From assembly GCF_016722895.1 (NCBI RefSeq), contig NZ_JAEQNA010000001.1, positions 682,001 to 746,000 on the forward strand: a stretch of 64,000 nt of DNA. Reading direction: 5' to 3'. The translations under genes and the position numbers were made by a program. This stretch comes from Ramlibacter aurantiacus. GTDB lineage: Bacteria; Pseudomonadota; Gammaproteobacteria; Burkholderiales; Burkholderiaceae_C. Positions 1 to 64,000 of this stretch are shown here, piece by piece. The notes below the pieces were generated by a model, which saw nothing but the letters and a program-made list of their open reading frames with translations, was not told where the DNA came from and made no database searches. Position 1 is the first letter of the stretch. The number at the start of each line of letters is the position of its first letter.

Positions 1-387
1 CCAGTAGCCGAAGGCCGACAGCCGCGGGAACACCAGGTCGCGTGCGCCCAGCATCTTGGGCAGCAGGTAGCCGGCCAGCCCCTGCAGCACCGGGACCGCG
101 AACAGGAACATCATCATCGTGCCGTGCATGGTGAAGGCCTGGCTGTAGGCCTCGGCGCCCATGAACCCGTGCGAGGGTCGCGCCAGCTGCGAACGCATCA
201 GCATGGACAACAGCCCGGCGATGACGAAGAACACGCCGCCGGTGATCATGAAGCGGCGCATGACGATGGTGTGGTTCACCACGGACAGCGCACGCCAGCC
301 CGTGGGGTTGCCCCACACGGCCTCGAACTCCTCGTGCAGCCTGACCGGATCGCGTGGCGGCCTCTCGCGTGGGTCCGGCCCGGTCAT
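1..387 (-). CDS. ctaD: Cytochrome c oxidase subunit I, N-terminal part (runs off the window)
   Basis: Catalytic heme-copper subunit of an aa3-type terminal oxidase in the inner membrane. The visible 129 residues carry the first transmembrane helix (ITGGVFFVIAGLLSMLMR) and the family's HGTMMMFLFAVP block. The His of that block is the conserved low-spin heme ligand region. The start ATG at 387 overlaps the stop of the subunit II gene by 4 nt (ATGA), so the two are translationally coupled with subunit II upstream. The C-terminus lies beyond position 1, so it cannot be seen whether this is a plain subunit I or an I+III fusion. Confidence 0.95.
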   Translation of the reverse strand, partial: MTGPDPRERPPRDPVRLHEEFEAVWGNPTGWRALSVVNHTIVMRRFMITGGVFFVIAGLLSMLMRSQLARPSHGFMGAEAYSQAFTMHGTMMMFLFAVPVLQGLAGYLLPKMLGARDLVFPRLSAFGYW

Positions 388-1091
388 CGCGCCACCCCTT
401 CCTGCGCGGTGCCGGGCCTGCTCGCCATCCACTGGGCGAAGGCCTGCGGCTCCATCGCATGCACCACCATCTTCATGTGGGCGTGCCCCACGCCGCAATA
501 CTCGGCGCATTGGCCCAGGAACTCGCCGGCCTGGTCGGCCCGCAGCCTCACCACCTGCACGCGCCCGGGCAGCGCATCGAGCTTGCCCCCGAGCCGCGGC
601 ACCCAGAACGAATGGATCACGTCGTCGCTGGTCACGTGCAGGTGCACCGTGCGCCCCACCGGCAGCCGCAACTCGTCGCGCAGCCGCAACCCGGTGTCGG
701 GGTAGTGAAGATCCCACTGGAACTGCCGCGCGCGCACGTCGATGCGCAGGGGCGGCTCGCCGCCATCGGGATCCGGCAGGGGCAACTGGTGCAGGCCCGC
801 GGGCGCGCCGAACACCACCAGCGCGACCACCGCCACGCCCGGCAGCACCAGGCCGCCGCCCACCAGCCAGCGCAGGCCGCTGCGGCGGGCCTGCTCGTGG
901 GAGTGGCCACGGCGCGAACGCATGGCCACCAGCCAGAGCACGACCACCCCCAGCAGCACCAGCGTGGCCACGCCGAGCATCCACCACCACACGACGGCGA
1001 TGGCGTGGGCCGAGGGACCTGCCGGGTCCAGCGTCGACAGCGGTCCGGCGCAGCCCGCGAGCAGCCACACGGCCGGCGGCGCGATACCCAT
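384..1091 (-). CDS. ctaC: Cytochrome c oxidase subunit II (CuA subunit)
   Basis: Accepts electrons from cytochrome c through the binuclear CuA centre and passes them to subunit I. The 235-residue product starts with a signal-like segment ending in a possible lipobox (WLLAGC), followed by two transmembrane helices and a periplasmic cupredoxin domain. CuA ligands are visible near the C-terminus: CAEYCGVGHAHM gives the Cys, Glu backbone, Cys, His and Met, with the earlier His in VIHSFWVP. The start ATG at 1091 was chosen because longer in-frame starts would run through the divergent gene at 1101. It leaves only 9 bp between the two start codons, so their promoters must overlap the genes. It is coupled to ctaD by a 4-nt overlap. 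Confidence 0.95.
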   Translation of the reverse strand: MGIAPPAVWLLAGCAGPLSTLDPAGPSAHAIAVVWWWMLGVATLVLLGVVVLWLVAMRSRRGHSHEQARRSGLRWLVGGGLVLPGVAVVALVVFGAPAGLHQLPLPDPDGGEPPLRIDVRARQFQWDLHYPDTGLRLRDELRLPVGRTVHLHVTSDDVIHSFWVPRLGGKLDALPGRVQVVRLRADQAGEFLGQCAEYCGVGHAHMKMVVHAMEPQAFAQWMASRPGTAQEGVAR

Positions 1092-1100
1092 AATGGGCCG

Positions 1101-1565
1101 ATGCCACCATCGCCCGAGCCCATCCTGAGCCGAGCGGCCGTCGCCGGCCACCCCTTGCATCCGATGATGATCCACTTCCCGGTGGCCTCGCTGGTGGCCC
1201 TGGTGCCGGTGGACGTGGCCTATCTCATGGGCGGTGATCCGTTCTGGGCCCGCGCTGGCCTGTGGCTGGCCGGTGTCGGCGCGGTGGGCGGCTGGATCGC
1301 CAGCCTGGCGGGCCTGGTGGACCTGTTGACGGTTCGCCGCGTGCGTCGCCTCGTCACGGCCTGGGGCCATGCCCTGCTGGCGGTGATGATGCTGTCGCTG
1401 GCCAGCATGAACTGGCTGGTGCGCGTGGGCAGCGACCTCGGCTCGCTGGTGATGCCCTGGGGCATCGGCCTGTCGCTGCTCACCGGCGGTTTCATCGCGC
1501 TGGCGGCCTACCTGGGCGGGCGACTGGTCTACGAGCACGCGGTGGGCGTGGACACGACCGACTAG
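1101..1565 (+). CDS. DUF2231 membrane protein
   Basis: A 154-residue integral membrane protein of the DUF2231 family, recognised by the N-terminal GHPLHPMMIHFPVA signature and about four hydrophobic helices. Family members are often near cytochrome oxidase or heme-related genes, as here, but their function is not established. ATG 1101 is used; it sits head-to-head with ctaC, 9 bp apart. The paired orientation with the oxidase genes suggests shared regulation, which is inference only. Confidence 0.85.
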   Translation: MPPSPEPILSRAAVAGHPLHPMMIHFPVASLVALVPVDVAYLMGGDPFWARAGLWLAGVGAVGGWIASLAGLVDLLTVRRVRRLVTAWGHALLAVMMLSLASMNWLVRVGSDLGSLVMPWGIGLSLLTGGFIALAAYLGGRLVYEHAVGVDTTD

Positions 1566-1633
1566 TTTCCCCGCCGAAGCGGTTTGGGCGGGTGTCTCTC
1601 CCGCCGCCGCGCAGCGGCAGGCCCTTCCAGCGG

Positions 1634-1707
1634 CCACCGCGGAACCGGCTTTGCCGGGCCGCTGGTGGCGCCCCTCGAGGGGAGGCGCCGAAGGCGCGTC
1701 GGGGTGG
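1634..1707 (-). repeat. 3'-end palindromic repeat, copy A
   Basis: Member of a 70-77-bp intergenic family found five times in this window. The core pairs CCACC-AGCGG with CCGCGGTGG around a GGCCCGGC/GCCGG hairpin, and the outer part holds a GAAGCGCCTTCGGCGC-type stem. Read on the minus strand it begins 6 bp after the stop codon of the CopD-like gene, so it would be the first thing transcribed past that gene. It lies between two convergent genes. Confidence 0.9.
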
Positions 1708-1713
1708 TTCATG

Positions 1714-2220
1714 TCAGAACGGCTTGGCCAGCACCAGCCAGGCGATCACGCCCAGCCACAGCACCGACGCGGCCGCGACGCATCCGCTGACCACGCGCAC
1801 CCCGCGCGAAGCCGTCCCCTCGGCGCCCGCCTGCCGCTCGGTGCGCAGGACCAGCATGCCGCACACGCCATGGCCCAGCACCAGCAGGCCGACCACGGCG
1901 AGCTTGGCGATCAGCCATGGCGCCACCGGCCCCTGCAGCAGGAAGATCGTCGTGCCGGAGGCGATCGCCACCAGCGCGGCCGGCGTGGCCATGAGGGTGA
2001 AGATGGCGCGCAGCACCCCGTGCCGCACGGGATCGACCGCGACGGGGGCGGCCGATCCCGCCGCGGTGGCGATCGCGGCCGTCATGTACAGCAGCGAACC
2101 ACTCCAGAGGATCACGGCGCTGATGTGCAGCAGCTTCAGCCAGGGCACCTGGGCTCCGGGGACGAAAGAGGGAAAGAACGCCCGCGCGTCGCGCACCGCG
2201 GGCAGCGGGGGATGGTGCAT
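1714..2220 (-). CDS. CopD/HemJ-like membrane protein
   Basis: A 168-residue protein with about four transmembrane helices and conserved His residues in helices (LKLLHISAVILWSGSLLYM; VVGLLVLGHGVCGML). The pattern fits the CopD/HemJ (UPF0093) superfamily of heme- or copper-associated membrane proteins. Proximity to cytochrome oxidase genes fits a role in copper or heme handling, but the family assignment does not separate these. It lies 34 bp downstream of the GH15 gene on the same strand and may be cotranscribed with it. The first ATG (2220) is used; a start nearer the first helix is possible. Confidence 0.75.
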   Translation of the reverse strand: MHHPPLPAVRDARAFFPSFVPGAQVPWLKLLHISAVILWSGSLLYMTAAIATAAGSAAPVAVDPVRHGVLRAIFTLMATPAALVAIASGTTIFLLQGPVAPWLIAKLAVVGLLVLGHGVCGMLVLRTERQAGAEGTASRGVRVVSGCVAAASVLWLGVIAWLVLAKPF

Positions 2221-2254
2221 CGATCATGGGCTGCCTGAGCAGCGGCGCGCGGCG

Positions 2255-4135
2255 TCATCGGATGAACTTGCTGTAGGAACTCGCCGACGCGGCATCGCCG
2301 CGTTCCCGCCGGGCCCGCGCCAGCGACATGGCCGCCGTGATCAGGCCCACATGGCTGAAGGCCTGGGGAAAGTTGCCCATGGGCGTGCCGTCCGCCTCGC
2401 GGAATTCCTCCGCGAACAGGCCCACGTGGTTGGCCAGCCCCAGCACGCGCTGGTAGATGCGCTCGGCCTCCTCGATGCGCCCTTCGCGCGCCAGGCAGTC
2501 GACGCACCAGAAGCTGCAGATCACGAACAGGTGCTCGGGACCGGACACCCCGTCATAACCCGGGCCGGGCGGATAGCGGTGCATGAGCCCGTCCTCGCGC
2601 ATCAGCCGCTCCATGATGTAGCGCACCGTGCCGCGCATGCGGGGATCGTTCGGCGGCAGGTAGCCCATGCGGGGCATCAGCAGCAGCGCGGCGTCGGGTT
2701 CCTGGCTGCCGTAGTAGCCCACGTAGCTGCCGAGCCGCTCGTCGAAGCCGTGCGTCTCGATGTCCTGCCGGATGGCGTCGCGTTCGGCGCGCACGCACGC
2801 CACATCGATGGGCAGCCCCTGCGACCGGTTCAGTTCCAGCGCCCGGTCGAGCGCCACCCAGCACATCAGCTTGGAATGCGTGTTGTGGCGCGGCGGCAGC
2901 CGGATTTCCCAGATGCCGTGGTCGGGCTCGCGCCAGATGCGGCAGACGGACTGGGTGAACTCCGCCAGGAGTTCTTTCTCGTCCGGCTGCAACTCGCCGC
3001 CCAGCTCGACATAGTCCCAGGCGGTGAAGATGACCTCGCCATACACGTCGTGCTGCTCCTGCTGCGAGGCCGCGTTGCCGACGCGTACGGGCCCGATGCC
3101 GCGCCAGCCGCTGAGGTGGGGCAGTTCGCCTTCGGGCAACTCGGTCTCGCCATGCACCGTGTACATGACCCGCAGACGCGGCCGCGAGCAGCGCGTGGCG
3201 TGCAGCAGCCAGCCGAGGAAGGCATCGCTTTCGCGGCCGTGGCCCAGGTCGGTGAACGCGTCCAGCACCAGCGAGGTGTCGCGCAGCCAGCAGTAGCGGT
3301 AGTCCCAGTTGCGCGAGCCGGTCTCGCTTTCGGGCAGCGAGGTGGTCGCCGCCGCGACCACGGCGCCGCTCGGTTCGTAGGTGAGCAGCTTGAGCATGAG
3401 CGCGCTGCGCAGCACGGCTTCGACACCGGGACCTTCGTAGCGGCCGCCGTCGCACCAGTCCTGCCACCAGGCCAGCGTGGCCTCCAGCAAGCGGCCGGCC
3501 CGCGCCTGCAGCGACTCGCCACCGGAATCCTCGCCGGTCGGCGTGTGCAGCAGCATGACGTGCCGCTCGCCGGCCTGGAGCATGGCGCTGCCGCCGAGCG
3601 TGCCCTCGCCCAGCATCTCCAGCGGCAAGGTGCTCGCGAGTTCGAGATCGAGCCCCGGACCCAGGCAATGCCAGCGCCCCTCGCCGCAGGCGACCAGGTC
3701 CACCGGGGCCCGGGCATAGTCCGGCCGTGGCTGCACCTGCGCGGCCAGCTCGACGCGACCGGCCAGGCAGGTCGCCACCCGCACCACCTGCTGCACCCAG
3801 GGCGTGCCGTCCACCTTCGACTCGACGCCTGGCAGGCTCATGAAGTCCATCAACTCCAGCACGCCTTCGGGACACTCGAAGACCGTGCGCAGCACGTTGG
3901 TGTGCGGCTCGTAGCGCTGTTCCACCTGCAGCACCTGCGAGGGGGCCAGCGCGAAGCGCCCACCGCGCTCGGCGTCCAGCAGCGCGGCGAAGACCGAGGG
4001 GCCGGAAAAATGCGGCAGGCACCACCAGTCGATCGATCCCCAGCGCGAGACCAGGGCGATGCTGCGGCAGTTGCCAATGGCGGCGTAGTCGGCGATGGCG
4101 GGAGCTTGGGCAGGGATGTACGGGCAGGCGGGCAT
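2255..4135 (-). CDS. Glycoside hydrolase family 15 (glucoamylase/trehalase-like)
   Basis: A 626-residue cytoplasmic GH15 enzyme. It has the N-terminal beta-sandwich start (ADYAAIGNCRSIALVSRWGSIDWWC) and the (alpha/alpha)6 barrel with the family blocks NWDYRYCWLRD, HGIWEIR (general acid Glu region) and FAEEF-GNFPQAFSHVGLI (general base Glu region). Bacterial members of this length act on trehalose, isomaltose or short glucans; the substrate cannot be told from sequence. There is no signal peptide. ATG 4135 begins the family's usual N-terminus. The 235 bp upstream, to the divergent gene at 4371, contain no other supportable gene. Confidence 0.93.
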   Translation of the reverse strand: MPACPYIPAQAPAIADYAAIGNCRSIALVSRWGSIDWWCLPHFSGPSVFAALLDAERGGRFALAPSQVLQVEQRYEPHTNVLRTVFECPEGVLELMDFMSLPGVESKVDGTPWVQQVVRVATCLAGRVELAAQVQPRPDYARAPVDLVACGEGRWHCLGPGLDLELASTLPLEMLGEGTLGGSAMLQAGERHVMLLHTPTGEDSGGESLQARAGRLLEATLAWWQDWCDGGRYEGPGVEAVLRSALMLKLLTYEPSGAVVAAATTSLPESETGSRNWDYRYCWLRDTSLVLDAFTDLGHGRESDAFLGWLLHATRCSRPRLRVMYTVHGETELPEGELPHLSGWRGIGPVRVGNAASQQEQHDVYGEVIFTAWDYVELGGELQPDEKELLAEFTQSVCRIWREPDHGIWEIRLPPRHNTHSKLMCWVALDRALELNRSQGLPIDVACVRAERDAIRQDIETHGFDERLGSYVGYYGSQEPDAALLLMPRMGYLPPNDPRMRGTVRYIMERLMREDGLMHRYPPGPGYDGVSGPEHLFVICSFWCVDCLAREGRIEEAERIYQRVLGLANHVGLFAEEFREADGTPMGNFPQAFSHVGLITAAMSLARARRERGDAASASSYSKFIR

Positions 4136-4370
4136 GTCGAGCCCATGCTAGGGAAACGGCGGGCTGCTGTGTTGTTGTTGTAGCGAGGGGTTCCACGGGC
4201 ATCGGGATGTCGGAACCTGGGCGGCCGACGAACAAGCCCCCGCAGGGTTCGCGGGCCCGTCGCCCTGCCGCCCAGGCTCCCAAGATGCGCTCGGCGCGGC
4301 CGCGTCCGACGCGGCGGCCCGGCAGTGGCCGCCCCGCCGCCGCTCGGCAGGCACTACGCTGGTGGGCGCC

Positions 4371-5093
4371 ATGCTGCTCGAAAGCCTGCTCGCCTTCCTG
4401 CTCGCCACCGTCCACCTGGTCGCCCGCGGCACCGTCGCGCTGTCGGGCCCGCCCCGCAGCGTGTGGCTGTCGACGGCCGGCGGCATCTCGGTCGCCTACG
4501 TCTTCCTCCACCTGCTGCCCGAGCTGCACGAGGGCCAGCACCACCTGCAGGAGCGGGGCGCGCTCGGGGTGGTGCCGGGGCAAAGCGCGATCTACCTGGT
4601 CGCCCTGGGCGGGCTGGTGCTGTTCTACGGGCTCGAGCACCTGGCCGATCGCTCGCGCTCCAACGAGCGGCGACGCGGCCAGCCCGACAGCACCAGCGCA
4701 GGCGCGTTCTGGCTGCACGTGGCCTCCTTCGGCCTGTACAACCTGGCCATCGGTTACCTGCTGGTGCATGGCGAGCGCGACAACCTGCTGCTGTACGGTG
4801 TGGCCATGGGCCTGCACTTCGTGGTGAACGACCATTCGCTGCGCGAACACCACAAGGGGCGCTACGACCGGCTCGGCCGCTGGCTGCTGGCGGCCGCGGT
4901 GCTGGGCGGATGGGCGCTGGGCCTGGCCACCGAGGTGTCGGAGCTGTCCGTGAAGATGCTCATTGCGGTGCTCGCCGGCGGCGTGATCCTCAACGTGGTG
5001 AAGGAGGAACTGCCCCAGGAGCGCGAGAGCCGCTTCGGTGCCTTCCTGGGTGGCGCGGCCCTCTATGGCGCCGTGCTGCTGGCGGCCACCTGA
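4371..5093 (+). CDS. Polytopic membrane protein, possibly ZIP-like
   Basis: A 240-residue protein with seven or so hydrophobic segments. A helix carrying VFLHLLPELHEG, and a later helix with GLHFVVNDHSLREHHKGR rich in His and acidic residues, recall ZIP metal transporters and distant relatives, but the classic ZIP HNxxDG motif was not found. I therefore do not assign transport. ATG 4371 is used; a GTG three codons upstream is an alternative, and neither has a clear ribosome site. It ends 12 bp before the helicase gene, so it may be the first gene of a three-gene operon with helicase and pdeM. Confidence 0.75.
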   Translation: MLLESLLAFLLATVHLVARGTVALSGPPRSVWLSTAGGISVAYVFLHLLPELHEGQHHLQERGALGVVPGQSAIYLVALGGLVLFYGLEHLADRSRSNERRRGQPDSTSAGAFWLHVASFGLYNLAIGYLLVHGERDNLLLYGVAMGLHFVVNDHSLREHHKGRYDRLGRWLLAAAVLGGWALGLATEVSELSVKMLIAVLAGGVILNVVKEELPQERESRFGAFLGGAALYGAVLLAAT

Positions 5094-5105
5094 TCACCGT
5101 CCCCC

Positions 5106-7538
5106 ATGAAGCCGCGCAAGCCGCCCGCCCTGCCCCAGCCGCTCACCGACTGGCTGCGCGGCCGCGGCTGGGACTGGTTCGCGCACCAGCTCGCCACCTT
5201 CGAGGCGGCCACCGCCGGCCGGGACGTGCTGCTGTGCGCGCCCACCGGCGCCGGCAAGACGCTGTCCGGCTTCCTGCCGGCCCTGGCCGACCTGCTGGCG
5301 AACCCACAGCGCACGCGCGGACTGCACACCCTCTACGTCTCTCCGCTGAAGGCGCTGGCGGTGGACGTTCACCGCAACATCGGCCGGCCCATCGCCGAGA
5401 TGAAGCTGCCGGTGACGCACGAGACCCGCACCGGCGACACGCCCTCGGGCAAGCGGCAGCGCCAGCGCGTGCGGCCACCCGATCTGTTGATGACCACGCC
5501 CGAATCGCTGTCGCTGCTCATCTCGTACGACGATGCCGCCACCACCTTCGCCGGGCTGCGGTTCGTGATCGTGGACGAGCTGCACGCGCTGATGGGATCC
5601 AAGCGCGGCGACCTGCTGGCGCTCGCGCTGGCGCGGCTGCGCACGCTGGCTCCGCAGGCGCGCTTCATCGGGCTGTCGGCCACCATCGCCGACCCGGAGC
5701 TGGCGCGCGACTGGCTGTGCGGACCTCACGGGGCGATCGTGCGCGCCCCGGCCCGGGTTCGCCCCGACATCCGCATCCTCGAGCCCGACGCGCGCATTCC
5801 GTGGGCGGGACACCTGGCGCGCTACGCCATGCCCGAGATCTACCAGGCGTTGACGCACAGCCCCATGAGCATCGTCTTCGTCAACACGCGGGCGCAGGCC
5901 GAGCTGGTGTTCCAGACGCTGTGGCAGATGAACGAGCGCGGCCTGCGCATCGGCCTGCACCACGGCTCGCTCGAACCGGCGCTTCGCCGGCGCGTCGAGG
6001 AGCGCATGGCCGGGGGCCAGCTCGATTGCGTGGTCGCCACCTCGTCGCTGGACCTGGGCATCGACTGGGCCGAGGTCGCCCTGGTGGTGCAGGTGGGCGC
6101 GCCCAAGGGCGTGAGCCGGCTGCTGCAGCGCATCGGCCGATCGAACCACCGCCTGAACGAACCGAGCCGGGCCCTGCTGGTGCCGACCAACCGCTTCGAG
6201 GTGCTCGAATGCCAGGCGGCGCTGGACGCGGTGGCGCATCGCGAACTGGACGGAACCGCCGTTCGCACGGGCGGCCTGGACGTGCTGGCCCAGCACATCG
6301 TGGGCACCGCCTGCGCCTCGCCCTTCGATGCCGACCGGCTGTACGCCGAGGTCCGCACCGCCTGGCCCTATAGCGAGCTGTCGCGCGAGGACTTCGACCA
6401 GACGCTGCGCTTCGTGGCCGATGGCGGCTACGCACTCAAGAGCTACGAGCGCTACCGGCGGCTGGCCCTGGGCGAGGACGGCCGGTGGCATCTCACCGCG
6501 CCGGCCTTCGCGCGGCAATACCGGCTGAACGTCGGCACCATCGTCGAGGCGCCCATGCTGAAGGTGAAGCGGCGCCGGCAGTACCTGGGGATGATCGAGG
6601 AGTCCTTCATCGAGCACCTGAGCCACGGCGACACCTTCCTCTTCGCCGGCCAGGTGGTGCAGTTCGAAGGGCTGGTCGATGGGGTGGTGATGGTGTCATC
6701 CACCACCGCCGACACCGCGCGCATCCCCAGCTACGACGGCGGCAAGCTGCCACTGTCCACGCACCTGGCGCGGCGGGTGCGCGAGCTGCTGCAGCACCCG
6801 CGGCAATGGCGCAAGCTGCCGGACGACGTGGGCGCCTGGCTGGAATTGCAGCAGCAACGCTCGCAACTGCCGGGCATGGACGACCTGCTGGTCGAAAGCT
6901 TCAAGCGCGGCAACCGCTTCTACACCGTGGCCTACCCTTTCGCGGGTCGGCAGGCGCACCAGACGCTGGGGTTCCTGGTGATGCGGCGGCTCAAGCGGCT
7001 GGACCGCCGGCCTCTGGGCTTCGTGGCGTCGGACTATGCGCTGGTGTTCTGGTCGATGCGCCGGCCGGGCGATCTGTACGAACTGTTCTCGGTCGAGCTG
7101 CTGGGCGAGGAACTGCCCGACTGGCTGCACGACACGCCCTTGCTCAAGCGCACCTTCCGCGAGGTGGCGGTGATCTCGGGCCTGGTGGAGCGGCAGCACC
7201 CGGGCCATCGCAAGACCGGGCGGCAGATGTCCTTCAGCTCCGACCTGATCTTCGACGTGCTGATGCGCTATGAGCCGCAGCACGTGCTGATCCGCGCCGC
7301 CTACCAGGAGGCCATGGGCGGGCTGATCGACGTGGGCCGTTTGTCGGACGTGCTGAACCGGGTGCAGGGCCACATCATCGTGCGCGAACTCAAGGCGGTC
7401 TCGCCGCTGGCGGTGCCGCTGATGCTGGACATCGCGCGGGAGAGCGTGGCGCGCAAGGACGCCGGCGACTGGCACCTGGAGGAACTGGAACACGCCCTGC
7501 TGGCCGAAGCCGGGTTCGAGGAAGGCGTGCCGGCATGA
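5106..7538 (+). CDS. Ligase-associated DNA-damage DEXH-box helicase (Lhr family)
   Basis: An 810-residue superfamily 2 helicase. Motifs in order: Walker A APTGAGKT (residue about 46), DELH (about 158), SATIADP, a second RecA domain with HHGSLEPALRRRVEERM, and motif VI QRIGRSNHR. An Lhr-type C-terminal region follows. The size and the partner match the helicase of the bacterial four-gene set (exonuclease, ATP-dependent ligase, helicase, PdeM). It overlaps pdeM by 4 nt, so the two are coupled. The ligase and exonuclease genes are not next to it here. It acts in the cytoplasm on DNA, and its substrate is inferred from the family. Confidence 0.95.
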   Translation: MKPRKPPALPQPLTDWLRGRGWDWFAHQLATFEAATAGRDVLLCAPTGAGKTLSGFLPALADLLANPQRTRGLHTLYVSPLKALAVDVHRNIGRPIAEMKLPVTHETRTGDTPSGKRQRQRVRPPDLLMTTPESLSLLISYDDAATTFAGLRFVIVDELHALMGSKRGDLLALALARLRTLAPQARFIGLSATIADPELARDWLCGPHGAIVRAPARVRPDIRILEPDARIPWAGHLARYAMPEIYQALTHSPMSIVFVNTRAQAELVFQTLWQMNERGLRIGLHHGSLEPALRRRVEERMAGGQLDCVVATSSLDLGIDWAEVALVVQVGAPKGVSRLLQRIGRSNHRLNEPSRALLVPTNRFEVLECQAALDAVAHRELDGTAVRTGGLDVLAQHIVGTACASPFDADRLYAEVRTAWPYSELSREDFDQTLRFVADGGYALKSYERYRRLALGEDGRWHLTAPAFARQYRLNVGTIVEAPMLKVKRRRQYLGMIEESFIEHLSHGDTFLFAGQVVQFEGLVDGVVMVSSTTADTARIPSYDGGKLPLSTHLARRVRELLQHPRQWRKLPDDVGAWLELQQQRSQLPGMDDLLVESFKRGNRFYTVAYPFAGRQAHQTLGFLVMRRLKRLDRRPLGFVASDYALVFWSMRRPGDLYELFSVELLGEELPDWLHDTPLLKRTFREVAVISGLVERQHPGHRKTGRQMSFSSDLIFDVLMRYEPQHVLIRAAYQEAMGGLIDVGRLSDVLNRVQGHIIVRELKAVSPLAVPLMLDIARESVARKDAGDWHLEELEHALLAEAGFEEGVPA

Positions 7539-8185
7539 CGATCGTGTTCGGCGGGCAGGCCTTGGTCCTGGACCCGACCGGCGCGTTGTGGTGGCCGCGG
7601 CATCGCCTGCTGGTGGCCACCGACCTGCACCTGGAGAAAGGCTCGCACCATGCGCGCCGGGGCTTCTTCCTGCCGCCCTACGACACGCACGCCACCTTGC
7701 TGCGGCTGCGCCAGGTGTGCGAGCGATGGCAGGCGCAGCGGCTGATGCTGCTGGGCGATTGCTTCCACGACCCGGGCGGGCTGGCGCGCCTCGATCCGCT
7801 GGCGCGCGCCGACTTCGACCAGCTGCGGCGGCTGGATCCCGTGTGGATCCGCGGCAACCATGACCGCGATGTGGTGCCACCCGGCTTCACGCCCTACGAC
7901 GTGTTCGAGGCCGACGGCCTGGTGTTCCGCCACGAAGCCGAACCCGCAGCGGTGAACGAGATCAGCGGCCACTTCCATCCGAAGGCGCGCATCGCGCACC
8001 GGGGCGCCTCGGTGGAGCGGCCCTGCTTCGCGGAGGACGGCCGCAAGCTCGTGCTGCCGGCTTTCGGTGCGTATGCGGGTGGGCTGTCGGTGGAGGCACC
8101 AGCGCTGCGCAGGCTGTTCACGTCGCCCTTGCGGGTGCACCTGTTGGGGCAGCACCGGGTGCACAGCTTCAGGCTCGGGAGTTGA
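7535..8185 (+). CDS. pdeM: Ligase-associated DNA-damage endonuclease PdeM (metallophosphoesterase)
   Basis: A 216-residue calcineurin-like phosphoesterase. Metal-binding motifs are all present: ATDLHLEKG (Asp-x-His), LLGDCFHD, IRGNHDRD, an isolated His in FRHEAE, and SGHFHPK (GHxH). Family members are Mn-dependent nucleases encoded beside the Lhr-type helicase. The start ATG at 7535 overlaps the helicase stop by 4 nt. The gene ends directly before the repeat-rich block at 8.2 kb. Confidence 0.93.
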   Translation: MTIVFGGQALVLDPTGALWWPRHRLLVATDLHLEKGSHHARRGFFLPPYDTHATLLRLRQVCERWQAQRLMLLGDCFHDPGGLARLDPLARADFDQLRRLDPVWIRGNHDRDVVPPGFTPYDVFEADGLVFRHEAEPAAVNEISGHFHPKARIAHRGASVERPCFAEDGRKLVLPAFGAYAGGLSVEAPALRRLFTSPLRVHLLGQHRVHSFRLGS

Positions 8186-8241
8186 TTGGCGTCCGATAGC
8201 GCTTCGCCCGCACCGAAAGCCGCACCCTCTCGCCCCCTCAG

Positions 8242-8270
8242 CCGTTCGCCCTGAGCTTGTCGAAGGGTGC
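8242..8270 (-). repeat. Short interspersed repeat (TTCGACAGGCTCAGGG family)
   Basis: About 26-29 bp of the common betaproteobacterial element whose core reads CCTTCGACAGGCTCAGGGCG. Here it is on the minus strand. Further copies lie at 8647-8672, 9072-9097, 9498-9523 and 9537-9562 on the plus strand, the first three inside the long tandem repeat. A variant is inside a coding gene at 46827-46852. The element is an imperfect palindrome. Confidence 0.85.
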
Positions 8271-8359
8271 GCCAGAGCGCCCGTCACTTCGATGCTTGCC
8301 CTGCAAGGACGAGCGTAGCGATGGCCCGCACTGAGCCCGCGCCCTGTGCTCGGTTCTAG

Positions 8360-8503
8360 GCTCACCGTCGTGGTGCCAAGCTCGCGTGCAACGTCGATCG
8401 ACTGCCGATTGTGCGGCGGCCCCAACTGCTCCAGGGCCCATCTCTTTTGCTCAGGTGTGTATCGCTTCGGTGGCATGTTCTGCCGCTCCAGATCTCCCGC
8501 CAA
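8360..8503 (-). pseudogene. Transposase N-terminal remnant
   Basis: About 48 codons with the look of a transposase helix-turn-helix domain (PPKRYTPEQKRWALEQLG, then DVARELGTTTVS), as in IS3-type OrfA or related proteins. After this point the frame continues into non-homologous repeat DNA, so only the N-terminus survives. No inverted repeats or second reading frame were found. It marks a decayed insertion at the edge of the repeat block. The possible starts are TTG 8503 or ATG 8476. Confidence 0.6.
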
Positions 8504-8542
8504 GGTTGAGGATCAGAAGCGACAACTAGCCTGACACAGAGG

Positions 8543-9522
8543 GAGACAAAGAGAGGGACTCGTCCGCCGGGGCGACATCCCGGCTTGCCGCGACCGCTAC
8601 AAGAATTGGTCCAAGGAGATCTTCTCCGATCACACTCCTTCGGGGGCCCTTCGACAGGCTCAGGGCGAACGGTGGGAGGCGGCTCAGGGCGATCGGGGTG
8701 ACGCTCACGGGGGGGGCGGCAGGCTCATCGCGACGGGAGCGGTCCCCCCCAGGCCGAGCGCAGCGATGGCCCGTGAAGAAAATCCCCTGTGGCTGCGCCG
8801 AGGAGCGCAGGGCGGCGGGGAAATAGAAGCGCAGACTGTCTGAGCCCCGCAGGGGCGAGTTTCTGCGCTTCCCCCGCCGTCCGAGCACCGCAGGTTGCCC
8901 TCGGCGCCCGCAGGGCGTCGAGGGACGCAGACAGTGGGGTCGCCTTTCTTTGGTTCCTTTCTTTGGCGAGACAAAGAAAGGGACTCGCCCGCCGGGGCGA
9001 AATCCCGGCTTGCAGCGAGTGCTACAAGAATTGATCCAAGGAGATCTTCTCCGATCGCACTCATTCGGGGGCCCTTCGACAGGCTCAGGGCGAACGGTGG
9101 GAGGCGGCTCAGGGTGCGCGGGGTGACGCTCACCGGGGGGGCGGCAGGCTCATCGCGACGGGAGCGGTCCCCCCCCAGGCCGAGCGCAGCGATGGCCCGT
9201 GAAGAAAATCCCCTGTGGCTGCGCCGAGGAGCGCAGGACGGCGGGGAAATAGAAGCGCAGACTGTCTGAGCCCCGCAGGGGCGAGTTTCTGCGCTTCCCC
9301 CGCCGTCCGAGCACCGCAGGTTGCCCTCGGCGCCCGCAGGGCGTCGAGGGACGCAGACAGTGGGGTCGCCTTTCTTTGGTTCCTTTCTTTGGCGAGACAA
9401 AGAAAGGGACTCGCCCGCCGGGGCGAAATCCCGGCTTGCAGCGAGTGCTACAAGAATTGATCCAAGGAGATCTTCTCCGATCGCGCTCATTCGGGGGCCC
9501 TTCGACAGGCTCAGGGCGAACG
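8543..9522. repeat. Tandem 426-bp repeat, 2.3 copies
   Basis: The unit starting GAGACAAAGA-AGGGACTCG begins at 8543, 8968 and 9394, giving periods of 425 and 426 bp; the third copy stops near 9522. Copies 1 and 2 differ at a few positions. Each unit has mirror-like segments (CTTTCTTTGG and its complement), a short palindrome and one TTCGACAGGCTCAGGG element. A single copy in the opposite orientation lies at 44843-45123. Open frames in it are compositional artefacts. This block accounts for the gene-free stretch 8504-9649. Confidence 0.93.
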
Positions 9523-9567
9523 GGTGTGGGTACGAGCCCTTCGACAGGCTCAGGGCGAACGGAGGAG

Positions 9568-9645
9568 AACAGGCTCAGGCCAGACGGAGTGAGAACAGGC
9601 TCAGGCCAGACGGAGTGGCAACAGGATCAGGCCAGACGAGCAAGC
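9568..9645. repeat. 26-bp tandem repeat, three copies
   Basis: Three direct copies of AACAGGCTCAGGCCAGACGG plus a short tail, at 9568, 9594 and 9620; the third is slightly degenerate. They lie directly downstream of the histidine kinase stop codon (9650, minus strand) and next to the TTCGACAGG element, from which the CAGGCTCAGG core may derive. Confidence 0.85.
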
Positions 9646-9649
9646 AGGC

Positions 9650-11407
9650 TCACGGCTTCAACAGGCCCGGGATCGTCGCGGCGAAGAACTCGTCCCCGTG
9701 CCCCGCCGGTGCCGCACCACCAACCGGCCGGCTGGTCCAGTGCGCCAGCACGCTCCAGAGCTTGCCCACGTCCATCGGCTTGGCCACGAAGTCGCTGGCG
9801 CCAGCCTCGGCGCAGGCAGCGCGGTCGGACGGGCGCACGTTGGCGCTCATGGCGATCACCGGCAGGTGTTGCCACGCCGCGTGCTGGCGCAGCAGGCGCA
9901 TGGCCTCCAGCCCGCCCATGACGGGCATGAACAGGTCCATGAGGACGGCGTCGTAACTGCCCCGGGCCAGGGTGTCCAGCGCCTCGCGCCCGTTCGTCGC
10001 GGTGTGCACCCGCGAGCCGGCCATCTCCAGCAGTTGCTGAACGACCTCGCGATTGAGGTCGTCGTCATCGACCAGCAGGATGCGCTTGCCCGCCAGCACC
10101 GCCGGCGGCTCGGCGAACTCGGCAAGGGCCGTGCCGTCCGTCGCCCGCTCGCGCAGCCGCGCGGTGAACCAGAACCGGCTGCCCAGCCCCGGCTCGCTTT
10201 CCACGCCGACGTCGCCGCCCATCAACCGGGCCAGCCGCTTGCAGATGGCCAGGCCCAAGCCGCTGCCGCCCTGGACCGGCTGCCGCGCCTGGCTGAAGTC
10301 GGCGAACAGGCGCTCGATCTCGGCCTCGGACAAACCGCGCCCACTGTCGATCACGTCGAAGTGCAGCAACACGGAATCGTCGTCGCGCGCGGCCAGGCGG
10401 ATGTCGATGGCGATGCGGCCGGCGTCGGTGAAGCGCAGCGCATTGGCCGTGTAATTCAGCAGGACCTGGCACAGGCGCGCCGGGTCGCCGAACACGCGGG
10501 TGGGTACCTTCGGGGCGACGGTCACTTCCAGCGCGATGCCACGCTCGCGCGCCTTGTCGCCCAGCATGCCGGTGACCCGGTCGAGCACGTCTTTCAGATC
10601 GAAGTCGCGCTCGTTCAGCGTCAGCCGGCCCGTCTCCACCTTGGAGAGGTCGAGGACGTCGTCGATCAGCGCGAGCAGGTGCTGCCCCGCCTGGCGGATC
10701 TTGGCGAGCTGGGCCTGGTCGGCCGGCCGAAGATCGCTGGCCCCCAGCAGCTGGGCGAGGCCGACGATCGCATTGAGCGGGGTGCGAATCTCGTGGCTGA
10801 GGTTGGCCACGAACACGGACTTGGCCCGGGTGGCCTGCTCGGCCACCTCGCGCGCCTGCTCGGATGCATCGATCGCCTTCACCAGCTCGGTGACATCGCG
10901 CGAGACCGACAGCAGGTGGCTGATGGCCCCGCCCTGGCGGACGGCGGAGACGGTCACGTCCCACCACTTCTCGGTGCCCTGGGCGGTGGCGCAAGGCGCG
11001 CGGAAGCGACTGACCTCGCCCCGGCGCGCGGCGGCGACCGCGGCGGCGACGGTGTTGCGCGACTCGGCCGGCCAGAGGGCGCTCCAGGGGGCGCCTTCGA
11101 GGGACCCGAAGGATTCGAGCTCCATCAGGCACAGGCCATTGCGATTCATGCGCAGCAGCCGCCCATCGAGGTCAAGCAGCTTCACGCAATCGGGGCTGCT
11201 CTCGAACATCCAGGCGCCGATGTCATCGCATTCCACGGAAGCGAGCGCATGGCCGACGAAACCGATCGAGGCAGGCGGTGTAGGTGGATGAATCACGTTG
11301 ATACAGCTGAGGTCGGGCTTCGATGGTAGTGGCACTCGCCCGTCGACCGGCCGGAAATCCACCAGGGTCAGGGCATGTGCGTACCCGCCAGACCCGCCTG
11401 TTCGCAC
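9650..11407 (-). CDS. Hybrid sensor histidine kinase/response regulator
   Basis: Soluble sensor kinase of up to 585 residues. The order is a PAS-like domain (about 65-175), a short coiled linker, HisKA with phospho-acceptor His about 205 (LSHEIRTPLN), HATPase with N box LLNYTANALRF and G boxes DSGRGLS and GGSGLGLAI, then a receiver domain with acidic pocket LLVDDDDLN and phospho-acceptor Asp in VLMDLFMP. No transmembrane helix is seen, so it senses a cytoplasmic signal. GTG 11407 is the longest start; ATG 11209 (MFESSPD) would begin at the PAS domain and is possible. An AT-richer patch at 11410-11460 could hold the promoter. No partner regulator gene is adjacent. Confidence 0.9.
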   Translation of the reverse strand: MRTGGSGGYAHALTLVDFRPVDGRVPLPSKPDLSCINVIHPPTPPASIGFVGHALASVECDDIGAWMFESSPDCVKLLDLDGRLLRMNRNGLCLMELESFGSLEGAPWSALWPAESRNTVAAAVAAARRGEVSRFRAPCATAQGTEKWWDVTVSAVRQGGAISHLLSVSRDVTELVKAIDASEQAREVAEQATRAKSVFVANLSHEIRTPLNAIVGLAQLLGASDLRPADQAQLAKIRQAGQHLLALIDDVLDLSKVETGRLTLNERDFDLKDVLDRVTGMLGDKARERGIALEVTVAPKVPTRVFGDPARLCQVLLNYTANALRFTDAGRIAIDIRLAARDDDSVLLHFDVIDSGRGLSEAEIERLFADFSQARQPVQGGSGLGLAICKRLARLMGGDVGVESEPGLGSRFWFTARLRERATDGTALAEFAEPPAVLAGKRILLVDDDDLNREVVQQLLEMAGSRVHTATNGREALDTLARGSYDAVLMDLFMPVMGGLEAMRLLRQHAAWQHLPVIAMSANVRPSDRAACAEAGASDFVAKPMDVGKLWSVLAHWTSRPVGGAAPAGHGDEFFAATIPGLLKP

Positions 11408-11466
11408 ACCGGCGTGAATTTAAACCGGTCGCGCGGATTTTCTTCGATTCCTCAGAAAATCCAACG

Positions 11467-12792
11467 CTACGGCCCGCCCTGCGACAGCGCCATGCGATCA
11501 CGCACGCGTTGCTGCTCGGCGTGCATGCGCACGCAGATCGGGTGCCGCCGGAATTCCGCCGTGGCGCACCGGAAGACGGTGCACATGTCACGCGCCAGTG
11601 AGTTGCCTTGGCGGCAGCCCAGCTCGACCCACGCGGGCTGCGGACGGCGGATCGCCCGCCTGGCGGGCGCTGGCGCGGGAGATGCGCCGTCCGCCGAGCG
11701 TGGCGCGGCCGCCCGCACGATCGCCGGTTGCGGTGAAGGGCTGGCGCGGGCAGAGGGCGCCGGTTCCGCCCCCACCGGCTGCCGGGGTGCAGCAGGACCG
11801 GCGGGTGCATCAGGCGGCTGGTCGGCCACCGGCTGCGGGGCCGAGGGTGGCTGGGGCGTGCTCGCGGCGAGCGGTTCTGACGGTGGCGGCGACGCCCCGA
11901 GCACGATCACTTCTTCGCCAGCCGCGATCGACTCCCGAGCCGGGATCACGGCGGCCGCTCCGGGCGGCGTGGGCCGAGCTTCCAGGTAGCTCCAGCCGGG
12001 TGCCACGCGCGGCACCGTGGGCGGGGCCGTGGCCAGGCTGGCGAGGTAGGCGATCGTGGCCAGGCATGCCGCCGCCACGGCCGTCTCGAATCGCTGCAGC
12101 CGCGGCGTGGCGACCGCCGATGCCGCGCTGGCGGCGGCCACGGGCGCGGCAACCGGTTCGCTCGATCCGGCCCAGAGCGGCCGGCCCAGGGCCGACTGCA
12201 AGGCCGCCGAGAATTCAGCCGCGCGCTGGAAGCGCGCTTCGGGGTTCGACGACAACGCGCGCTGCAGCACGGTGTTCACTGCCGGCGGCAGCTCGGGTCG
12301 CGCCGCCTGCGCGGGCAAGGCCGGCGCACCCAGGATTCGCTGCGGCACGCCCGGAAAGGGCGGCACACCGGTCAACAACTCGTAGATCACCACCGCGGCG
12401 GCATACAGGTCCGCCCGGTGGTCGACCGGCAGCCCCAGCACCTGCTCGGGCGCCAGGTGGGGCGGCGCCTCCTGCGCGGCGCTGGGCGCCGGCCCGGCTG
12501 CAACGGGCCTGTCGAAGCCGATCACCTGCAGCCGGCCGCTGCGGCTGACCAGCAGGTGCTGGAGGTCGATGCCGCCGTGCACCCTGCCCTGCGCGTGCGC
12601 GAAGTCCAGGGCGGACAGCAGCTCGGCCGACAAAGCCATGCCTTTCATGGCCGGCAGGCGGCCGGTGCGGGCAAGGTGCTGCGCCAGCGTCTCGGCGCCC
12701 TGCGACAGCGAGGCGTCGGCAATGTTGGGGTGCCGCAGGCCTTCGGCGTGGTCGGCCGGGACGTCGTCCGGCGGTGTCGCTTGCTGCTCCAT
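11467..12792 (-). CDS. Membrane-anchored Ser/Thr pseudokinase, N-lobe missing
   Basis: A 441-residue protein related to bacterial Ser/Thr kinases. The N-lobe (glycine loop and VAIK lysine) is absent. The catalytic loop reads HGGIDLQHLL (72-81) instead of HRDLKPxN, and the DFG position reads GFD (92-94). APE (114-116) and the DHRADLY block are kept, so the C-lobe fold is probably intact but catalysis is not expected. A single transmembrane helix near residue 240 is followed by a long Pro/Ala-rich periplasmic stretch and a C-terminal tail with four Cys (GCRQ...DMC...FRC...PIC). ATG 12792 is preferred; an in-frame GTG at 12882 would add 30 residues. Confidence 0.8.
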   Translation of the reverse strand: MEQQATPPDDVPADHAEGLRHPNIADASLSQGAETLAQHLARTGRLPAMKGMALSAELLSALDFAHAQGRVHGGIDLQHLLVSRSGRLQVIGFDRPVAAGPAPSAAQEAPPHLAPEQVLGLPVDHRADLYAAAVVIYELLTGVPPFPGVPQRILGAPALPAQAARPELPPAVNTVLQRALSSNPEARFQRAAEFSAALQSALGRPLWAGSSEPVAAPVAAASAASAVATPRLQRFETAVAAACLATIAYLASLATAPPTVPRVAPGWSYLEARPTPPGAAAVIPARESIAAGEEVIVLGASPPPSEPLAASTPQPPSAPQPVADQPPDAPAGPAAPRQPVGAEPAPSARASPSPQPAIVRAAAPRSADGASPAPAPARRAIRRPQPAWVELGCRQGNSLARDMCTVFRCATAEFRRHPICVRMHAEQQRVRDRMALSQGGP

Positions 12793-12885
12793 CGGCCCAA
12801 TGGTCGAGATTCGAACCCGGGCCGCTTGTAGGACGGCGGAGCGTCCGATCGTGGGGCGCGCCGGCTCCGATCCTTTTGCCACTTC

Positions 12886-14508
12886 TTACCGGATGGCGAA
12901 GGCGCCGCCCGCGTGACCAGTCACCGAGAAGCGCCCCGCCCCCTGGTAAGTGAGTTCGATGAGGGCCGCGGGCTCACCTTCCAGCCAGCCCGGCGCGCCG
13001 ATGGCGGTGCGGTTGCCCTGCGAGGTGTAGATCAGGCCGCCACGGCCGTCGGGGCCGATGTCGCCCACGGCGATCCAGTTGCCGTCCATGGAGAGGCTCA
13101 GGCCGCGATACCAGCGGTTCTCGCCGTACCAGTTCCAGGTCCAGCCGACATCGGTGCTGACGAAGGTGTAGCCGTTCCAGCCGCGGGCGTCGTTGCGCGG
13201 CTCGAGCGCGCTGAAGACGCGGCCATCGCCCGAGACCGCCACGCCCGACCAGTTGCTGTAGGCGAAGCGCATGGTCCAGGTGGCGCCGCCGTCGGTGCTG
13301 ATCCACTGGTAGCCGCCGTTGTCGACGGCCACCATGCGGCGGCCGTCGTAGCTGGCGGCCGCGAAGGACCAGTTGCCGGTGGGCGGCGGATCGCCGGTGA
13401 TGTCGCGCCGGGTCCAGCTCTGGCCCCCATCCTCGGAGACATAGACGCCCTGGCGCGCCGGGTCGCCGCCATAGAACGAGGCCACCGCGACCAGGCGGTC
13501 ACCGGTCTGTGAACCGGCGATCTCGCGCCAGTCGGTGTTCGCAGTTCCGGCCACCGGGCTGAACGTGGCGCCGCCGTCGTTGGACAGGTGGATCGATCCT
13601 CCAGTTTCGGTGGCCACGATGCGCTGGCCGTCGGCGGAGATGAACACGCCGCCCCAGTAGCGCGTGCCGGTGCGGCCGGCCCAGGTGGCGCCCGAGTCGG
13701 CCGAGGTGTAGAGCTGGCCCAGGCGATCGACCGCGGCCAGGTAGCGGCCATCGGGCGAGATGGCGATGTCGCCCCAGCCGGCCGTCGGTGCGTTGCTGCG
13801 GGTCCAGCTCTCGCCGCCATCGCGCGAGAAGTGGATGCTGCCGCCGCGCGCGCCGGCGACCAGGGTGTTGCCGTCGGCCGAGGTGGCGATGGCCGACCAC
13901 GCCTGCGCGGGCAGCGACGCATCCACCGTGCGCGGCACGTAGCGCGTGCCCGGCACCGTGTTGCCCGGAAGTCCGATGGTGTCCACGTGCTGGCCGTCGT
14001 GCTGCGCGATGCGCCAGCGCACGCTGCCGCTGCCCGTGACGCCCACCGTATCGCCGACCCGCAGGTCCTCGTTGCGAGGCAGCCGCAGGGTGTAGGTGCC
14101 GGTGGCGCCGGCCGGCACGGTGTAGCTGGCGTTCGGCGCCATCTGCAGGTCGGCCGGAGCGGGCGCGGGCGCTGGAGCGGGTGCTGGAGCGGGCGCGGGC
14201 GCTGGAGCGGGTACTGGAGCGGGCGCGGGCGCTGGAGCGGGTACTGGAGCCGGTGCCGGCCCAGGCGCCGGTTCGGGTGCCGGCGCGGAGGACGGCGGCG
14301 GTGCGGAACCTCCAGGCGCCGTTGCCCCGCCGGGGTCCGCCACCGGGTCGGCCACCTGCACCGGCGCGCTGGCCACCGGCTCGGCCGCCGGACCTTCACC
14401 ACCACCGCCACCACCGCAGCCCGCCACCAGCAGCGCCACGGCCCATCCCACCGCGCGCAGGCCAGCCGGCGCGCCGCGTTTGTCATTGCTCGTTGTCTTC
14501 AATTCCAT
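12886..14508 (-). CDS. Beta-propeller (sialidase/YCF48-like) lipoprotein
   Basis: A 540-residue exported protein. The N-terminal signal ends in a lipobox (LLVAGC) followed by a Gly run. Then comes a Pro/Ala low-complexity linker of about 70 residues encoded by tandem DNA repeats, and a C-terminal propeller with repeated BNR-like Asp-box motifs (SRDGGESWTR, SADSGATWAG, SNDGGATF, SEDGGQSWTR, STDGGATW). Such folds bind or display ligands at the cell surface. No sialidase catalytic residues are claimed. The gene ends about 94 bp upstream of the pseudokinase start on the same strand. Confidence 0.85.
   Translation of the reverse strand: MELKTTSNDKRGAPAGLRAVGWAVALLVAGCGGGGGGEGPAAEPVASAPVQVADPVADPGGATAPGGSAPPPSSAPAPEPAPGPAPAPVPAPAPAPAPVPAPAPAPAPAPAPAPAPAPADLQMAPNASYTVPAGATGTYTLRLPRNEDLRVGDTVGVTGSGSVRWRIAQHDGQHVDTIGLPGNTVPGTRYVPRTVDASLPAQAWSAIATSADGNTLVAGARGGSIHFSRDGGESWTRSNAPTAGWGDIAISPDGRYLAAVDRLGQLYTSADSGATWAGRTGTRYWGGVFISADGQRIVATETGGSIHLSNDGGATFSPVAGTANTDWREIAGSQTGDRLVAVASFYGGDPARQGVYVSEDGGQSWTRRDITGDPPPTGNWSFAAASYDGRRMVAVDNGGYQWISTDGGATWTMRFAYSNWSGVAVSGDGRVFSALEPRNDARGWNGYTFVSTDVGWTWNWYGENRWYRGLSLSMDGNWIAVGDIGPDGRGGLIYTSQGNRTAIGAPGWLEGEPAALIELTYQGAGRFSVTGHAGGAFAIR
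14161..14250. repeat. In-frame 30-bp tandem repeat inside the lipoprotein gene
   Basis: Three near-identical 30-bp units at 14161, 14191 and 14221 encode the Ala-Pro linker. Because the unit is a multiple of three, slippage changes linker length without breaking the frame. Confidence 0.9.
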
Positions 14509-14542
14509 CTCCCTGCGATGCGGCTCGTGCCTGGCCGCTTTC

Positions 14543-15532
14543 CTAGCGGGCGTGCAAGGCGGCCTGCAGCCGGCCCATGCCTTGCTCCCAGTGATCCGCC
14601 ATGCCCTGCAGCAGGTCGTCGGCGGCGAGCGCGCGGCCGGTGCTCACGGCGCGCGCGCCCTTGAGGATCAGGGCCTTGCCGGCTTGCGCGATGGCATCGA
14701 AGCCATCGGCCGCTTCATCGAGGCCCGCCCGCCCCTGCCCGGCCTGCCAGCGCAGGTGCGCGGCCAGCAGCTCGAAGGCCGCGCCGGCCTGGCGCACGGT
14801 GGCGAACGCCCACAGGTGGTAGTGCGCCAGCCCCGCCTGCTGCAGCTGCGGCAGTTCGTGCCCCAGGCGCTCGGCAAAGCGCGTGAACGGGTTGCTGCGC
14901 GGACGCCAGGCCACGTGCTCGCGCAGCAGGTCCCAGGCGATGGAGGACAACTCGGCCGGGCTCGCGCGCTCGAGCCGATCGATGCGCACGGTCTCCGCGA
15001 ACAGCGGCATGAATGCCGGGTCCGCGGGCGCATCGAGTCGGAACAGCCCGCGGAAGTCTTCGCCCTGCAGCTCGAAATAGCCGGCGTTGTGGAAGTACCC
15101 CAGCCGCTGCGCCGACACGTCCAGGTCGGCCAGCAGGATGGTGGTCTTGGTGTGCTGGCCGCGGTAGTCGGTGCCGGCGGTGTCGGGCAGCCACCAGGCG
15201 TCGGCCTCGGTGCTGACCAGGCGGCCGGCGCCCAGGTGCTCCTGCGCGTGCGCCAGCAGCGGCTTGTAGACGGTGAGCTCCTGCACGTCGATGCCGTACA
15301 GGCGGCGCAGGTCGGACGAAGGCGGCTTGAAGAAGGTCCACTGGTCGCCCTCGAAATCCATCGACGCGGTGAAACCGAGCATGGCCTGCGGGTCGAGCCC
15401 GAGCGCGTGCACGAAGCCCACCCACAGGTCGGCGTAGCAGTTCTTCTCGGGCCAGGCCACGCTGTCCGATTGCAGCGGATGGCGCTGGTAGCTCTCGGGC
15501 CGCAGCTGCGGCAGGACGGCGAGCCGGCTCAT
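14543..15532 (-). CDS. DUF1839 family protein of an aminoacyl-carrier-protein cluster
   Basis: A 329-residue soluble protein of the DUF1839 family, which has no settled function. Visible blocks are WPEKNCYADLWVGFVHALG near residue 28, FFKPPSSDLRRLYG, and a conserved acid-rich GYFHNAGYFELQGEDF. A Cys in NCYADLW could be mechanistically relevant, since the Cys/His residues early in the protein recall papain-like or transferase folds; that is only a guess. ATG 15532 overlaps the ligase stop by 4 nt, so the protein is made together with the amino acid:[carrier protein] ligase. A role in moving or releasing the aminoacyl group is inferred from this linkage. Confidence 0.85.
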   Translation of the reverse strand: MSRLAVLPQLRPESYQRHPLQSDSVAWPEKNCYADLWVGFVHALGLDPQAMLGFTASMDFEGDQWTFFKPPSSDLRRLYGIDVQELTVYKPLLAHAQEHLGAGRLVSTEADAWWLPDTAGTDYRGQHTKTTILLADLDVSAQRLGYFHNAGYFELQGEDFRGLFRLDAPADPAFMPLFAETVRIDRLERASPAELSSIAWDLLREHVAWRPRSNPFTRFAERLGHELPQLQQAGLAHYHLWAFATVRQAGAAFELLAAHLRWQAGQGRAGLDEAADGFDAIAQAGKALILKGARAVSTGRALAADDLLQGMADHWEQGMGRLQAALHAR

Positions 15533-16449
15533 GCGTCGTTCCACAGCAGGCTGCGCACGTCCCGCGGCCAGTCGGCCGGGTCGTAGCCATGGGTCTTGAC
15601 CAGGGCCAGCGTCACGCGCTCCAGGCCAAAGCCCAGGCACGCGGTGTGCGCCACCCCCCCGTCGTGCTGACGGATGCCGAAGCGCGAGGTGAAGTGCTCC
15701 TGGTGCCAGTTGAACGAGCAGATGGCGGTGGGCTTCTCGCGCGAGATCACCGGGCACAGGATCTCGAACTTCAGGCGCTGGTCCACCTGGCTGGCGGCCA
15801 TCATGCGGCCGGCACGGCCGAAGAAGGGATCGGAGGCGACGTCGCTGGCCACCGGCAACTTCAGCCGGCCCAGCAGCTCCAGCCCCCGCTGCAGCCAGGC
15901 ATCGCGCCAGGCCTGCACGTCTTCCGGGCGACCGACGCGGATGTACTCGCGCATGCGGAAATGCTGCAGCCGCGTGGGCTCGGGCGAGGGCTCGTGGCGG
16001 AACACCCAGTTCATGATGGTCACCAGGCGTCCGCCCTGCGGCAGCAAGCCGCTGAAGGTGGGATAGACCGGATAGCAGGCCGCCGGCGTGAGCATGACCT
16101 CGGTGGGCGACAGCAGGTCTTCCCACCGTTCGCCGGCGTGGACCCGCTCGGACAGCTCGCGCGCCTCGCGGTCGCTGCCGGTGAAGCTGTGCACCGAGCC
16201 CGCCAGCTGCGGAAAGTTGTCCAGGTAGCCCAGCTGCTCGATCAGCCGGCGCGCCAGGATGGGCGGGAAGGTGAGCTCCTGGGCGCCGTCGGGCGCGGCC
16301 TCGCGAACCACCAACGCGTCGAAGCGCCGAAGGATGTCCTCGAACACCGGCCCGCGGCCGTAGGCGCCGGGCACGCCGGTGGGGATGATCAGGCCATGGG
16401 CGACGAGTTCTTCGGTGAAGCCGTCGATGTCGTAGGTGCGGGTGTCCAT
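15529..16449 (-). CDS. Amino acid:[carrier protein] ligase (SerRS-like)
   Basis: A 306-residue class II aminoacyl-tRNA-synthetase homologue resembling the catalytic core of atypical (zinc-dependent) seryl-tRNA synthetase. It lacks the N-terminal tRNA-binding arm. Motif 2 is FRHEPSPEPTRLQHFRMREY and motif 3 is GFGLERV. Cys125, Glu168 and Cys271 fit the zinc site described for this family. Known members activate a small amino acid (Gly or Ala) with ATP and attach it to the phosphopantetheine of a separate carrier protein rather than to tRNA. The carrier (18177) and its activating enzyme (17700) are encoded nearby on the other strand. The start shares one nt with the acyl-CoA-dehydrogenase-like stop (TGATG), so the two are coupled. 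The amino acid used here is unknown. Confidence 0.9.
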   Translation of the reverse strand: MDTRTYDIDGFTEELVAHGLIIPTGVPGAYGRGPVFEDILRRFDALVVREAAPDGAQELTFPPILARRLIEQLGYLDNFPQLAGSVHSFTGSDREARELSERVHAGERWEDLLSPTEVMLTPAACYPVYPTFSGLLPQGGRLVTIMNWVFRHEPSPEPTRLQHFRMREYIRVGRPEDVQAWRDAWLQRGLELLGRLKLPVASDVASDPFFGRAGRMMAASQVDQRLKFEILCPVISREKPTAICSFNWHQEHFTSRFGIRQHDGGVAHTACLGFGLERVTLALVKTHGYDPADWPRDVRSLLWNDA

Positions 16450-17621
16450 CAGATGGCGTCCTTGTAGACCAGCAGCATCGACGCGTTCTTGGCGGCGATG
16501 CGTTCGTTGGAAATCATGAGGGAGCCCGAGAGCGCGTCCCGATAGTGGCGCCCCAGGCTGAAGGGGCTGTCGTTCTTGTAGCCCCCGATGCCCACCACCT
16601 GCAGCGCGCCGTGGACGATCTGCGGCGCCGCTTCGGAGCTGGCGATCTTGAGGTTGTTCAGGCGCAGGGCCCAGCCCATGCCCATGAGGTCCTCGCGGTC
16701 CTCGGCGGCCGCGTCGAAGTCACGCGCGGCCGACACCCAGTTCTGCTTCATGGCCTGCAGCTTCACCTGCAGGTGGGCCAGCGCCTGCGCCGTGGGCGGC
16801 ACGCTGCCGGGCCGCTGGCGCGCCTGGCCGCGCACGAATTTCGCGGCGCGCTGCACGGCACCCGCCGCGATCCCCCACCACAGCGCCGCCCACAGGATGT
16901 GCGAGGTGGGCACCATGCTCTGGGCCGAGCTGTCGGCGAACGAGCCGGGCAGGATCTGCCGCGCGTCACCGCCAGCGGCGAGCTTGAAGCCGGGGCTGCA
17001 GGTGCCGCGCATGCCCAGCGTGTCCCAGCTGGTCGTCTGCTCCAGCGTGCAGTCCTGGCGGCGCACCATGACCAGCACCTGGTCGCCGGCGGCCGCCTGC
17101 TCGTCGCGGCGGCAGGTGACCAGGATGGCATCGGCGTGCGCGCAATAGGAGCCGGTGGTGGCGTCCTTTTCAAGGGCGAAGCGGTCGCCGTCGACGCGCA
17201 CCGCGCAGATGCTCGAGCGGGTGTCGCCGAAGGTGCCGTTCTCCGAGGTCATGGACGCCAGCAGGTCCTGCCGGCGCACCGTGTCACGCATCCAGTCGCG
17301 GAAAAACCCGCTGTCCGCGCCGTGTCGCGTGATGCATGCGAGCTGGCTGTAGTGCATGGCCAGCACCATGGCGCTGGAGCCGCAGCTTTGTGCCAGCACC
17401 GCGCAGGCCTGCGCCTGCTCCAGCAGGCTGGCGCCGGCTCCCCCGAACTCGCGCGGCACGCTGGCCGAGAGCACCCCCTGTTCGCGCAGCGCGGCCAGGG
17501 TCTCGATCGGAAAGCGCGCCTTCGCGTCCACGTCGTCGGCATGCGCCGCCGCGATGTCCGTGGCCACGCGGCGCACCGCATCGAGGAGTCCGGACCGCGC
17601 CGGCACCTCTTCGTGTTTCAT
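16449..17621 (-). CDS. Acyl-CoA-dehydrogenase-fold flavoprotein acting in the carrier-protein cluster
   Basis: A 390-residue protein with the acyl-CoA dehydrogenase fold: an N-terminal helical domain (FPIETLAALREQGVLSASVPREFGGAG), a middle beta domain (ASMTSENGTFGDTRS) and a C-terminal helical domain (GALQVVGIGGYKNDSPFSLGRHYRDALSG). The usual catalytic Glu of the C-terminal EGT motif is not seen; this region reads SGSLMISNERI. In pyrrole-forming pathways, relatives oxidise prolyl groups on carrier proteins, so oxidation of an aminoacyl thioester is a reasonable inference here. A hydroxylase-like reaction is the alternative. ATG 17621 follows a GGGAGAAGACC ribosome site. It is first gene of the leftward operon. 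Confidence 0.85.
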   Translation of the reverse strand: MKHEEVPARSGLLDAVRRVATDIAAAHADDVDAKARFPIETLAALREQGVLSASVPREFGGAGASLLEQAQACAVLAQSCGSSAMVLAMHYSQLACITRHGADSGFFRDWMRDTVRRQDLLASMTSENGTFGDTRSSICAVRVDGDRFALEKDATTGSYCAHADAILVTCRRDEQAAAGDQVLVMVRRQDCTLEQTTSWDTLGMRGTCSPGFKLAAGGDARQILPGSFADSSAQSMVPTSHILWAALWWGIAAGAVQRAAKFVRGQARQRPGSVPPTAQALAHLQVKLQAMKQNWVSAARDFDAAAEDREDLMGMGWALRLNNLKIASSEAAPQIVHGALQVVGIGGYKNDSPFSLGRHYRDALSGSLMISNERIAAKNASMLLVYKDAI

Positions 17622-17699
17622 TGGTCTTCTCCCTGTGCCTTGCTGAGACAGCGGGGGCGACAATAGCGCGCCGGCCAACGAGCTGGAGGAGTTCTGCTC
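17622..17699. promoter_or_regulatory. Divergent promoter region of the aminoacyl-carrier cluster
   Basis: The 78 bp between the leftward (17621) and rightward (17700) operons must carry both promoters. A GGAGGA ribosome site for the rightward GTG start is at 17685-17691 and GGGAGAAG serves the leftward gene. No clear sigma-70 boxes were recognised in the GC-rich sequence. Shared control of both arms is inferred from the spacing. Confidence 0.5.
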
Positions 17700-18161
17700 G
17701 TGAAGCATCACATTTCGAAACTGACTGATCCGTTGCTCAGCGATATGCCGGCAACCGGGCGAGGTCTTGTCCGACTCGGCATCGACCTGGCGCACATTCC
17801 GCGCATCCGCGAGTCGCTGGCCCGCTTCGGCGACTCGTTTGAGCACAGATTGTTCACGCCTGAAGAAATCGCTTATGCACGCGCGGCGCCGGCGCTCCAT
17901 GCCGAGCGACTCGCCGCGCGCTTCGCCGCGAAGGAAGCGACGATCAAGGCGCTGAGCCTGGCCGATGCCGGCGTGAACTGGCGCGAGATGGAGGTGGTGC
18001 GCGAAGCCGACGGCCACTGCCACATGCGACTGCATGGCCGCGTGCTCGACATCGCGCGGACGGCCGGTGTCGACCGGCTGCTACTGAGCCTCACGCACGA
18101 TGGCGACTATGCGGCGGCCGTGGTCGGGGTGCTGTCCGACAAGGTCGAGCCAGCCGGCTGA
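17700..18161 (+). CDS. acpS: Holo-[acyl-carrier-protein] synthase-type phosphopantetheinyl transferase
   Basis: A 153-residue AcpS-type enzyme that transfers 4'-phosphopantetheine from CoA to a carrier-protein serine. The family's two signatures are present: LGIDLAHIPRI (Asp29) and RFAAKEATIKAL (Lys78-Glu79), the magnesium and CoA-binding residues. The GTG start at 17700 has a strong GGAGGA site 9 nt upstream. A shorter start at ATG 17745 would drop an atypical 15-residue leader. It lies 15 bp before the carrier protein gene, so it is very likely dedicated to that carrier rather than being the housekeeping enzyme. Confidence 0.92.
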   Translation: MKHHISKLTDPLLSDMPATGRGLVRLGIDLAHIPRIRESLARFGDSFEHRLFTPEEIAYARAAPALHAERLAARFAAKEATIKALSLADAGVNWREMEVVREADGHCHMRLHGRVLDIARTAGVDRLLLSLTHDGDYAAAVVGVLSDKVEPAG

Positions 18162-18176
18162 ACAGAATTCGCCGCC

Positions 18177-18434
18177 ATGACAGCCACCACCTCCATCGAT
18201 TCGACCATCCGCCGCGTGCTGCGCGAGCACGGACGCCTGTCCACCGACCCCGGCCAGCTCGCCGCCGACGCGGACCTGTACCAGGCCGGCATGACCTCGC
18301 ATGCCAGCGTGAACGTGATGCTCGCGCTCGAAGGCGAGTTCGACGTGGAGTTCCCCGACCACCTGCTCAAGCGGCACGTGTTCGGCAGCATCGCGTCGAT
18401 CGAGCGGGCGCTCGGGGAACTGGACCTGCAGTAG
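18177..18434 (+). CDS. Small acyl/aminoacyl carrier protein
   Basis: An 85-residue four-helix carrier protein. The prosthetic-group attachment site is Ser41 in DLYQAGMTSHASV, equivalent to the DSL motif of ACP, and the acidic helix-II recognition surface follows (LALEGEFDVEFPDHLL). With the neighbouring phosphopantetheinyl transferase and amino acid:carrier ligase it should hold an aminoacyl thioester. The sequence is too different from fatty-acid ACP to be the housekeeping copy. Confidence 0.92.
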   Translation: MTATTSIDSTIRRVLREHGRLSTDPGQLAADADLYQAGMTSHASVNVMLALEGEFDVEFPDHLLKRHVFGSIASIERALGELDLQ

Positions 18435-18465
18435 GGACGAAGGCGCAGGCACGAGGTCCACCAGC

Positions 18466-20949
18466 ATGCGCGCCATCTGGCAATGCGGCGCCACCGAGCC
18501 GGGCGCACCGCCGCCAGCCGACGCGGCCGAGTGGGTGGCGATGGACGGGCCGGGCACCGCGGCGGCCGCCTTGCGCGCGCACGGACTCTGGTCGCTCGAC
18601 GCCCCGCCGCGCGACTTCGACGCGCAGGACTGGTGGTTCCTCGCGCGCTTCGATGCGCCGCATGACGCGGTCCAGGTGCTCGGCTGCGACGGCCTCGCCA
18701 CGCTGGCCGAGGTGTCGCTGAACGGGCAGGCGCTCTTCGCCAGCGACAACATGTTCACCCGGCACCGGCATGCGTTGCCACCCGGCGTGCTGCGGCCACG
18801 GGACAACGAGCTGCGCATCCACTGCCGCTCCCTGGGCGCGGCCCTCAGGCAGCGGCGCCCCCGACCCAACTGGCGCGCCCCCATGGTCCCCGACACGCAG
18901 CTGCGCTGGTTCCGCACGACGCTGCTCGGGCGCACGCCCGGCTGGTCGCCGCCGGCCGCCGCCGTGGGCCCATGGCGCGAGGTGTGGCTGCGCGCCACGC
19001 ACGAGATCCCCATCGAGCACCGGCTGCAAGCCCGCCTGGAAGGCGGCCATGGGGTGTGCGAGCTCGACGGGCCGGCATCGGAGTGGCCGGCCGGCACCGA
19101 ATCGCCCCGGCTGGTGCTGCAAGGCCCCGACGGGCAGGTGCACGCGAGCGATGTACGTGCCAGCGATGGCCGCTTCGCCGCTCGCCTGGACGTGCCCCGC
19201 CCCGCCCTCTGGTGGCCGCACACCCACGGCGAACCCGCGCTCTACGAGGCGACGCTGGAACTGCGCCTGCATCGCGGCGGCACCGCGCGGCACGCGCTGG
19301 GGCGGGTGGGGTTTCGCGACCTGCAGGTGGACACCGCGGGCGGCCGGTTCGCGCTGCGCGTCAACGGCGAAGCCGTGTTCTGCCGCGGCGCCGGCTGGTT
19401 TCCCCTCGACGCGGTGAGCCTGCGCTCCGAGACGCGGGCCTGCCGCGGCACGCTGCTGCGCATGCGAGAGGCCGGCCTGAACATGCTGCGCCTGCCAGGC
19501 ACCGGCGTGTACGAGGACGATGCCTTCTATGCCCAGTGCGACGAGCTGGGCCTGATGGTCTGGCAGGACTTCATGTTCGCCAGCATGGATTACCCGTTCG
19601 ACGACGCCGGCTTCGCGGCCAGCAGCGAACGCGAGGTGCGCCAGCAACTGCGGCGCCTGGCGCCGCACCCCTGCCTGGCAGTGCTGTGCGGCAACAGCGA
19701 GGTCGAGCAGCAGGCGGCCATGTGGGGCGCCGCGCGCGAGCTGTGGCAGCCGCGCTTCTTCCACGAGCAGCTGCCCGCGGAGTGCCGCGAGCTCGCGCCG
19801 GGCGTGCCTTACTGGCCCTCGAGCGCGCACGGCGGCGCGTTCCCGCACCAGGCCGATGCCGGCACCACCTCGTACTACGGCGTCGGCGCCTACGAGCGGC
19901 CACTGGCGGATGCCGTGGCGAGCGGCCTGGGCTTCGCGACCGAATGCCTGGCGTTCGCCGCCGTTCCTTCCAACGAGACGCTGGCCCGGCTGCCCGGCGG
20001 CGCGTCCACCCGCGTGCACCACCCCGCGTGGAAGAGCCGCACGCCGCGCGACCTGGGCGCGGGCTGGGACTTCGACGACGTGCGCGACCACTACGTGCGC
20101 GAGCTGTGCGGCGTGGAGCCTGCGCGGCTTCGCCATGCCGACCATGAGCGTTACCTGGAGCTGGGCCGCCTGGCGGTCGCCGAGGCCATGGGCCACGCCT
20201 ACGGCAGCTGGCGGCGCGCCGACGCGCGCTGCGGCGGCGCGCTGCTGCTGCAGCTGCGCGACTTCTGGCCCGCAGCGGGCTGGGGCGTGCTGGACGACCA
20301 GGGCCGCGCCAAGTCCGGATGGCATGCGCTGCGTCGCGCACTGCAGCCGACGGGGCTGCACCTGAGCGACGAGGGCGCGAATGGACCCGTGGCACACCTG
20401 GTGAACGAGACCGCGCAGCCGGTGCAAGCCGTGCTGGAGTTCACCGCCTGGCGCGACGGCGAGGTGCGCGTGGCATCGGCCGAACAGCCGCTGACGATGG
20501 AACCGCGCTCACGTCGCAGCGTGCCGCTGCTGGGCCTGATGGATCACTTCATGGACCTGAACCACTTCTGGCGTTTCGGCCCGCCGGCCTGCGATGTGCT
20601 GCACGCGAGGCTGCGCGCCGCCGGCGCTGACGCCCCGCCGCTGGCCGAGGCCTTCCTGTTTCCGCTGGGGCTGGCGCCGCTGCTGGCGAACCGGCGCGCC
20701 CTGGACCTGCGCGCCACCGTGACCGCGATGAACGACGAACAAGCTGAACTCGAACTGCAGACCCGTGCCGCAGCCATCGGCGTGCACCTGGACCTGCCCG
20801 GCTGGGAGGCCGTCGACGACCACCTGCACCTGGCGCCGGGCAGCACTCGACGCATCGAGCTGCACCGTGTCCGCGCCGGTGCAGCGCTGGCCGGGACCGT
20901 GGCGGCGCTGAACGGGCCCGGCCCGGTGCCACTGGAGAAGCGCGCATGA
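18466..20949 (+). CDS. GH2 beta-mannosidase-like glycoside hydrolase
   Basis: An 827-residue GH2-type protein with an N-terminal jelly-roll sugar-binding domain, an immunoglobulin-like domain and a TIM barrel. Catalytic positions are recognisable: acid/base Glu in CGNSEVEQQ (family GNNE or GNSE) and nucleophile Glu in GFATECLAF. The WWPHTHGEP and WQDFMFA blocks are typical of beta-mannosidases. No signal peptide is seen, so it works in the cytoplasm. It sits 31 bp after the carrier protein and overlaps the next gene by 4 nt. Its presence with a carrier protein suggests that a sugar conjugate is a substrate or product, or that the barrel was recruited as a transferase; both are inference. Confidence 0.88.
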   Translation: MRAIWQCGATEPGAPPPADAAEWVAMDGPGTAAAALRAHGLWSLDAPPRDFDAQDWWFLARFDAPHDAVQVLGCDGLATLAEVSLNGQALFASDNMFTRHRHALPPGVLRPRDNELRIHCRSLGAALRQRRPRPNWRAPMVPDTQLRWFRTTLLGRTPGWSPPAAAVGPWREVWLRATHEIPIEHRLQARLEGGHGVCELDGPASEWPAGTESPRLVLQGPDGQVHASDVRASDGRFAARLDVPRPALWWPHTHGEPALYEATLELRLHRGGTARHALGRVGFRDLQVDTAGGRFALRVNGEAVFCRGAGWFPLDAVSLRSETRACRGTLLRMREAGLNMLRLPGTGVYEDDAFYAQCDELGLMVWQDFMFASMDYPFDDAGFAASSEREVRQQLRRLAPHPCLAVLCGNSEVEQQAAMWGAARELWQPRFFHEQLPAECRELAPGVPYWPSSAHGGAFPHQADAGTTSYYGVGAYERPLADAVASGLGFATECLAFAAVPSNETLARLPGGASTRVHHPAWKSRTPRDLGAGWDFDDVRDHYVRELCGVEPARLRHADHERYLELGRLAVAEAMGHAYGSWRRADARCGGALLLQLRDFWPAAGWGVLDDQGRAKSGWHALRRALQPTGLHLSDEGANGPVAHLVNETAQPVQAVLEFTAWRDGEVRVASAEQPLTMEPRSRRSVPLLGLMDHFMDLNHFWRFGPPACDVLHARLRAAGADAPPLAEAFLFPLGLAPLLANRRALDLRATVTAMNDEQAELELQTRAAAIGVHLDLPGWEAVDDHLHLAPGSTRRIELHRVRAGAALAGTVAALNGPGPVPLEKRA

Positions 20950-22715
20950 CGCAGGCCACCCCGCTTCGCCTCCGGCTCGACGAGGGCTGGTGCCATGCCT
21001 GGTGGCATGCGCCAGCGGCACCCGCGCGCGGGCTCACCGTCGTGTTGTGCCCACCCATCGGCTACGAGGCCGTCGCCAGCTACCCCACCCAGGTGCAGCT
21101 GGCCCGGCACCTGGCCGCGGCCGGACTGCCGGTGCTGCGCATCGATTACCACGGCACCGGTGACTCGGACGGCGACGACACGCAGCCCGGCCGCGTCCCC
21201 GCCTGGCTGGCCAGCGTGCAGGCCGCGGTGGCCGAGGCCATGCGCCTCGGTGATGGCGGCGCCATCGCGTTGGTGGGCATCCGAATGGGCGCCACGCTGG
21301 CGGCCGAAGCCGCGGCCCGACTGGGTGGCGTGGACAGCCTGCTGCTGTGGGCGCCCTTGCCAGGCGGCAAGGCGTTCGTGCGCGAGATCCGGGCCGCGGG
21401 CGACTCGGCGGATGATGGATCGCTGCACGGATTCGGCTTCCACTATGGCACGCAGACGGTGCGTGACCTGGAGGCGCTGGACCTGCGCCAGCTGGCCACG
21501 CCGCCGGCGCGGCGCGCCTGGCTGATTCCCCGGGACGACGTGACCGTGGCCGGGCCACTGCCCCGCCTGCTGTCGGCCCTGGGCGTGGACACGCGGTTTG
21601 ACGGATTGCCCGGCTACGCCGCGATGGTCTCGGGCGAGCCGCGTGGCGGCGTGCTCGATGCCCCCACGCTGGACGCGCTCACGCGGTGGCTGTGCGAATC
21701 GCCCGCCGCGGTGCCGCGCGAGCTGTCGCCGCGGGACCCCGCGCCCGCGCGGTGCGGCCACACCGGCGGCGTGGTCGAGGAAACGCTGTGGCTGGGACCG
21801 ACGCACCCGCTCGCAGGCGTGCTGGCGACGCCGCTGCGCGCCGACGATCGCCAGCGCCAGACCGGCGTGATCCTGCTCAACGTCGGAGCCAACTACCGCG
21901 TCGGTCCGCACCGCCTGTACGTCAAGGCCGCACGCGCGATGGCCGCTGCCGGCTGGCCCACGCTGCGGCTGGACCTGGCCGGTCTCGGCGACAGCCCACC
22001 GCATCCGGGCCAGGGCTGGGCCAGCCTGTACGACCGCGACGCCACCCAGGACGTGCGGCAGGCGATGGACGCCCTGGCCGCGCGCGGCTGCCGCGAGTTC
22101 GTGCTGATGGGCGTGTGCTCGGGCTCGTTCGTGGCTTTCCAGTCGGCCCTGGTGGACGAGCGCGTGGCGTCCGTCGTGCTCATGAATTCGCGCCTTCTGG
22201 AATGGACGCCGGGGCAGCCGGGCGACGCCTGGCAAAGCTCGATGCAGCAGCATGCCAAGTCCAGCGACTGGTACCTGCGCGCAGCCCTCACGGCCGAGCC
22301 GTGGCGGCGGCTGCTGCGCGGGGAGGTCAACGTGCGGCTCGTGGCGCGCCGCTTCGCGGACCTGGCCCGCGCCCGGCTGGCACGCCTTCTTTCAGGCGAC
22401 GGACACGACCCGCTGCGCGCCCGCATGGAAGGCCTGTGCCGGCGCGGCACCGACGTGCTGATGGTGGTGTCCGACGCGGACGATGGACGCGACTACGTGG
22501 AGTTCCACTTCGGCGCCGAAGGCCGGCGCATGCGGGCGCACCCGAACTTCCGGATGGTGTACGTGAAAGACGCCGACCACACCTTCTCCAGGCCGGGCAA
22601 CCAGGACCAGGTGCTGCCGGAGCTGCTGCGGCACCTGGAGGCTCGCGCCGCGGGGCTGGACCAGCCGGCGCAAGAGGCGCACACCTTGTTGGTGGGTCCG
22701 GCGCACGCCGGGTGA
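20946..22715 (+). CDS. Double alpha/beta-hydrolase with non-Ser nucleophile positions
   Basis: A 589-residue protein with two alpha/beta-hydrolase domains. Domain 1 (about 25-260) has the nucleophile elbow GIRMG, which puts Arg113 where the nucleophile should be, so it is probably inactive. Domain 2 (about 300-575) has GVCSG with Cys391 at that position. A possible acid lies in VVSDADDGRDY, and a His in DADHTF. The paired hydrolases of exosortase-linked polysaccharide loci have similar odd elbows. As last gene of the rightward operon it could release or transfer the aminoacyl group from the carrier thioester (inference). No signal peptide is present. Confidence 0.87.
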   Translation: MTQATPLRLRLDEGWCHAWWHAPAAPARGLTVVLCPPIGYEAVASYPTQVQLARHLAAAGLPVLRIDYHGTGDSDGDDTQPGRVPAWLASVQAAVAEAMRLGDGGAIALVGIRMGATLAAEAAARLGGVDSLLLWAPLPGGKAFVREIRAAGDSADDGSLHGFGFHYGTQTVRDLEALDLRQLATPPARRAWLIPRDDVTVAGPLPRLLSALGVDTRFDGLPGYAAMVSGEPRGGVLDAPTLDALTRWLCESPAAVPRELSPRDPAPARCGHTGGVVEETLWLGPTHPLAGVLATPLRADDRQRQTGVILLNVGANYRVGPHRLYVKAARAMAAAGWPTLRLDLAGLGDSPPHPGQGWASLYDRDATQDVRQAMDALAARGCREFVLMGVCSGSFVAFQSALVDERVASVVLMNSRLLEWTPGQPGDAWQSSMQQHAKSSDWYLRAALTAEPWRRLLRGEVNVRLVARRFADLARARLARLLSGDGHDPLRARMEGLCRRGTDVLMVVSDADDGRDYVEFHFGAEGRRMRAHPNFRMVYVKDADHTFSRPGNQDQVLPELLRHLEARAAGLDQPAQEAHTLLVGPAHAG

Positions 22716-22785
22716 GGTGCCTCGTCAACGGCCGCCGTAGGCCAGGCGCGCGACTTGGCAAGGACGAGGGTAGATCGCTGCGCGT

Positions 22786-25224
22786 TCAATGGCCCGCCTC
22801 ATTTTTCTCCGCACCCTCGATGATTTCATCTTCCAGTCGGCAAGCCTCGGCAATGATGCAGGTGTAGAGCCGGCTGACGAATTCCCCATCGAGCCCCAGT
22901 GTTCTGCCCAACTCGGCGCGAGTCCTTTTCACGTGCTCCACTCGCGCGGGTTGCATCATGGAAATTTGGTTTCGCTTCTTGAACTCGGCAACTTCTCTGC
23001 AAACGCCCAGGCGCTGCCCAAGTCGGTCGAGAATTTCCTTATCCAGCGTGTCAATCAGTGTTCTGTAGGGAGCGAGTCCTTCGTGCGCCGGGGCAGCAGG
23101 AGCCTGAGCTGGCTCGTCGCTTAGCCGTGGCGCAGCCATCACGCGCCGCACCGCTTCCATCGGCGCGCGAGCCTTTAGCACCGTCTCGTCAACCTCGTCC
23201 TGCGCCACAGACAGGGCCGTAATGGCGCCGCCCACTCCAATCGTGACGCCCTGTTCGGTGACGACCACAGTCCGGATGACGATGTTGAAGTCGCAGGCGC
23301 CGCTCAAGGAGAAGTACCCGATGGCGCCCGAATAGACGCCACGTGCCTCCCCCTCGAGCTGATCGATAAGCGCCATTGTCCGGATCTTGGGCGCACCCGT
23401 CATGGACCCTCCGGGGAACGCGGACCTGAATGCGTCCACCAGCGTCACTTCGGGATTCAGCGTGCCTCGGATGGTCGACACCATCTGGTGCACCGTCGCA
23501 TAGCTCTCGATTTCCATGAGGCGCGGCACGTGGACGGAGCCGATCTCGCATATGCGCCCCAGATCGTTGCGCATGAGATCCACGATCATGAGATTTTCCG
23601 CGCGGTTCTTCTCGCTGTCCGCCAAGTCTTCCTTGAGGCGCAAATCCTCCGCCTCGTCGCCACCTCTGCGCGCGGTGCCCTTGATGGGCTTCGATTCGAT
23701 CTGGCGGCTTCGGTCTACCCTCAGAAAGCGCTCGGGTGATGAACAGACTACTGTCATTCCGTCGTATTGAAGGAAGGCCGCATAGGGCGCGGGATTTAAT
23801 TGCCGCAGCGTCTTGTATAGCCGGAATGTATCGGGTTGAAGATTGGCGGTTAGCCGGTTAGTGAGGCACACCTCGTAGGTCTCGCCGTCGGTAATGGCCT
23901 TCTGGCAGTGTTCAACCAGCTTGAGGTACGCATCGCGATCGTCCCGGAACACAAATAGCGGATCAGGGAGGGACATAGAAGGCAGCGCCGGTGCTGCCAG
24001 AACGGCCGATCCAGCGGGGCGCATAGCGGCCAGCCTTGCCTCAATCTCAGACAGCCACTCTCCGGCACGATCCCCGTTGCCAGGCGTATCCAGGCAAAGC
24101 ATATAGATCTCGCCTTCTGCATGATCGAAGACGATAAAGCGATCAACGAACACGAACTGGGCGTCCGGTTGAGAAGACGCATGGGCCGTTTTGGCGCCGC
24201 ACTCCTTCTTCATCTCATAACCCATGTACCCAAGGAAGCCGCCGTGGAAGTCGAAGGGCAGATCAACATGCGGCAGCACATGATTCGCCAAAACGGTATC
24301 GATGTGATCGAAGACGCTGCACTGCGACTTGCGCGGGCGTCCTCGTTCGAGGATGGTGAGTTCCCCGCCGTGTACGTCATAGCTGAGAGCAGAGGCATTC
24401 GGCCCTTCCGCGTTTCCCATGAACGAGAACCGCGACAGCCCTGGGGCGACGAGGCTGCTATCGAGCCAGAACGGACGGTCAGTCCCTAGGTACAGCGCCT
24501 CGAAGACATCTACTGCCTGCACGCCCAGCCGTTTTTTACGCCAATGAAGCTCAAACAGCCCCTTGGCTTTGGCTTGGGCTGGCACTCGCTGCGATGGCTC
24601 GACCGACAGTCGATCCGGCTCTTGGCCCAGCCGCTGTGACGGCGAAAATTGAGGTCTGGTCAATCTAAAAAAGTTTGACAACAGCTTGTGGCCCCATTCG
24701 GAGCAAACAGACTCTGGATGAAATTGCACGCCGTAAATGCGCTTGTGCCGATGGCGCAGCCCCATGACGATGCCGTCCTTCGTGTGGGCGACAGCCTCCA
24801 GGTCCTCGGGTAGCTCCGTCGCGATCAGGGAGTGGTAGCGGATCACGGAGAAAGGACTCGGGATACCGTCGAACAACTCCATGCCGTCGTGAAACACATC
24901 ATCCGGGCGGCCATGCATTGGCTTTGGCGCATGGGTAACCTTGCCCCCGAACAGATGCGCGATGCCTTGGAGACCTAGGCATATACCAAGGACAGGCACG
25001 CTCGCCTGCTCGATGATCGCACGCGAAACGCCAAAGTCAGCCGGCCGTTCAGGGCGTCCTGGGCCTGGCGAAATGACGACGTTATCAAAGTCGAGCTCGC
25101 GGATCTCCTCCCAAGAAACTTCGTCGTTCTTGAAAACGAATGGCACTTCTCCCGTGAGCTCGGACACCATTTGAAAGATGTTGTAGGTGAACGAGTCGTA
25201 GTTGTCGATGAGCAATGTCTTCAT
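22786..25224 (-). CDS. Fused aminodeoxychorismate synthase (PabA-PabB) with C-terminal chorismate-mutase-type domain
   Basis: An 812-residue three-domain enzyme. Residues 1-190 are a class I glutamine amidotransferase with Cys82 in GICLGLQG and the His-Glu pair in QFHPES. Residues about 230-705 are the chorismate-binding synthase with PIKGT near residue 514; the Lys marks aminodeoxychorismate synthase, where anthranilate synthase has Ala. Residues about 725-805 are an AroQ-type mutase (LIDTLDKEILDRLGQR...VAEFKK). Such a mutase next to ADC synthase is the PapA-PapB step pair that makes 4-amino-4-deoxyprephenate. No ADC lyase is nearby. GC content is visibly lower than in neighbouring genes, suggesting transfer. 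The gene is convergent with the carrier-protein cluster. Confidence 0.9.
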   Translation of the reverse strand: MKTLLIDNYDSFTYNIFQMVSELTGEVPFVFKNDEVSWEEIRELDFDNVVISPGPGRPERPADFGVSRAIIEQASVPVLGICLGLQGIAHLFGGKVTHAPKPMHGRPDDVFHDGMELFDGIPSPFSVIRYHSLIATELPEDLEAVAHTKDGIVMGLRHRHKRIYGVQFHPESVCSEWGHKLLSNFFRLTRPQFSPSQRLGQEPDRLSVEPSQRVPAQAKAKGLFELHWRKKRLGVQAVDVFEALYLGTDRPFWLDSSLVAPGLSRFSFMGNAEGPNASALSYDVHGGELTILERGRPRKSQCSVFDHIDTVLANHVLPHVDLPFDFHGGFLGYMGYEMKKECGAKTAHASSQPDAQFVFVDRFIVFDHAEGEIYMLCLDTPGNGDRAGEWLSEIEARLAAMRPAGSAVLAAPALPSMSLPDPLFVFRDDRDAYLKLVEHCQKAITDGETYEVCLTNRLTANLQPDTFRLYKTLRQLNPAPYAAFLQYDGMTVVCSSPERFLRVDRSRQIESKPIKGTARRGGDEAEDLRLKEDLADSEKNRAENLMIVDLMRNDLGRICEIGSVHVPRLMEIESYATVHQMVSTIRGTLNPEVTLVDAFRSAFPGGSMTGAPKIRTMALIDQLEGEARGVYSGAIGYFSLSGACDFNIVIRTVVVTEQGVTIGVGGAITALSVAQDEVDETVLKARAPMEAVRRVMAAPRLSDEPAQAPAAPAHEGLAPYRTLIDTLDKEILDRLGQRLGVCREVAEFKKRNQISMMQPARVEHVKRTRAELGRTLGLDGEFVSRLYTCIIAEACRLEDEIIEGAEKNEAGH

Positions 25225-25357
25225 GATCCCTGATGTCGTATCTGCAGCGAAGCACGGGTCGCTACCTCCCCTCCTGCTCTAGTTCGTCGGGCGTTCGTAT
25301 CTGAATGACCATCCAGCTACCCGCATGGCCTGTTCGGCAAGACTTCGGGTTCTCGCT

Positions 25358-26239
25358 TCACGAGCCTTGGTGACCGCTGTCTAAGTCTTTCAGCGCGGAG
25401 AAGATTGCCGCACATTGCCGGGTACGTTCAGACAGACCCGGTCCAAAGGCGGCAGATAGTTCAGCGAGGTATCGGGCGAAGCGGGCGCGGTCGCCTTGTG
25501 CCGACCACACATCGAGATCGGTCAGAACTTCGCGCATTTCGCGCCGTGCGTCAGCGGCGTAGCCGTTCACGGCCTGAATGTCGGAGTAGACATTCGGATT
25601 GCCAGTGGCGATCCTGCTCAAAAGCAGACTCATGACCTGGAACGGCGGCGTGCCGGAAAGCTCTGCGATGACAGACGGCGGCAAGTCGGTCACAAGTCGG
25701 CCCCATGCCAGAACGGCAGCGTGAACGCCTGCCTGCATCACCGCCATGGTCCGGTCATGCTCATCGACCGACATGTCGATCGTGCGCGCTCCCCAGCCGT
25801 GTAGGCGTCGCCTGAAGTCCTCCGTGCGGGGGCCTCCCCGCATGCTCACCCAGGCGAGAGATTGCCCGGCGAAGCCAATGTCGGGTCCAAACAGCGGATT
25901 GAGTGAAAGGCACTCTGCATGTACCACTTCGCTCAGCTTGGCCAAGTAGGGACCCTTGACCGACAACGTATCAACCAGCAAGGCACCCGGCCGCAGCTCG
26001 CCGAGCAGGCCCGCGATAGCCTGTGCCGCAACATTGTCGGGAAGGCAGTTGAGGACAACGTCGGAGGCATGAAGCGCCTGTTTGAGCGTGGCATGCGGCT
26101 CGAGAACATCCGCCTGCATCACCCGTGCACCTGCCCTGACATCTACCCGATGCACGTCGACCCGGTCATCCGTCGTGAGGTGAGAAATGAACAGACCGGC
26201 GACTTGGCCAGCGGCGCCCAGGACAGTGATTTGCAACAT
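25358..26239 (-). CDS. Prephenate-dehydrogenase family protein, probable 4-amino-4-deoxyprephenate dehydrogenase (PapC-like)
   Basis: A 293-residue TyrA-like protein. It has an N-terminal nucleotide-binding segment (VLGAAGQVAGLF), then VDTLSVKGP and NPLFGPDIGFAGQS, which match the SVK and HPMFGP blocks of prephenate dehydrogenases. The catalytic-His region reads EHDRTMAVMQAGVHAA. The reaction would be NAD-dependent oxidative decarboxylation of 4-amino-4-deoxyprephenate to 4-aminophenylpyruvate, which a general aminotransferase can convert to 4-aminophenylalanine. That assignment rests on its position beside the fused ADC synthase-mutase. Ordinary prephenate is the alternative substrate. It is 30 bp from the MFS gene and 133 bp from the synthase, on one strand. 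Confidence 0.82.
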   Translation of the reverse strand: MLQITVLGAAGQVAGLFISHLTTDDRVDVHRVDVRAGARVMQADVLEPHATLKQALHASDVVLNCLPDNVAAQAIAGLLGELRPGALLVDTLSVKGPYLAKLSEVVHAECLSLNPLFGPDIGFAGQSLAWVSMRGGPRTEDFRRRLHGWGARTIDMSVDEHDRTMAVMQAGVHAAVLAWGRLVTDLPPSVIAELSGTPPFQVMSLLLSRIATGNPNVYSDIQAVNGYAADARREMREVLTDLDVWSAQGDRARFARYLAELSAAFGPGLSERTRQCAAIFSALKDLDSGHQGS

Positions 26240-26269
26240 GAGAAGACCAACAGGCCAATAAATGCCGCG

Positions 26270-27487
26270 TCAGCGCGCGGCGTGTGAACCCGCGTGCACC
26301 GCAGATCTGGAAAGAAGCACGAGCAAAAGCGAGCAAGCCACTGCCGCTGCGCCAAAGAAATACATTGGGCGGGCGGCGGCGGCGACGAAAACCTCGTTGG
26401 AACTGAATTCGCGACCGATGAGCAGCGGCGCGATGACCTGGCCCACGTTAGAGCCCTGCACGAGCAATCCCGTCACCAAGCCCACATGTGCCGGGGTGGA
26501 TGCATAGTCGGGTGCAGCGGAGAAGAAACTGGGCACGAGCATCCCACCGACCATCGAGAACACGAGGCACAGGAGGTACTTCCCGCCCAAACCAAGAGAA
26601 TTGCCGAAGATGCCCCCGAGCGCCAGCAACATGACGCTCGAGCCGACCAGCATCAAACGACCGCTAGGCCAGCCTTTCTGTAAGAGACGGGCGCCGAGCA
26701 CGTTGCCCGGAATGTTGACAGCGATGACTAGCGCGACAAGCCATGCCGATCCAAGCACGCCAATCCCGGCGGTGTGCATGGTCACCATGGGAAGCCAGGT
26801 CAAGACAGAAAACCACATGGCCGTGTAGCAGGCGAAGGTCACGGCCAACAGCCAAAGCCCAGGATGCCACAGAGAAGCGCGGAGGTGACCAAACCAGCCG
26901 AGGAACGCTTTCGGGGGCACGGTAACGCCAGGAACCCACAGGCGGATGCCAAGCATCAGCGAAGCGGCAACTACCCCCATGATGGCCCAGATGGTGCGCC
27001 AGCCGAAGGCGTTCAGCACGGGGCCTGCGGCAAGCAGCATCAACGAGCTGCCCAAGGCCATGTAGACACTCCATATGCCAATTGCGCGGTGCCTGTCCCG
27101 CTGCGCAGAGAGGCGGGTTATCAACGACGGCGCGGCCGTGCTGACCGCAACGAATCCACATCCCTCGATGACACGCGACAGAACAAAGGCCAGCGATGTG
27201 GACGAGGCCAGTCCCAATAAGTCACCGGCAAGGAGCAAGCCCAGCCCGGCGAGAACGGCGCGCCTGTGACCCATCGCGTCCACAGCCACTCCGAACATCA
27301 ATGCGCCGATGGCGCCGATCACGTTGAAGGTGGACACCACAACGCCAAGTTCGAAATAGCTGAGTTGGAACGTGCCTTGGACGAAGGGCAGCACGGACGC
27401 AAGTTTGGCCAGGTGCGCGGCCGAGACGACGCCCGCCAAGGTCAAGAGGACTGTCGATCGCCAGTCGGTGGTGCTGGTGGCTTGCAC
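26270..27487 (-). CDS. Major facilitator superfamily transporter
   Basis: A 405-residue protein with about 12 transmembrane helices and the MFS loop 2-3 signature in modified form (GVAVDAMGHRRAVL). It is first gene of the lower-GC operon and probably exports or imports a compound related to the aminophenyl product made by the two downstream enzymes; direction is not visible. The start is GTG 27487 after a GAGGG site. An ATG at 27500 is out of frame. Confidence 0.87.
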   Translation of the reverse strand: MQATSTTDWRSTVLLTLAGVVSAAHLAKLASVLPFVQGTFQLSYFELGVVVSTFNVIGAIGALMFGVAVDAMGHRRAVLAGLGLLLAGDLLGLASSTSLAFVLSRVIEGCGFVAVSTAAPSLITRLSAQRDRHRAIGIWSVYMALGSSLMLLAAGPVLNAFGWRTIWAIMGVVAASLMLGIRLWVPGVTVPPKAFLGWFGHLRASLWHPGLWLLAVTFACYTAMWFSVLTWLPMVTMHTAGIGVLGSAWLVALVIAVNIPGNVLGARLLQKGWPSGRLMLVGSSVMLLALGGIFGNSLGLGGKYLLCLVFSMVGGMLVPSFFSAAPDYASTPAHVGLVTGLLVQGSNVGQVIAPLLIGREFSSNEVFVAAAARPMYFFGAAAVACSLLLVLLSRSAVHAGSHAAR

Positions 27488-27855
27488 GGGGCGCCCTCAT
27501 TTCTTAGCTAATTAGTTCTTCTTTCTGGGTCCCGCTGATTGTTATGGCCGCTCGGACCGAGGCAGTGGCAGATCTCCCATCCCAGCTTCCCCGCTCGCGA
27601 AGCGAGTGCCGAATGGCAGTCCCAAGCAAGATGAGTTCTGTGCCAAATCGCCGTGGCGCTGCGCGCCCTCAAGCCTGCAGAGCGGGTGGTGTGGCGAAGG
27701 CTCCGCCAAATCTTCGCCACCGGCTTCTGATCTCGTCCGAAGCGCTAGTCCAAACGAGTGTGTGATACGCGCACTGCTGTTCGTTGAAGAGGTCGAAGCC
27801 GGGTGCTGGGCACGCAATAGTCAAGCTCAAGCGCGTTCCATCCGCGCCCACACCC
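27488..27855. other. Gene-free boundary region of the low-GC island
   Basis: About 370 bp between the MFS gene and the aminotransferase. Short frames occur on both strands but none has a ribosome site or a recognisable protein. The stretch 27570-27765 has several small inverted repeats (CTCGCGAAGCGAG; GGCGAAGGCTCCGCC) and looks like intergenic repeat DNA. The promoter for the MFS operon must lie in its left end. Confidence 0.55.
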
Positions 27856-29262
27856 TCAAACCCAGCCCGACGCCCTCGCCTCTTCCCAGGTCCGGTCCAG
27901 CGCCTGCCGCACTAGCCCCATCATCTCGTCGATCTGTTCACGCGTGATCACCAGCGGCGGCGCGACGATCATGCGGTCGCCCACGGCGCGCATCACCAGC
28001 CCGTGGTCGAAGCAGTGCCGGCGGCACACCATGCCGATGGCATGCGCCGGATCGAAGGCGGCGCCCGTGCGCGGCTCGCGAGAAAGCTGCACCGCCGCCA
28101 TCAGGCCGCAACTCTGCACCCCGCCCACGATGGGATGGTCCTGCAGCGTGGCCAGCTGCCGCGCGAGCCAGGGGCCGGTGTCCTCGCGCACCCGCTGCAC
28201 CAGGCCCAGCTGTTCGATGAGGTCGAGGTTGGCCAAGGCCACCGCGCACGCGACCGGGTGGCCCGAGTAGGTGTAGCCGTGCTCGAACTCGCCACCGCGC
28301 TCGATCAGCACTTGCGCCACGCGCTCGCCCACCATCACGCCGCCCAGGGGCACGTAGCCGCTGGTGATGCCCTTGGCGAAGGTCATGAGGTCGGGCCGGC
28401 TGCCGAACGTCTGGCTGCCCCACCACTGGCCGGTGCGGCCGAAACCGCAGATCACCTCGTCGCTGATCAGCAGGACGCCATGGCGCTCGCAGATGCGCTG
28501 GACCTCGGGCCAATAGGTGTCCGCAGGCACGATGACCCCACCGGCGCCCTGCACCGGCTCGGCGATGAAGGCGGCCACGGTCTCGGAACCGAGTTCCAGG
28601 ATCTTGTCCTCCAGCCAGCTGGCGGCCAGCCGCCCGAAGTCGTCGCGCGTGAGGCCGCGGGCCGCGCCTTCGCGATGGGCCCAGTCGTGCGGCTGCTCGA
28701 TGTGCACGATGCCGGGTATGGGCAGGCCGCCCTGCGCATGCATGGCCGGCATGCCGCCCAGCGAGGCCGCGGCCAGGGTGGAGCCGTGGTAGGCGTTGCG
28801 GCGCGAGATGATCACCTGGCGCTGCGGCTGGCCCATCAGGTCCCAGTAGCGCCGCACCAGGCGGATGTTGGTGTCATTGGCCTCCGAGCCCGAACTGCTG
28901 AAGAACACATGCTTGAAGCCCGGCGCGATGCCGGCCAGCCGTTCGGCCAGCATCACCGCCGGTGGCGTGGTGGTCTGGAAGAAGGCGTTGTAGAAGGGCA
29001 GCGTGCGCATCTGCCGCAGCGCGGCGTCTTCCAGAGCCGGCTGGCCGTAGCCCACGTTCACGCACCACAGGCCCGACATGGCATCGAGGATGCGATGGCC
29101 TTCGCTGTCCCAGACGTAGATGCCTTCACCCCGCGTGATGACGCGCGCTCCCTTGGCCGCCAGCGCCTGGTGGTCGGTGAAGGGATGCAGGAAATGCGCG
29201 GAGTCGGCAGCCTGCCACTCGCGGGTGCTGCGTGGGGTTCCTGGGGTCTGGTTGCTCACTTC
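27856..29262 (-). CDS. Class III PLP aminotransferase (putrescine/beta-alanine:pyruvate type)
   Basis: A 468-residue fold-type I aminotransferase. Visible blocks are SSSGSEANDTNIRLVR (phosphate cup), ISRRNAYHGST, LISDEVICGFGRTG (Asp that contacts the PLP ring) and LMTFAKGITSGYVPLGG (Schiff-base Lys). The sequence fits omega-amino acid or putrescine:pyruvate aminotransferases, and the PuuA-like gene 140 bp upstream on the same strand supports polyamine catabolism. GTG 29262, preceded by GGAGGACTGAA, is chosen over the longer ATG forms that lack a ribosome site. GC content is back to the high host level. Confidence 0.9.
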   Translation of the reverse strand, partial: EVSNQTPGTPRSTREWQAADSAHFLHPFTDHQALAAKGARVITRGEGIYVWDSEGHRILDAMSGLWCVNVGYGQPALEDAALRQMRTLPFYNAFFQTTTPPAVMLAERLAGIAPGFKHVFFSSSGSEANDTNIRLVRRYWDLMGQPQRQVIISRRNAYHGSTLAAASLGGMPAMHAQGGLPIPGIVHIEQPHDWAHREGAARGLTRDDFGRLAASWLEDKILELGSETVAAFIAEPVQGAGGVIVPADTYWPEVQRICERHGVLLISDEVICGFGRTGQWWGSQTFGSRPDLMTFAKGITSGYVPLGGVMVGERVAQVLIERGGEFEHGYTYSGHPVACAVALANLDLIEQLGLVQRVREDTGPWLARQLATLQDHPIVGGVQSCGLMAAVQLSREPRTGAAFDPAHAIGMVCRRHCFDHGLVMRAVGDRMIVAPPLVITREQIDEMMGLVRQALDRTWEEARASGWV

Positions 29263-29318
29263 AGTCCTCCACATCTCTGTGGACCCGACCTGCACGAGAG
29301 AAGTGGCCGGGTCCAGGG

Positions 29319-29391
29319 CCACCGCGGAACCGGCTTTGCCGGGCCGCTGGTGGCGCCCCCTCGGGGGAGGCGGCGAAGCCGCTTCGGGGGG
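29319..29391 (-). repeat. 3'-end palindromic repeat, copy B
   Basis: Same family as copy A, read on the minus strand. It begins 9 bp after the stop codon of the PuuA-like gene and separates it from the aminotransferase start. Confidence 0.9.
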
Positions 29392-29400
29392 CTTGTCGTC

Positions 29401-30768
29401 CTACACATGGAGCAGCAGATGCTCGCGTTCCCACGGCGAGATGACCCGCATGAATTCCTCGTGCTCGAGATCCTTGATCTCGGTGTAGACGGTCAGGAAC
29501 TCCTTGCCCAGCACGTCGGCCAGGTCCTGCTCGGCCCGCAGCAGCGTGACCGCCTCGCCCAGGCCGCGCGGCAGGGCGTAGGCGCTCTGGTAGGCATCGC
29601 CCGTGCATTCCTGGGTGGGTTCGATGCGCTGCTCGATGCCGAGCAGGCCGCAGGCCAGCGTGGCGGCCAGGGCGACATACGGATTGGCATCGGCGCCGAT
29701 CACGCGGTTCTCGATGCGGCGCGCCTGCGGCGTGGACACCGGCGAGCGGATGCCCACGGTGCGGTTGTCCACGCCCCACTGGATGTTGATGGGCGCGGCG
29801 GTGAAGCGCGCAAGCCGGCGGTAGCTGTTGACGTAGGGCGCGAACAGCGCCATGGCCGAGGGGATGTACTTCTGCAGGCCGCCGATGTACCAGAAGAACT
29901 CCCTGCTGGGCGTGCCGTCCTCGTTGCTGAACAGGTTGCGGCCGGTCTCCTTGCTGACCAGGCTCTGGTGCACGTGCATGGCGCTGCCCGGCTCACCGGC
30001 GATGGGCTTGGCCATGAAGGTGGCGTACATGTCGTGGCGCAGCGCCGCCTCGCGCACGATGCGCTTGAACAGGAACACCTCGTCGGCCAGGTCGAGCGGG
30101 GCCGAATGGAAGAAGTTGATCTCCATCTGGCCGGCGCCCACCTCGTGGATCAGCGTGTCCACGTTCAATTCCATCTTCTCGCAGTACTCGTACACGTCCT
30201 CGAACAAGGGATCGAACTCGTTGACCGCGTCGATGGAGTAGGCCTGGCGCGAAGTCTCGGCGCGGCCGCTGCGGCCGATGGGTGCGCGCAGGGGCTGGTC
30301 GGGGTCGGTGTTGCGGGCCACCAGGTAGAACTCGAGCTCGGGGGCGACGATGGGCACCAGCCCCTTCTGGTCGAACAGCTCGCACACGCGGCGCAGCACC
30401 GAGCGCGGGGCGAAGGGCACCAGCTTGCCGTGGCGGTCGTAGCAGTCGTGGATGACCTGCGCGGTGGGGTCGGTGGCCCAGGGCACGATGCACACGGTGC
30501 TGGGGTCGGCCACCAGGTGCATGTCGGCATCGTGGCGGCTGACCACGTTGAAGTACGGGCCCTCGCGCGGGTACTCGCCGGTGACGCCCATGGCCACCAC
30601 GACTTCGGGCAGGCGCATGCCGCGGTCTTCGGTGAATTTCTCGCGCGGCAGGATCTTGCCGCGGGCCACGCCGGTGAGGTCCGGCACCAGGCATTCGATT
30701 TCGGTGACGCGGTTCTGGTTGAGCCAGCTTTCCAGCTCCGCGAACTGGAACTGTCGACGGTCTTTCAT
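29401..30768 (-). CDS. puuA: Glutamine synthetase family protein, probable gamma-glutamylputrescine synthetase
   Basis: A 455-residue glutamine-synthetase-fold ligase. Conserved blocks include PELEFYLV and EVGAGQMEINF (metal-binding Glu residues), KPIAGEPGSAMHVHQS (metal His) and NRTVGIRSP with ENRVIGADANPY (substrate loop). The N-terminal region (VTEIECLVPDLTGVARGK) is that of PuuA/SpuI-type proteins that glutamylate polyamines with ATP. The downstream aminotransferase fits such a pathway. The polyamine specificity is inferred from the family and neighbour; other amines such as ethanolamine are possible. Confidence 0.88.
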   Translation of the reverse strand: MKDRRQFQFAELESWLNQNRVTEIECLVPDLTGVARGKILPREKFTEDRGMRLPEVVVAMGVTGEYPREGPYFNVVSRHDADMHLVADPSTVCIVPWATDPTAQVIHDCYDRHGKLVPFAPRSVLRRVCELFDQKGLVPIVAPELEFYLVARNTDPDQPLRAPIGRSGRAETSRQAYSIDAVNEFDPLFEDVYEYCEKMELNVDTLIHEVGAGQMEINFFHSAPLDLADEVFLFKRIVREAALRHDMYATFMAKPIAGEPGSAMHVHQSLVSKETGRNLFSNEDGTPSREFFWYIGGLQKYIPSAMALFAPYVNSYRRLARFTAAPINIQWGVDNRTVGIRSPVSTPQARRIENRVIGADANPYVALAATLACGLLGIEQRIEPTQECTGDAYQSAYALPRGLGEAVTLLRAEQDLADVLGKEFLTVYTEIKDLEHEEFMRVISPWEREHLLLHV

Positions 30769-30826
30769 AGGTCAGCCCATCGTAGCCGCGAGCACCCCCG
30801 CGCGGCTCAACTCTGCGGGAAGGTAC

Positions 30827-31270
30827 CTAGCTCGATGGAGCCATTGGCAGCTTGAAGAGCGACGTGGCCTCGAGGTCCAGCGCCTCCTGCCCATGCTGGT
30901 TGAACAGCTGCCAGCGCCAGCGCAGCACGCCCAGGCCACTGCGCGAGCGGCGCACCTCGATCACGGTGGCGACCAGCCGCAGGCTGTCGCCGGGCCGCAC
31001 CGGTGCCGGCCACTTGATGTAGGCCACGCCGGGCGAGGCGAACGATTCCGAACCGGCCAGGAAAGACTGCGCGGCCAGCCGCATGGCGATGCCGCAGGTC
31101 TGCCAGCCGCTGGCGATCAGCCCCTGGAACGGGCCATCGGCGGCGGCCTCGGGATCGGTGTGGAACCACTGCGGGTCCCAGTCGCGAGCGAAGTCCAGCA
31201 CCTGCGATTGATCGATCTGGAAAGGACCGGCTTCGAGCCGCTGCCCGGGGTGGAATTCGGCAAAGAGCAT
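30827..31270 (-). CDS. MaoC-like hotdog dehydratase in the box operon
   Basis: A 147-residue hotdog-fold protein with the R-specific hydratase signature region FARDWDPQWFHTDPEAA (catalytic Asp and His) and GLIASGWQTCGIAMRL. The start ATG at 31270 is 5 bp beyond the boxA stop (31276), so it is the last gene of the boxC-boxB-boxA transcript. It may hydrate an enoyl-CoA formed after ring cleavage; MaoC-like proteins are common companions of box genes, but the step is inferred. Confidence 0.88.
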   Translation of the reverse strand: MLFAEFHPGQRLEAGPFQIDQSQVLDFARDWDPQWFHTDPEAAADGPFQGLIASGWQTCGIAMRLAAQSFLAGSESFASPGVAYIKWPAPVRPGDSLRLVATVIEVRRSRSGLGVLRWRWQLFNQHGQEALDLEATSLFKLPMAPSS

Positions 31271-31275
31271 GTTCT

Positions 31276-32538
31276 TCAGTAGGTTTCCAGGTGCAGCCGG
31301 GCGTCGCGCCGCAGCGAGGTGCCGATGGCGTCCCAGTCGAGGCCCGCGCCCAGGGCGATGTCGCGCAAGGTCATGACCACGCCCTCTTCCATGGCCTTGA
31401 GGCCGCAGACGTAGAAGTAGGCGTTGGGATCGGCCAGCAGCGGCGCCAGGTCGGCGGCGCGTTCGCGCATCAGGTCCTGCACGTAGCGCTTGGGTTGCCC
31501 GGCGACGCGGCTGAAGGCCAGGTTCACGTCGATGAAGTCCTTGGGCAGCTTCTGCAGCGGTCCGAAGTACGGCAGTTCCTCGGGCGTGCGCGCGCCGAAG
31601 AACAGCAGCAGCTTGCCGCCCTCGAACTTGCCCGATTGCCGCAGCCGCCGGCGCCACTCGGTCATGGCCCGCATGGGCGCGCTGCCGGTGCCGGTGCAGA
31701 TCATCACGATGTGGCTGCGCGGGTGGTTGGGCATGAGGAAGCTGGCGCCGAAGGGGCCGATGACTTCCACCGTGTCGCCCACGTCGAGGTCGCACAGGTA
31801 GTTGCTGGCGACGCCGCGCACCGGCCGGCCTTCATGGTCCTCCAGCACGCGCTTGATGGTGAGCGAGACGTTGTTGTAGCCGGGGCGCTCGCCGTTGCGG
31901 GCGCTGGCGATGCTGTACTGGCGGGGGAAGTGGCCACGACCGCTGGCGGCATCGGCACCCGGCGGGACGATGCCCAGGCTCTGGCCTTCGAGCACCGGGA
32001 ACGGCGTGTGGCCGAAGTCCAGCACGATGTGGTGCGTGTCGTAGTCCTTGCCGACCTCGGTCACCCGCACGTTGCCGGTGACGGTGGCGGTGACCGACTT
32101 GACCGGCGCCTTGGGGCCGTACAGGTTGGTGAAGGCGTGCGCCGCCGACCAGGGCGGCACGGTGGCGCCGTAGGCCGCGCTGTCGAAGGTGGACTCGACT
32201 TGCGCCGGCTGCGGCATGGGCGCGACGGGCGTGGCCTCGGGGGCGACGCCGGCTTCGGCCATCTCGTCGGCACTGAGTTCGCCGGGCAGCTCGTCCCAGG
32301 TGAACTGCTCCTCGATGGTGTAGGCGCGCACCTTGGGCATGGTGCGCCAGTTGTCGATGCTGCCGGTGGGGCACGGCGGCACGCAGGCCATGCAGAGGTT
32401 GCACTTGGCGGCATCGACCACGTAGTTGCGCGAGTCGTGCGTGATCGCATCGACCGGGCAGGTCGCTTCGCAGGTGTTGCAGCGGATGCAGATCTCGGGA
32501 TCGATCAGGTGCTGCTTGATGAGGACGGCTTCGCTCAT
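31276..32538 (-). CDS. boxA: Benzoyl-CoA 2,3-epoxidase reductase component BoxA
   Basis: A 420-residue electron-transfer subunit. Two 4Fe-4S ferredoxin motifs open the protein ([12 protein letters not shown] and [12 protein letters not shown]). They are followed by a ferredoxin-NADP reductase module with FAD-binding RQYSIAS and NADP-binding [12 protein letters not shown]. It supplies electrons from NADPH to BoxB for oxygen-dependent epoxidation of benzoyl-CoA. ATG 32538 (MSEAVLIK) matches the family N-terminus; a GTG five codons upstream is less likely. It lies 49 bp after boxB. Confidence 0.96.
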
Positions 32539-32587
32539 GGGGTGAATTGTCACGCTGTCGAAGAAGGGAGGCCCAAGCCCGCTCTCC

Positions 32588-34015
32588 TCACGCGAATCGC
32601 ACGTACTCGAAATTCACCGGCTGCCGGTTGATGCCCACCGCCGGCGGCGCGATCCAGTTGGCGAACTTGCCCGTGTCGACCACGCGCCCCATCAGGCTGG
32701 CGACGAAGGCCCGGTCTTCCGGCGTGGGCAGCCACTCGGCCTCGCGCGCCTTCCACTCGGCTTCGCTCACCACCCGGCCATCTGGCGAGACTTTCACGCC
32801 GGCCAGCGCGCCGATGTTGCGGTGGAAGGCCTTGTGCGGCACTTCCAGCCGGAACGGGATGCCGGCCTTCTCGATCACCTTGTTCCAGCGGCCCACGCCG
32901 GCCACGCTGTCGCGGATGTAGTCGTCGCGCAGCACCTCGTTGAGGGCGTTGAGCATCGGCACTTCGCGCTCGACCAGCCTGCCGTCCACCGCGTTGAGCA
33001 CCTTGTAGGTCTGGCCGCGCAGCTGGTGGTCGTCGGTGCGCTTGCCTTCCTCGAAGCGGCCCTTCAGGCCCGTGCTGTAGAAGGTGGCGGCATTGCTCGA
33101 TTCGTCGGCGCCGAACAGGTCGACGGTCACGCTGAAGTGGAAGTTCAGGTAGCGCTGGATGGTGGGCAGGTCGATCACGCCGGCCTCGCGCAGCTTCTTC
33201 GGATCGTCGGTCTTGAGCTCGTTCATCACCTGGCAGGTGCGCTGGATCACGCGGCTCACGCCCGACTCGCCCACGAACATGTGGTGCGCCTCTTCGGTCA
33301 GCATGAACTTGGTGGTGCGCGCCAGCGGATCGAAGGCCGATTCGGCCAAGGCCGACAGCTGGAACTTGCCGTCACGGTCGGTGAAGTAGGTGAACATGAA
33401 GAAGGACAGCCAGTCAGGCGTCTTCTCGTTGAAGGCCTGCAGGATGCGCGGGTTGTCCGCGTTGCCGCTGCGGCGCTCCAGCAGGGCCTCGCCCTCCTCG
33501 CGGCCGTCCTTGCCGAAGTACTTGTGCAGCAGGTAGACCATGGCCCACAGGTGGCGGCCTTCCTCCACGTTGACCTGGAACAGGTTGCGCAGGTCGTACT
33601 GGCTGGGCGCCGTCAGGCCCAGGTGGCGCTGCTGCTCCACCGACGCCGGCTCGGTGTCGCCCTGGGTCACGATGATGCGGCGCAGGTTGGCGCGGTGCTC
33701 GCCGGGCACGTCCTGCCAGGCGGCCTCGCCCAGGTGGTCGCCGAAGTGGATCTTGCGGTCGGCATCGCCAGGGTTCAGGAAAATGCCCCAGCGGTAGTCG
33801 GGCATCTTCACGTAGTCGAACTGCGCCCAGCCCTGCGGATCGACGCTGATCGCGGTGCGCAGGTACACGTCGAAGTTCTGGCTGCCCTCGGGGCCCATGT
33901 CCTGCCACCACGACAAATAGTTGGGCTGCCACTGCTCGAGCGCACGCTGCAGCGCACGGTCCTCGCTCAGGTTCACGTTGTTCGGAATCTTGTCGCTGTA
34001 GTTCATCGTGCTCAT
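32588..34015 (-). CDS. boxB: Benzoyl-CoA 2,3-epoxidase oxygenase component BoxB
   Basis: A 475-residue di-iron oxygenase that epoxidises benzoyl-CoA. Iron ligands lie in helices with [20 protein letters not shown] and [11 protein letters not shown] (ExxH type), and the N-terminus [20 protein letters not shown] is typical of BoxB. No signal or membrane segment is present. It is preceded by a GAGAG site and lies 20 bp after boxC. Together with BoxA and BoxC it forms the aerobic CoA-dependent benzoate pathway leading to 3,4-dehydroadipyl-CoA semialdehyde and formate. Confidence 0.97.
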
Positions 34016-34035
34016 GTCGCTCTCCTGATCGAGGT

Positions 34036-35709
34036 TCAGACGCGGTTGAAATCGAAAGCGGCGCGGTCGCCCTTGCCGTACACCTTGAGCGCACCCTTGT
34101 CGCCCACGGCGTTGGGTCGCTGGAAGATCCAGTTCTGCCAGGCGGTGAGCCGGCCGAAGATGCGGGTGAACATGGTCTCGCGCCCGTTGAAGCGCAGGTT
34201 GGCTTCCATTCCGGTGAGCGCATCGGGGCTCATGGCCACCCGCTCCTCGATGGCCAGGCGCACTTCGTCGGCCCAGTCGATGTCGTCGGGGTTGCTGGTG
34301 ACCAGGCCCAGGGCGAACGCGGCGTCGGCATCCAGCGGCTGGCCGGCGCGGGCGCGCACGGCCTCCAGCGCAGGGGCTTCGTCGTAGAAGCGGCGGCCCA
34401 GGCGGCTCTGCTCGGTGGCCATGGGGTACAGGCCGAAGTTCACCTCGCCCACCTCGATCACCGGCGCACGCTCCGGCTCGTCGGGCAGCGCCAGCTGCCA
34501 GCTGCGGTCGCAGGCCAGGGCCAGCTCGAGGAAGCTGCCGACGAAGCACGAGCCCGGCTCGATCAACGCGAACAGGCTGCGGCTGGAGACGTCCAGCCGG
34601 CTGAATGTGCGGCGCAACAGGCCGATCGTCTCGCGCACGAACCAGTGCTTGCCGTGTGCCATCAGCGCCGCGTCCATCTGGCGAACCTTGGCGGCGTCAC
34701 CCTCGGTCTTGATCAGCCAGGTGCCGATGGCCAGCTCGTTGGTGCGCATGGACAGAATGGCGTCTTCCAGCTCGCGCGCCAGCACCAGCGGGTACCAGTT
34801 CTCGCCCTGGGCCTCGATGGCGGCGATGTCGCCGGCCACGTCGGCCGAGGGCGTGCGCACGGTGAAGGTGGCCACGCGGCGGCTGCGGTCGATCTCCACC
34901 GTCACGTGCGAATAGCGCAGCGCGTCGGCCTCCATCGTGCGCTGCAGCGGGTTCAGCGTGATGCCCTTGGCGTCGGCCGGGCGGTCGCTGCCGGCGGCCA
35001 GTTCCAGCGCCCGCTCCTGCACGCGCGCAGCGAACTGCTGCGGCTTGACCGCTTCGTCGACCAGGCGCCAGTCCACGGCCTTCTGGCCGCGCACGCCTTC
35101 GGCGGTGGTGCAGAAGATGTCGGCCAGGTCGTGGCGCACATGGCGCTTGTCGGTCACCCGGGTCAGGCCTCCGGTGCCGGGCAGCACGCCCAGCAGCGGC
35201 ACCTCGGGCAGGCTCACCGCGCTGTTGCGGTCGTCCACCAGGATGATCTCGTCGCAGGCCAGGGCCAGCTCGTAGCCACCGCCGGCGCAGGCGCCGTTCA
35301 CGGCCGCCAGGAATTTCAGGCCGCTGTACCTGGAGGAGTCCTCCAGGCCATTGCGGGTCTCGTTGGTGAACTTGCAGAAGTTCACCTTCCAGGCATGGCT
35401 GGACAGGCCCAGCATGAAGATGTTGGCACCCGAGCAGAACACCTTGTCCTTGGCGCTGGTGACCACCACCGTGCGCACCTCGGGATGCTCGAAGCGGATG
35501 CGGTTCACCGCGTCGTTGAGTTCGATGTCCACCCCCAGGTCATAGCTGTTGAGCTTGAGCTTGTAGCCCGGGCGCAGGCCGGCGTTCTCGTCGATGTCGA
35601 TCGCCAGCCGCGCCACCGGGCCGTCGAAGCTGAGCTTCACGTGGTGGTAGGCACTGGGATGGGTCTGGTAGTCAACGGGCGCGGGCGCCGCCTGCAGGTC
35701 GTCGTTCAC
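34036..35709 (-). CDS. boxC: 2,3-Epoxybenzoyl-CoA dihydrolase BoxC
   Basis: A 557-residue crotonase-superfamily enzyme, about twice the usual length because of a second crotonase-like domain. It opens the epoxide ring with two waters and releases formate. Visible family blocks are FCSGANIFMLGLSSHAWKVNFCKFTNE and AVNGACAGGGYELALACDEI (oxyanion hole), then SLPEVPLLGVLPGTGGLTRV (catalytic Glu region). The start is GTG 35709 behind a GGAGACAAGCCC site. It is first in the operon, with TGCA-type operators 36-80 bp upstream. Confidence 0.96.
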   Translation of the reverse strand: MNDDLQAAPAPVDYQTHPSAYHHVKLSFDGPVARLAIDIDENAGLRPGYKLKLNSYDLGVDIELNDAVNRIRFEHPEVRTVVVTSAKDKVFCSGANIFMLGLSSHAWKVNFCKFTNETRNGLEDSSRYSGLKFLAAVNGACAGGGYELALACDEIILVDDRNSAVSLPEVPLLGVLPGTGGLTRVTDKRHVRHDLADIFCTTAEGVRGQKAVDWRLVDEAVKPQQFAARVQERALELAAGSDRPADAKGITLNPLQRTMEADALRYSHVTVEIDRSRRVATFTVRTPSADVAGDIAAIEAQGENWYPLVLARELEDAILSMRTNELAIGTWLIKTEGDAAKVRQMDAALMAHGKHWFVRETIGLLRRTFSRLDVSSRSLFALIEPGSCFVGSFLELALACDRSWQLALPDEPERAPVIEVGEVNFGLYPMATEQSRLGRRFYDEAPALEAVRARAGQPLDADAAFALGLVTSNPDDIDWADEVRLAIEERVAMSPDALTGMEANLRFNGRETMFTRIFGRLTAWQNWIFQRPNAVGDKGALKVYGKGDRAAFDFNRV

Positions 35710-35744
35710 GGGCTTGTCTCCGGTGGCGAAAGAGGATTCGGGGG

Positions 35745-35758
35745 TGCAATAAACTGCT
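35745..35758. promoter_or_regulatory. TGCA-N6-TGC(T) operator, site 1 (BoxR/BzdR type)
   Basis: TGCA-ATAAAC-TGCT, 36 bp upstream of the boxC start. BoxR/BzdR-family repressors of benzoyl-CoA pathways bind TGCA-containing repeats. The second half site is imperfect. No boxR gene is in the window. Confidence 0.55.
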
Positions 35759-35775
35759 CATGGCGAGCGAGCGCA

Positions 35776-35789
35776 TGCATCATACTGCA
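35776..35789. promoter_or_regulatory. TGCA-N6-TGCA operator, site 2 (BoxR/BzdR type)
   Basis: Perfect TGCA-TCATAC-TGCA, 31 bp (about three helical turns) from site 1. It is in the likely promoter of the box operon. Confidence 0.7.
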
Positions 35790-35876
35790 TCTCGATCGAC
35801 TCGCAAGCGGTTTGGAAGCCCGGCCGTCGCAAGGGGAATCCGTGCGGTTGAGCTCCGCGGCCTCCCGGTCGACTCA

Positions 35877-35890
35877 TGCAACATACTGCA
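35877..35890. promoter_or_regulatory. TGCA-N6-TGCA operator, site 3 (BoxR/BzdR type)
   Basis: Perfect TGCA-ACATAC-TGCA, 101 bp from site 2 (about ten helical turns), with the same spacer ending (CATAC) as site 2. The distance would suit looping between sites. It is also 77 bp upstream of the small rightward gene at 35967. Confidence 0.65.
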
Positions 35891-35966
35891 CGAGAGGCTC
35901 TCCTACGCACACGGGCTGGATGGCTGCCGATCATCGGCGCACCGTCATTCCAAGCAGGAGTCAGCC

Positions 35967-36257
35967 ATGCCCGCCGGATCCAGTCCCAAGCGCGAACGGC
36001 AGTACGAGCACATCAAGGAGAGCTACGAGAAGCGCGGCCAGAAAGGCCGGGCCGAGGAGATCGCCGCGCGGACGGTGAACAAGGAGCGCGCCGAGCACGG
36101 CGAGACCCAGGGCGCGAAGGCGCAGGCGCGCGGCAGCGCCGGCGGCCAGTCCGGCGGCGAGCGCACCAAGGCCGAGCTTTACGACGAGGCCAAGCGGCGC
36201 GGCATCGAAGGCCGCTCGGGCATGAACAAGGAGCAGCTCGAGCGGGCGCTGAAGTGA
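35967..36257 (+). CDS. Small charged protein with Rho N-terminal/SAP-like domain
   Basis: A 96-residue, highly charged, soluble protein. The C-terminal third (KAELYDEAKRRGIEGRSGMN, then EQLERAL) matches the Rho-N/SAP-like helical motif found in small bacterial nucleic-acid-associated proteins. The N-terminal part is Lys/Arg/Glu-rich and Gly/Ser-rich. ATG 35967 has a CAGGAG site. It is often annotated as a plasmid stabilisation-like protein; no toxin or partner gene is adjacent. Function unknown. Confidence 0.85.
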   Translation: MPAGSSPKRERQYEHIKESYEKRGQKGRAEEIAARTVNKERAEHGETQGAKAQARGSAGGQSGGERTKAELYDEAKRRGIEGRSGMNKEQLERALK

Positions 36258-36284
36258 AGCTTCAGTTCGCCGCCGCTGCAGCGG

Positions 36285-36361
36285 CAACCGCGGAACCGGC
36301 TTTGCCGGGCCGCTGGTTGCGCCCCCTGGAGGGGGAACCGGCTACGCCGCTTCGGGGGTGG
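36285..36361 (-). repeat. 3'-end palindromic repeat, copy C (overlaps a gene end)
   Basis: Same family as copies A and B, but here the repeat contains the stop codon (TAG, 36342-36344) of the minus-strand glycosidase, whose last codons are read from it. Confidence 0.9.
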
Positions 36362-37532
36362 ACCCGGCCACCGCGTCCAGTGCCAGCAGCAGGGCGGCGG
36401 CGTTCCAGCTCTGGCCGGGCATGCCGCCGCGGGCCAGCGACTGCCCGTGGAACCATTCGGTGAAGCGCCATTCGTCGTCGTCGTTCATGCTGATCAGGCG
36501 GTCGAGTTCCTGCCGGGCCAGCTCGGCCATCCCCAGCCGGGCCAGGGCCACGACCCAGAAGCCACCGACGAAAGGCCAGATGCCGCCGTTGTGGTACTGG
36601 TGCGGCAGGTTCTGCCGGTGCCGGCCCATGTAGGCGCGCCACAGCTTGTCGTGCTTGTCCAGGGGTCTGAGCACCACCCGCACCGGATAGGGCCGGCTGG
36701 CATGGGCGGCATGGATGGTCTCCAGGATGCGGCGGCCGGCGGACTCGTCCACGGCACCGCCGAGCACGGCGAGGATGTTGCCGAAGACGTCCCCCTCCAT
36801 GCCGCAGGTGGAGAGGTTCACGAAGCTCAGCAGCAACCCGTCGCTGCTGCGGCCGCGCCGCGCGTAGTGGCGCATCAACCTGGCGCGTGGGTAGTTCGGC
36901 AGCTCGGGACTGAAGGGGTCGAACAGGTCGCCGAGGTGCTGGCGCGTTTCGGCCAGTTGCTCCAGCCCGAAGCGCTGCTTGACGTCGGCCCACAGGGCGT
37001 TGGTGTAGAGCACGAAACCCGAGCGGGGCATGATGTCCGCCCAGTCGCTGGCCTCGTTCTGCTGCAGCAGCCGGAAGTGCGGATGCTCCTGGGCGTGCAG
37101 CCATGCCAGGGCCTTGTCCACGGCCGCCGCCCACCGATCGGCCGGCACCAGGCCACAGCCTCGCACATGGTCCACCGCGATCAGCCACCACAGGGTCGCG
37201 TCGATGCAGCCGACGTACCAGAAATCGGCGCCCGAACCCTCCGGATCCACGTACTTGGCGATCTGGCCATTGCCGGCCTGCTGGGCCGCGAGCGCATCCA
37301 GGCTGGCGATGGCGCCCCGCTCCAGCAGCGGGTCGCCGCTGCCGCCCATGGCCAGGATGCAGATGGCCGCGTCGCGGCCGAAGATGCGGGTGTATCGGCG
37401 GGCCTCGGCCTCCCGCGTGGGGCTGGCGGCGAGGATGCCCTGGGGCGTGAGGTTGCGCCGAAGCAGGTTGATGGCCAGCTGGCGCGCGTCGGCGTGGCTG
37501 GCGGCGTGGGCGGGGGAGAGGATGGCATTCAT
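36342..37532 (-). CDS. Invertase/amylo-alpha-1,6-glucosidase-like (alpha/alpha)6 glycosidase
   Basis: A 396-residue soluble protein with blocks typical of (alpha/alpha)6-barrel glycosidases of the neutral invertase/debranching group: YTRIFGRDAAICIL near the N-terminus, WYVGCIDATLWWLIAV, and YHNGGIWPFVGGFWVVAL near the C-terminus. Asp in GRD and DAT are catalytic candidates by family. The substrate, probably sucrose or an alpha-glucan, is not determined. ATG 37532 has a GGGAGGA site 8 nt upstream and is preferred over ATG 37580. The C-terminal tail STPEAA is encoded by repeat copy C. Confidence 0.85.
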   Translation of the reverse strand: MNAILSPAHAASHADARQLAINLLRRNLTPQGILAASPTREAEARRYTRIFGRDAAICILAMGGSGDPLLERGAIASLDALAAQQAGNGQIAKYVDPEGSGADFWYVGCIDATLWWLIAVDHVRGCGLVPADRWAAAVDKALAWLHAQEHPHFRLLQQNEASDWADIMPRSGFVLYTNALWADVKQRFGLEQLAETRQHLGDLFDPFSPELPNYPRARLMRHYARRGRSSDGLLLSFVNLSTCGMEGDVFGNILAVLGGAVDESAGRRILETIHAAHASRPYPVRVVLRPLDKHDKLWRAYMGRHRQNLPHQYHNGGIWPFVGGFWVVALARLGMAELARQELDRLISMNDDDEWRFTEWFHGQSLARGGMPGQSWNAAALLLALDAVAGSTPEAA

Positions 37533-37690
37533 GAGGACGGTCCTCCCGAAAGTACTTGCCAACGGATGAGCATGCCGCAAGTCTGCCCCAAAAACGGGAG
37601 CAGCTCATCCGGAGAATGCATGACCGCAACAACTTGGTGCGCGCTCGCACCAGCCCACGGCGGACCGCCTTCTGGGCAGAATCGTCCGGC

Positions 37691-37981
37691 ATGCAGACCA
37701 CACGCCCCGGCCCCGTCCATGCGCAGGAGTTCAGCGCCGGCTGGCCCGGCGTGCTGGACGACATGCTCGAGTTCATCACTCTCGCGCAACTAGCCCTGGG
37801 GCGCGGCCGCGCGCCCCAGGTGCTGGTGTCCCTGTCCCGCCAGCGCGTCAGCGCCGAGCAGTTGCAGCCCCACGTGAACGGCTTTCGCGAACGACTGCTG
37901 CAGCAGTGGCCGGCGGCGCAGCTGACCCTGGCGGCCGGCACCGGCTCGGCGCACCGGGTCGAGGTCCGCTTCGGCGGCTAG
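37691..37981 (+). CDS. Small conserved-context protein preceding the FHA cluster
   Basis: A 96-residue soluble protein with no recognised domain. It begins MQTTRPGPVHAQEFS and has helical segments (VLDDMLEFITLAQLALGRG; LQPHVNGFRERLLQQW) ending in a beta-rich Arg/Val tail. It is 7 bp before the FHA gene and in the same orientation, so it is probably the first gene of the kinase/peptidoglycan operon. Function unknown. Confidence 0.65.
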   Translation: MQTTRPGPVHAQEFSAGWPGVLDDMLEFITLAQLALGRGRAPQVLVSLSRQRVSAEQLQPHVNGFRERLLQQWPAAQLTLAAGTGSAHRVEVRFGG

Positions 37982-37988
37982 GCGGCCC

Positions 37989-39284
37989 ATGTCTTTCTTC
38001 GACACCCTGGCCCGCTGGCTCGGTTTGAGTGACACGGCCCCGGCCGAAGGTGCTGCCCCCCCGCACCGTGCGGCGCCTGGCCCGGCCGCGCCGGCCGTCA
38101 CCGGGACCAGCCCTTACGCCGCCCTCTGGGCGGCGATCGACCGGCAGCTGGCCGAGTTCATGGTCCGCACGGTGTTGCCGCATCGGCACTACGCCCCCGA
38201 CGATTCGTTCCGCCTGGTCCGCATCCGGGTGGTCGGCCGCAGCCCGGCGGCGCAACGCGCGATCGACGACTTCCTGGCCGAGTTCCGGCCCGAAAGCCGC
38301 CGGCAGGTGGTGCTGGCGGCGGTGGCGCGCAACTGTCCCCAGGGCGTCTCGACCGCGGCCTTCGTCGACCTCGACCGCGAGTTCGACGCCGCCGCCTTGG
38401 AAGAGAGCGACCCCTTCGAAGCCCAGCTCGGCGCGGGCGCCGGCGACTACCAGGTGACGCTGTTCGGCGAATGGGCGCAGGCGCCGGCGCAGCCCTCGCG
38501 GCCGGACACCGGTCCGCCGCTGGAGCTGGATATTTCGGACGCCGACGGCCAGCGCCGGCTGCAGCCGACCTCCCTGCCCCTGGCGCTCGGACGGGCCCCC
38601 GGCGAAGGCCACGTCGCCGGCCGGTTCGTGTCGCGCCGGCACGGGCTCGTCGAGCGCGGCGAGCACGGGGAGCCGTGGTGGCGCGACACCTCGGCCAACG
38701 GCAGCGTGGTGGACGGCGCGCCCGTGCGCCCCGGGGAACGCCTGCGCCTGCGCGACGGCGCGCGACTGCGCCTCGGCGGCGACGCCGGCGACCCGGCCGA
38801 GTGTCCCGAGCTGGTGCTGCGCTGGGGCGGCGCTGCGGACGAGGACGCCCACACCCCCATCCGCGCCACGCTGCAAGACCCTCCACCCACCCCGCTGCGC
38901 GGCGGCCTGGCTGCCGGCGCGTCCGCCACCCCCCTGGCGGGCCGCGCACCCGGTCCGCTGTGCCTGCTGGCCATCCGCGATGCGCAGGGCACGCGCACGG
39001 TGGCGGTCACCGCCCTGCCCTGCGTGATCGGCCGGGCCGACACGGCGCAGGTGCGGCTGCCCGAGGCCAACGCCGGCGTCTCGCGCGAACACCTCGTCAT
39101 CGAATCGCTGGACGCGCGCGGCGCGCACCTGCGCAACCCGGCCGCCGGCAAATGGGGCACCCAGCTCGATGGCGCGGAGCAGCCGGTCGAATTCGTGCTG
39201 CCCTGGGGCCGGCAGGTCGTGCTGGCCCCGCGCTTCACCCAGGCGCCGGCCGCCAGCGTGCTGCTGCTGGAAGCCTCGCCATGA
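37989..39284 (+). CDS. Protein with two FHA domains
   Basis: A 431-residue cytoplasmic protein. The N-terminal 160 residues recall the FhaA-type N-terminal domain (YAALWAAIDRQLAEFMVRTV...RRQVVLAAVARNCPQGVST). Two FHA phosphothreonine-binding domains follow: the first has LALGR and SRRHG...SANGSVVDG (about 195-270), the second VIGRA and VSREHLVIES (about 340-425). FHA domains bind proteins phosphorylated by Ser/Thr kinases, and such a kinase lies two genes downstream. It overlaps the PP2C gene by 4 nt. Confidence 0.9.
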   Translation: MSFFDTLARWLGLSDTAPAEGAAPPHRAAPGPAAPAVTGTSPYAALWAAIDRQLAEFMVRTVLPHRHYAPDDSFRLVRIRVVGRSPAAQRAIDDFLAEFRPESRRQVVLAAVARNCPQGVSTAAFVDLDREFDAAALEESDPFEAQLGAGAGDYQVTLFGEWAQAPAQPSRPDTGPPLELDISDADGQRRLQPTSLPLALGRAPGEGHVAGRFVSRRHGLVERGEHGEPWWRDTSANGSVVDGAPVRPGERLRLRDGARLRLGGDAGDPAECPELVLRWGGAADEDAHTPIRATLQDPPPTPLRGGLAAGASATPLAGRAPGPLCLLAIRDAQGTRTVAVTALPCVIGRADTAQVRLPEANAGVSREHLVIESLDARGAHLRNPAAGKWGTQLDGAEQPVEFVLPWGRQVVLAPRFTQAPAASVLLLEASP

Positions 39285-40177
39285 GCCTGGCCGCGTCATC
39301 CGGCGACGCGACGACGCCGCTCACCACGCCCCCGCCGGCGAACCGCGCCGGCGGATGGGCGGGCTGGCTGCGCGGCCAGTGGCAGCTGGCGCGGCGCGCG
39401 CGCCTGGAATACGGCTGGGCCAGCCTGCGTGGCGCCACCCACGCCCGCAACCAGGACGCCGTGCTGGCCGCGCCGCCGCTTTTCGCGGTGGCCGACGGGG
39501 TGGGCGGCGGCCGCGCGGGCGAACTCGCCAGCAGCCAGCTGCTGGACTGGTGCCGCACGATCCCGCCGCCCGACTGGCGCGACCCGGGACGGCTGGCCGC
39601 GCGCCTGGCCGAGGCCGACGCGGCGCTGGCCGCCTCCGTGGCCGCAATCAGCCCCGGCGGGCGCAGCGCCGCCACCTTCGCTGCCGCCTGGCTGGCCGGC
39701 GGCCGCGGCCATGTCGCGCATGTCGGCGACGTGCGGGTGCTGCAGCTGCGCCCGCGCCGCACCGGCTGGCGGGCGATGCCGCTGACCGTGGACCAGAGCT
39801 ACGCCAACCTGGGCGAGGCGCCACCGCCCGGCGGCCGGCCCGACGACCCGGCCCGGATGGTCGGCGTCGGCGCCAGCGGCCAGCCGCCCGTGGCGCGCCT
39901 GCGCCTGCGCGAGAACGATTGGCTGGTGCTGTGCAGCGACGGCCTGCACCGCTGGCTACCCGAAGCCGACCTGGGTGCGCACTGCCAGGCCAGCGCCGCC
40001 CTGCCCCTGCCCCTGGTGGCCGAGCAGCTGGCGCAGCTCGCGGCCCGGCGCGGCAGCCCCGACGACATCAGCGTGCTGCTGCTGCGGCGCAACCCGCCGT
40101 GGGGTGCGCGCGCGCCCTTCCGCTGGGCCGCCGCCCTCACGCTGGCGGTCGGCGCCGCGGCCGCCCTCATCGGGTGA
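39281..40177 (+). CDS. PP2C-family Ser/Thr protein phosphatase
   Basis: A 298-residue phosphatase. Metal-binding PP2C motifs appear in order: RNQDAVL, FAVADGVGGGRAGE, VAHVGDVRVLQL, LVLCSDGLHRWL and SPDDISVLLL. A C-terminal hydrophobic segment (AALTLAVGAAAALIG) may anchor it to the membrane. It should reverse the action of the neighbouring kinase. ATG 39281 overlaps the FHA stop (ATGA) and the kinase gene starts 10 bp after its stop. Confidence 0.93.
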   Translation: MSLAASSGDATTPLTTPPPANRAGGWAGWLRGQWQLARRARLEYGWASLRGATHARNQDAVLAAPPLFAVADGVGGGRAGELASSQLLDWCRTIPPPDWRDPGRLAARLAEADAALAASVAAISPGGRSAATFAAAWLAGGRGHVAHVGDVRVLQLRPRRTGWRAMPLTVDQSYANLGEAPPPGGRPDDPARMVGVGASGQPPVARLRLRENDWLVLCSDGLHRWLPEADLGAHCQASAALPLPLVAEQLAQLAARRGSPDDISVLLLRRNPPWGARAPFRWAAALTLAVGAAAALIG

Positions 40178-40187
40178 CCCTCGCCGC

Positions 40188-42014
40188 ATGAACATCCGCA
40201 CCCACGCCAGCCCCGAGGCCTACGACCCGTTCGCCGACAGCTACGGGCCGGTGGGCCATGCGCTGCACTTCCAGGTGGAGCGCATCCCCGGCGGCCCCGG
40301 CGAGCCGGCGCGCTTCCGCAAGACCATCAAGCCGGGCGTGGGCACCGACCTGCTGCCCATGATCCACCGCGAGAACCTGCTGCTGATGGACATGGCGGCG
40401 CGCGGCCTGCGGCACGTCGCGCAGTCGCTGGCCTTCACCCGCGACTCCTCGGACACGCCCTTCGTGGTGACCACGCTGGACGCCGGCCCCAGCCTGAACC
40501 TGTGGCGCCGCTACGAATTCGTGCCGGCCGGTGGCGCCGCACCGCAGGCCCTGCTCACGCCCGCCACCTTCCTGCAACTGCTGCGGCACCTGCTGCTGGC
40601 GCTGCGCGAGTTCCACGGCGCCGGCTTCGTGCACTGCGACATCCATGCCGGCAACATCTGCCTGCCCTTCGAACGCGCGCCCGGCGACGCGGTACGGCCG
40701 CTGTTCGAGGGACTGCGCCTGATCGATTTCGGCCACACGCTCTCGACGCGCCTTCGCTTCGACGAGCCGCTGCGCCTGGACCCGGACGCGCCCGAGAGCC
40801 TGCGCCGCGTCTCGCCCGCCTTCCGCGCCGCGCTGCGGCAGGATGCCGCCCAGGGCCGGGCCGAGGCCGTGCTGCGACTGGATGGCCGGCTGGACCTCTA
40901 CGCCCTGGGCGCCCTGGCCGGACAGCTGCAGGGCGGCATCGACTGGTCCGGCCAAGCCCGCGCGGCCGTGCTCTACCCCGCCATGACCGCGCTGGTGGAC
41001 CGCCTGCTGGCGCTCGACTGCGACGGCTCGCCCGTGGACCCGGGCCTGCACGACTCGCTCCTGGCGACGCTGGAGCCGCTGCTGCGGGAAGGAGGCCCTG
41101 CCGACGCGGCGCCGCGCCGGCCCCGGCTGCGACCCTCGGGGCGCCAGCCGGAGACCGCGCGGGAGACGCCGCTGGTGGTGGCACCGACCACGTCGCACAC
41201 GGCGACGGCGACGGCCACCCGCCTCCCGGGCGAGCCCGCACCCGTCCCGACCCAAGCGCCGACGGCGCCGGTCCGGGGACGGCGTCTCGCCGGCCTGGTC
41301 CTCGGCCTGGCGGTGCTGGCGGGCGCGCTGGGCTGGCTCGGCTGGCAAGGCCTGCAGACCGGCGACGACCCGGACGCCACGGCGGCCGCGACCTCGCCCG
41401 GAGGGTCCGCCGAGCCGTCGCCGCCCGCACCCTTGCCCCCGGACCCCCCGGAGCGCGCGGCCACCTATCGAGCGGTCGACGAGGACCTCAACCGCATGAT
41501 CCAGGCCGCCGCCGGCTCCGACTGGCCGGGGGTCGAGGCGGCGGCGCGCCGCGTCACCGTCCAGCTGCCGTCGCGGCCGCCGCCCTCGCCTTCGCCGCAT
41601 CTGGTGGCCGGCGAGCGGGCCGTCGAACGCGCCGCCTATGCGGAAGCAGCCGCGTCGCTGCGCCGCGCCATCGACCAGACGCCGCAGGACTGGGCCGTGT
41701 GGTCCGCCTACGGCTATGCCTTGTTGCGCCTGGGCGACCTCGCCGGCGCCCGCGAGGCCCTGGGTCGCGGCCTGCGGCTGCGCCCGCACGACGCCAGCGC
41801 CTGGGCGCACCTGGCCGAGGTGCTGGCGCTGCAGGGCCGTCGCGACGCCGCCGCCGCGGCCCTCCGGCTGTCGGTCTACTACTCCAGCCAGCGCCCGCGC
41901 ACCCTGGCCCACCTGCGCGCCACCGGCGCCGACACCCGCATCGCGCCGGCCCTGCAGGCCGTGGTGCGCGAACTGGGCGGCGCCCTCGACCATCTGCCGG
42001 AACGAAGCCCATGA
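40188..42014 (+). CDS. Ser/Thr protein kinase with transmembrane helix and TPR domain
   Basis: A 608-residue kinase. The catalytic loop is HCDIHAGNI (149-157) and DFG at 180-182 is intact, so activity is likely although the glycine loop is poorly defined. A linker of about 70 Pro/Thr-rich residues leads to one transmembrane helix near 365-385, then a Pro-rich stretch and a C-terminal TPR-like helical domain (about 470-600; ALGRGLRLRPHDASAWAHLAEVLALQG) outside the membrane. This is a PASTA-kinase-like layout with TPR replacing PASTA. The gene overlaps the next by 4 nt. Confidence 0.92.
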   Translation: MNIRTHASPEAYDPFADSYGPVGHALHFQVERIPGGPGEPARFRKTIKPGVGTDLLPMIHRENLLLMDMAARGLRHVAQSLAFTRDSSDTPFVVTTLDAGPSLNLWRRYEFVPAGGAAPQALLTPATFLQLLRHLLLALREFHGAGFVHCDIHAGNICLPFERAPGDAVRPLFEGLRLIDFGHTLSTRLRFDEPLRLDPDAPESLRRVSPAFRAALRQDAAQGRAEAVLRLDGRLDLYALGALAGQLQGGIDWSGQARAAVLYPAMTALVDRLLALDCDGSPVDPGLHDSLLATLEPLLREGGPADAAPRRPRLRPSGRQPETARETPLVVAPTTSHTATATATRLPGEPAPVPTQAPTAPVRGRRLAGLVLGLAVLAGALGWLGWQGLQTGDDPDATAAATSPGGSAEPSPPAPLPPDPPERAATYRAVDEDLNRMIQAAAGSDWPGVEAAARRVTVQLPSRPPPSPSPHLVAGERAVERAAYAEAAASLRRAIDQTPQDWAVWSAYGYALLRLGDLAGAREALGRGLRLRPHDASAWAHLAEVLALQGRRDAAAAALRLSVYYSSQRPRTLAHLRATGADTRIAPALQAVVRELGGALDHLPERSP

Positions 42015-42556
42015 AACGCCTGCTGTCCCTGCTCCTGATCGCCTGGCCGGCCCTGCTGCCGGCGCAGGCGCCCTCGGGCATTTCGTTCAACCGCGAACCC
42101 GCCCGGGTGAACGAGGCCGTCCACGTGACCCTCAACTTCGAGGCGGCCACGCCGCTGTGCGCGCTGTGGGTGGACTTCGGCGACGGCGACCAGCGCCACG
42201 TGCTGGTCGAGCGTTTCCCTGTCACGCTGGTCAAGCACTACACGACAGCCGGGCGCTACCCCGTGCGTGCGGAGGGCCGGGGCATGCTGCGCGGCCTGTC
42301 CTCGTCCTTCGGCTGCGCGGGCGCGCCGCGCACCCGGACGCTGACGGTGGTCGGCCCCGAGGCGGCTTCGCCAACCGCGCAGCCCCCGGCCACCGAGCGG
42401 CCGCCCGTCGGCCTGCCGCCGGTGATCGACCTCGAGCCCCGGCAGGTCCGCCGACCGGGGACGACGGCGCCACCGCCGGCCGCGAGCCCGGCGCCCGCCC
42501 CGCCGCCGGCCCCGGCCCCGGGCCGCTCCCGCGACGATTCGCTGAGGGTGTTCTGA
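42011..42556 (+). CDS. Exported PKD-like domain protein
   Basis: A 181-residue protein with a signal peptide (MKRLLSLLLIAWPALLPAQA). Its immunoglobulin-like domain is of the PKD type (NEAVHVTLNFEAA...LWVDFGDGDQRHVLVERF...HYTTAGRYPVRAEG). A Pro-rich C-terminal tail follows. It contains two Cys (LCALW and FGCAG) that could form a disulfide in the periplasm. Coupled to the kinase by a 4-nt overlap, it probably works in the envelope with the SEDS/PBP pair downstream, for example as a sensor or scaffold. Confidence 0.85.
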   Translation: MKRLLSLLLIAWPALLPAQAPSGISFNREPARVNEAVHVTLNFEAATPLCALWVDFGDGDQRHVLVERFPVTLVKHYTTAGRYPVRAEGRGMLRGLSSSFGCAGAPRTRTLTVVGPEAASPTAQPPATERPPVGLPPVIDLEPRQVRRPGTTAPPPAASPAPAPPPAPAPGRSRDDSLRVF

Positions 42557-42618
42557 GCACCGCCGCCCCAGCCCCCCTGGCCGGCGCGGCTCCACGCGCG
42601 GCACCGACGGCTGCTCGG

Positions 42619-44811
42619 ATGGAGATCGGCCTGCTGCTGGCCGTGCTGCTGGTCCTCGCCTGGGGCTTCCTCGGCCTGCGCCAGTCGGGCGATCCCGAGC
42701 GGCTGCGACTCGACCAGGCCCTGGCGCCCGGTCCGCTCACCGGCTGGGGCCAGGCCCGGGTGGCCACGCTGTGCCACCGGCTGGAACTGCCGGCGCGCCA
42801 GGCCTGGCGCTGGTCCTTCCTGTGCCGGAACACGGAGCCTGCGCAAGCGCTCGGACCCGATGCGTTCGCCGACGCCCTGGCCGCCGACCTGGCTGCCCTG
42901 CAGCGGGCCATCGCCGCCGGTGCCGAGCGCCGGCAGGCGGCGTTGCAGCCGCTGGCCCGCAGTGCCGGCGAAGGCGTGCTGGCGCCGCATGAGGCCGAGC
43001 GACTGCGGGGACTGACGCGCGAGCTGACCGCCTACCGTGCGCACTACCGGATGAGCAGCGAGCGCCCGGCCGGCTCGCTGCTGCTGGCCTGTGCCTGGCA
43101 GGCGACGGGCGCCGGACCTTCCGGGCTGGCCAACCGGCTGGCGCTGGTGCGCGGCGCGCCGGCCTTGCTCTGGTGGCCGGCCGACGCCGCGCCCGACGCT
43201 CCCGCGGATGCCGGGTGCCGGGCGCTCGGCCAGCCGGCGGAGCTGGTGTCGCAGGGCGCGGTGCTGGCGCAGCGGGTGCGAAGCGGCTCGGCCTGGGCCG
43301 ACAAGTCCCGGGCCATGGAGCGCCTGCTGCTCACCGCACCCTGGTTGATCGCGGGGTGGTCGCTGCTGGCGTGGGCGCTGCTGTCGCTCGCGACACGCAC
43401 GCAGCGGCCCCTGCGCCTGCTGGGCCCGGCGCTGCTGGCGTGGGCGGCGGCGGGCGCCCTGTCGGGCCTGACCCTGCCGGCCAGCGGCGCCCCGGTGCCG
43501 CTGCTGTTCTGGGCCGGGCTGGCGCTCGCCGGCGGGCTGCTGCTGGCCGCCTCCCGCTCGGCCCGGCTGGAGCGCATGGCCTTGTTCGCCCCCGGCGCTC
43601 CACCAGGCGAGCGCCCGCCGTGGGCGCTGCCGCTGTTCGTCGGCTTCGTCGGAGGCGGCTGGTGGCTGGTGCTGGACCTGTCGCTCAACGGGCACCTGCA
43701 GAACCGTTACCTGGGCCTTCGCCACGCGCTGGCCGTGTTCGCCGCCCTGGTGCTGCTGTCCGTGCTGCCGCTGCTGGCGCGCAACCTGGCCCGGATCGGC
43801 CTGGCGTGGGCCGGGCTGCTGACCAACGCCCTGCGCCCGGGCCGATCCGGGTGGCTGCGGCCGGTGGCGTTGTGGCTGGTGTATGCCGTACTCGTCCTGG
43901 GGATCGCGCTGGCCACGCGCGGCTGGCGCCAGCTCACCGGGGAGGCGCTGTCGCTGCTGCTGCTGGTGGGCGTGGCCTGGTTTTTCCTGCTGCGCTCGAC
44001 CCGCTGGGCGCGGGGCGGCAACTGGCGCGACCTGGCGTCGTCGCTGGCGCCCCTGGTGCTGCATGCGGGCGTGGTGCTCGCCGCCTTCGTGCTCACCGAC
44101 GACCTGGGCCCTCTGCTGGTGGCCCTGCTCGCCGCGGCGATCTACGCCGGCGCCTTCGCCGCGCAGGCCCTGCTGCTGCGCGGCGCGCGCTGGCCGCTGG
44201 CTGGCGCGGTGGGCCTGCTCGCCACGCTGATGCTCGGGTCGGTGCTGCTGCTGGGCCTGCTGGCCTTCGCGCGGCTGCCGGTCGACAGCGCCCAGCGGGT
44301 GGCCGAACGCATCGAGAGCATGCGCGACCCCTTCTCGGCCGAGAACGACCAGCTGGCCCGGGTGCGCTGGCTGGGGCGGCACACGCCGGCGAGCGGCTGG
44401 GGGCTGGGTGCGGTGCCCTGGTGCGGCACGCAGGCCGGCGCCGGCTGCCCGGGCGTGCCGGCGCAGATGCAGAGCGACTACAGCTTCGCGGCCCTGCGCG
44501 CGGTGCTGGGCACGGCGCCGGCCTTCGCGCTGCTCGGGCTGTACCTGCTGGGGATCACGGCGCTGGCCGTGCGGCAGGCCGCGCGCTCGGAGGGCACCCT
44601 GGGGGCGCGCGATCCGGCGTCGGCGGCGCTGGCGTGGCTGGCGGTGTGCTGGGCGGTGCTGGTGCTGGTGCAGACGCTGGTGACGGCGGGGGGAAACCTG
44701 GGCGTGTTGCCGCTCACGGGGGTGACCTGGCCGTTCGTGAGCTATGGCATCTGGTCGCTGCTGCATCACAGCCTGGTGCTGGGGTTGGTGATGCATCGGG
44801 GGGAGGGCTGA
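42619..44811 (+). CDS. SEDS-family (FtsW/RodA/SpoVE-like) membrane protein with N-terminal extension
   Basis: A 730-residue protein with an N-terminal helix, a periplasmic domain of about 200 residues and then about 12 membrane helices. The C-terminal signature QTLVTAGGNLGVLPLTGVTWPFVSYG is that of SEDS glycosyltransferases that polymerise lipid II. It is nearly twice the length of FtsW or RodA; the extra N-terminal domain is unusual. The ATG at 42619 is 62 bp after the PKD-like gene. Pairing with a PBP downstream gives the SEDS-bPBP pair known from divisome and elongasome. As genomes carry ftsW and rodA elsewhere, this is probably a specialised third copy. Confidence 0.9.
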   Translation: MEIGLLLAVLLVLAWGFLGLRQSGDPERLRLDQALAPGPLTGWGQARVATLCHRLELPARQAWRWSFLCRNTEPAQALGPDAFADALAADLAALQRAIAAGAERRQAALQPLARSAGEGVLAPHEAERLRGLTRELTAYRAHYRMSSERPAGSLLLACAWQATGAGPSGLANRLALVRGAPALLWWPADAAPDAPADAGCRALGQPAELVSQGAVLAQRVRSGSAWADKSRAMERLLLTAPWLIAGWSLLAWALLSLATRTQRPLRLLGPALLAWAAAGALSGLTLPASGAPVPLLFWAGLALAGGLLLAASRSARLERMALFAPGAPPGERPPWALPLFVGFVGGGWWLVLDLSLNGHLQNRYLGLRHALAVFAALVLLSVLPLLARNLARIGLAWAGLLTNALRPGRSGWLRPVALWLVYAVLVLGIALATRGWRQLTGEALSLLLLVGVAWFFLLRSTRWARGGNWRDLASSLAPLVLHAGVVLAAFVLTDDLGPLLVALLAAAIYAGAFAAQALLLRGARWPLAGAVGLLATLMLGSVLLLGLLAFARLPVDSAQRVAERIESMRDPFSAENDQLARVRWLGRHTPASGWGLGAVPWCGTQAGAGCPGVPAQMQSDYSFAALRAVLGTAPAFALLGLYLLGITALAVRQAARSEGTLGARDPASAALAWLAVCWAVLVLVQTLVTAGGNLGVLPLTGVTWPFVSYGIWSLLHHSLVLGLVMHRGEG

Positions 44812-44842
44812 GGTGGATTCGCACGAGCTTCTTTGTCATCAC

Positions 44843-45123
44843 TCTTGTAGCTGTCGTGGCAAGCCGGGTCTCGCCCCGGCGGGCGAGTCACTTTCTTTTG
44901 CGTCGCCAAAAGAAAGTGACCAAAGAAAAGGCGACCCCACTGTCTGCGTCCCTCGACGCCCTGCGGGCGCCGAGGGCAACCTGCGGTGCTCGGACGGCGG
45001 GGGAAGCGCAGAAACTCGCCCCTGCGGGGCTCAAACATCTGCGCTTCTTTTTCCCCGCCGCCCTGCGCTCCTCGGCGCAGCCACAGGGGTTTTTCTTCAC
45101 GGGCCGTCGCTGCGCTCGGCCTC
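44843..45123 (-). repeat. Single copy of the 426-bp repeat family, opposite orientation
   Basis: About 280 bp matching the tandem repeat at 8543-9522 in reverse complement, with a few mismatches, including the CTTTCTTTTGG mirror and a TGCGCTCGGCC end. It lies 31 bp after the SEDS gene stop and just upstream of the PBP start. It fills the 360-bp gap between these genes; no gene is inside it. Confidence 0.9.
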
Positions 45124-45171
45124 ATCGCAGCGCCACGCCTGCGCTGTGGGTTCGTTGCTGGACTGAGCACT

Positions 45172-47562
45172 GTGCCGGCCGCCACCCCGCCCGTGATCCG
45201 CCAGGTGACCCTGGTCATGCTGGCCCTGTGCCTGCTCGCGCCCCTGGCCCTGGTGCTCTGGGCGCCGCGCGACACCGCTGCCCGTTACGAGCCGCAGCGC
45301 ACCCGAGCCGCCGCGGAAGCGGTGCTGGCCGCGATCGACTCGCAAGCCGCCGCCCCACCCGATGCGGCTCGACTCGCCACCCTCCTGCCGCACTGCACCG
45401 GCGAGCCGCCCTACCAGGGCCTGCCGTTCTTCGAAGACCTGGCCGAGCAGTGGCATGCACTGGACCGCCACCTTGCGACGCTCACCGGTGCGCCTGGCCA
45501 ACGCAACGCGCCGCTTCGCAGCCGCTACCACCTGCAGCCCGCCGCCTGGGCCGAGGCGCTGCGCCAGCGGCAACTCGGATGCGACGAAGCCGCGGCCGGC
45601 CTGCGCCTGCTCGCCTCCGATCGCGGCGGGCGGCTGCTGGCGCAGGCGCAATGGCGTGAAACCCGGAGCCGGTCGGCCGCCGGCACACCCGTGGTGCAAC
45701 TCGCCGCCACCAGCCTGGCGCAGGTCGATCCCTGGCGCGGCTGGCCGGGCTGCGTCTGGCTGGGCGGCATCGGCAAGGGCAGCCGCGCCCTGCACGTGCC
45801 CGACGGCGGCAGCTGGCAACGCGAGCTGTGCGCCACCGAAGACCTGCGGCCGCCAGAAGCGGGCGAGGTCGTCACGGCCAGCCCGGGGGAGCCGTCCGTG
45901 CCGCCCGACCTGCCACTGCTGATCGCCGGCCTCGATCCCCTGCGCCGCCCCGAGGGGCGGCTGTACCAGGACTACGTGCAGGCGCTGCCGGGCCAGGCCA
46001 ACCGGAGCCGCGTCGGCCGCGGCGAGATCGACCTCGGCTTCAACGTGCAGCTCACCATCGATCCACGCACCCAGGCCATCGCGCAACGGGTGCTGGCCTG
46101 CTATGCCGGCCGCCCCGAAGCGTGCGAGGAGGCCGGCATCGCGCGCGCGCAGGTCGGCGCGGCGCAAGGCCCCGGCGCCACGGCCATGTGGGAAGGCGCG
46201 GCCGTTCGCATGGGAGCGGTGGCCGTGCTGGACGTGGCCAGCGGCCGCATCGAAGCCCTGGCTTCGGCGCACACGCCCTGCTGGGCGCAGGAGAACGACG
46301 GCCCGTTTCGCGACGCGGGCTGTGCGCCCCTGTGGACCGAGCCGCGACGGCGCCCGGACGCCCTGCTGAACCACGCCGTCTTCACCGACGTGCTGCCCGG
46401 CTCGACCATCAAGCCCCTCCTCGCCTCGGTCTTCCTGGAGGACCCGGCCGCCGACGCCGAGCGCCTGACCCAGTGGCTGGCAGCCTCGGACACGCAGCGC
46501 TTCAACGACGCGCTGTTCTGCCTGGCGATGTCGAAGGCGCCGACCTGCGACCGGCCGGCACGGGTACAGCAGCGCGCCGCCGACCTGGGCTGGAACCTCG
46601 ACTGTTCGGCGCGGCCCGACCCGCGCTGCGGCCGCACCGATCTGCTGTTCGGCCGACGGCTGGGTTCGGCGCTCGACGCCGCGCAGGAACTGCCCGGCGC
46701 GACCCCGCTGCAGGCCCCGGTGCTGTCAGGTCGGCTGTTCGTCGAGCCGACGCCCGCCGGCGCGCGGCTGATGCCGCTGCCGGAGATCCGCCGCGACGAG
46801 GCCGCGCGCTGCCGCGACTCGGCCGGCCCTTCGACAGAGCTCGGGACAGGCCGCTGGCACGCCGCGAACTGCAGCTCGCCGGCGTTGAAGCCGCTGGTCA
46901 ACGAAGCCGCCGGCCAGGGCCAGGCCCGCACCACCGCGCTGGGGCTGGCCGCGCCACTGGCCCGGTTGGCCGCCGCCGCCAACGGCGAACGCGCCGTGCG
47001 CCGGCCCTACCTGGTCGAGCGCCTGAGCGATGCCCGGGGCGAGACGGTCGCGACAGCGGCCACCCGCACCGAGGACGGCGCGGCACCCCTGGCCGCGGCC
47101 GAGCCACTGGCGGTGGCCCCGGCGGTCGCGCGCACGGTGCTGCGGGGCCTGGAGCGGGCCAACGCCCCTGGCGGCACCGCCCACCTGGTCTGCCGCCATG
47201 TGTTCGGCGGCCGCTGCGCCGAGGCGGGGGCGCGCATCGCCGGCAAGACCGGAACGCCCAGCTTCAGCTTCGATCGGCTCACGCTGGCGCAGGCCCGGCA
47301 ACGCTGCCGGACCCGGCCGGGACAGGAAGACTGCCTGGAGCGGCCGATCAAGCTGTACGTGGCGGCGGTCGACCCCGACCCGCAGGGCGGCGGCCGCTAC
47401 ACCAAGGTGGTCGCGGTGATCGTGGAGCGCAACTGGATGCTGCCCAGTCCTTCGGTTCCCGCCGCCCAGCGCGACCGGGTGCACGGCGCCACCAACGACG
47501 CGAACAACGTGGCCGCCGAGATCGGCATGCGAGTGGCGCAGCAGGCGTGGATGGCCCGGTGA
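45172..47562 (+). CDS. Penicillin-binding protein transpeptidase
   Basis: A 796-residue membrane-anchored transpeptidase. A transmembrane helix (VMLALCLLAPLALVLW) opens the protein and a long periplasmic region follows. The active-site Ser-x-x-Lys is in PGSTIKPLLAS and the KTG box is in AGKTGTPSF; the SxN box is not clear. It has many Cys in the periplasmic part, unusual for PBPs. The GTG start at 45172 comes right after the repeat at 44843-45123, and longer frames would read repeat DNA. A short interspersed repeat is embedded in the coding sequence at 46827. It partners the SEDS gene upstream. Confidence 0.88.
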   Translation: MPAATPPVIRQVTLVMLALCLLAPLALVLWAPRDTAARYEPQRTRAAAEAVLAAIDSQAAAPPDAARLATLLPHCTGEPPYQGLPFFEDLAEQWHALDRHLATLTGAPGQRNAPLRSRYHLQPAAWAEALRQRQLGCDEAAAGLRLLASDRGGRLLAQAQWRETRSRSAAGTPVVQLAATSLAQVDPWRGWPGCVWLGGIGKGSRALHVPDGGSWQRELCATEDLRPPEAGEVVTASPGEPSVPPDLPLLIAGLDPLRRPEGRLYQDYVQALPGQANRSRVGRGEIDLGFNVQLTIDPRTQAIAQRVLACYAGRPEACEEAGIARAQVGAAQGPGATAMWEGAAVRMGAVAVLDVASGRIEALASAHTPCWAQENDGPFRDAGCAPLWTEPRRRPDALLNHAVFTDVLPGSTIKPLLASVFLEDPAADAERLTQWLAASDTQRFNDALFCLAMSKAPTCDRPARVQQRAADLGWNLDCSARPDPRCGRTDLLFGRRLGSALDAAQELPGATPLQAPVLSGRLFVEPTPAGARLMPLPEIRRDEAARCRDSAGPSTELGTGRWHAANCSSPALKPLVNEAAGQGQARTTALGLAAPLARLAAAANGERAVRRPYLVERLSDARGETVATAATRTEDGAAPLAAAEPLAVAPAVARTVLRGLERANAPGGTAHLVCRHVFGGRCAEAGARIAGKTGTPSFSFDRLTLAQARQRCRTRPGQEDCLERPIKLYVAAVDPDPQGGGRYTKVVAVIVERNWMLPSPSVPAAQRDRVHGATNDANNVAAEIGMRVAQQAWMAR
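46827..46852 (+). repeat. Short interspersed repeat inside the PBP gene
   Basis: CCTTCGACAGAGCTCGGGAC, a variant of the TTCGACAGGCTCAGGG element, kept in frame and translated as GPSTELGTGR in the PBP. Confidence 0.7.
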
Positions 47563-47720
47563 GCCTCGTGTCCTGTCCCACACCTTCGCTGCACGTGATG
47601 CCCGCGGGACAGAACACGGGGGCGTCACCGACTGTCACGAAAGTCACGGTCTCAGCGGAAGAACTCCCACCCGGTGGCCGGAGACGAACCAAGTGTTCAT
47701 GCCAGGCACTCCTGATTCAC

Positions 47721-47746
47721 AGCCCCCGCAAGGGGGCTTTTTTTTT
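47721..47746 (+). terminator. Intrinsic terminator
   Basis: AGCCCCC-GCAA-GGGGGCT stem with a GNRA tetraloop followed by nine T. It is 158 bp after the PBP stop. It probably ends the whole FHA-PBP operon, or a short transcript from the region 47563-47720. Confidence 0.9.
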
Positions 47747-47799
47747 GCCGGCGCAGCCTGCTCGACCGATCTGATTCTTCAGATTGGCGCCGGGCATCG

Positions 47800-48738
47800 T
47801 CACTGCTGCGTGAACAAGCCCGCCACCACCTCCCGCAGCCACCGATTCGCCACGTCGTCCTGGTTGCGCTGGTGCCAGTACTGCTTGACCTCGAAGCGCG
47901 GCACGGTGAAGGGCAGCTGCACCGTCTTCAGCTCGGGGCGTGGCGGCGTGTGCTTGATCACGTAGCCCGGCACGGTGGCGATGAGGTCGGTGGACTGCAC
48001 GATGTTGGGCACCACCATGAAATGCGGCACCCGCAGCGCGACGCGGCGGCTGAGGTGGCGCTCGGCCAGGTAGCGCTCGATGAGCGTGGTGGTGCTGGTC
48101 TGGTGCGAGGCCGAGCGGTAGGTGGATCCGCCCGGCTCGATCAGCACATGCGACTCGGCCACGAACTGCTCCAGTGACAGCCGCCGCCGGATGCGCGGGT
48201 GATCGGTGCGCACCAGGCAGACGTAGCTGTCGCTGAACAGTCGCTGCTGGTAGAAGCCACCCTTCAGGCCCGGCAGGAAGCCCACCGCCAGGTCGGCCTC
48301 GCCCGTGAAGAAGGCCTCTGCATACGCCTCGCGCGCGAGCTGCAGCACGCGCACGTTCACGCCCGGAGCGATCGCGGTCAGGCGCGTCACCAGCCGCGGC
48401 AGGTAGACCAGCTCGCCGATATCGCTCATCAGGATGTTGAAGGTGCGCTCGCAGGTGGCGGGGTCGAACAGGGCGTCGCCCTGCACTGCGCTGTGCAGCA
48501 ACCGCAGCCCTTCGCGCACCGCCGGCGCGATGCGCAGCGCGTGGCCGGTGGGTTCCATGCCGGTGGGCACGCGCACGAAGAGCGCATCACCGGCGATCTT
48601 GCGCAGCCGCCCCAGCGCGTGGCTCATGGCTGGCTGCGACAGGCCCAGGCGGAAGCCCGCCCGGGTGAGGTTGCCGTCCTGCATGAGGGCGTCGAACACC
48701 TGCAGCAGGTTCAGGTCGAGTTTGGCGACGTCATCCAT
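47800..48738 (-). CDS. LysR-family transcriptional regulator
   Basis: A 312-residue LysR regulator. The N-terminal winged helix is LDLNLLQVFDALMQDGNLTRAG...LSQPAMSHALGRLR and a NodD/LeuO-like effector domain follows (IPGxP-type EPGGSTYRS, VPNIVQSTDLIATVP). It is divergent from the citryl-CoA-lyase-like gene at 48838 with 99 bp between, the usual arrangement for control of the divergent operon. Effector unknown, probably a carboxylate or acyl-CoA precursor. Confidence 0.93.
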   Translation of the reverse strand: MDDVAKLDLNLLQVFDALMQDGNLTRAGFRLGLSQPAMSHALGRLRKIAGDALFVRVPTGMEPTGHALRIAPAVREGLRLLHSAVQGDALFDPATCERTFNILMSDIGELVYLPRLVTRLTAIAPGVNVRVLQLAREAYAEAFFTGEADLAVGFLPGLKGGFYQQRLFSDSYVCLVRTDHPRIRRRLSLEQFVAESHVLIEPGGSTYRSASHQTSTTTLIERYLAERHLSRRVALRVPHFMVVPNIVQSTDLIATVPGYVIKHTPPRPELKTVQLPFTVPRFEVKQYWHQRNQDDVANRWLREVVAGLFTQQ

Positions 48739-48837
48739 CTGCCGAATAGTCTAAATGCCCTTCATCGATTGTGTTCAAGAGGGGGCGACGCTAGATTGCG
48801 CCGACCCGGCACCCGACCGGCAACAGGAGACAACGCG

Positions 48838-49632
48838 TTGACCCGCCCCAAAAAGCCGCTGCGCTCGACCATGGCGTCGAGCACCGCCACCACCATCACG
48901 GTGCAGGGCATGGACCTGATGCAGGACATCATGGGCCGCCTGAACCTCGGCGACTACGCCTTCCTGGAGATCCAGCGACGCCTGCCCACGCCGGGCGAAT
49001 CCGTCGTCTTCAACGCCATGCTGGCCACGCTGGTGGAGCACGGCATGACGCCGATGGCGATCGCCACCCGCCTGACCTACCTGGGCGCGCCCGAGTCGCT
49101 GCAGGGCGCGGTGGCCTCGGGGCTGCTGGGGATGGGCACCACCTTCGCCGGCACCGCCGAAGGTTCGGCGCGCCTCCTGCAGGAGGCGCTGGCGGGCGAC
49201 GCGGCGAACACACCCGACGAGCAGTTGCCGATGCTGGCGACTTCCATCGTCGAGCGGCTCCGGGCCACGCGCACGCCTATTCCCGGCATCGGCCACAACC
49301 TGCACAAGCCGGTGGACCCGCGCGCGCCTCGCCTGTTCGAGCTGGCGGCCGAGCACGGCCTGTCGGGCCGCTACGTGAAGCTGATGCAGCACATCGCCAC
49401 CGCCGCCGAACAGGCCTTGAACAAGCCGGGCCAGCTGCCGGTGAACGCCACCGGCGCGCTGGGGGCGCTGTGCTCGGAAATGCAGATCCCCTGGAAGCTG
49501 TGCCGGGGCCTGGCGGTGATCGGCCGCGCGGTGGGGCTCGTGGGGCACATCGCCGAGGAGCTGCACCACCCGATCGCACGCGAGATCTGGGAGCGCACCG
49601 AGGAAGAGTGCGCCACCCCCACCAACCACTGA
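48838..49632 (+). CDS. Citrate synthase-family lyase (citryl-CoA lyase-like)
   Basis: A 264-residue protein, much shorter than citrate synthase (about 430). The catalytic-like block GIGHNLHKPVDPRAPRLFEL and the C-terminal PWKLCRGLAVIGRAVGLVGHIAEE are present, as in citryl-CoA lyases of CoA-linked carboxylate catabolism. It would cleave, or form, a 3-hydroxyacyl-CoA type C-C bond. Start TTG 48838 has AGGAG 7 nt upstream; ATG 48871 is the alternative. It is first gene of the operon opposite the LysR gene. Confidence 0.85.
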   Translation: MTRPKKPLRSTMASSTATTITVQGMDLMQDIMGRLNLGDYAFLEIQRRLPTPGESVVFNAMLATLVEHGMTPMAIATRLTYLGAPESLQGAVASGLLGMGTTFAGTAEGSARLLQEALAGDAANTPDEQLPMLATSIVERLRATRTPIPGIGHNLHKPVDPRAPRLFELAAEHGLSGRYVKLMQHIATAAEQALNKPGQLPVNATGALGALCSEMQIPWKLCRGLAVIGRAVGLVGHIAEELHHPIAREIWERTEEECATPTNH

Positions 49633-49652
49633 TTTTTCCGGGGAACGACCGC

Positions 49653-50810
49653 ATGCAGGATTTCGGACTGACCGAAGAACAGCGCCTGATCCGCGACAGC
49701 GTGCGCGCGCTGGCGCAAGAACGTTTCGCGCCCGGCGCCGCCCGGGCCGACGCCGAGTTCCGCCCGCCGGTGGAGAACGTGAAGGTGCTGGCCGAGCACG
49801 GCTACACGGGCCTGTTCATTCCCGAGGAATGGGGCGGCTCGGGCCTGGGCCTGATGGAGAACGTGCTGGTGGCCGAGCAGTTGGCGCGGGCCTGCGCCAA
49901 CACGGCCATGCTGTTCTCGTGCACCGACGGCGCCACGCCGCGCGCCCTGGTGGGCCTGGGCAGCCCCGCGCAGAAAGAGAAGTACCTGCGCCGCATCGCC
50001 AAGGGCGAACTGCTCACCGCCTGGAGCATGTCCGAGGCCAACGCCGGATCGGACGTGGGCAACGTGCAGTGCCGCGCCACGCCCGAAGGCGACGGCTGGG
50101 TGATCAACGGTAGCAAGCTGTGGTGCACCGCGGCGCAGGTGTCCGAGTTGTTCCTGGTGCTGGTGCGCATCGGCCCCGAGGCCGGCATGAAGGGGGTGGG
50201 CGCGGTGCTGGTCGAGCGCGGCACGCCGGGCTTTTCCATCGGCAACCACCTCGACCTGCTCGGCCTGCGCGGCACCGGCATGGCCGAACTGGTGTTCGAC
50301 AGCTGCCGCATCCCCGGCGAGCAGCTGTTCCTGGAGCCGGGCCGCATGCGCCAGCTGCTGGCCGTGCTCGACGCCGACCGGCTCTCGGGCAACCCCACGG
50401 TCTGCCTGGGCGTGGCCGAGGCGGCGTTCCAGGGCATCACCCAGCACGTGAAGGAGCGCCAGCAATTCGGGCGGCCGCTGGCCGACCAACAGGGCCTGCA
50501 GTGGAAGCTGGCCGAGATGGCCATGGACATAGAGGCCGCGCGCGCCCTGCTCTATCGGGCCGCGCAGCGCGTGGACGCGGGCCAGGCCAGCATCGTGGAC
50601 ACGTCCATCACCAAGGCCTTCGTCAACCAGATGGCCGTGCGCGTGACGAACGAGGCCATGCAGCTCGGCGGCGCCTACGGCCTGTCCACCGAGTACCCCT
50701 ACGAGCGCCATTTCCGCGACGTGCGCGGCATGTCCATCGGCTACGGCACCGTCGAGATTCACAAGAGCGCCATCGCCCGCGAAGTGCTGGCCGGCCGCTA
50801 CCCCTTCTGA
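49653..50810 (+). CDS. Acyl-CoA dehydrogenase
   Basis: A 385-residue flavoprotein. Family blocks are PEEWGGSGLGL, AWSMSEANAGSDVGNVQ (FAD contact), RQQFGRPLADQQGLQWKLAEM and GYGTVEIHKSAIAREVL. The position of the usual catalytic Glu (EGT) is Tyr in GYGT, so the base may sit elsewhere, as in the isovaleryl-CoA type. It would alpha,beta-dehydrogenate an acyl-CoA. It lies 20 bp after the citryl-CoA-lyase-like gene and 8 bp before the dienelactone hydrolase. Confidence 0.93.
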   Translation: MQDFGLTEEQRLIRDSVRALAQERFAPGAARADAEFRPPVENVKVLAEHGYTGLFIPEEWGGSGLGLMENVLVAEQLARACANTAMLFSCTDGATPRALVGLGSPAQKEKYLRRIAKGELLTAWSMSEANAGSDVGNVQCRATPEGDGWVINGSKLWCTAAQVSELFLVLVRIGPEAGMKGVGAVLVERGTPGFSIGNHLDLLGLRGTGMAELVFDSCRIPGEQLFLEPGRMRQLLAVLDADRLSGNPTVCLGVAEAAFQGITQHVKERQQFGRPLADQQGLQWKLAEMAMDIEAARALLYRAAQRVDAGQASIVDTSITKAFVNQMAVRVTNEAMQLGGAYGLSTEYPYERHFRDVRGMSIGYGTVEIHKSAIAREVLAGRYPF

Positions 50811-50818
50811 GGAACCGC

Positions 50819-51508
50819 ATGACCACCCCCCGCAACGAGACCATCGCCGCCGACGGCGGCGCCAGCTTCCAAGCCTACGTGAGCGAGCCGAAGCAGCCGA
50901 ACGGGCATGCGGTGATCGTGCTGCAGGAGATCTTCGGGGTGACGCGGCACATCCGCGCCATCGCCGACCGCTTCGCCGCCGATGGCTGGCTGGCCTGCGC
51001 GCCCGACCTGTTCTGGCGCGAGCAGCCCGGCATCGAGCTGAGCCACTCCAAGGAAGACATCGAGAAAGCCTTCGCCATCATGGGCCGCTACCGCGACGAC
51101 GACGGCATGGCCGACATCGACGCCGTGGCGCGCCACGTCCGCGCCCGTCCCGGTTTCGACGGCCGCGTGGCGGTGGCCGGCATGTGCCTGGGCGGCAAGC
51201 TGGCCTACCTGGCGGCGGCGCGCTGCGAAGTCGACGCCGCCATCGCCTACTACGGCGTGGGCATCGAGAAGCACCTGGACCTGGCGCCAGGGCTGCGCTG
51301 TCCGCTGCAGATGCACTTCGGCGACCAGGACCGCTACGTGCCGGCCGAGGCCCGGGCGCAGATCGCGCAGGCCGTGGCTGGCAAGCCGGTGCAGGTTCAC
51401 ACCTACCCAGGCGCGGACCACGGCTTCTACACGCGCGGTGCCGAAGCCGACATCGCCCTGGCGCGCGAGCGCAGCAACGAATTCCTGCGCCAGCACCTGA
51501 AGCGCTGA
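50819..51508 (+). CDS. Dienelactone hydrolase family protein
   Basis: A 229-residue alpha/beta-hydrolase of the DLH type. The nucleophile elbow GMCLGG puts Cys at the catalytic position, as in classical dienelactone hydrolase; the partner acid is in FGDQDRYVP and the His in GADHGFY. Such enzymes hydrolyse lactones or esters in aromatic catabolism. It is followed by repeat copy D. Confidence 0.92.
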   Translation: MTTPRNETIAADGGASFQAYVSEPKQPNGHAVIVLQEIFGVTRHIRAIADRFAADGWLACAPDLFWREQPGIELSHSKEDIEKAFAIMGRYRDDDGMADIDAVARHVRARPGFDGRVAVAGMCLGGKLAYLAAARCEVDAAIAYYGVGIEKHLDLAPGLRCPLQMHFGDQDRYVPAEARAQIAQAVAGKPVQVHTYPGADHGFYTRGAEADIALARERSNEFLRQHLKR

Positions 51509-51517
51509 AGTGAAAGT

Positions 51518-51591
51518 CCACCCCGAAGCGCCTTCGGCGCCTCCCCTCGAGGGGCGCCACCAGCGGCCCGGCCAAGCCGGTTCCGCGGTGG
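51518..51591 (+). repeat. 3'-end palindromic repeat, copy D
   Basis: Plus-strand copy beginning 9 bp after the dienelactone hydrolase stop codon; same orientation relative to its gene as copies A-C. Confidence 0.9.
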
Positions 51592-51654
51592 CCCGCCCTC
51601 GCAGGGTCTGCTTCCATGCATCGCCGGTGATACGCAGCATCGTGGAGAACTGAG

Positions 51655-52107
51655 ATGGCGAATGCCTTTGATGAACTGCAGGTGGGCCAGCGCTGGACCA
51701 GCCCCGGCCGCACGCTGACCGAGGCCGACCTGCTGCAGGCCTGCATGACCAGCGGCGACTGGCACCCCATCCACGCCGACGAGGACTACGCCAGCCGCAC
51801 ACCCCTGGGTCGCCGCATCTTCCACGGCACCTGGGGCCTGCACGTGGCCGTGGGCATGGCCACGCCCTTTCCCGAATTCGGCGAGGACGTGATCGGTGCG
51901 CTGGGCCTGAGCGAATGGCGCTACCTCAAGCCGCTGTTCGTGGGCGACACCGTGCGGGTGGAGGTGGAGATCGCGGCCAAGCGCCGCACCTCGGACGGCC
52001 GGCGCGGCGTGATCGAGCGGCGGCTGACGCTGCGCAACCAGGCCGGCGAGATCGTGCAGCAGGGCCAGTCCGGCATGCTGGTGAAACTTCAGGAGCCGAA
52101 CCCATGA
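51655..52107 (+). CDS. MaoC-like hotdog dehydratase
   Basis: A 150-residue hotdog protein with the hydratase block CMTSGDWHPIHADEDYASRTPLGRRIFHG (Asp and His) and a C-terminal beta sheet. It would hydrate an enoyl-CoA. It has a GGAG site and overlaps the acyl-CoA synthetase start by 4 nt, indicating joint work on one acyl-CoA. Confidence 0.92.
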   Translation: MANAFDELQVGQRWTSPGRTLTEADLLQACMTSGDWHPIHADEDYASRTPLGRRIFHGTWGLHVAVGMATPFPEFGEDVIGALGLSEWRYLKPLFVGDTVRVEVEIAAKRRTSDGRRGVIERRLTLRNQAGEIVQQGQSGMLVKLQEPNP

Positions 52108-53663
52108 TCCTGGGCGATGTCATCGAACGCAACGAGCGCTGCAGCGGCGACCATCCGGCGGTGATCTTCGAGGGGCGCACCCTCAGCCACCGTGAGTTCG
52201 CCCGGCGCGTCAAGTGCCTCGTCAACGCACTGGCCGCACGCGGCCATCCGCGCCAGGCCCGCATCGCGGTGCTCTCGCGCAACTGCCCCGAATACCTGGA
52301 GGTGTACGGCGCAGCCGGCCTGGGCGGCTTCGTGGCGCTGGGGCTGAACTATCGCCTGTCGGCCCCCGAGCAGGCCGCCATCCTGCTGGACGCGCAGCCT
52401 TCGGTCTTCTTCGTGGAGGCCGAGTACCTGCCCCGGCTGCGCGAGCTGCGCGCGGGCCTGCCGGCCGAGACCCTGTTCGTGTGCTTCGACGCCGCACCGG
52501 GCGAAGGCATCGTGGCCTACGAGGACCTGCTGCGCGAGGCCCGGGCCGAGCCGCTGGCCCTGCGCGCGCAGCCCGACGACACGCTGTTCCTGATCTACAC
52601 CAGCGGCACCACGGGCGTTCCCAAGGGCGTGATGCTGGGCAACGAGGGCCAGCTCGAACAGGCGCGGGTGCAGTCGCTGTCGCACCTCGCATCGCCCACG
52701 GACCGCATGCTGATCGTCATGCCCTTCTATCACATAGGGGGTCCCACCGAGCTGCTCACGTACACCGTGGTGGGCGCCACCATCGTGCTGCACCGGCAGT
52801 TCGACGCGCACGCCATCCTGGCCAGCATCGCGGAGCACCGGGTGACCTCGGCGCACCTGGCGCCCACCATGATTTCCATGATGCTGGACGTGCAGGAGAA
52901 GACGCCCTGCGACCTCTCGAGCCTGCACACCATCTGCTATGCCTCGGCCCCCATGTCGGTGGCGCTGTCGATCCGCGCGCGCAAGGTGTTCGGGCCGATC
53001 TTCATGCAGATCTACGGCATGACCGAGGCCGGCCTGGGCACCACGCTGCTGAAGCACCAGCACGTGCTGGAGGGCGACGAGCGCCAGCGCAAGCGCCTGG
53101 CCTCGGCCGGCCAGGCCTACCTGGGCACCGAGCTGAAGATCCTGGCCGACGACGGCAGCGAGTGCCCGGGCGGCGTGGTGGGCGAGGTGTGCCTGCGCTC
53201 CAGGTCGGTGATGCAGGGCTATTGGCGCAAGCCCGAGGCCACGGCGCAGGCGCTGGCCGACGGCGTGCTGCACACCGGCGACATGGGCTACCTGGACGAG
53301 GACCACTACCTCTTCATCGTGGACCGCAAGAAGGACATGGTGATCTCCGGCGGCGAGAACATCTACTCGCGCGAGGTCGAGGAGGCACTGCTCATGCACC
53401 CCGCCGTGGCCGAGGTGGCGGTGATCGGCGTGCCCGATCCCAAGTGGGGCGAATCGGTGGCGGCCATGGTGGTGTTCAAGCCCGGCCAGCAGGCCGACGA
53501 AGCCGCGCTCGACAAGCACTGCCGCGAGTTGATCGCCGGCTACAAGCGCCCCAAGGTCTATCGCTTCCTGGAAGCGATGCCGCGGGTGCCCAGCACCAAC
53601 AAGGTCGACAAGCGCGCGCTGCGCGCGCCTTACTGGCAGGACCAGCAGCGACAGGTTTCATGA
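52104..53663 (+). CDS. AMP-dependent acyl-CoA synthetase
   Basis: A 519-residue ANL-superfamily ligase. AMP-binding motifs: YTSGTTGVPKG, QIYGMTEAG, HTGDMGYLDEDHYLFIVDRKKDMVISGGENI, and the C-terminal catalytic Lys in PRVPSTNKVDKRAL. It activates a carboxylic acid to its CoA thioester; the acid is not known. It is the end of the MaoC pair, 56 bp before the receptor operon. Confidence 0.93.
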   Translation: MILGDVIERNERCSGDHPAVIFEGRTLSHREFARRVKCLVNALAARGHPRQARIAVLSRNCPEYLEVYGAAGLGGFVALGLNYRLSAPEQAAILLDAQPSVFFVEAEYLPRLRELRAGLPAETLFVCFDAAPGEGIVAYEDLLREARAEPLALRAQPDDTLFLIYTSGTTGVPKGVMLGNEGQLEQARVQSLSHLASPTDRMLIVMPFYHIGGPTELLTYTVVGATIVLHRQFDAHAILASIAEHRVTSAHLAPTMISMMLDVQEKTPCDLSSLHTICYASAPMSVALSIRARKVFGPIFMQIYGMTEAGLGTTLLKHQHVLEGDERQRKRLASAGQAYLGTELKILADDGSECPGGVVGEVCLRSRSVMQGYWRKPEATAQALADGVLHTGDMGYLDEDHYLFIVDRKKDMVISGGENIYSREVEEALLMHPAVAEVAVIGVPDPKWGESVAAMVVFKPGQQADEAALDKHCRELIAGYKRPKVYRFLEAMPRVPSTNKVDKRALRAPYWQDQQRQVS

Positions 53664-53719
53664 CGGGACCGGGCCACCCGCCAAGGGCCCGCTAGCGACA
53701 ACCGAAAAGGAGACAGGCG

Positions 53720-54709
53720 ATGGCGAATTTCAAGAGACGGCTGCTGTGCGCGGGCCTTGCTGCCGGCCTTCTGGGCGTCGGCCCGGCCCTGGCGCAGGGC
53801 GCCGGCGACTACCCGAACAAGCCGGTGAAGATCATCGTGCCATTCACGGCCGGCGGCCTGGCCGACACCCTGGCGCGGGGCATCGCCCAGGAGCTCTCGC
53901 GGGACTGGGGCCAGCAGGTGATCGTAGAGAACAAGCCCGGTGCCAACACCATCATCGCGGCCCAGGCCACGGCCACCGCGCCGGCCGACGGGTACACGCT
54001 GATGATGGCCAACGACCCCACCGTGTCGTCCAACCAGTACCTGTATTCCAGGCTGCCCTACGACCCGGTGAAGGACTTCGTTCCCGTGGTCAACGTGGCC
54101 GAGACGCTGGAGGTGCTGCTGGTGGGACCGGGCTTCAAGGGCAAGACCCTGCAGGACCTGATCGCCGAGGCCAAGGCCAACCCGGGCCGCGTGAGTTACG
54201 GCACGTACGGCCCCGGCAGCAAGGCCCACATCGACGCCGAGGCCTTCGCCCAGGCCACCGGCGTGAAGCTGCTGCACGTGCCCTACAAGGGCGTGGCGGA
54301 CGTCATTCCGGCGCTGCTCTCGGGCCAGGTGCAGATGGCGTTCACCGGCGTGCCGCCGGCGCGGCAACTGGTCAAGAGCGGCCAGCTGCGGGCCATCGCC
54401 ATCGCCGCGCCCAAGCGCTCGGCGGCGCTGCCGGACGTGCCGACCTTCGCCGAGGTGGGCATGCCCAATTTCCACTCCAGCGCCTGGTTCGGCCTCATCG
54501 CGCCGGCCGGCACGCCGAAGCCCGTCATCGACAAGGTCGCCACCAGCGTGGCGCGCCTGATCGAGAAGCCCGACTTCAGCGAACGCTACATCGTCGGCGT
54601 CGGGCTGGAGCCGCTCAACCTGGGGCCGGACCGCTTCGCCGAATTCCTGCAGAAGGACCGCGCCATGTACGCGAAGTACATCAAGGCCCTGGGCGTGAAG
54701 CTCGACTAG
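53720..54709 (+). CDS. Bug/TctC-type extracytoplasmic solute receptor (1)
   Basis: A 329-residue periplasmic binding protein with a signal peptide (LLCAGLAAGLLGVGPALAQG) and the family start YPNKPVKIIVPFTAGG. It binds an unidentified carboxylate for a tripartite or other system. The gene has an AGGAGACAGGCG site and lies 9 bp before the next receptor. No permease subunits (TctA/TctB) are near. Confidence 0.9.
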   Translation: MANFKRRLLCAGLAAGLLGVGPALAQGAGDYPNKPVKIIVPFTAGGLADTLARGIAQELSRDWGQQVIVENKPGANTIIAAQATATAPADGYTLMMANDPTVSSNQYLYSRLPYDPVKDFVPVVNVAETLEVLLVGPGFKGKTLQDLIAEAKANPGRVSYGTYGPGSKAHIDAEAFAQATGVKLLHVPYKGVADVIPALLSGQVQMAFTGVPPARQLVKSGQLRAIAIAAPKRSAALPDVPTFAEVGMPNFHSSAWFGLIAPAGTPKPVIDKVATSVARLIEKPDFSERYIVGVGLEPLNLGPDRFAEFLQKDRAMYAKYIKALGVKLD

Positions 54710-54718
54710 GAGAGCCGC

Positions 54719-55705
54719 ATGCCCTACTTCGATTTCCTGTCCCGCCGCGGCCTGATCGGCACGGCACTGGCGCTCGCCGCGGGCGGCGCCCTGGCCCAGG
54801 CGAGCGCGAACTGGCCGACCCGGCCGGTGAAGCTGGTGGTGGCCTTCGCCCCCGGTGGCACCGTGGACGTGGTGGCGCGCCACGTGGCCGAGCGCCTGAC
54901 CCCGTTGCTGGGGCAGCCCGTGATCGTGGAGAACCGACCCGGCGCCGGCGGCAACCTGGCCACCGAGGCGGTGCTGCGTTCGCCGCCGGACGGCACCCAG
55001 TTCCTGGTGGCCGGCAGCCCCACGCACGCGGTCAACCCGCACCTGTTCAAGCTGTCGTACGACCCCATCGGCGACATGGCGTCGGTGGCGCTGCTGGGCA
55101 CGGCGCCCAACCTGCTGGTGGTGAATCCGCAGCTGAACGTGCAGAGCGTGCGCGACCTGGCCAACCTCGCGCGCAGCAAGCCGGGCGAGCTGAGTTTTTC
55201 CTCGGCCGGCAACGGCACCAGCGGCCACCTCGCGGGCGAGTTGTTCCGCAAGCAGGCCGGGGTGGAGGTGCGGCACGTGCCCTACAAGGGCCAGGCCGAC
55301 GCCCTGCTGGGTGTCATGCGCGGCGATGTGGCCTTTGCCTTCGTGACGCTGGCCGGCACGCTGCAGCAGGTGAGCTCGGGGCGCCTGAAGGCACTGGCCA
55401 TCACCAGCCGCGCCCGCAGCCCGCTGGCGCCGGACATCCCCACCGTGATGGAGTCGGGCATCCCCGACTTCGAGGTGCTGGCCTGGTACAGCGTCTCGGC
55501 GCCCAAGGGCACGCCGCCCGAGGCGGTGGACCGGCTCACGCGCGCGCTCGGCCAGGTGATGAAGGACCCGGCCACGCTGGCGAAGTTCGAGACGCTGGGG
55601 GCCGAACCCACCTTCCTCAGCGGCGCGAGCTTCGTGGAGTTCATGAAGCGCGACTCCGACAAGTGGGGACGGGTCATTCGCGAAGCGGGCGTCCAGGTCA
55701 ATTGA
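54719..55705 (+). CDS. Bug/TctC-type solute receptor (2)
   Basis: A 328-residue periplasmic receptor with a signal peptide (GLIGTALALAAGGALAQASA) and WPTRPVKLVVAFAPGGTVD, typical of the family. Its stop shares one nt with the enolase-superfamily start (TGATG). Confidence 0.9.
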   Translation: MPYFDFLSRRGLIGTALALAAGGALAQASANWPTRPVKLVVAFAPGGTVDVVARHVAERLTPLLGQPVIVENRPGAGGNLATEAVLRSPPDGTQFLVAGSPTHAVNPHLFKLSYDPIGDMASVALLGTAPNLLVVNPQLNVQSVRDLANLARSKPGELSFSSAGNGTSGHLAGELFRKQAGVEVRHVPYKGQADALLGVMRGDVAFAFVTLAGTLQQVSSGRLKALAITSRARSPLAPDIPTVMESGIPDFEVLAWYSVSAPKGTPPEAVDRLTRALGQVMKDPATLAKFETLGAEPTFLSGASFVEFMKRDSDKWGRVIREAGVQVN

Positions 55706-56817
55706 TGCCCACGCTGCAACTGTCGCACTGGCAGCTGGACGCGGTGCGCCTGCCGTACGCGCGCGCCGTCGCCTGGAGCGACATCGTGGAAGACGCCGCC
55801 ACCTTCCTGGTGCTGCGCCTGTCGGCCCGGGAAGGCGCGCAGGGCGTGGCCGAGATCACGGTCAAGCCCACCTGGATGGGCCACGGCGTGCGCAGCCTGG
55901 TCGCCTCGCTGCAGGAGGTGCTGCTGCCGCTGCTGGCCGGCTGCGACCTGCTCGACGTGCAGGCGGTGCGCTCGCGGCTGGATGCGATCCCCGAGCAGCA
56001 CGCCGGCAAGGCGCTGATCGACAACGCGCTGTGGGACCTGCGCGCGGGCGCCGGCGGGCAGGCGCTCTGGCCCGCGATGGGCCCGCGCCGCGTGCCGGTG
56101 TCGGTGACCATCACCCGCCAGGAGCCGGCGCGCATGGTGGCCGAGGCGGTGGACTGGGTGGAGCGCCATGGGCTGCGAACCCTGAAGGTCAAGGGCGGCC
56201 AAGGCCGCACGCAAGACCTGGAGGTGCTGCGGCTGCTGCGAAGCGCGCTCGGTGGATCGGTGCGCTTCTACGTCGATGCCAACAGCGCCTACCCCCCGGC
56301 CGAGGCGGCCGACTACGCCCGCGCGATCCACGAGGCCGGGGCCGTGGTGGTCGAGGACCCCTGCGCCTTCGCGCCCGACGCGCACTTCTCGGCGCTGCAG
56401 GCGGCGGTGCCGTGCCCGCTGCTGGTGGACTTTCCCTGCACCTCGCTGCGCGACGCGGCCGGGTTCATCGCCGCCGGGGCGCGTGCCTTCAGCCTCAAGC
56501 CGGGACGCTTCGGCCTGTCGATGACGCGCGACCTGCTGGCGCTGGCCGACCAGGCCGGCGCGCTCACGGTGGTGGGCATGTTCGGCGAGAGCGCGCTGGG
56601 CACCTGGCACGCGCTGTCGCTGGCGGCGCGCCAGGGTTCGCACGCGCTGCCCGCCGAGGTGACCTGGTACCTGTCCATGCGCGAGCAGGTGGTGCACCAG
56701 GTGCCCGAGATCCGCGACGGGCAGGTGCGGCTTCCCGAGTCCATCTCGGTGGCCGCGATGCTCGACGGGGAGCGGCTCGCCCGTCGATCGTTCTTTCATC
56801 TGGAGCAATCCGCTTAA
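55705..56817 (+). CDS. Mandelate racemase/muconate lactonizing enzyme family protein
   Basis: A 370-residue enolase-superfamily enzyme. The barrel carries LKVKGGQG (KxK base), the first metal ligand in YVDANSAY, a second in VVVEDP and LLVDFPC. The C-terminal acid/base region FGESALGTW is typical of the MLE subgroup. It could racemise, cycloisomerise or dehydrate the acid taken up by the receptors around it. The specific reaction is unknown. Confidence 0.88.
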   Translation: MPTLQLSHWQLDAVRLPYARAVAWSDIVEDAATFLVLRLSAREGAQGVAEITVKPTWMGHGVRSLVASLQEVLLPLLAGCDLLDVQAVRSRLDAIPEQHAGKALIDNALWDLRAGAGGQALWPAMGPRRVPVSVTITRQEPARMVAEAVDWVERHGLRTLKVKGGQGRTQDLEVLRLLRSALGGSVRFYVDANSAYPPAEAADYARAIHEAGAVVVEDPCAFAPDAHFSALQAAVPCPLLVDFPCTSLRDAAGFIAAGARAFSLKPGRFGLSMTRDLLALADQAGALTVVGMFGESALGTWHALSLAARQGSHALPAEVTWYLSMREQVVHQVPEIRDGQVRLPESISVAAMLDGERLARRSFFHLEQSA

Positions 56818-56833
56818 CAAAGGAGACAAGTCC

Positions 56834-57844
56834 GTGAACTTCCCTATCGCCTCTTTGCGCCGTCGCGCCCTGCTGGGCTCGGCACTGGCCGGCATCGCCC
56901 TCGGCGGCTCGCTGGGCGTCGCCCAGCCCGCCTTCGCGCAGGCCGCGGCCTACCCGAACAAGCCGATCCGCTTCATCGTGCCCTACCCGCCGGGCGGCGG
57001 CACCGACATCGTGGCGCGCATGCTGGCGCAGAAGATGTCGCAGTCCATGGGCCAGCAGGTGATCGTGGAGAACAAGCCCGGCGCCAGCACCATCATCGGC
57101 ACCGACATGGTGGCCAAGTCGGCGCCCGACGGCTACACGCTGGGCCTGATCACCGATTCGCACGCGATCAACCCCACGTTCTTCCCCAAGCTGCCCTACG
57201 ACTCGGTGAAGGACTTCGCGCCGGTGTCGCAGCTGGTCTTCGTGCCGCTGGTGATGGTGGCCAATCCCAAGCTGGGGGTGAAGACGCTGCCCGAGTTCAT
57301 CGCGCTGGCCAAGAAGCAGCCCGGCAAGATCAACTACGCGTCCATCGGCAACGGCACGCCGCACCAGCTGGCCATGGAGTGGGTGAAGTCGCTGGCCGGC
57401 ATCCAGGTGACGCACATCCCCTACAAGGGCGTGGCGCCCGCCACGGCCGACGTCGTGGCCGGACAGGTCGACGTGATGTTCACCGGCACATCGTCGGCCG
57501 TGCCCTATGTGCGCGACGGCCGCCTGCTGGCGCTGGCGGTCTCCAGCGCCAAGCGCCAGCCGGCGCTGCCGGACACGCCCTCGGTGGCCGAGGCGGCGCT
57601 GCCCGAATACGACTTCATGACCTGGTACGGCACGGCCGTGGCCGCCGGCACCCCGCCGGAGATCGTGGCCCGCCTGTCGCGCGAGATCGCGGCGGCGCTG
57701 AACCAGCCCGACGTGAAGCAGCGCCTGGCGACGCTGGGCGTGGAGGGCGCGCCCTCGACGCCGGAGCAGTTCACCGCTTTCATGCGCAAGGAGACCGAGT
57801 CGCTGGCGCGCATGGTCCGCATCACCGGCGTGAAGGCGGACTGA
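56834..57844 (+). CDS. Bug/TctC-type solute receptor (3)
   Basis: A 336-residue receptor with a twin-Arg-like signal (RRRALLGSALAGIALGG) and the family start YPNKPIRFIVPYPPGGGTD. It starts with GTG 56834 after AGGAGACAAG. It is the third receptor in one operon, with pairwise differences suggesting distinct ligands. Confidence 0.9.
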   Translation: MNFPIASLRRRALLGSALAGIALGGSLGVAQPAFAQAAAYPNKPIRFIVPYPPGGGTDIVARMLAQKMSQSMGQQVIVENKPGASTIIGTDMVAKSAPDGYTLGLITDSHAINPTFFPKLPYDSVKDFAPVSQLVFVPLVMVANPKLGVKTLPEFIALAKKQPGKINYASIGNGTPHQLAMEWVKSLAGIQVTHIPYKGVAPATADVVAGQVDVMFTGTSSAVPYVRDGRLLALAVSSAKRQPALPDTPSVAEAALPEYDFMTWYGTAVAAGTPPEIVARLSREIAAALNQPDVKQRLATLGVEGAPSTPEQFTAFMRKETESLARMVRITGVKAD

Positions 57845-57853
57845 GGCAGCGAC

Positions 57854-59038
57854 ATGCGCGATTCTTCCGATCAGGTGCTGTCCGGCCTGCGCGTGCTGGA
57901 TTTCGGCAGCTTCATCACCGCGCCCTACGCGGCGATGCTGCTGGCCGAGATGGGCGCCGACGTGGTGAAGGTGGAGCGGCCGGGCACGGGCGACCCGTTC
58001 CGGGCCTTCAACGGCGGCCTCTACAGCTCGCACTTCCAGGCCCACAACCGCAACAAGCGCAGCATCGCGCTGGACCATTCGGCGCCGGGCGCGGCGGCCG
58101 CGCTGGATGCGCTGATCCAGCAGGCCGACGTGCTGCTGGTCAACGTGCGCCCGGGCGTGGAAAGCCGGCTGGGCCTGGACCCGGACCGGCTGCAGGCGCT
58201 GAACCCGCGGCTGGTGTATTGCAGCATCACCGGCTACGGCGCCACCGGGCCCTACCGGGACCGGCCGGCCTACGACAACGTGGGCCAGGCGCTCTCGGGC
58301 TGGCTGTCGATGTTCCACCAGGGCACCGACGCACGGGTGCCGGGGCCGGCGATCTCGGACGCCATCACCGGCCTGTTCGCGGCGATGGGCATCCTGGGGG
58401 CGCTGCACGAGCGCTCGCGCACCGGGCGCGGCCGCAAGGTCGAGGTGAGCATGCTCGAGTCCATGATCGCCTTCGCCACCGAGCCGCTGGGCAAGCTGTT
58501 CGACAGCGGCGAGCCGGTGGGTTTCTACGACCGGGCGGCGTCCTCGCAGTCGTTCATCCTGACTTGCGCCGACCAGCTGCGCATCGGCCTGCACTTGTCT
58601 TCGCCCCCCAAGTTCTGGACCGGCCTGCTGGCGGCGATCGAGCGGCCCGACCTGGGCGAGAAGTACGCCGACCGCTTCGCCCGCGTGTCCCGCTACGACG
58701 AGCTGGCCGCCGACCTGGCCGCGGTGTTCGCGACCCGACCCCGGGCCGAATGGGCGCAGCGGCTGGAGGCGCAGGACGTGCCGTTCGCGCCGGAGCACCG
58801 GCTGCAGGACCTGGCGGATGACCCGCAGGTGCGGCACCTCGACCTGTTCTACGGCGTGGAGCATCCGCAGCACGGCACCGTGCGCGCCGCGCACCGGGCC
58901 ATGCGCTTCGACGGCGACCACCGCAGCGACTTCCGAGCCCCGCCCACGCTGGGCGAACACACGCGCGAGGTGCTGGCCGAGGCCGGACTCGGCGCCGACG
59001 AGATGGAGCGCCTGCGGCAACAGGGACTCATCGCATGA
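57854..59038 (+). CDS. Class III (CaiB/BaiF) CoA-transferase
   Basis: A 394-residue interlocked-fold CoA-transferase. Family blocks are VLDFGSFITAPYAAMLLAEMGADVVKVERPGTGD and AISDAITGLFAAMGILGALHERSRTGRG, with the catalytic Asp expected in SDAIT. It moves CoA between carboxylic acids, activating the operon's substrate without ATP. It overlaps the next gene by 4 nt. Confidence 0.94.
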   Translation: MRDSSDQVLSGLRVLDFGSFITAPYAAMLLAEMGADVVKVERPGTGDPFRAFNGGLYSSHFQAHNRNKRSIALDHSAPGAAAALDALIQQADVLLVNVRPGVESRLGLDPDRLQALNPRLVYCSITGYGATGPYRDRPAYDNVGQALSGWLSMFHQGTDARVPGPAISDAITGLFAAMGILGALHERSRTGRGRKVEVSMLESMIAFATEPLGKLFDSGEPVGFYDRAASSQSFILTCADQLRIGLHLSSPPKFWTGLLAAIERPDLGEKYADRFARVSRYDELAADLAAVFATRPRAEWAQRLEAQDVPFAPEHRLQDLADDPQVRHLDLFYGVEHPQHGTVRAAHRAMRFDGDHRSDFRAPPTLGEHTREVLAEAGLGADEMERLRQQGLIA

Positions 59039-60180
59039 ATTTCACGATCGAGCCGGAACTGCGCATGCTGCGGGATTCGGTGCGGCGTTTCGTCGACGAG
59101 GAGCTGATGCCGCTGGAGCCGCTCTACGCCAACGAGCCCGACATTCCCGACGAGGTGCGCCAGCGGCTGCAGTCGCGTGCCAGGGAGCTGGGCTTCTGGA
59201 GCTTCGACGTGCCCGAGGAGCATGGCGGCGGCGGCATCGGCATGCTGGGCATGTGCCTGGTGTTCGAGGAGCTGGGCCGCTGCAACGTGCCGTCGTTCCG
59301 CGCGCAGACGGTGCTCACGCCTTACCTGGGTCCGGTGCTCTATCACTGCACGCCCGAGCAGAAGGAGAAGTACCTGTACCCCGTGGTGCGCGGCGACAAG
59401 CGCACCTGCTTCGCCCTCACCGAGCCCGGGGCCGGGTCCGACCCGGCGCGCATGCGGACCACCGCGGTGCTCGAAGGCGACCACTGGCGGATCAACGGCA
59501 CCAAGGTGTTCATCACGAGCGCCGACAAGGCCGACTTCGTGCAGGTGTTCGCGCGCACCGTGGTGAAGGGCGAGGAAGTGGGCGTGTCCTGCTTCCTGGT
59601 CGACAAGGGCACGCCAGGCTTCCGGCTCGGGCAGAGCTTCGAGCTGATGAGCCCCGACCGGCCGTGGGAAGTGGTGCTGGAGGACGTGCGCCTGCCGGTC
59701 TCGCAACTGGTGGGCGAGCCCGGCAAGGGCTGGGAGCTGGCGCGCGAGTTCCTCGACGTGGGCCGCCTGATCCACGGCCCCAAGTCCATCGGCCGGGCGG
59801 AGCGGGCGCTGCAACTGGCCATCTCGTACGCGAACCAGCGCAGCACCTTCGGCCAACCGCTGGCCAAGCGCCAGGCCATCCAGTGGATGGTGGCGGACTC
59901 GGCCACCGAGCTGCACGCCGCCCGCCTGATGACCTACCACGCGGCGTGGAAGGCCGACCAGGGCCTGGACTACCACCTGGAGGCGTCGCAGGTGAAGCTG
60001 TACGCCGACGAGATGTACATGCGCGTGGTGGACCGCGCCATCCAGATCCACGGCGGCATCGGCCTGTCGCGCGAGCTGCCCCTGGAGCTGATGTTCCGCG
60101 ACGCGCGCAGCCGGCTGATCACCGAAGGATCTTCGGAGATGCAGCGGATCATCATCGCCAGCGAGATGCTGAAGCGTTGA
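59035..60180 (+). CDS. Acyl-CoA dehydrogenase
   Basis: A 381-residue enzyme with FALTEPGAGSDPARM, RSTFGQPLAKRQAIQWMVADSATEL and the C-terminal ITEGSSEMQRIIIASEML, where the EGS Glu is the usual catalytic base position. It oxidises the acyl-CoA made by the upstream CoA-transferase, to which it is coupled. Its stop codon is directly followed by repeat copy E. Confidence 0.94.
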   Translation: MNFTIEPELRMLRDSVRRFVDEELMPLEPLYANEPDIPDEVRQRLQSRARELGFWSFDVPEEHGGGGIGMLGMCLVFEELGRCNVPSFRAQTVLTPYLGPVLYHCTPEQKEKYLYPVVRGDKRTCFALTEPGAGSDPARMRTTAVLEGDHWRINGTKVFITSADKADFVQVFARTVVKGEEVGVSCFLVDKGTPGFRLGQSFELMSPDRPWEVVLEDVRLPVSQLVGEPGKGWELAREFLDVGRLIHGPKSIGRAERALQLAISYANQRSTFGQPLAKRQAIQWMVADSATELHAARLMTYHAAWKADQGLDYHLEASQVKLYADEMYMRVVDRAIQIHGGIGLSRELPLELMFRDARSRLITEGSSEMQRIIIASEMLKR

Positions 60181-60251
60181 CCCTCCCGAAGCGCGTTCGG
60201 CGCCTCCCCTGAAGGGGGCGCCACGGCCCGGCATAGCCGGTTCCGCGGTGG
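60181..60251 (+). repeat. 3'-end palindromic repeat, copy E
   Basis: Plus-strand copy that begins at the first base after the acyl-CoA dehydrogenase stop codon and separates this operon from the convergent receptor gene. Confidence 0.9.
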
Positions 60252-60285
60252 CAGCGGAACAGCCTGCCGCTGCGCGGCGGCCTGG

Positions 60286-61275
60286 TCAGTCCCCTTTGAA
60301 GCCGCTGGACTTGACCACCCGGGCCCAGCGCTCGTTTTCGGAAGCGACCATCTTGCGGGCCTCGGCCTGGGTGGAGCCGACCACGGTGAAGCCGGCCTCT
60401 TCCAGCTTCTTGCGGGTCTCCGGCGCCTGCACCGCCCGCACCATGTCGCGCTGGATGCGGTCGACGATGGGCTGGGGCGTGCCGGTGGGTGCGAAGACCA
60501 CGAACCAGGCGGAGAAGTCGGCCTTGGGCAGGCCCGCTTCGGCGAAGGTGGGCACCTCGGGCATCAGCGGCGAGCGCTTGGCCGCGGTGGTGGCCAGGGC
60601 CTTGAGGCGGCCGCCCTTGATCTGCGCGGCGGCCAGCGGCGTGGACATGAGTGCCGCCTGCACCTGGCCACCGCCCAGGGCGGTGATCACGTCCGAGGTC
60701 TGGCGGAAGTGCACGATCTCGGTCTTGTAGCCGGCCATCTCGGCCAGCATCACCGCGCCGAAGTGGCCCGGCGTGCCGGCACCGAAGGTGGCGAAGTTGG
60801 TGGCGCCGTTGGCCGCCTTGGTGAGCTTGACGAACTCCTGCACGTTGTTGGCGGCCATGCTGGCGGGGACCACCAGCACGAGGTCGGTGCGGGCGATCTC
60901 GGTCACCGGCACCAGTTCTTTGGCCGGGTCGTAGGTGAGCTTGGAGAAGGCCGCCGGCGCGATGCTGATCGACGACAGGTCGGCCACCAGCAGGTTGTAG
61001 CCATCGGCCGGGCTCTTGGCGACGGCGCCGGTGGCGATCTGTCCGCCCGCGCCGGTGCGGTTCTCGACCACCACCGACTGCCCGACGATGTCCGCGAAGG
61101 CCTGCCCGGCGGTGCGGGTGAGGATGTCCGGGCCAGTGCCGGGGGCGAAGCCGACGGCGAGCTTGATGGGCTTGTCGGGGTAGCTGCCCTGCGCCAGGAC
61201 GGACGGTACGGCGGACGCCAGGGCCAGGGTGATGCCAGCCGCGAGGGCGGCGCGCCGGGATGCGAAGCGGTTCAT
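60286..61275 (-). CDS. Bug/TctC-type solute receptor (4)
   Basis: A 329-residue periplasmic receptor with a signal peptide (LAAGITLALASAVPSVLAQG) and YPDKPIKLAVGFAPGTGPD. It is divergent from the LuxR regulator at 61426, whose operator-like palindrome lies between them, so it is the likely regulatory target. ATG 61275 is used. Confidence 0.92.
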   Translation of the reverse strand: MNRFASRRAALAAGITLALASAVPSVLAQGSYPDKPIKLAVGFAPGTGPDILTRTAGQAFADIVGQSVVVENRTGAGGQIATGAVAKSPADGYNLLVADLSSISIAPAAFSKLTYDPAKELVPVTEIARTDLVLVVPASMAANNVQEFVKLTKAANGATNFATFGAGTPGHFGAVMLAEMAGYKTEIVHFRQTSDVITALGGGQVQAALMSTPLAAAQIKGGRLKALATTAAKRSPLMPEVPTFAEAGLPKADFSAWFVVFAPTGTPQPIVDRIQRDMVRAVQAPETRKKLEEAGFTVVGSTQAEARKMVASENERWARVVKSSGFKGD

Positions 61276-61383
61276 GTGTGTCTCTCTCTGAGGCTGGAAA
61301 GCGGCGCCACCTCGGTGGGCCGCGGGATCGGATGCACCCGTGGGGGCATGGGTGCGGAGACTAGAATTTCCGCCCCTTCCTGT

Positions 61384-61405
61384 CTGTCCACGTCGATGTG
61401 GACAG
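61384..61405. promoter_or_regulatory. Perfect 8-bp-arm palindrome, probable LuxR-family operator
   Basis: CTGTCCAC-GTCGAT-GTGGACAG, 20 bp before the LuxR start codon and about 110 bp from the divergent receptor start. The symmetry suits a dimeric helix-turn-helix regulator, possibly the adjacent one. Confidence 0.65.
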
Positions 61406-61425
61406 GGTTTGCCCGAGGTCCCCTG

Positions 61426-62202
61426 ATGCAGCTCATCCCGCTCGATTCCCATGGTGCCCATGCTGATGACCGGGCCGCGATGGATGCCCTGTCCAGCGTG
61501 ATCGGCTCGGTGGGGGATCCGGCGTTCGGCAACTCGGCCTTGCAGGCGCTGAACCGCTGGATGCCGCTGTGCTGGTGGTCGGTCTACACCTTGTACGCGG
61601 CCGCCCCGCCAGTGCTGCACGCGCACAGCAGCGTGGGCGATGCGCCGCGCGGCACGAGCGAATCGTGGCGGGTGTACCGCAGCTCCTTGTACCGGCGTGA
61701 TGGCAGTTTCAGCGCGGCGCGACAGGCGGTGGCGACCGGCGCGCCTGCCCTGGTGCACTGGATGGCGGACGAGCTGCCGCCGGAGCATCGCGAGGCCATC
61801 TACAGCCGCAACGGATTGCGCGAGCGCCTGTCCATCGTGGCCGCCGCTTCCGGCGGTGGACTGCTGGCGATCAATCTCTACCGGCACGAGCGGCAGGCAC
61901 CGCTGGGGACACAGGCGCTGCAGGCTGCCGCCGGCCTGGCCCAGCCGCTGGTGGCCTGCGTGGAACGGCACATCACCTTGCGCGCCCGCGACGGCGGCAA
62001 GCTCGCCGGTTTGCAGGAGTTGACCCAGCGGGAGCGCGAGGTCTGCGAGCGGCTGCTCAAGGGCTGGACGCACGACGGCATCGCCGCCGACCTGGGGTTG
62101 ACGCCGGCTACCGTGCGCACCTACCGGGACCGCGCCTTCCAGCGCATCGGCGTGCGTTCACGGCACGAACTCTTCGCGCGCTTCTCGCAAGCCGGAGCCT
62201 GA
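61426..62202 (+). CDS. LuxR-type HTH transcriptional regulator
   Basis: A 258-residue regulator with an unknown N-terminal sensing domain (Trp-rich LNRWMPLCWWSVYTLY). The C-terminal LuxR HTH is LTQREREVCERLLKGWTHDGIAADLGLTPATVRTYRDRAFQRIGV. No acyl-homoserine-lactone synthase is near and the N-terminal domain is not clearly autoinducer-binding. Divergence from the receptor gene suggests substrate-responsive control. ATG 61426 is used; no strong ribosome site is seen. Confidence 0.9.
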   Translation: MQLIPLDSHGAHADDRAAMDALSSVIGSVGDPAFGNSALQALNRWMPLCWWSVYTLYAAAPPVLHAHSSVGDAPRGTSESWRVYRSSLYRRDGSFSAARQAVATGAPALVHWMADELPPEHREAIYSRNGLRERLSIVAAASGGGLLAINLYRHERQAPLGTQALQAAAGLAQPLVACVERHITLRARDGGKLAGLQELTQREREVCERLLKGWTHDGIAADLGLTPATVRTYRDRAFQRIGVRSRHELFARFSQAGA

Positions 62203-62236
62203 GTCCGCGTCGGGACTGTCCGGCCTGGCCCGGGCC

Positions 62237-62344
62237 TCAGCCCAAGGCCAGCGAGGTCGCGAATGCAAGCCCACCAAGGAGGGCCGCCGTCAGGCTCAGC
62301 CGAAGCATGGCCGACAGGGGAATGGATCGCGTTTTTTGGCTCAT
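62237..62344 (-). CDS. Candidate 35-residue single-helix membrane peptide
   Basis: MSQKTRSIPLSAMLRLSLTA followed by ALLGGLAFATSLALG: a basic N-terminus and one hydrophobic helix, preceded by GGGAG 6 nt before ATG 62344. It is the only plausible gene in the 398-bp gap 62203-62600. It could be a small membrane protein; no homologue is known to me. Confidence 0.45.
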   Translation of the reverse strand: MSQKTRSIPLSAMLRLSLTAALLGGLAFATSLALG

Positions 62345-62600
62345 GGAATGCTCCCACGGTGGATCGACGACGGCTCCAGTGTGGGCGCCGCGACCTGCCC
62401 GCCCTGTGGGAGCGGGCCGTCGGCGGATGTCCGCAGGCCGCATGGGCGGTTCGCCCAGGGCCGATGGCACGGGAGAGCGCGAACGCGCAGGCGTGACGGC
62501 ACCCGTCCTACAGGCCCGCGGCGACGGTGCCGACAACGAGCTGCCTGCGATCGCGAGCTAATGACTCATCCGAGCAACCGAGAACGAACAGGAGGCCCCC

Positions 62601-63005
62601 ATGAAACCCTTCGTCATGCAGTCGTCCATGACCACGATGTCGGGCGTGTTCTATCCGACGGGACATGCCGTGCTGATGTTTCCCGGCGGGCACGAGGACG
62701 CGCGCAAAGCCTGCAAGGCACTGGCGGCCGTGGGCATCGATGATGACGAGATGTCGCTGCTATCGCCCGAGGTCATCATGTCCGACATCACCCGCACCGT
62801 CGGCAGCGCCGACATCCCCCTGCCCTCGGTGGGCACGGAAGCCGACACGGTGCGGCAGATGTCGCACCTGGCCGCCCAGGGGCATTGGGGATTGCTGGTG
62901 CACGCGCCGCACCAGAAGGACAGTGACCTGATCCGCAAGGCGATCGAGAACATCCCCGTGAGCTACGCCCAGAAGTACCGCCAGCTGGTGATCGAGGATC
63001 TCTAG
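62601..63005 (+). CDS. Conserved-looking small protein of unknown function
   Basis: A 134-residue soluble protein beginning MKPFVMQSSMTTMSGVFYPT with the segment AVLMFPGGHEDARKACKALAAVGIDDDEMSLLSP and GHWGLLVHAPHQKDSDLIRKAIENIP. The alternating pattern fits a small alpha/beta fold. A strong ACAGGAGG site precedes ATG 62601. The hairpin terminator at 63060 follows. No function is assigned. Confidence 0.8.
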   Translation: MKPFVMQSSMTTMSGVFYPTGHAVLMFPGGHEDARKACKALAAVGIDDDEMSLLSPEVIMSDITRTVGSADIPLPSVGTEADTVRQMSHLAAQGHWGLLVHAPHQKDSDLIRKAIENIPVSYAQKYRQLVIEDL

Positions 63006-63059
63006 AAAAGGAAACGCCGCCCGCGCCAGGGACGCGAGCGGCGGGAGGCGATCGCCCGA

Positions 63060-63086
63060 CGAGCCTCGCACCCGGTGCAAGGCTCG
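63060..63086. terminator. Hairpin terminator between convergent genes
   Basis: CGAGCCTCGCACC pairs with GGTGCAAGGCTCG (13-bp arms, one mismatch) and is followed by TTTCGTTCGT. It separates the small + strand gene from phaB on the minus strand and could stop transcription from both sides. Confidence 0.7.
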
Positions 63087-63095
63087 TTTCGTTCG

Positions 63096-63833
63096 TCAAT
63101 GCATGTGCAAACCGCCGTTGACCGAGAAGTCGGCGCCGGTGGAGTAGCCGCCTTCCTCCGAAGCCAGCCAGGCGATGATGGAGGCGATTTCCTCAGGCTT
63201 GCCCAGGCGCTTGACCGGGATGGTGCCCACGATCTTGTCGAGCACGTCCTCGCGGATGGCCTTGACCATTTCGGTGCCGATATAGCCCGGGCTCACGGTA
63301 TTGACCGTCACGCCCTTGGTGGCGAGCTCCTGCGCCAGGGCCATGGTGAAGCCGTGCATGCCGGCCTTGGCCGCCGAGTAGTTGGTCTGCCCGGCCTGGC
63401 CCTTCTCGCCGTTGACCGAGCTGATGTTGATGATGCGGCCCCAGTTCCGGTCGACCATGTCGCCCACCACCTGCTTGGTGACGTTGAACATCGAGTTGAG
63501 GTTGGTCTCGATGACCGCGTCCCAGTCTTCGCGTGACATCTTCAGGAACATGCGGTCGCGGGTGATGCCGGCGTTGTTGACCAGCACGTCGATGGGGCCG
63601 TGCTCGGCCTTGGCCTTGGAGAAGGCTTCGACCGTGGAGTCCCAGTCGCCGACGTTGCCGACCGACGCGTAGAAGGTGTAGCCCTGGTCCTTCTGTTCGT
63701 TCAACCATTTGCCGTGATCGCGGGTCGGCCCGCAGCCGGCGATCACCCGGAAGCCTTCCTTGTGCAGGCGCTGGCAGATGGCGGTGCCGATGCCCCCCAT
63801 GCCTCCGGTGACGTAGGCGACTTTTTGGCTCAT
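63096..63833 (-). CDS. phaB: Acetoacetyl-CoA reductase
   Basis: A 245-residue short-chain dehydrogenase of the PhaB type that reduces acetoacetyl-CoA to (R)-3-hydroxybutyryl-CoA for PHB synthesis. NADP-binding VTGGMGGIGTAI, NNAGITRD, catalytic Ser in INISSVNGEKGQAGQTNYSAAKAG with the YxxxK pair, and C-terminal GGYSTGADFSVNGGLHMH match. AAGGAGATCC precedes ATG 63833. The thiolase gene ends 38 bp upstream. Confidence 0.96.
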   Translation of the reverse strand: MSQKVAYVTGGMGGIGTAICQRLHKEGFRVIAGCGPTRDHGKWLNEQKDQGYTFYASVGNVGDWDSTVEAFSKAKAEHGPIDVLVNNAGITRDRMFLKMSREDWDAVIETNLNSMFNVTKQVVGDMVDRNWGRIINISSVNGEKGQAGQTNYSAAKAGMHGFTMALAQELATKGVTVNTVSPGYIGTEMVKAIREDVLDKIVGTIPVKRLGKPEEIASIIAWLASEEGGYSTGADFSVNGGLHMH

Positions 63834-63871
63834 GCTTGGATCTCCTTTGTGTGACGTGATGGAACCGGCGA

Positions 63872-64000
<129 letters not shown>

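Follow-up and report, generated by a model that had tools for sequence, protein, structure and literature searches.

A DUF1839 protein with a predicted CcbD-like fold in a conserved aminoacyl-carrier-protein gene cassette

To our knowledge, amino acid:[carrier protein] ligases, for which structures have existed since about 2010, belong to no known pathway. One such ligase is encoded in a window of 64,000 nucleotides of the Ramlibacter aurantiacus genome, the whole stretch of DNA analysed here. It raises the question of which neighbouring enzyme takes over the aminoacyl group and where that group is delivered.

Gene families of the cassette

Two divergent operons, whose starts are 78 bp apart, harbour seven intact genes at positions 14543-22715. 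The operon on the minus strand codes for the flavoenzyme, the ligase and the DUF1839 protein, and that on the plus strand for AcpS, the carrier, the GH2 glycosidase and the double hydrolase.

14543..15532, minus strand: DUF1839 protein (PF08893), 329 aa, putative aminoacyl-carrier-protein condensing enzyme, papain-like, C32/H148
15529..16449, minus strand: amino acid:[carrier protein] ligase, SerRS-like, 306 aa (NF005479)
16449..17621, minus strand: acyl-CoA-dehydrogenase-fold flavoenzyme without catalytic glutamates, ~390 aa (PF02771, PF00441)
17700..18161, plus strand: AcpS-type phosphopantetheinyl transferase, 153 aa (PF01648), GTG start behind GGAGGAG
18177..18434, plus strand: aminoacyl carrier protein, 85 aa, Ser41 (NF005480)
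18466..20949, plus strand: GH2 beta-mannosidase-like protein, 827 aa, E412/E493 (PF22666, PF00703)
20946..22715, plus strand: double alpha/beta-hydrolase, 589 aa, first half TIGR03101-like and second half TIGR03100-like, both below cut-off

All seven belong to the families named in the original prediction. The coupling by overlaps that it described was also found, with 4 bp between the DUF1839 and ligase genes and 1 bp between the ligase and flavoenzyme genes; the GH2 and hydrolase genes overlap by 4 bp. Gaps of 15 and 31 bp separate the carrier gene from those of AcpS and GH2, respectively. Residue conservation was read from protein row sets that exclude rows shorter than 70% of the window protein and rows with an internal stop or X (DUF1839 L094, flavoenzyme L019, AcpS L046 and hydrolase L061).

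The ligase matches the NF005479 model 'amino acid--[acyl-carrier-protein] ligase' with 406.5 bits (cut-off 357) over residues 10-304 of 306, and its best PDB match is the Bll0957-type ligase 4h2w (E 1.3e-77). It has no extra N-terminal domain, the tRNA-binding one being absent from its 306 residues, and it matches the serine--tRNA ligase model PRK00960 only at positions 199-503 of 518. C125, E168 and C271, which we take to be zinc ligands as in the Bll0957 structures, are identical in 88/88 aligned rows. The SerRS-like protein without a tRNA arm that had been predicted is thus confirmed, as are its partners. The carrier scores 96.9 bits against NF005480 (cut-off 72), with Ser41 in 81/81 rows, and matches the aminoacyl carrier protein 4h2w_C (64.6 bits) and Atu2571 (2jq4, 64.1 bits) in the PDB. 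AcpS scores 62 bits against PF01648 (cut-off 25), with D29 and E79 present in all 36 rows. The aminoacyl-carrier-protein pathway that had been predicted is supported.

The flavoenzyme is above cut-off for PF02771 and PF00441, in agreement with its assignment as an acyl-CoA-dehydrogenase homologue. Its start is most likely the ATG at 17621 behind GGGAGA; residue numbers given here are counted from 17630, and three should be subtracted for the start at 17621. Positions 243 and 373, presumably the catalytic Glu sites of MCAD or IVD according to alignments with PDB matches, are never Glu in 79/79 rows (Ser/Ala/Thr at 243, Ile/Val at 373), which makes a plain dehydrogenase reaction unlikely. We have set that reaction aside on this ground without considering it disproved. 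The top PDB matches of the profile are dehydrogenases; flavin N-oxygenases (DnmZ) are also among the matches. Of the oxidation originally proposed, monooxygenation fits better than plain dehydrogenation. Monooxygenation has been put forward in print before (PMC2922099).

The mannosidase-like nature of the GH2 protein was borne out by matches above cut-off to PF22666 and PF00703 and by its top PDB matches, which are beta-mannosidases (5n6u, E 3e-59). E412 is present in 67/70 rows (Asp in the other three) and E493 in all 70; by resemblance to GH2 motifs, we assume that they are the acid/base and the nucleophile. The hydrolase is indeed double: Pfam and the predicted model each give an alpha/beta-hydrolase match for either half. 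C391, D544 and H545 of the second half are found in 52/52 rows, and the first-half nucleophile position R113 is occupied by Arg in 44 rows and by Gly in 7. The nucleophile is retained in the second half only, as a Cys (C391), and lost in the first half. Assignment to exosortase A system-associated hydrolases 1/2 (TIGR03100, TIGR03101) was rejected, with 152.9 vs 168.45 and 98.8 vs 202.75 bits.

Genes for aromatic metabolism follow at 22786-27487 (aminodeoxychorismate synthase with chorismate mutase, a prephenate-dehydrogenase-like protein and an MFS protein). They were excluded from the system because no relatives of them were found beside the cassette in 87 loci or in a further set of 20, and because their G+C content is 0.59-0.62 vs 0.70 for the window.

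Linkage and genetic environments

The 80 named ligase loci are the best 80 of 578 candidates and are therefore skewed to near relatives. We counted partners in the 65 ligase loci that lie outside the Bll0957-type clade and have at least 7 kb of flank on both sides. The carrier is encoded in 65, the flavoenzyme and DUF1839 in 62 each, GH2 in 60, the hydrolase in 51 and AcpS in 21; the gene set is thus conserved. The cassette does contain an AcpS as predicted, but this PPTase is not exclusive, given the latter count and the four PF01648 matches in the source genome. DUF1839 and ligase genes form tight pairs: of 96 such pairs, 95 are co-directional and 92 have a gap of at most 200 bp (median 27). 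In the 397 Pseudomonadota genomes searched, all 20 that bear DUF1839 also have the ligase.

The cassette genes are clustered more than expected by chance, and this grouping recurs in Pseudomonadota, Myxococcota, Gemmatimonadota and one actinomycete MAG. Unlinked genes in close relatives would have spoken against the prediction; this was not seen where the genes exist, the Ramlibacter loci L020 and L021 sharing the same gene order. The cassette is patchy, since the ligase is missing from 15/15 of the same-family genomes among those listed. Clustering of predicted reading frames from 88 stretches, with a crude caller that missed some true genes including the window ligase, yielded no further partner family in more than nine stretches save one in 21, which we take to be antisense shadow reading frames. 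In the nine Bll0957-type loci, the ligase and flavoenzyme are kept and DUF1839 and GH2 are absent; no gene common to all nine neighbourhoods was seen that might substitute for DUF1839.

The window cassette is not located beside polysaccharide genes, and the nearest PF02397 priming sugar transferase was found ~246 kb away. PF02397 genes occur within 10 kb of the ligase in 4/23 genomes with this kind of cassette and in 0/14 genomes without DUF1839; none was found at that distance in the other 19 of the 23, window genome included. Polysaccharide genes adjoin the cassette in genomes G158, G550, G285 and G113, and Poly_export/GT genes are near it in locus L041. We also tallied 123 flank proteins out of 153 picked at 18 loci, of which several belong to a single genus; the remainder, comprising two long proteins and everything from L014, L127, L128 and L129, were dropped for size. 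This set includes 7 Glycos_transf_1, 3 Bac_transf and 3 Wzc-type proteins, which are absent from the 25 families listed for 140 control proteins, although low control counts remain possible because each tally lists 25 families. The flanks also code for 5 tRNA-synt_2, 5 radical-SAM and 3 EF-P proteins, which lend no support to polysaccharides. In L075, a Stagnimonas MAG, the carrier, flavoenzyme, ligase and hydrolase genes adjoin that of an NRPS condensation-adenylation-carrier protein, and neither DUF1839 nor GH2 was found in the available stretch, an indication that DUF1839 is replaceable by a different condensing enzyme.

Predicted fold of DUF1839 and proposed pathway

The DUF1839 protein matches PF08893 with 346.6 bits (cut-off 22.5). 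By sequence, no relatives were found in the PDB with a 7-row profile at E<=1 or a 65-row profile at E<=10, and the latter did not match CcbD. Its predicted structure (pLDDT 96.6) aligns with CcbD over 287 residues (Z 19.4, rmsd 3.6) and, also nearly full-length, with AziU3/U2 (Z 18.3) and CtaG (Z 17.1). Structures of these three proteins span Z values of 16.5-19.4, the next row being at 8.6, and they account for 19/19 Foldseek matches at E<=0.001. Plain cysteine proteases align over ~150 residues only, with Z values of 6-7, whereas the match to the three biosynthetic proteins covers ~285 residues including the helical C-terminal half. DUF1839 is thus predicted to have the CcbD/AziU3-U2/CtaG fold.

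C32 and H148 are present in 76/77 and 77/77 rows. Their distance of 116 residues compares with 112 in CcbD (C19-H131) and 117 in CtaG (C11-H128), a likeness of spacing and not a residue alignment; the positions in CcbD and CtaG were taken from PDB titles and passages of a review (PMC12945683). By conservation, E180 (77/77) and D159 (75/77) are candidates for the third catalytic residue. As a point against a CcbD-like enzyme, a published classification gives DUF1839 a C-(T/S)-H triad with a swapped His position. A fold shared with CcbD is no proof of a shared reaction. Nevertheless, the predicted structure suggests that DUF1839 is the bond-making gene of the cassette, in line with the earlier proposal that either it or the hydrolase transfers the aminoacyl thioester.

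We infer product, acceptor and flavoenzyme reaction as follows. From its family, AcpS would attach phosphopantetheine to Ser41 of the carrier, and the ligase would charge the carrier thiol with a small amino acid that it adenylates, glycine or alanine being the probable substrates. The aminoacyl group on the carrier would then be altered by the flavoenzyme, which lacks the dehydrogenase base and would most likely act as a monooxygenase. Cys32 of DUF1839 would take this group from the carrier, with His148 as the base, and pass it to an amine as CcbD does, probably that of a sugar. Finally, GH2 and the Cys-nucleophile hydrolase may trim or release the conjugate or its acceptor, or carry out a second acyl transfer on it. 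For some relatives, we regard a cell-surface or exopolysaccharide precursor as the probable acceptor. The nine Bll0957-type loci without DUF1839 or GH2 imply that the transfer step is not universal for such ligases. We give about an even chance to this proposal, namely that the cassette makes an aminoacyl group and delivers it via the carrier protein, with transfer by DUF1839 in the manner of CcbD and probably an amine-bearing sugar as the acceptor. The sugar-linked product originally suggested is made plausible by the amino-sugar acceptor of CcbD, the Glu pair of GH2 and the polysaccharide genes of relatives, but no such genes are beside the window cassette.

Other outcomes have to be weighed against this proposal. 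That DUF1839 is a thioesterase or protease-like editor, only hydrolysing the aminoacyl-carrier protein, is highly improbable: the papain-like fold, the Cys and His residues and an acyl-enzyme chemistry common to hydrolysis and transfer would suit it, but its full-length match is to biosynthetic proteins and not to proteases. We also find it unlikely that the cassette is a stand-alone mini-NRPS, to which the sugar is incidental, making a small peptide-like or N-oxidised amino-acid metabolite such as a signal or chelator. The mostly self-contained cassette, with no other family linked in more than nine of the 88 stretches apart from the putative shadow frames, the NRPS module of L075 and the DnmZ-type matches of the flavoenzyme argue for such a metabolite, but a GH2 protein with both catalytic Glu in 60/65 well-flanked loci is hard to explain without a glycoside.

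Alternatively, the aminoacyl group might be esterified to an exopolysaccharide hydroxyl, as a base-labile decoration, rather than to an amine. The polysaccharide genes of the four genomes and of L041 are in keeping with this possibility. Furthermore, the insoluble biofilm polysaccharide of Burkholderia cenocepacia H111 has been reported as a neutral Gal-Glc-Gal-Man repeat with no amino sugar or substituent, which speaks against an amine-bearing sugar as the acceptor. Ester substituents would have been stripped, and so hidden, by the NaOD used for that measurement. Both arguments presuppose that the H111 cluster bears the cassette. We consider the ester distinctly unlikely, as CcbD, in the passages describing it (PMC12945683), makes amides and most searched genomes, including that of the window, have no polysaccharide marker near the cassette.

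Returning to CcbD-like transfer to an amine, a broader version is tentative and rather doubtful as a whole. DUF1839 would found a widespread class of CcbD-like condensing enzymes in Gram-negative soil and water bacteria, in which an aaRS-derived ligase replaces the NRPS adenylation domain. Following the logic of lincosamide synthetase, it would make an N-oxidised glycyl or alanyl sugar amide, for cell-surface glycans in some bacteria and for a small conjugate in others. If DUF1839 is CcbD-like, the missing transfer step can be tested directly by combining the purified ligase, carrier protein, AcpS and DUF1839 protein with a panel of amino sugars. The carrier-protein-to-sugar condensation of the lincosamide type would then have a counterpart widespread among phyla such as Pseudomonadota and Myxococcota, and an aminoacyl-tRNA-synthetase paralogue would have a role outside translation.

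Comparison with known systems

Bll0957 (PDB 3mey, 4h2s-4h2y) shares with the window a homologous ligase with conserved C/E/C residues and an adjoining flavoenzyme gene, bll0957 and bll0958 being adjacent by the locus tags given in passages of PMC10888616. The nine Bll0957-type loci, however, group in a clade of their own and are devoid of DUF1839 and GH2, and the window carrier resembles Atu2571 and 4h2w_C (64 bits) more than it does aminoacyl carrier protein 1 of 4h2s (24.7 bits). AziU3/U2 (azinomycin) and CtaG (closthioamide), identified here by their PDB titles, have the predicted fold of DUF1839 (Z 16.5-18.3) and belong to different pathways. G158 and G550 encode paired DUF1839 proteins, one of them without the Cys, an arrangement that resembles the two-protein AziU3/U2 complex.

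According to passages of PMC12945683, CcbD uses a Cys-His-Glu ping-pong mechanism to form the amide between carrier-bound proline and the lincosamide amino sugar, and it also tolerates other aminoacyl groups. Like the cassette, the CcbD/LmbD systems, as described there and in parts of PMC4351081, combine a stand-alone adenylating enzyme and a carrier domain with the full-length fold and a similar Cys/His spacing, and their acceptor is an amino sugar. Relative to those descriptions, the window differs in that DUF1839 has no detectable sequence similarity to them, the activating enzyme is aaRS-derived instead of an NRPS A domain, lincosamide genes are absent, and the flavoenzyme and GH2 are extra.

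The neighbourhood itself is not new. In the note in proof of Iyer and colleagues (PMC2922099), printed in 2010, the ligase, the carrier, a 'monooxygenase/dehydrogenase', the highly conserved uncharacterised protein Atu2574 and a glycosidase are presented together, with the same proposed logic, including the amide-ligase idea for the DUF1839 protein. It assigns no fold to Atu2574, and neither AcpS nor the double hydrolase is mentioned in the passage on these genes. The present analysis adds the predicted CcbD-type fold, the conservation of the active sites and the counts, and it separates this kind of cassette from the Bll0957 type.

Gene content and conservation of the cassette

The seven genes from which the original prediction proposed an aminoacyl-carrier-protein pathway are all present and intact, and the window sequence and domain searches placed them in the families that it had named. 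The genes are organized as two divergent units whose starts are 78 bp apart; within each unit, adjacent genes overlap by 1-4 bp or are separated by 15-31 bp:

14543-15532, leftward unit, DUF1839
15529-16449, leftward unit, ligase
16449-17621, leftward unit, flavoenzyme
17700-18161, rightward unit, AcpS
18177-18434, rightward unit, carrier
18466-20949, rightward unit, GH2
20946-22715, rightward unit, double alpha/beta-hydrolase

Genome contigs were scanned with the ligase alignment, which yielded 578 relatives, and the best 80 of these were kept. With further stretches included, 116 loci were collected, 111 of them with a ligase above 150 bits. At least 7 kb on each side was available for 72 of the 111, and 65 of those 72 lie outside the Bll0957-type clade, a group of nine ligase loci devoid of DUF1839 and GH2. 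Among the 65 well-flanked loci, we found the carrier in all, the flavoenzyme and DUF1839 in 62 each, GH2 in 60, the hydrolase in 51 and AcpS in 21; these counts are not independent because near relatives are over-represented. The ligase and DUF1839 genes point the same way in 95 of 96 loci and are separated by at most 200 bp in 92 (median 27). Most loci of the relatives form a single operon in the order carrier, flavoenzyme, ligase, DUF1839, GH2 and hydrolase; the divergent layout is that of the window and its Betaproteobacterial relatives. The aligned homologues represent Pseudomonadota, Myxococcota, Gemmatimonadota and one actinomycete MAG. L090, a locus from an actinomycete MAG, has two ligase genes in its cassette.

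A gene for a BNR/sortilin-type repeat protein (12886-14508, minus strand) adjoins the cassette. It is also found beside the cassette in the relative locus L020 (67% identity), and in no other of 87 loci. On the other side, genes for a glutamine amidotransferase/aminodeoxychorismate synthase/chorismate mutase fusion, a prephenate-dehydrogenase-like protein and an MFS protein follow one another (22786-27487, minus strand), with a G+C content of 0.59-0.62 versus 0.70 for the window. They look like a p-aminophenylalanine-type pathway with the logic of PapA/B/C. Further away, two identical 81-residue reading frames on the plus strand (8789-9034 and 9215-9460), 426 bp apart, form an intergenic direct repeat.

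The ligase and its relation to DUF1839

The ligase scores 406.5 bits against NF005479 (curated cut-off 357) and is devoid of the N-terminal part found in seryl-tRNA synthetases. Its residues C125, E168 and C271, singled out in the original prediction, are identical in 88 of 88 aligned homologues. The ligase is above the cut-off in 8 of 300 genomes in the order of the window, the window genome counted, and the domain search detected none in the 15 listed genomes of its family. Of 397 Pseudomonadota genomes that are at least 90% complete, 33 have the ligase and 20 have DUF1839. All 20 DUF1839 genomes also have the ligase, and 13 genomes have the ligase only; DUF1839 therefore depends on the ligase, and not the reverse.

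In a tree of the 111 ligases, the nine DUF1839-less Bll0957-type loci form a clade with good support, its branch measuring 1.22; one of them, L100, closely resembles Bll0957 itself (714 bits). The remaining DUF1839-less loci (L023, L041, L075 and L088) are scattered over the tree, and thus loss of DUF1839 also occurs; the DUF1839-less label requires five changes on the tree.

Predicted fold and active sites of the enzymes

The DUF1839 model, built from an alignment of 65 homologues, has a mean pLDDT of 96.6 and a pTM of 0.93. Foldseek gave 19 matches at E<=0.001, each of them to AziU3/U2, CtaG or the lincosamide condensing enzyme CcbD. Using VIA-align 2, the model superposes on CcbD with a Z of 19.4 (287 residues, rmsd 3.6), on AziU3/U2 with 18.3 and on CtaG with 17.1, the next match being at 8.6; plain papain-type proteases reach Z scores of 6-7 over ~150 residues. 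Sequence searches detected no link to the CcbD fold, and the literature searched, with most subscription papers outside its reach, yielded one paper for DUF1839 and none tying it to CcbD. A published survey had assigned DUF1839 to the papain-like superfamily and given its order as C-(T/S)-H (PMC10318531). A review describes, for CcbD and LmbD, amide formation between a carrier-bound alkylproline or proline and the lincosamide amino sugar, via an acyl-enzyme and a Cys-His-Glu triad, with many acyl groups accepted by CcbD (PMC12945683).

In DUF1839, C32 is present in 76 of 77 aligned sequences and H148 in all 77. The Cys-His spacing of 116 compares with 112 in CcbD (C19-H131) and 117 in CtaG (C11-H128), and either E180 or D159 may be the third catalytic residue. 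DUF1839 is duplicated in two genomes, G158 and G550 (L107:7464-8309 and 12259-13185; L014; L108). There, the ligase-adjacent copy has Arg or Gln in place of the catalytic Cys and the second copy has retained it, a pair that recalls the two-protein AziU3/U2. The gene content of L075, from a Stagnimonas MAG, fits the idea that DUF1839 does the condensing in the usual cassette. Its AcpS, carrier, flavoenzyme, ligase and hydrolase genes are followed by one for a condensation-adenylation-carrier NRPS protein (8593-11778), and neither DUF1839 nor GH2 was found within the 16.8 kb stretch.

The flavoenzyme has an acyl-CoA-dehydrogenase fold. Its positions 373 and 243, which we take from alignments with PDB matches to be the two known glutamate-base positions, are Ile/Val and Ser/Ala/Thr, respectively, in 79 of 79 homologues, and the eight aligned Bll0957-type sequences are likewise devoid of Glu there. 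The single-sequence PDB search ranked two 'acyl-CoA dehydrogenase type 2 domain' structures and DnmZ at the top, and the profile search ranked butyryl-CoA-type dehydrogenases first and DnmZ seventh. We favour a putative monooxygenase, as does a 2010 note (PMC2922099).

The GH2 protein is nearest to beta-mannosidases (5n6u, E 3e-59), with E412 in 67 of 70 homologues (Asp in three) and E493 in all 70. The hydrolase is composed of two fused domains, distant relatives of exosortase A-associated hydrolases 2 (first half) and 1 (second half), both below the cut-offs. The nucleophile elbow is G-x-R-x-G in the first half (Arg in 44 of 52 sequences, Gly in seven) and G-x-C-x-G in the second, with the Cys and D544-H545 in 52 of 52. 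For these two proteins we infer roles in the pathway, as we do the substrate, the acceptor and the flavoenzyme reaction.

Polysaccharide genes and known systems

Some of the relatives have polysaccharide genes close to the cassette. Among 23 genomes with this kind of cassette, four (G158, G550, G285 and G113; three from one family, two of them from one genus) have a PF02397 gene no more than 10 kb from the ligase, against none of 14 Bll0957-type genomes. A Poly_export gene is located ~6 kb away in G119. In L107, the cassette genes are interspersed with or flanked by those for ManC, a Wzc-type kinase and a CRP-type regulator; other loci harbour a WecG-type transferase (L022), a flippase-type protein and a sugar-transfer ATP-grasp (L114), or Poly_export and a glycosyltransferase (L041). 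The 123 flank proteins include Glycos_transf_1 (7), Bac_transf (3), Glycos_transf_2 (3), GNVR (3) and MannoseP_isomer (2); the 25 families listed for 140 control proteins include none of these five. The window genome differs, its two PF02397 genes being ~246 kb and ~914 kb distant. Next to the cassette in L120-L126 and relatives (family f98), genes for class II LysRS-like and radical-SAM proteins, sometimes joined by EF-P, resemble those for EF-P lysylation, which may be mere synteny; the stretch checked was L120:3881-4942.

In a biofilm study of Burkholderia pseudomallei, becG, encoding an acyl-CoA-dehydrogenase-domain protein, is one of seven reduced-biofilm insertion mutants, and its exopolysaccharide cluster also has genes for a cyclic-nucleotide-binding regulator, ManC and a glycoside hydrolase (PMC5507470). 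Judged by layout, which is like that of L107, the two may be orthologous. In B. cenocepacia H111, the water-insoluble polysaccharide of the biofilm, which the authors of that study discuss as Bep, has a Gal-Glc-Gal-Man repeat; the accessible text reports no aminoacyl group, and the measurement was made in NaOD, which would have destroyed an ester (PMC7084887). The window locus belongs to a cassette already known as a gene neighbourhood. In the literature searched, Atu2574 appears only in PMC2922099, and our reading is largely in line with the prediction made there, to which it adds structural support.
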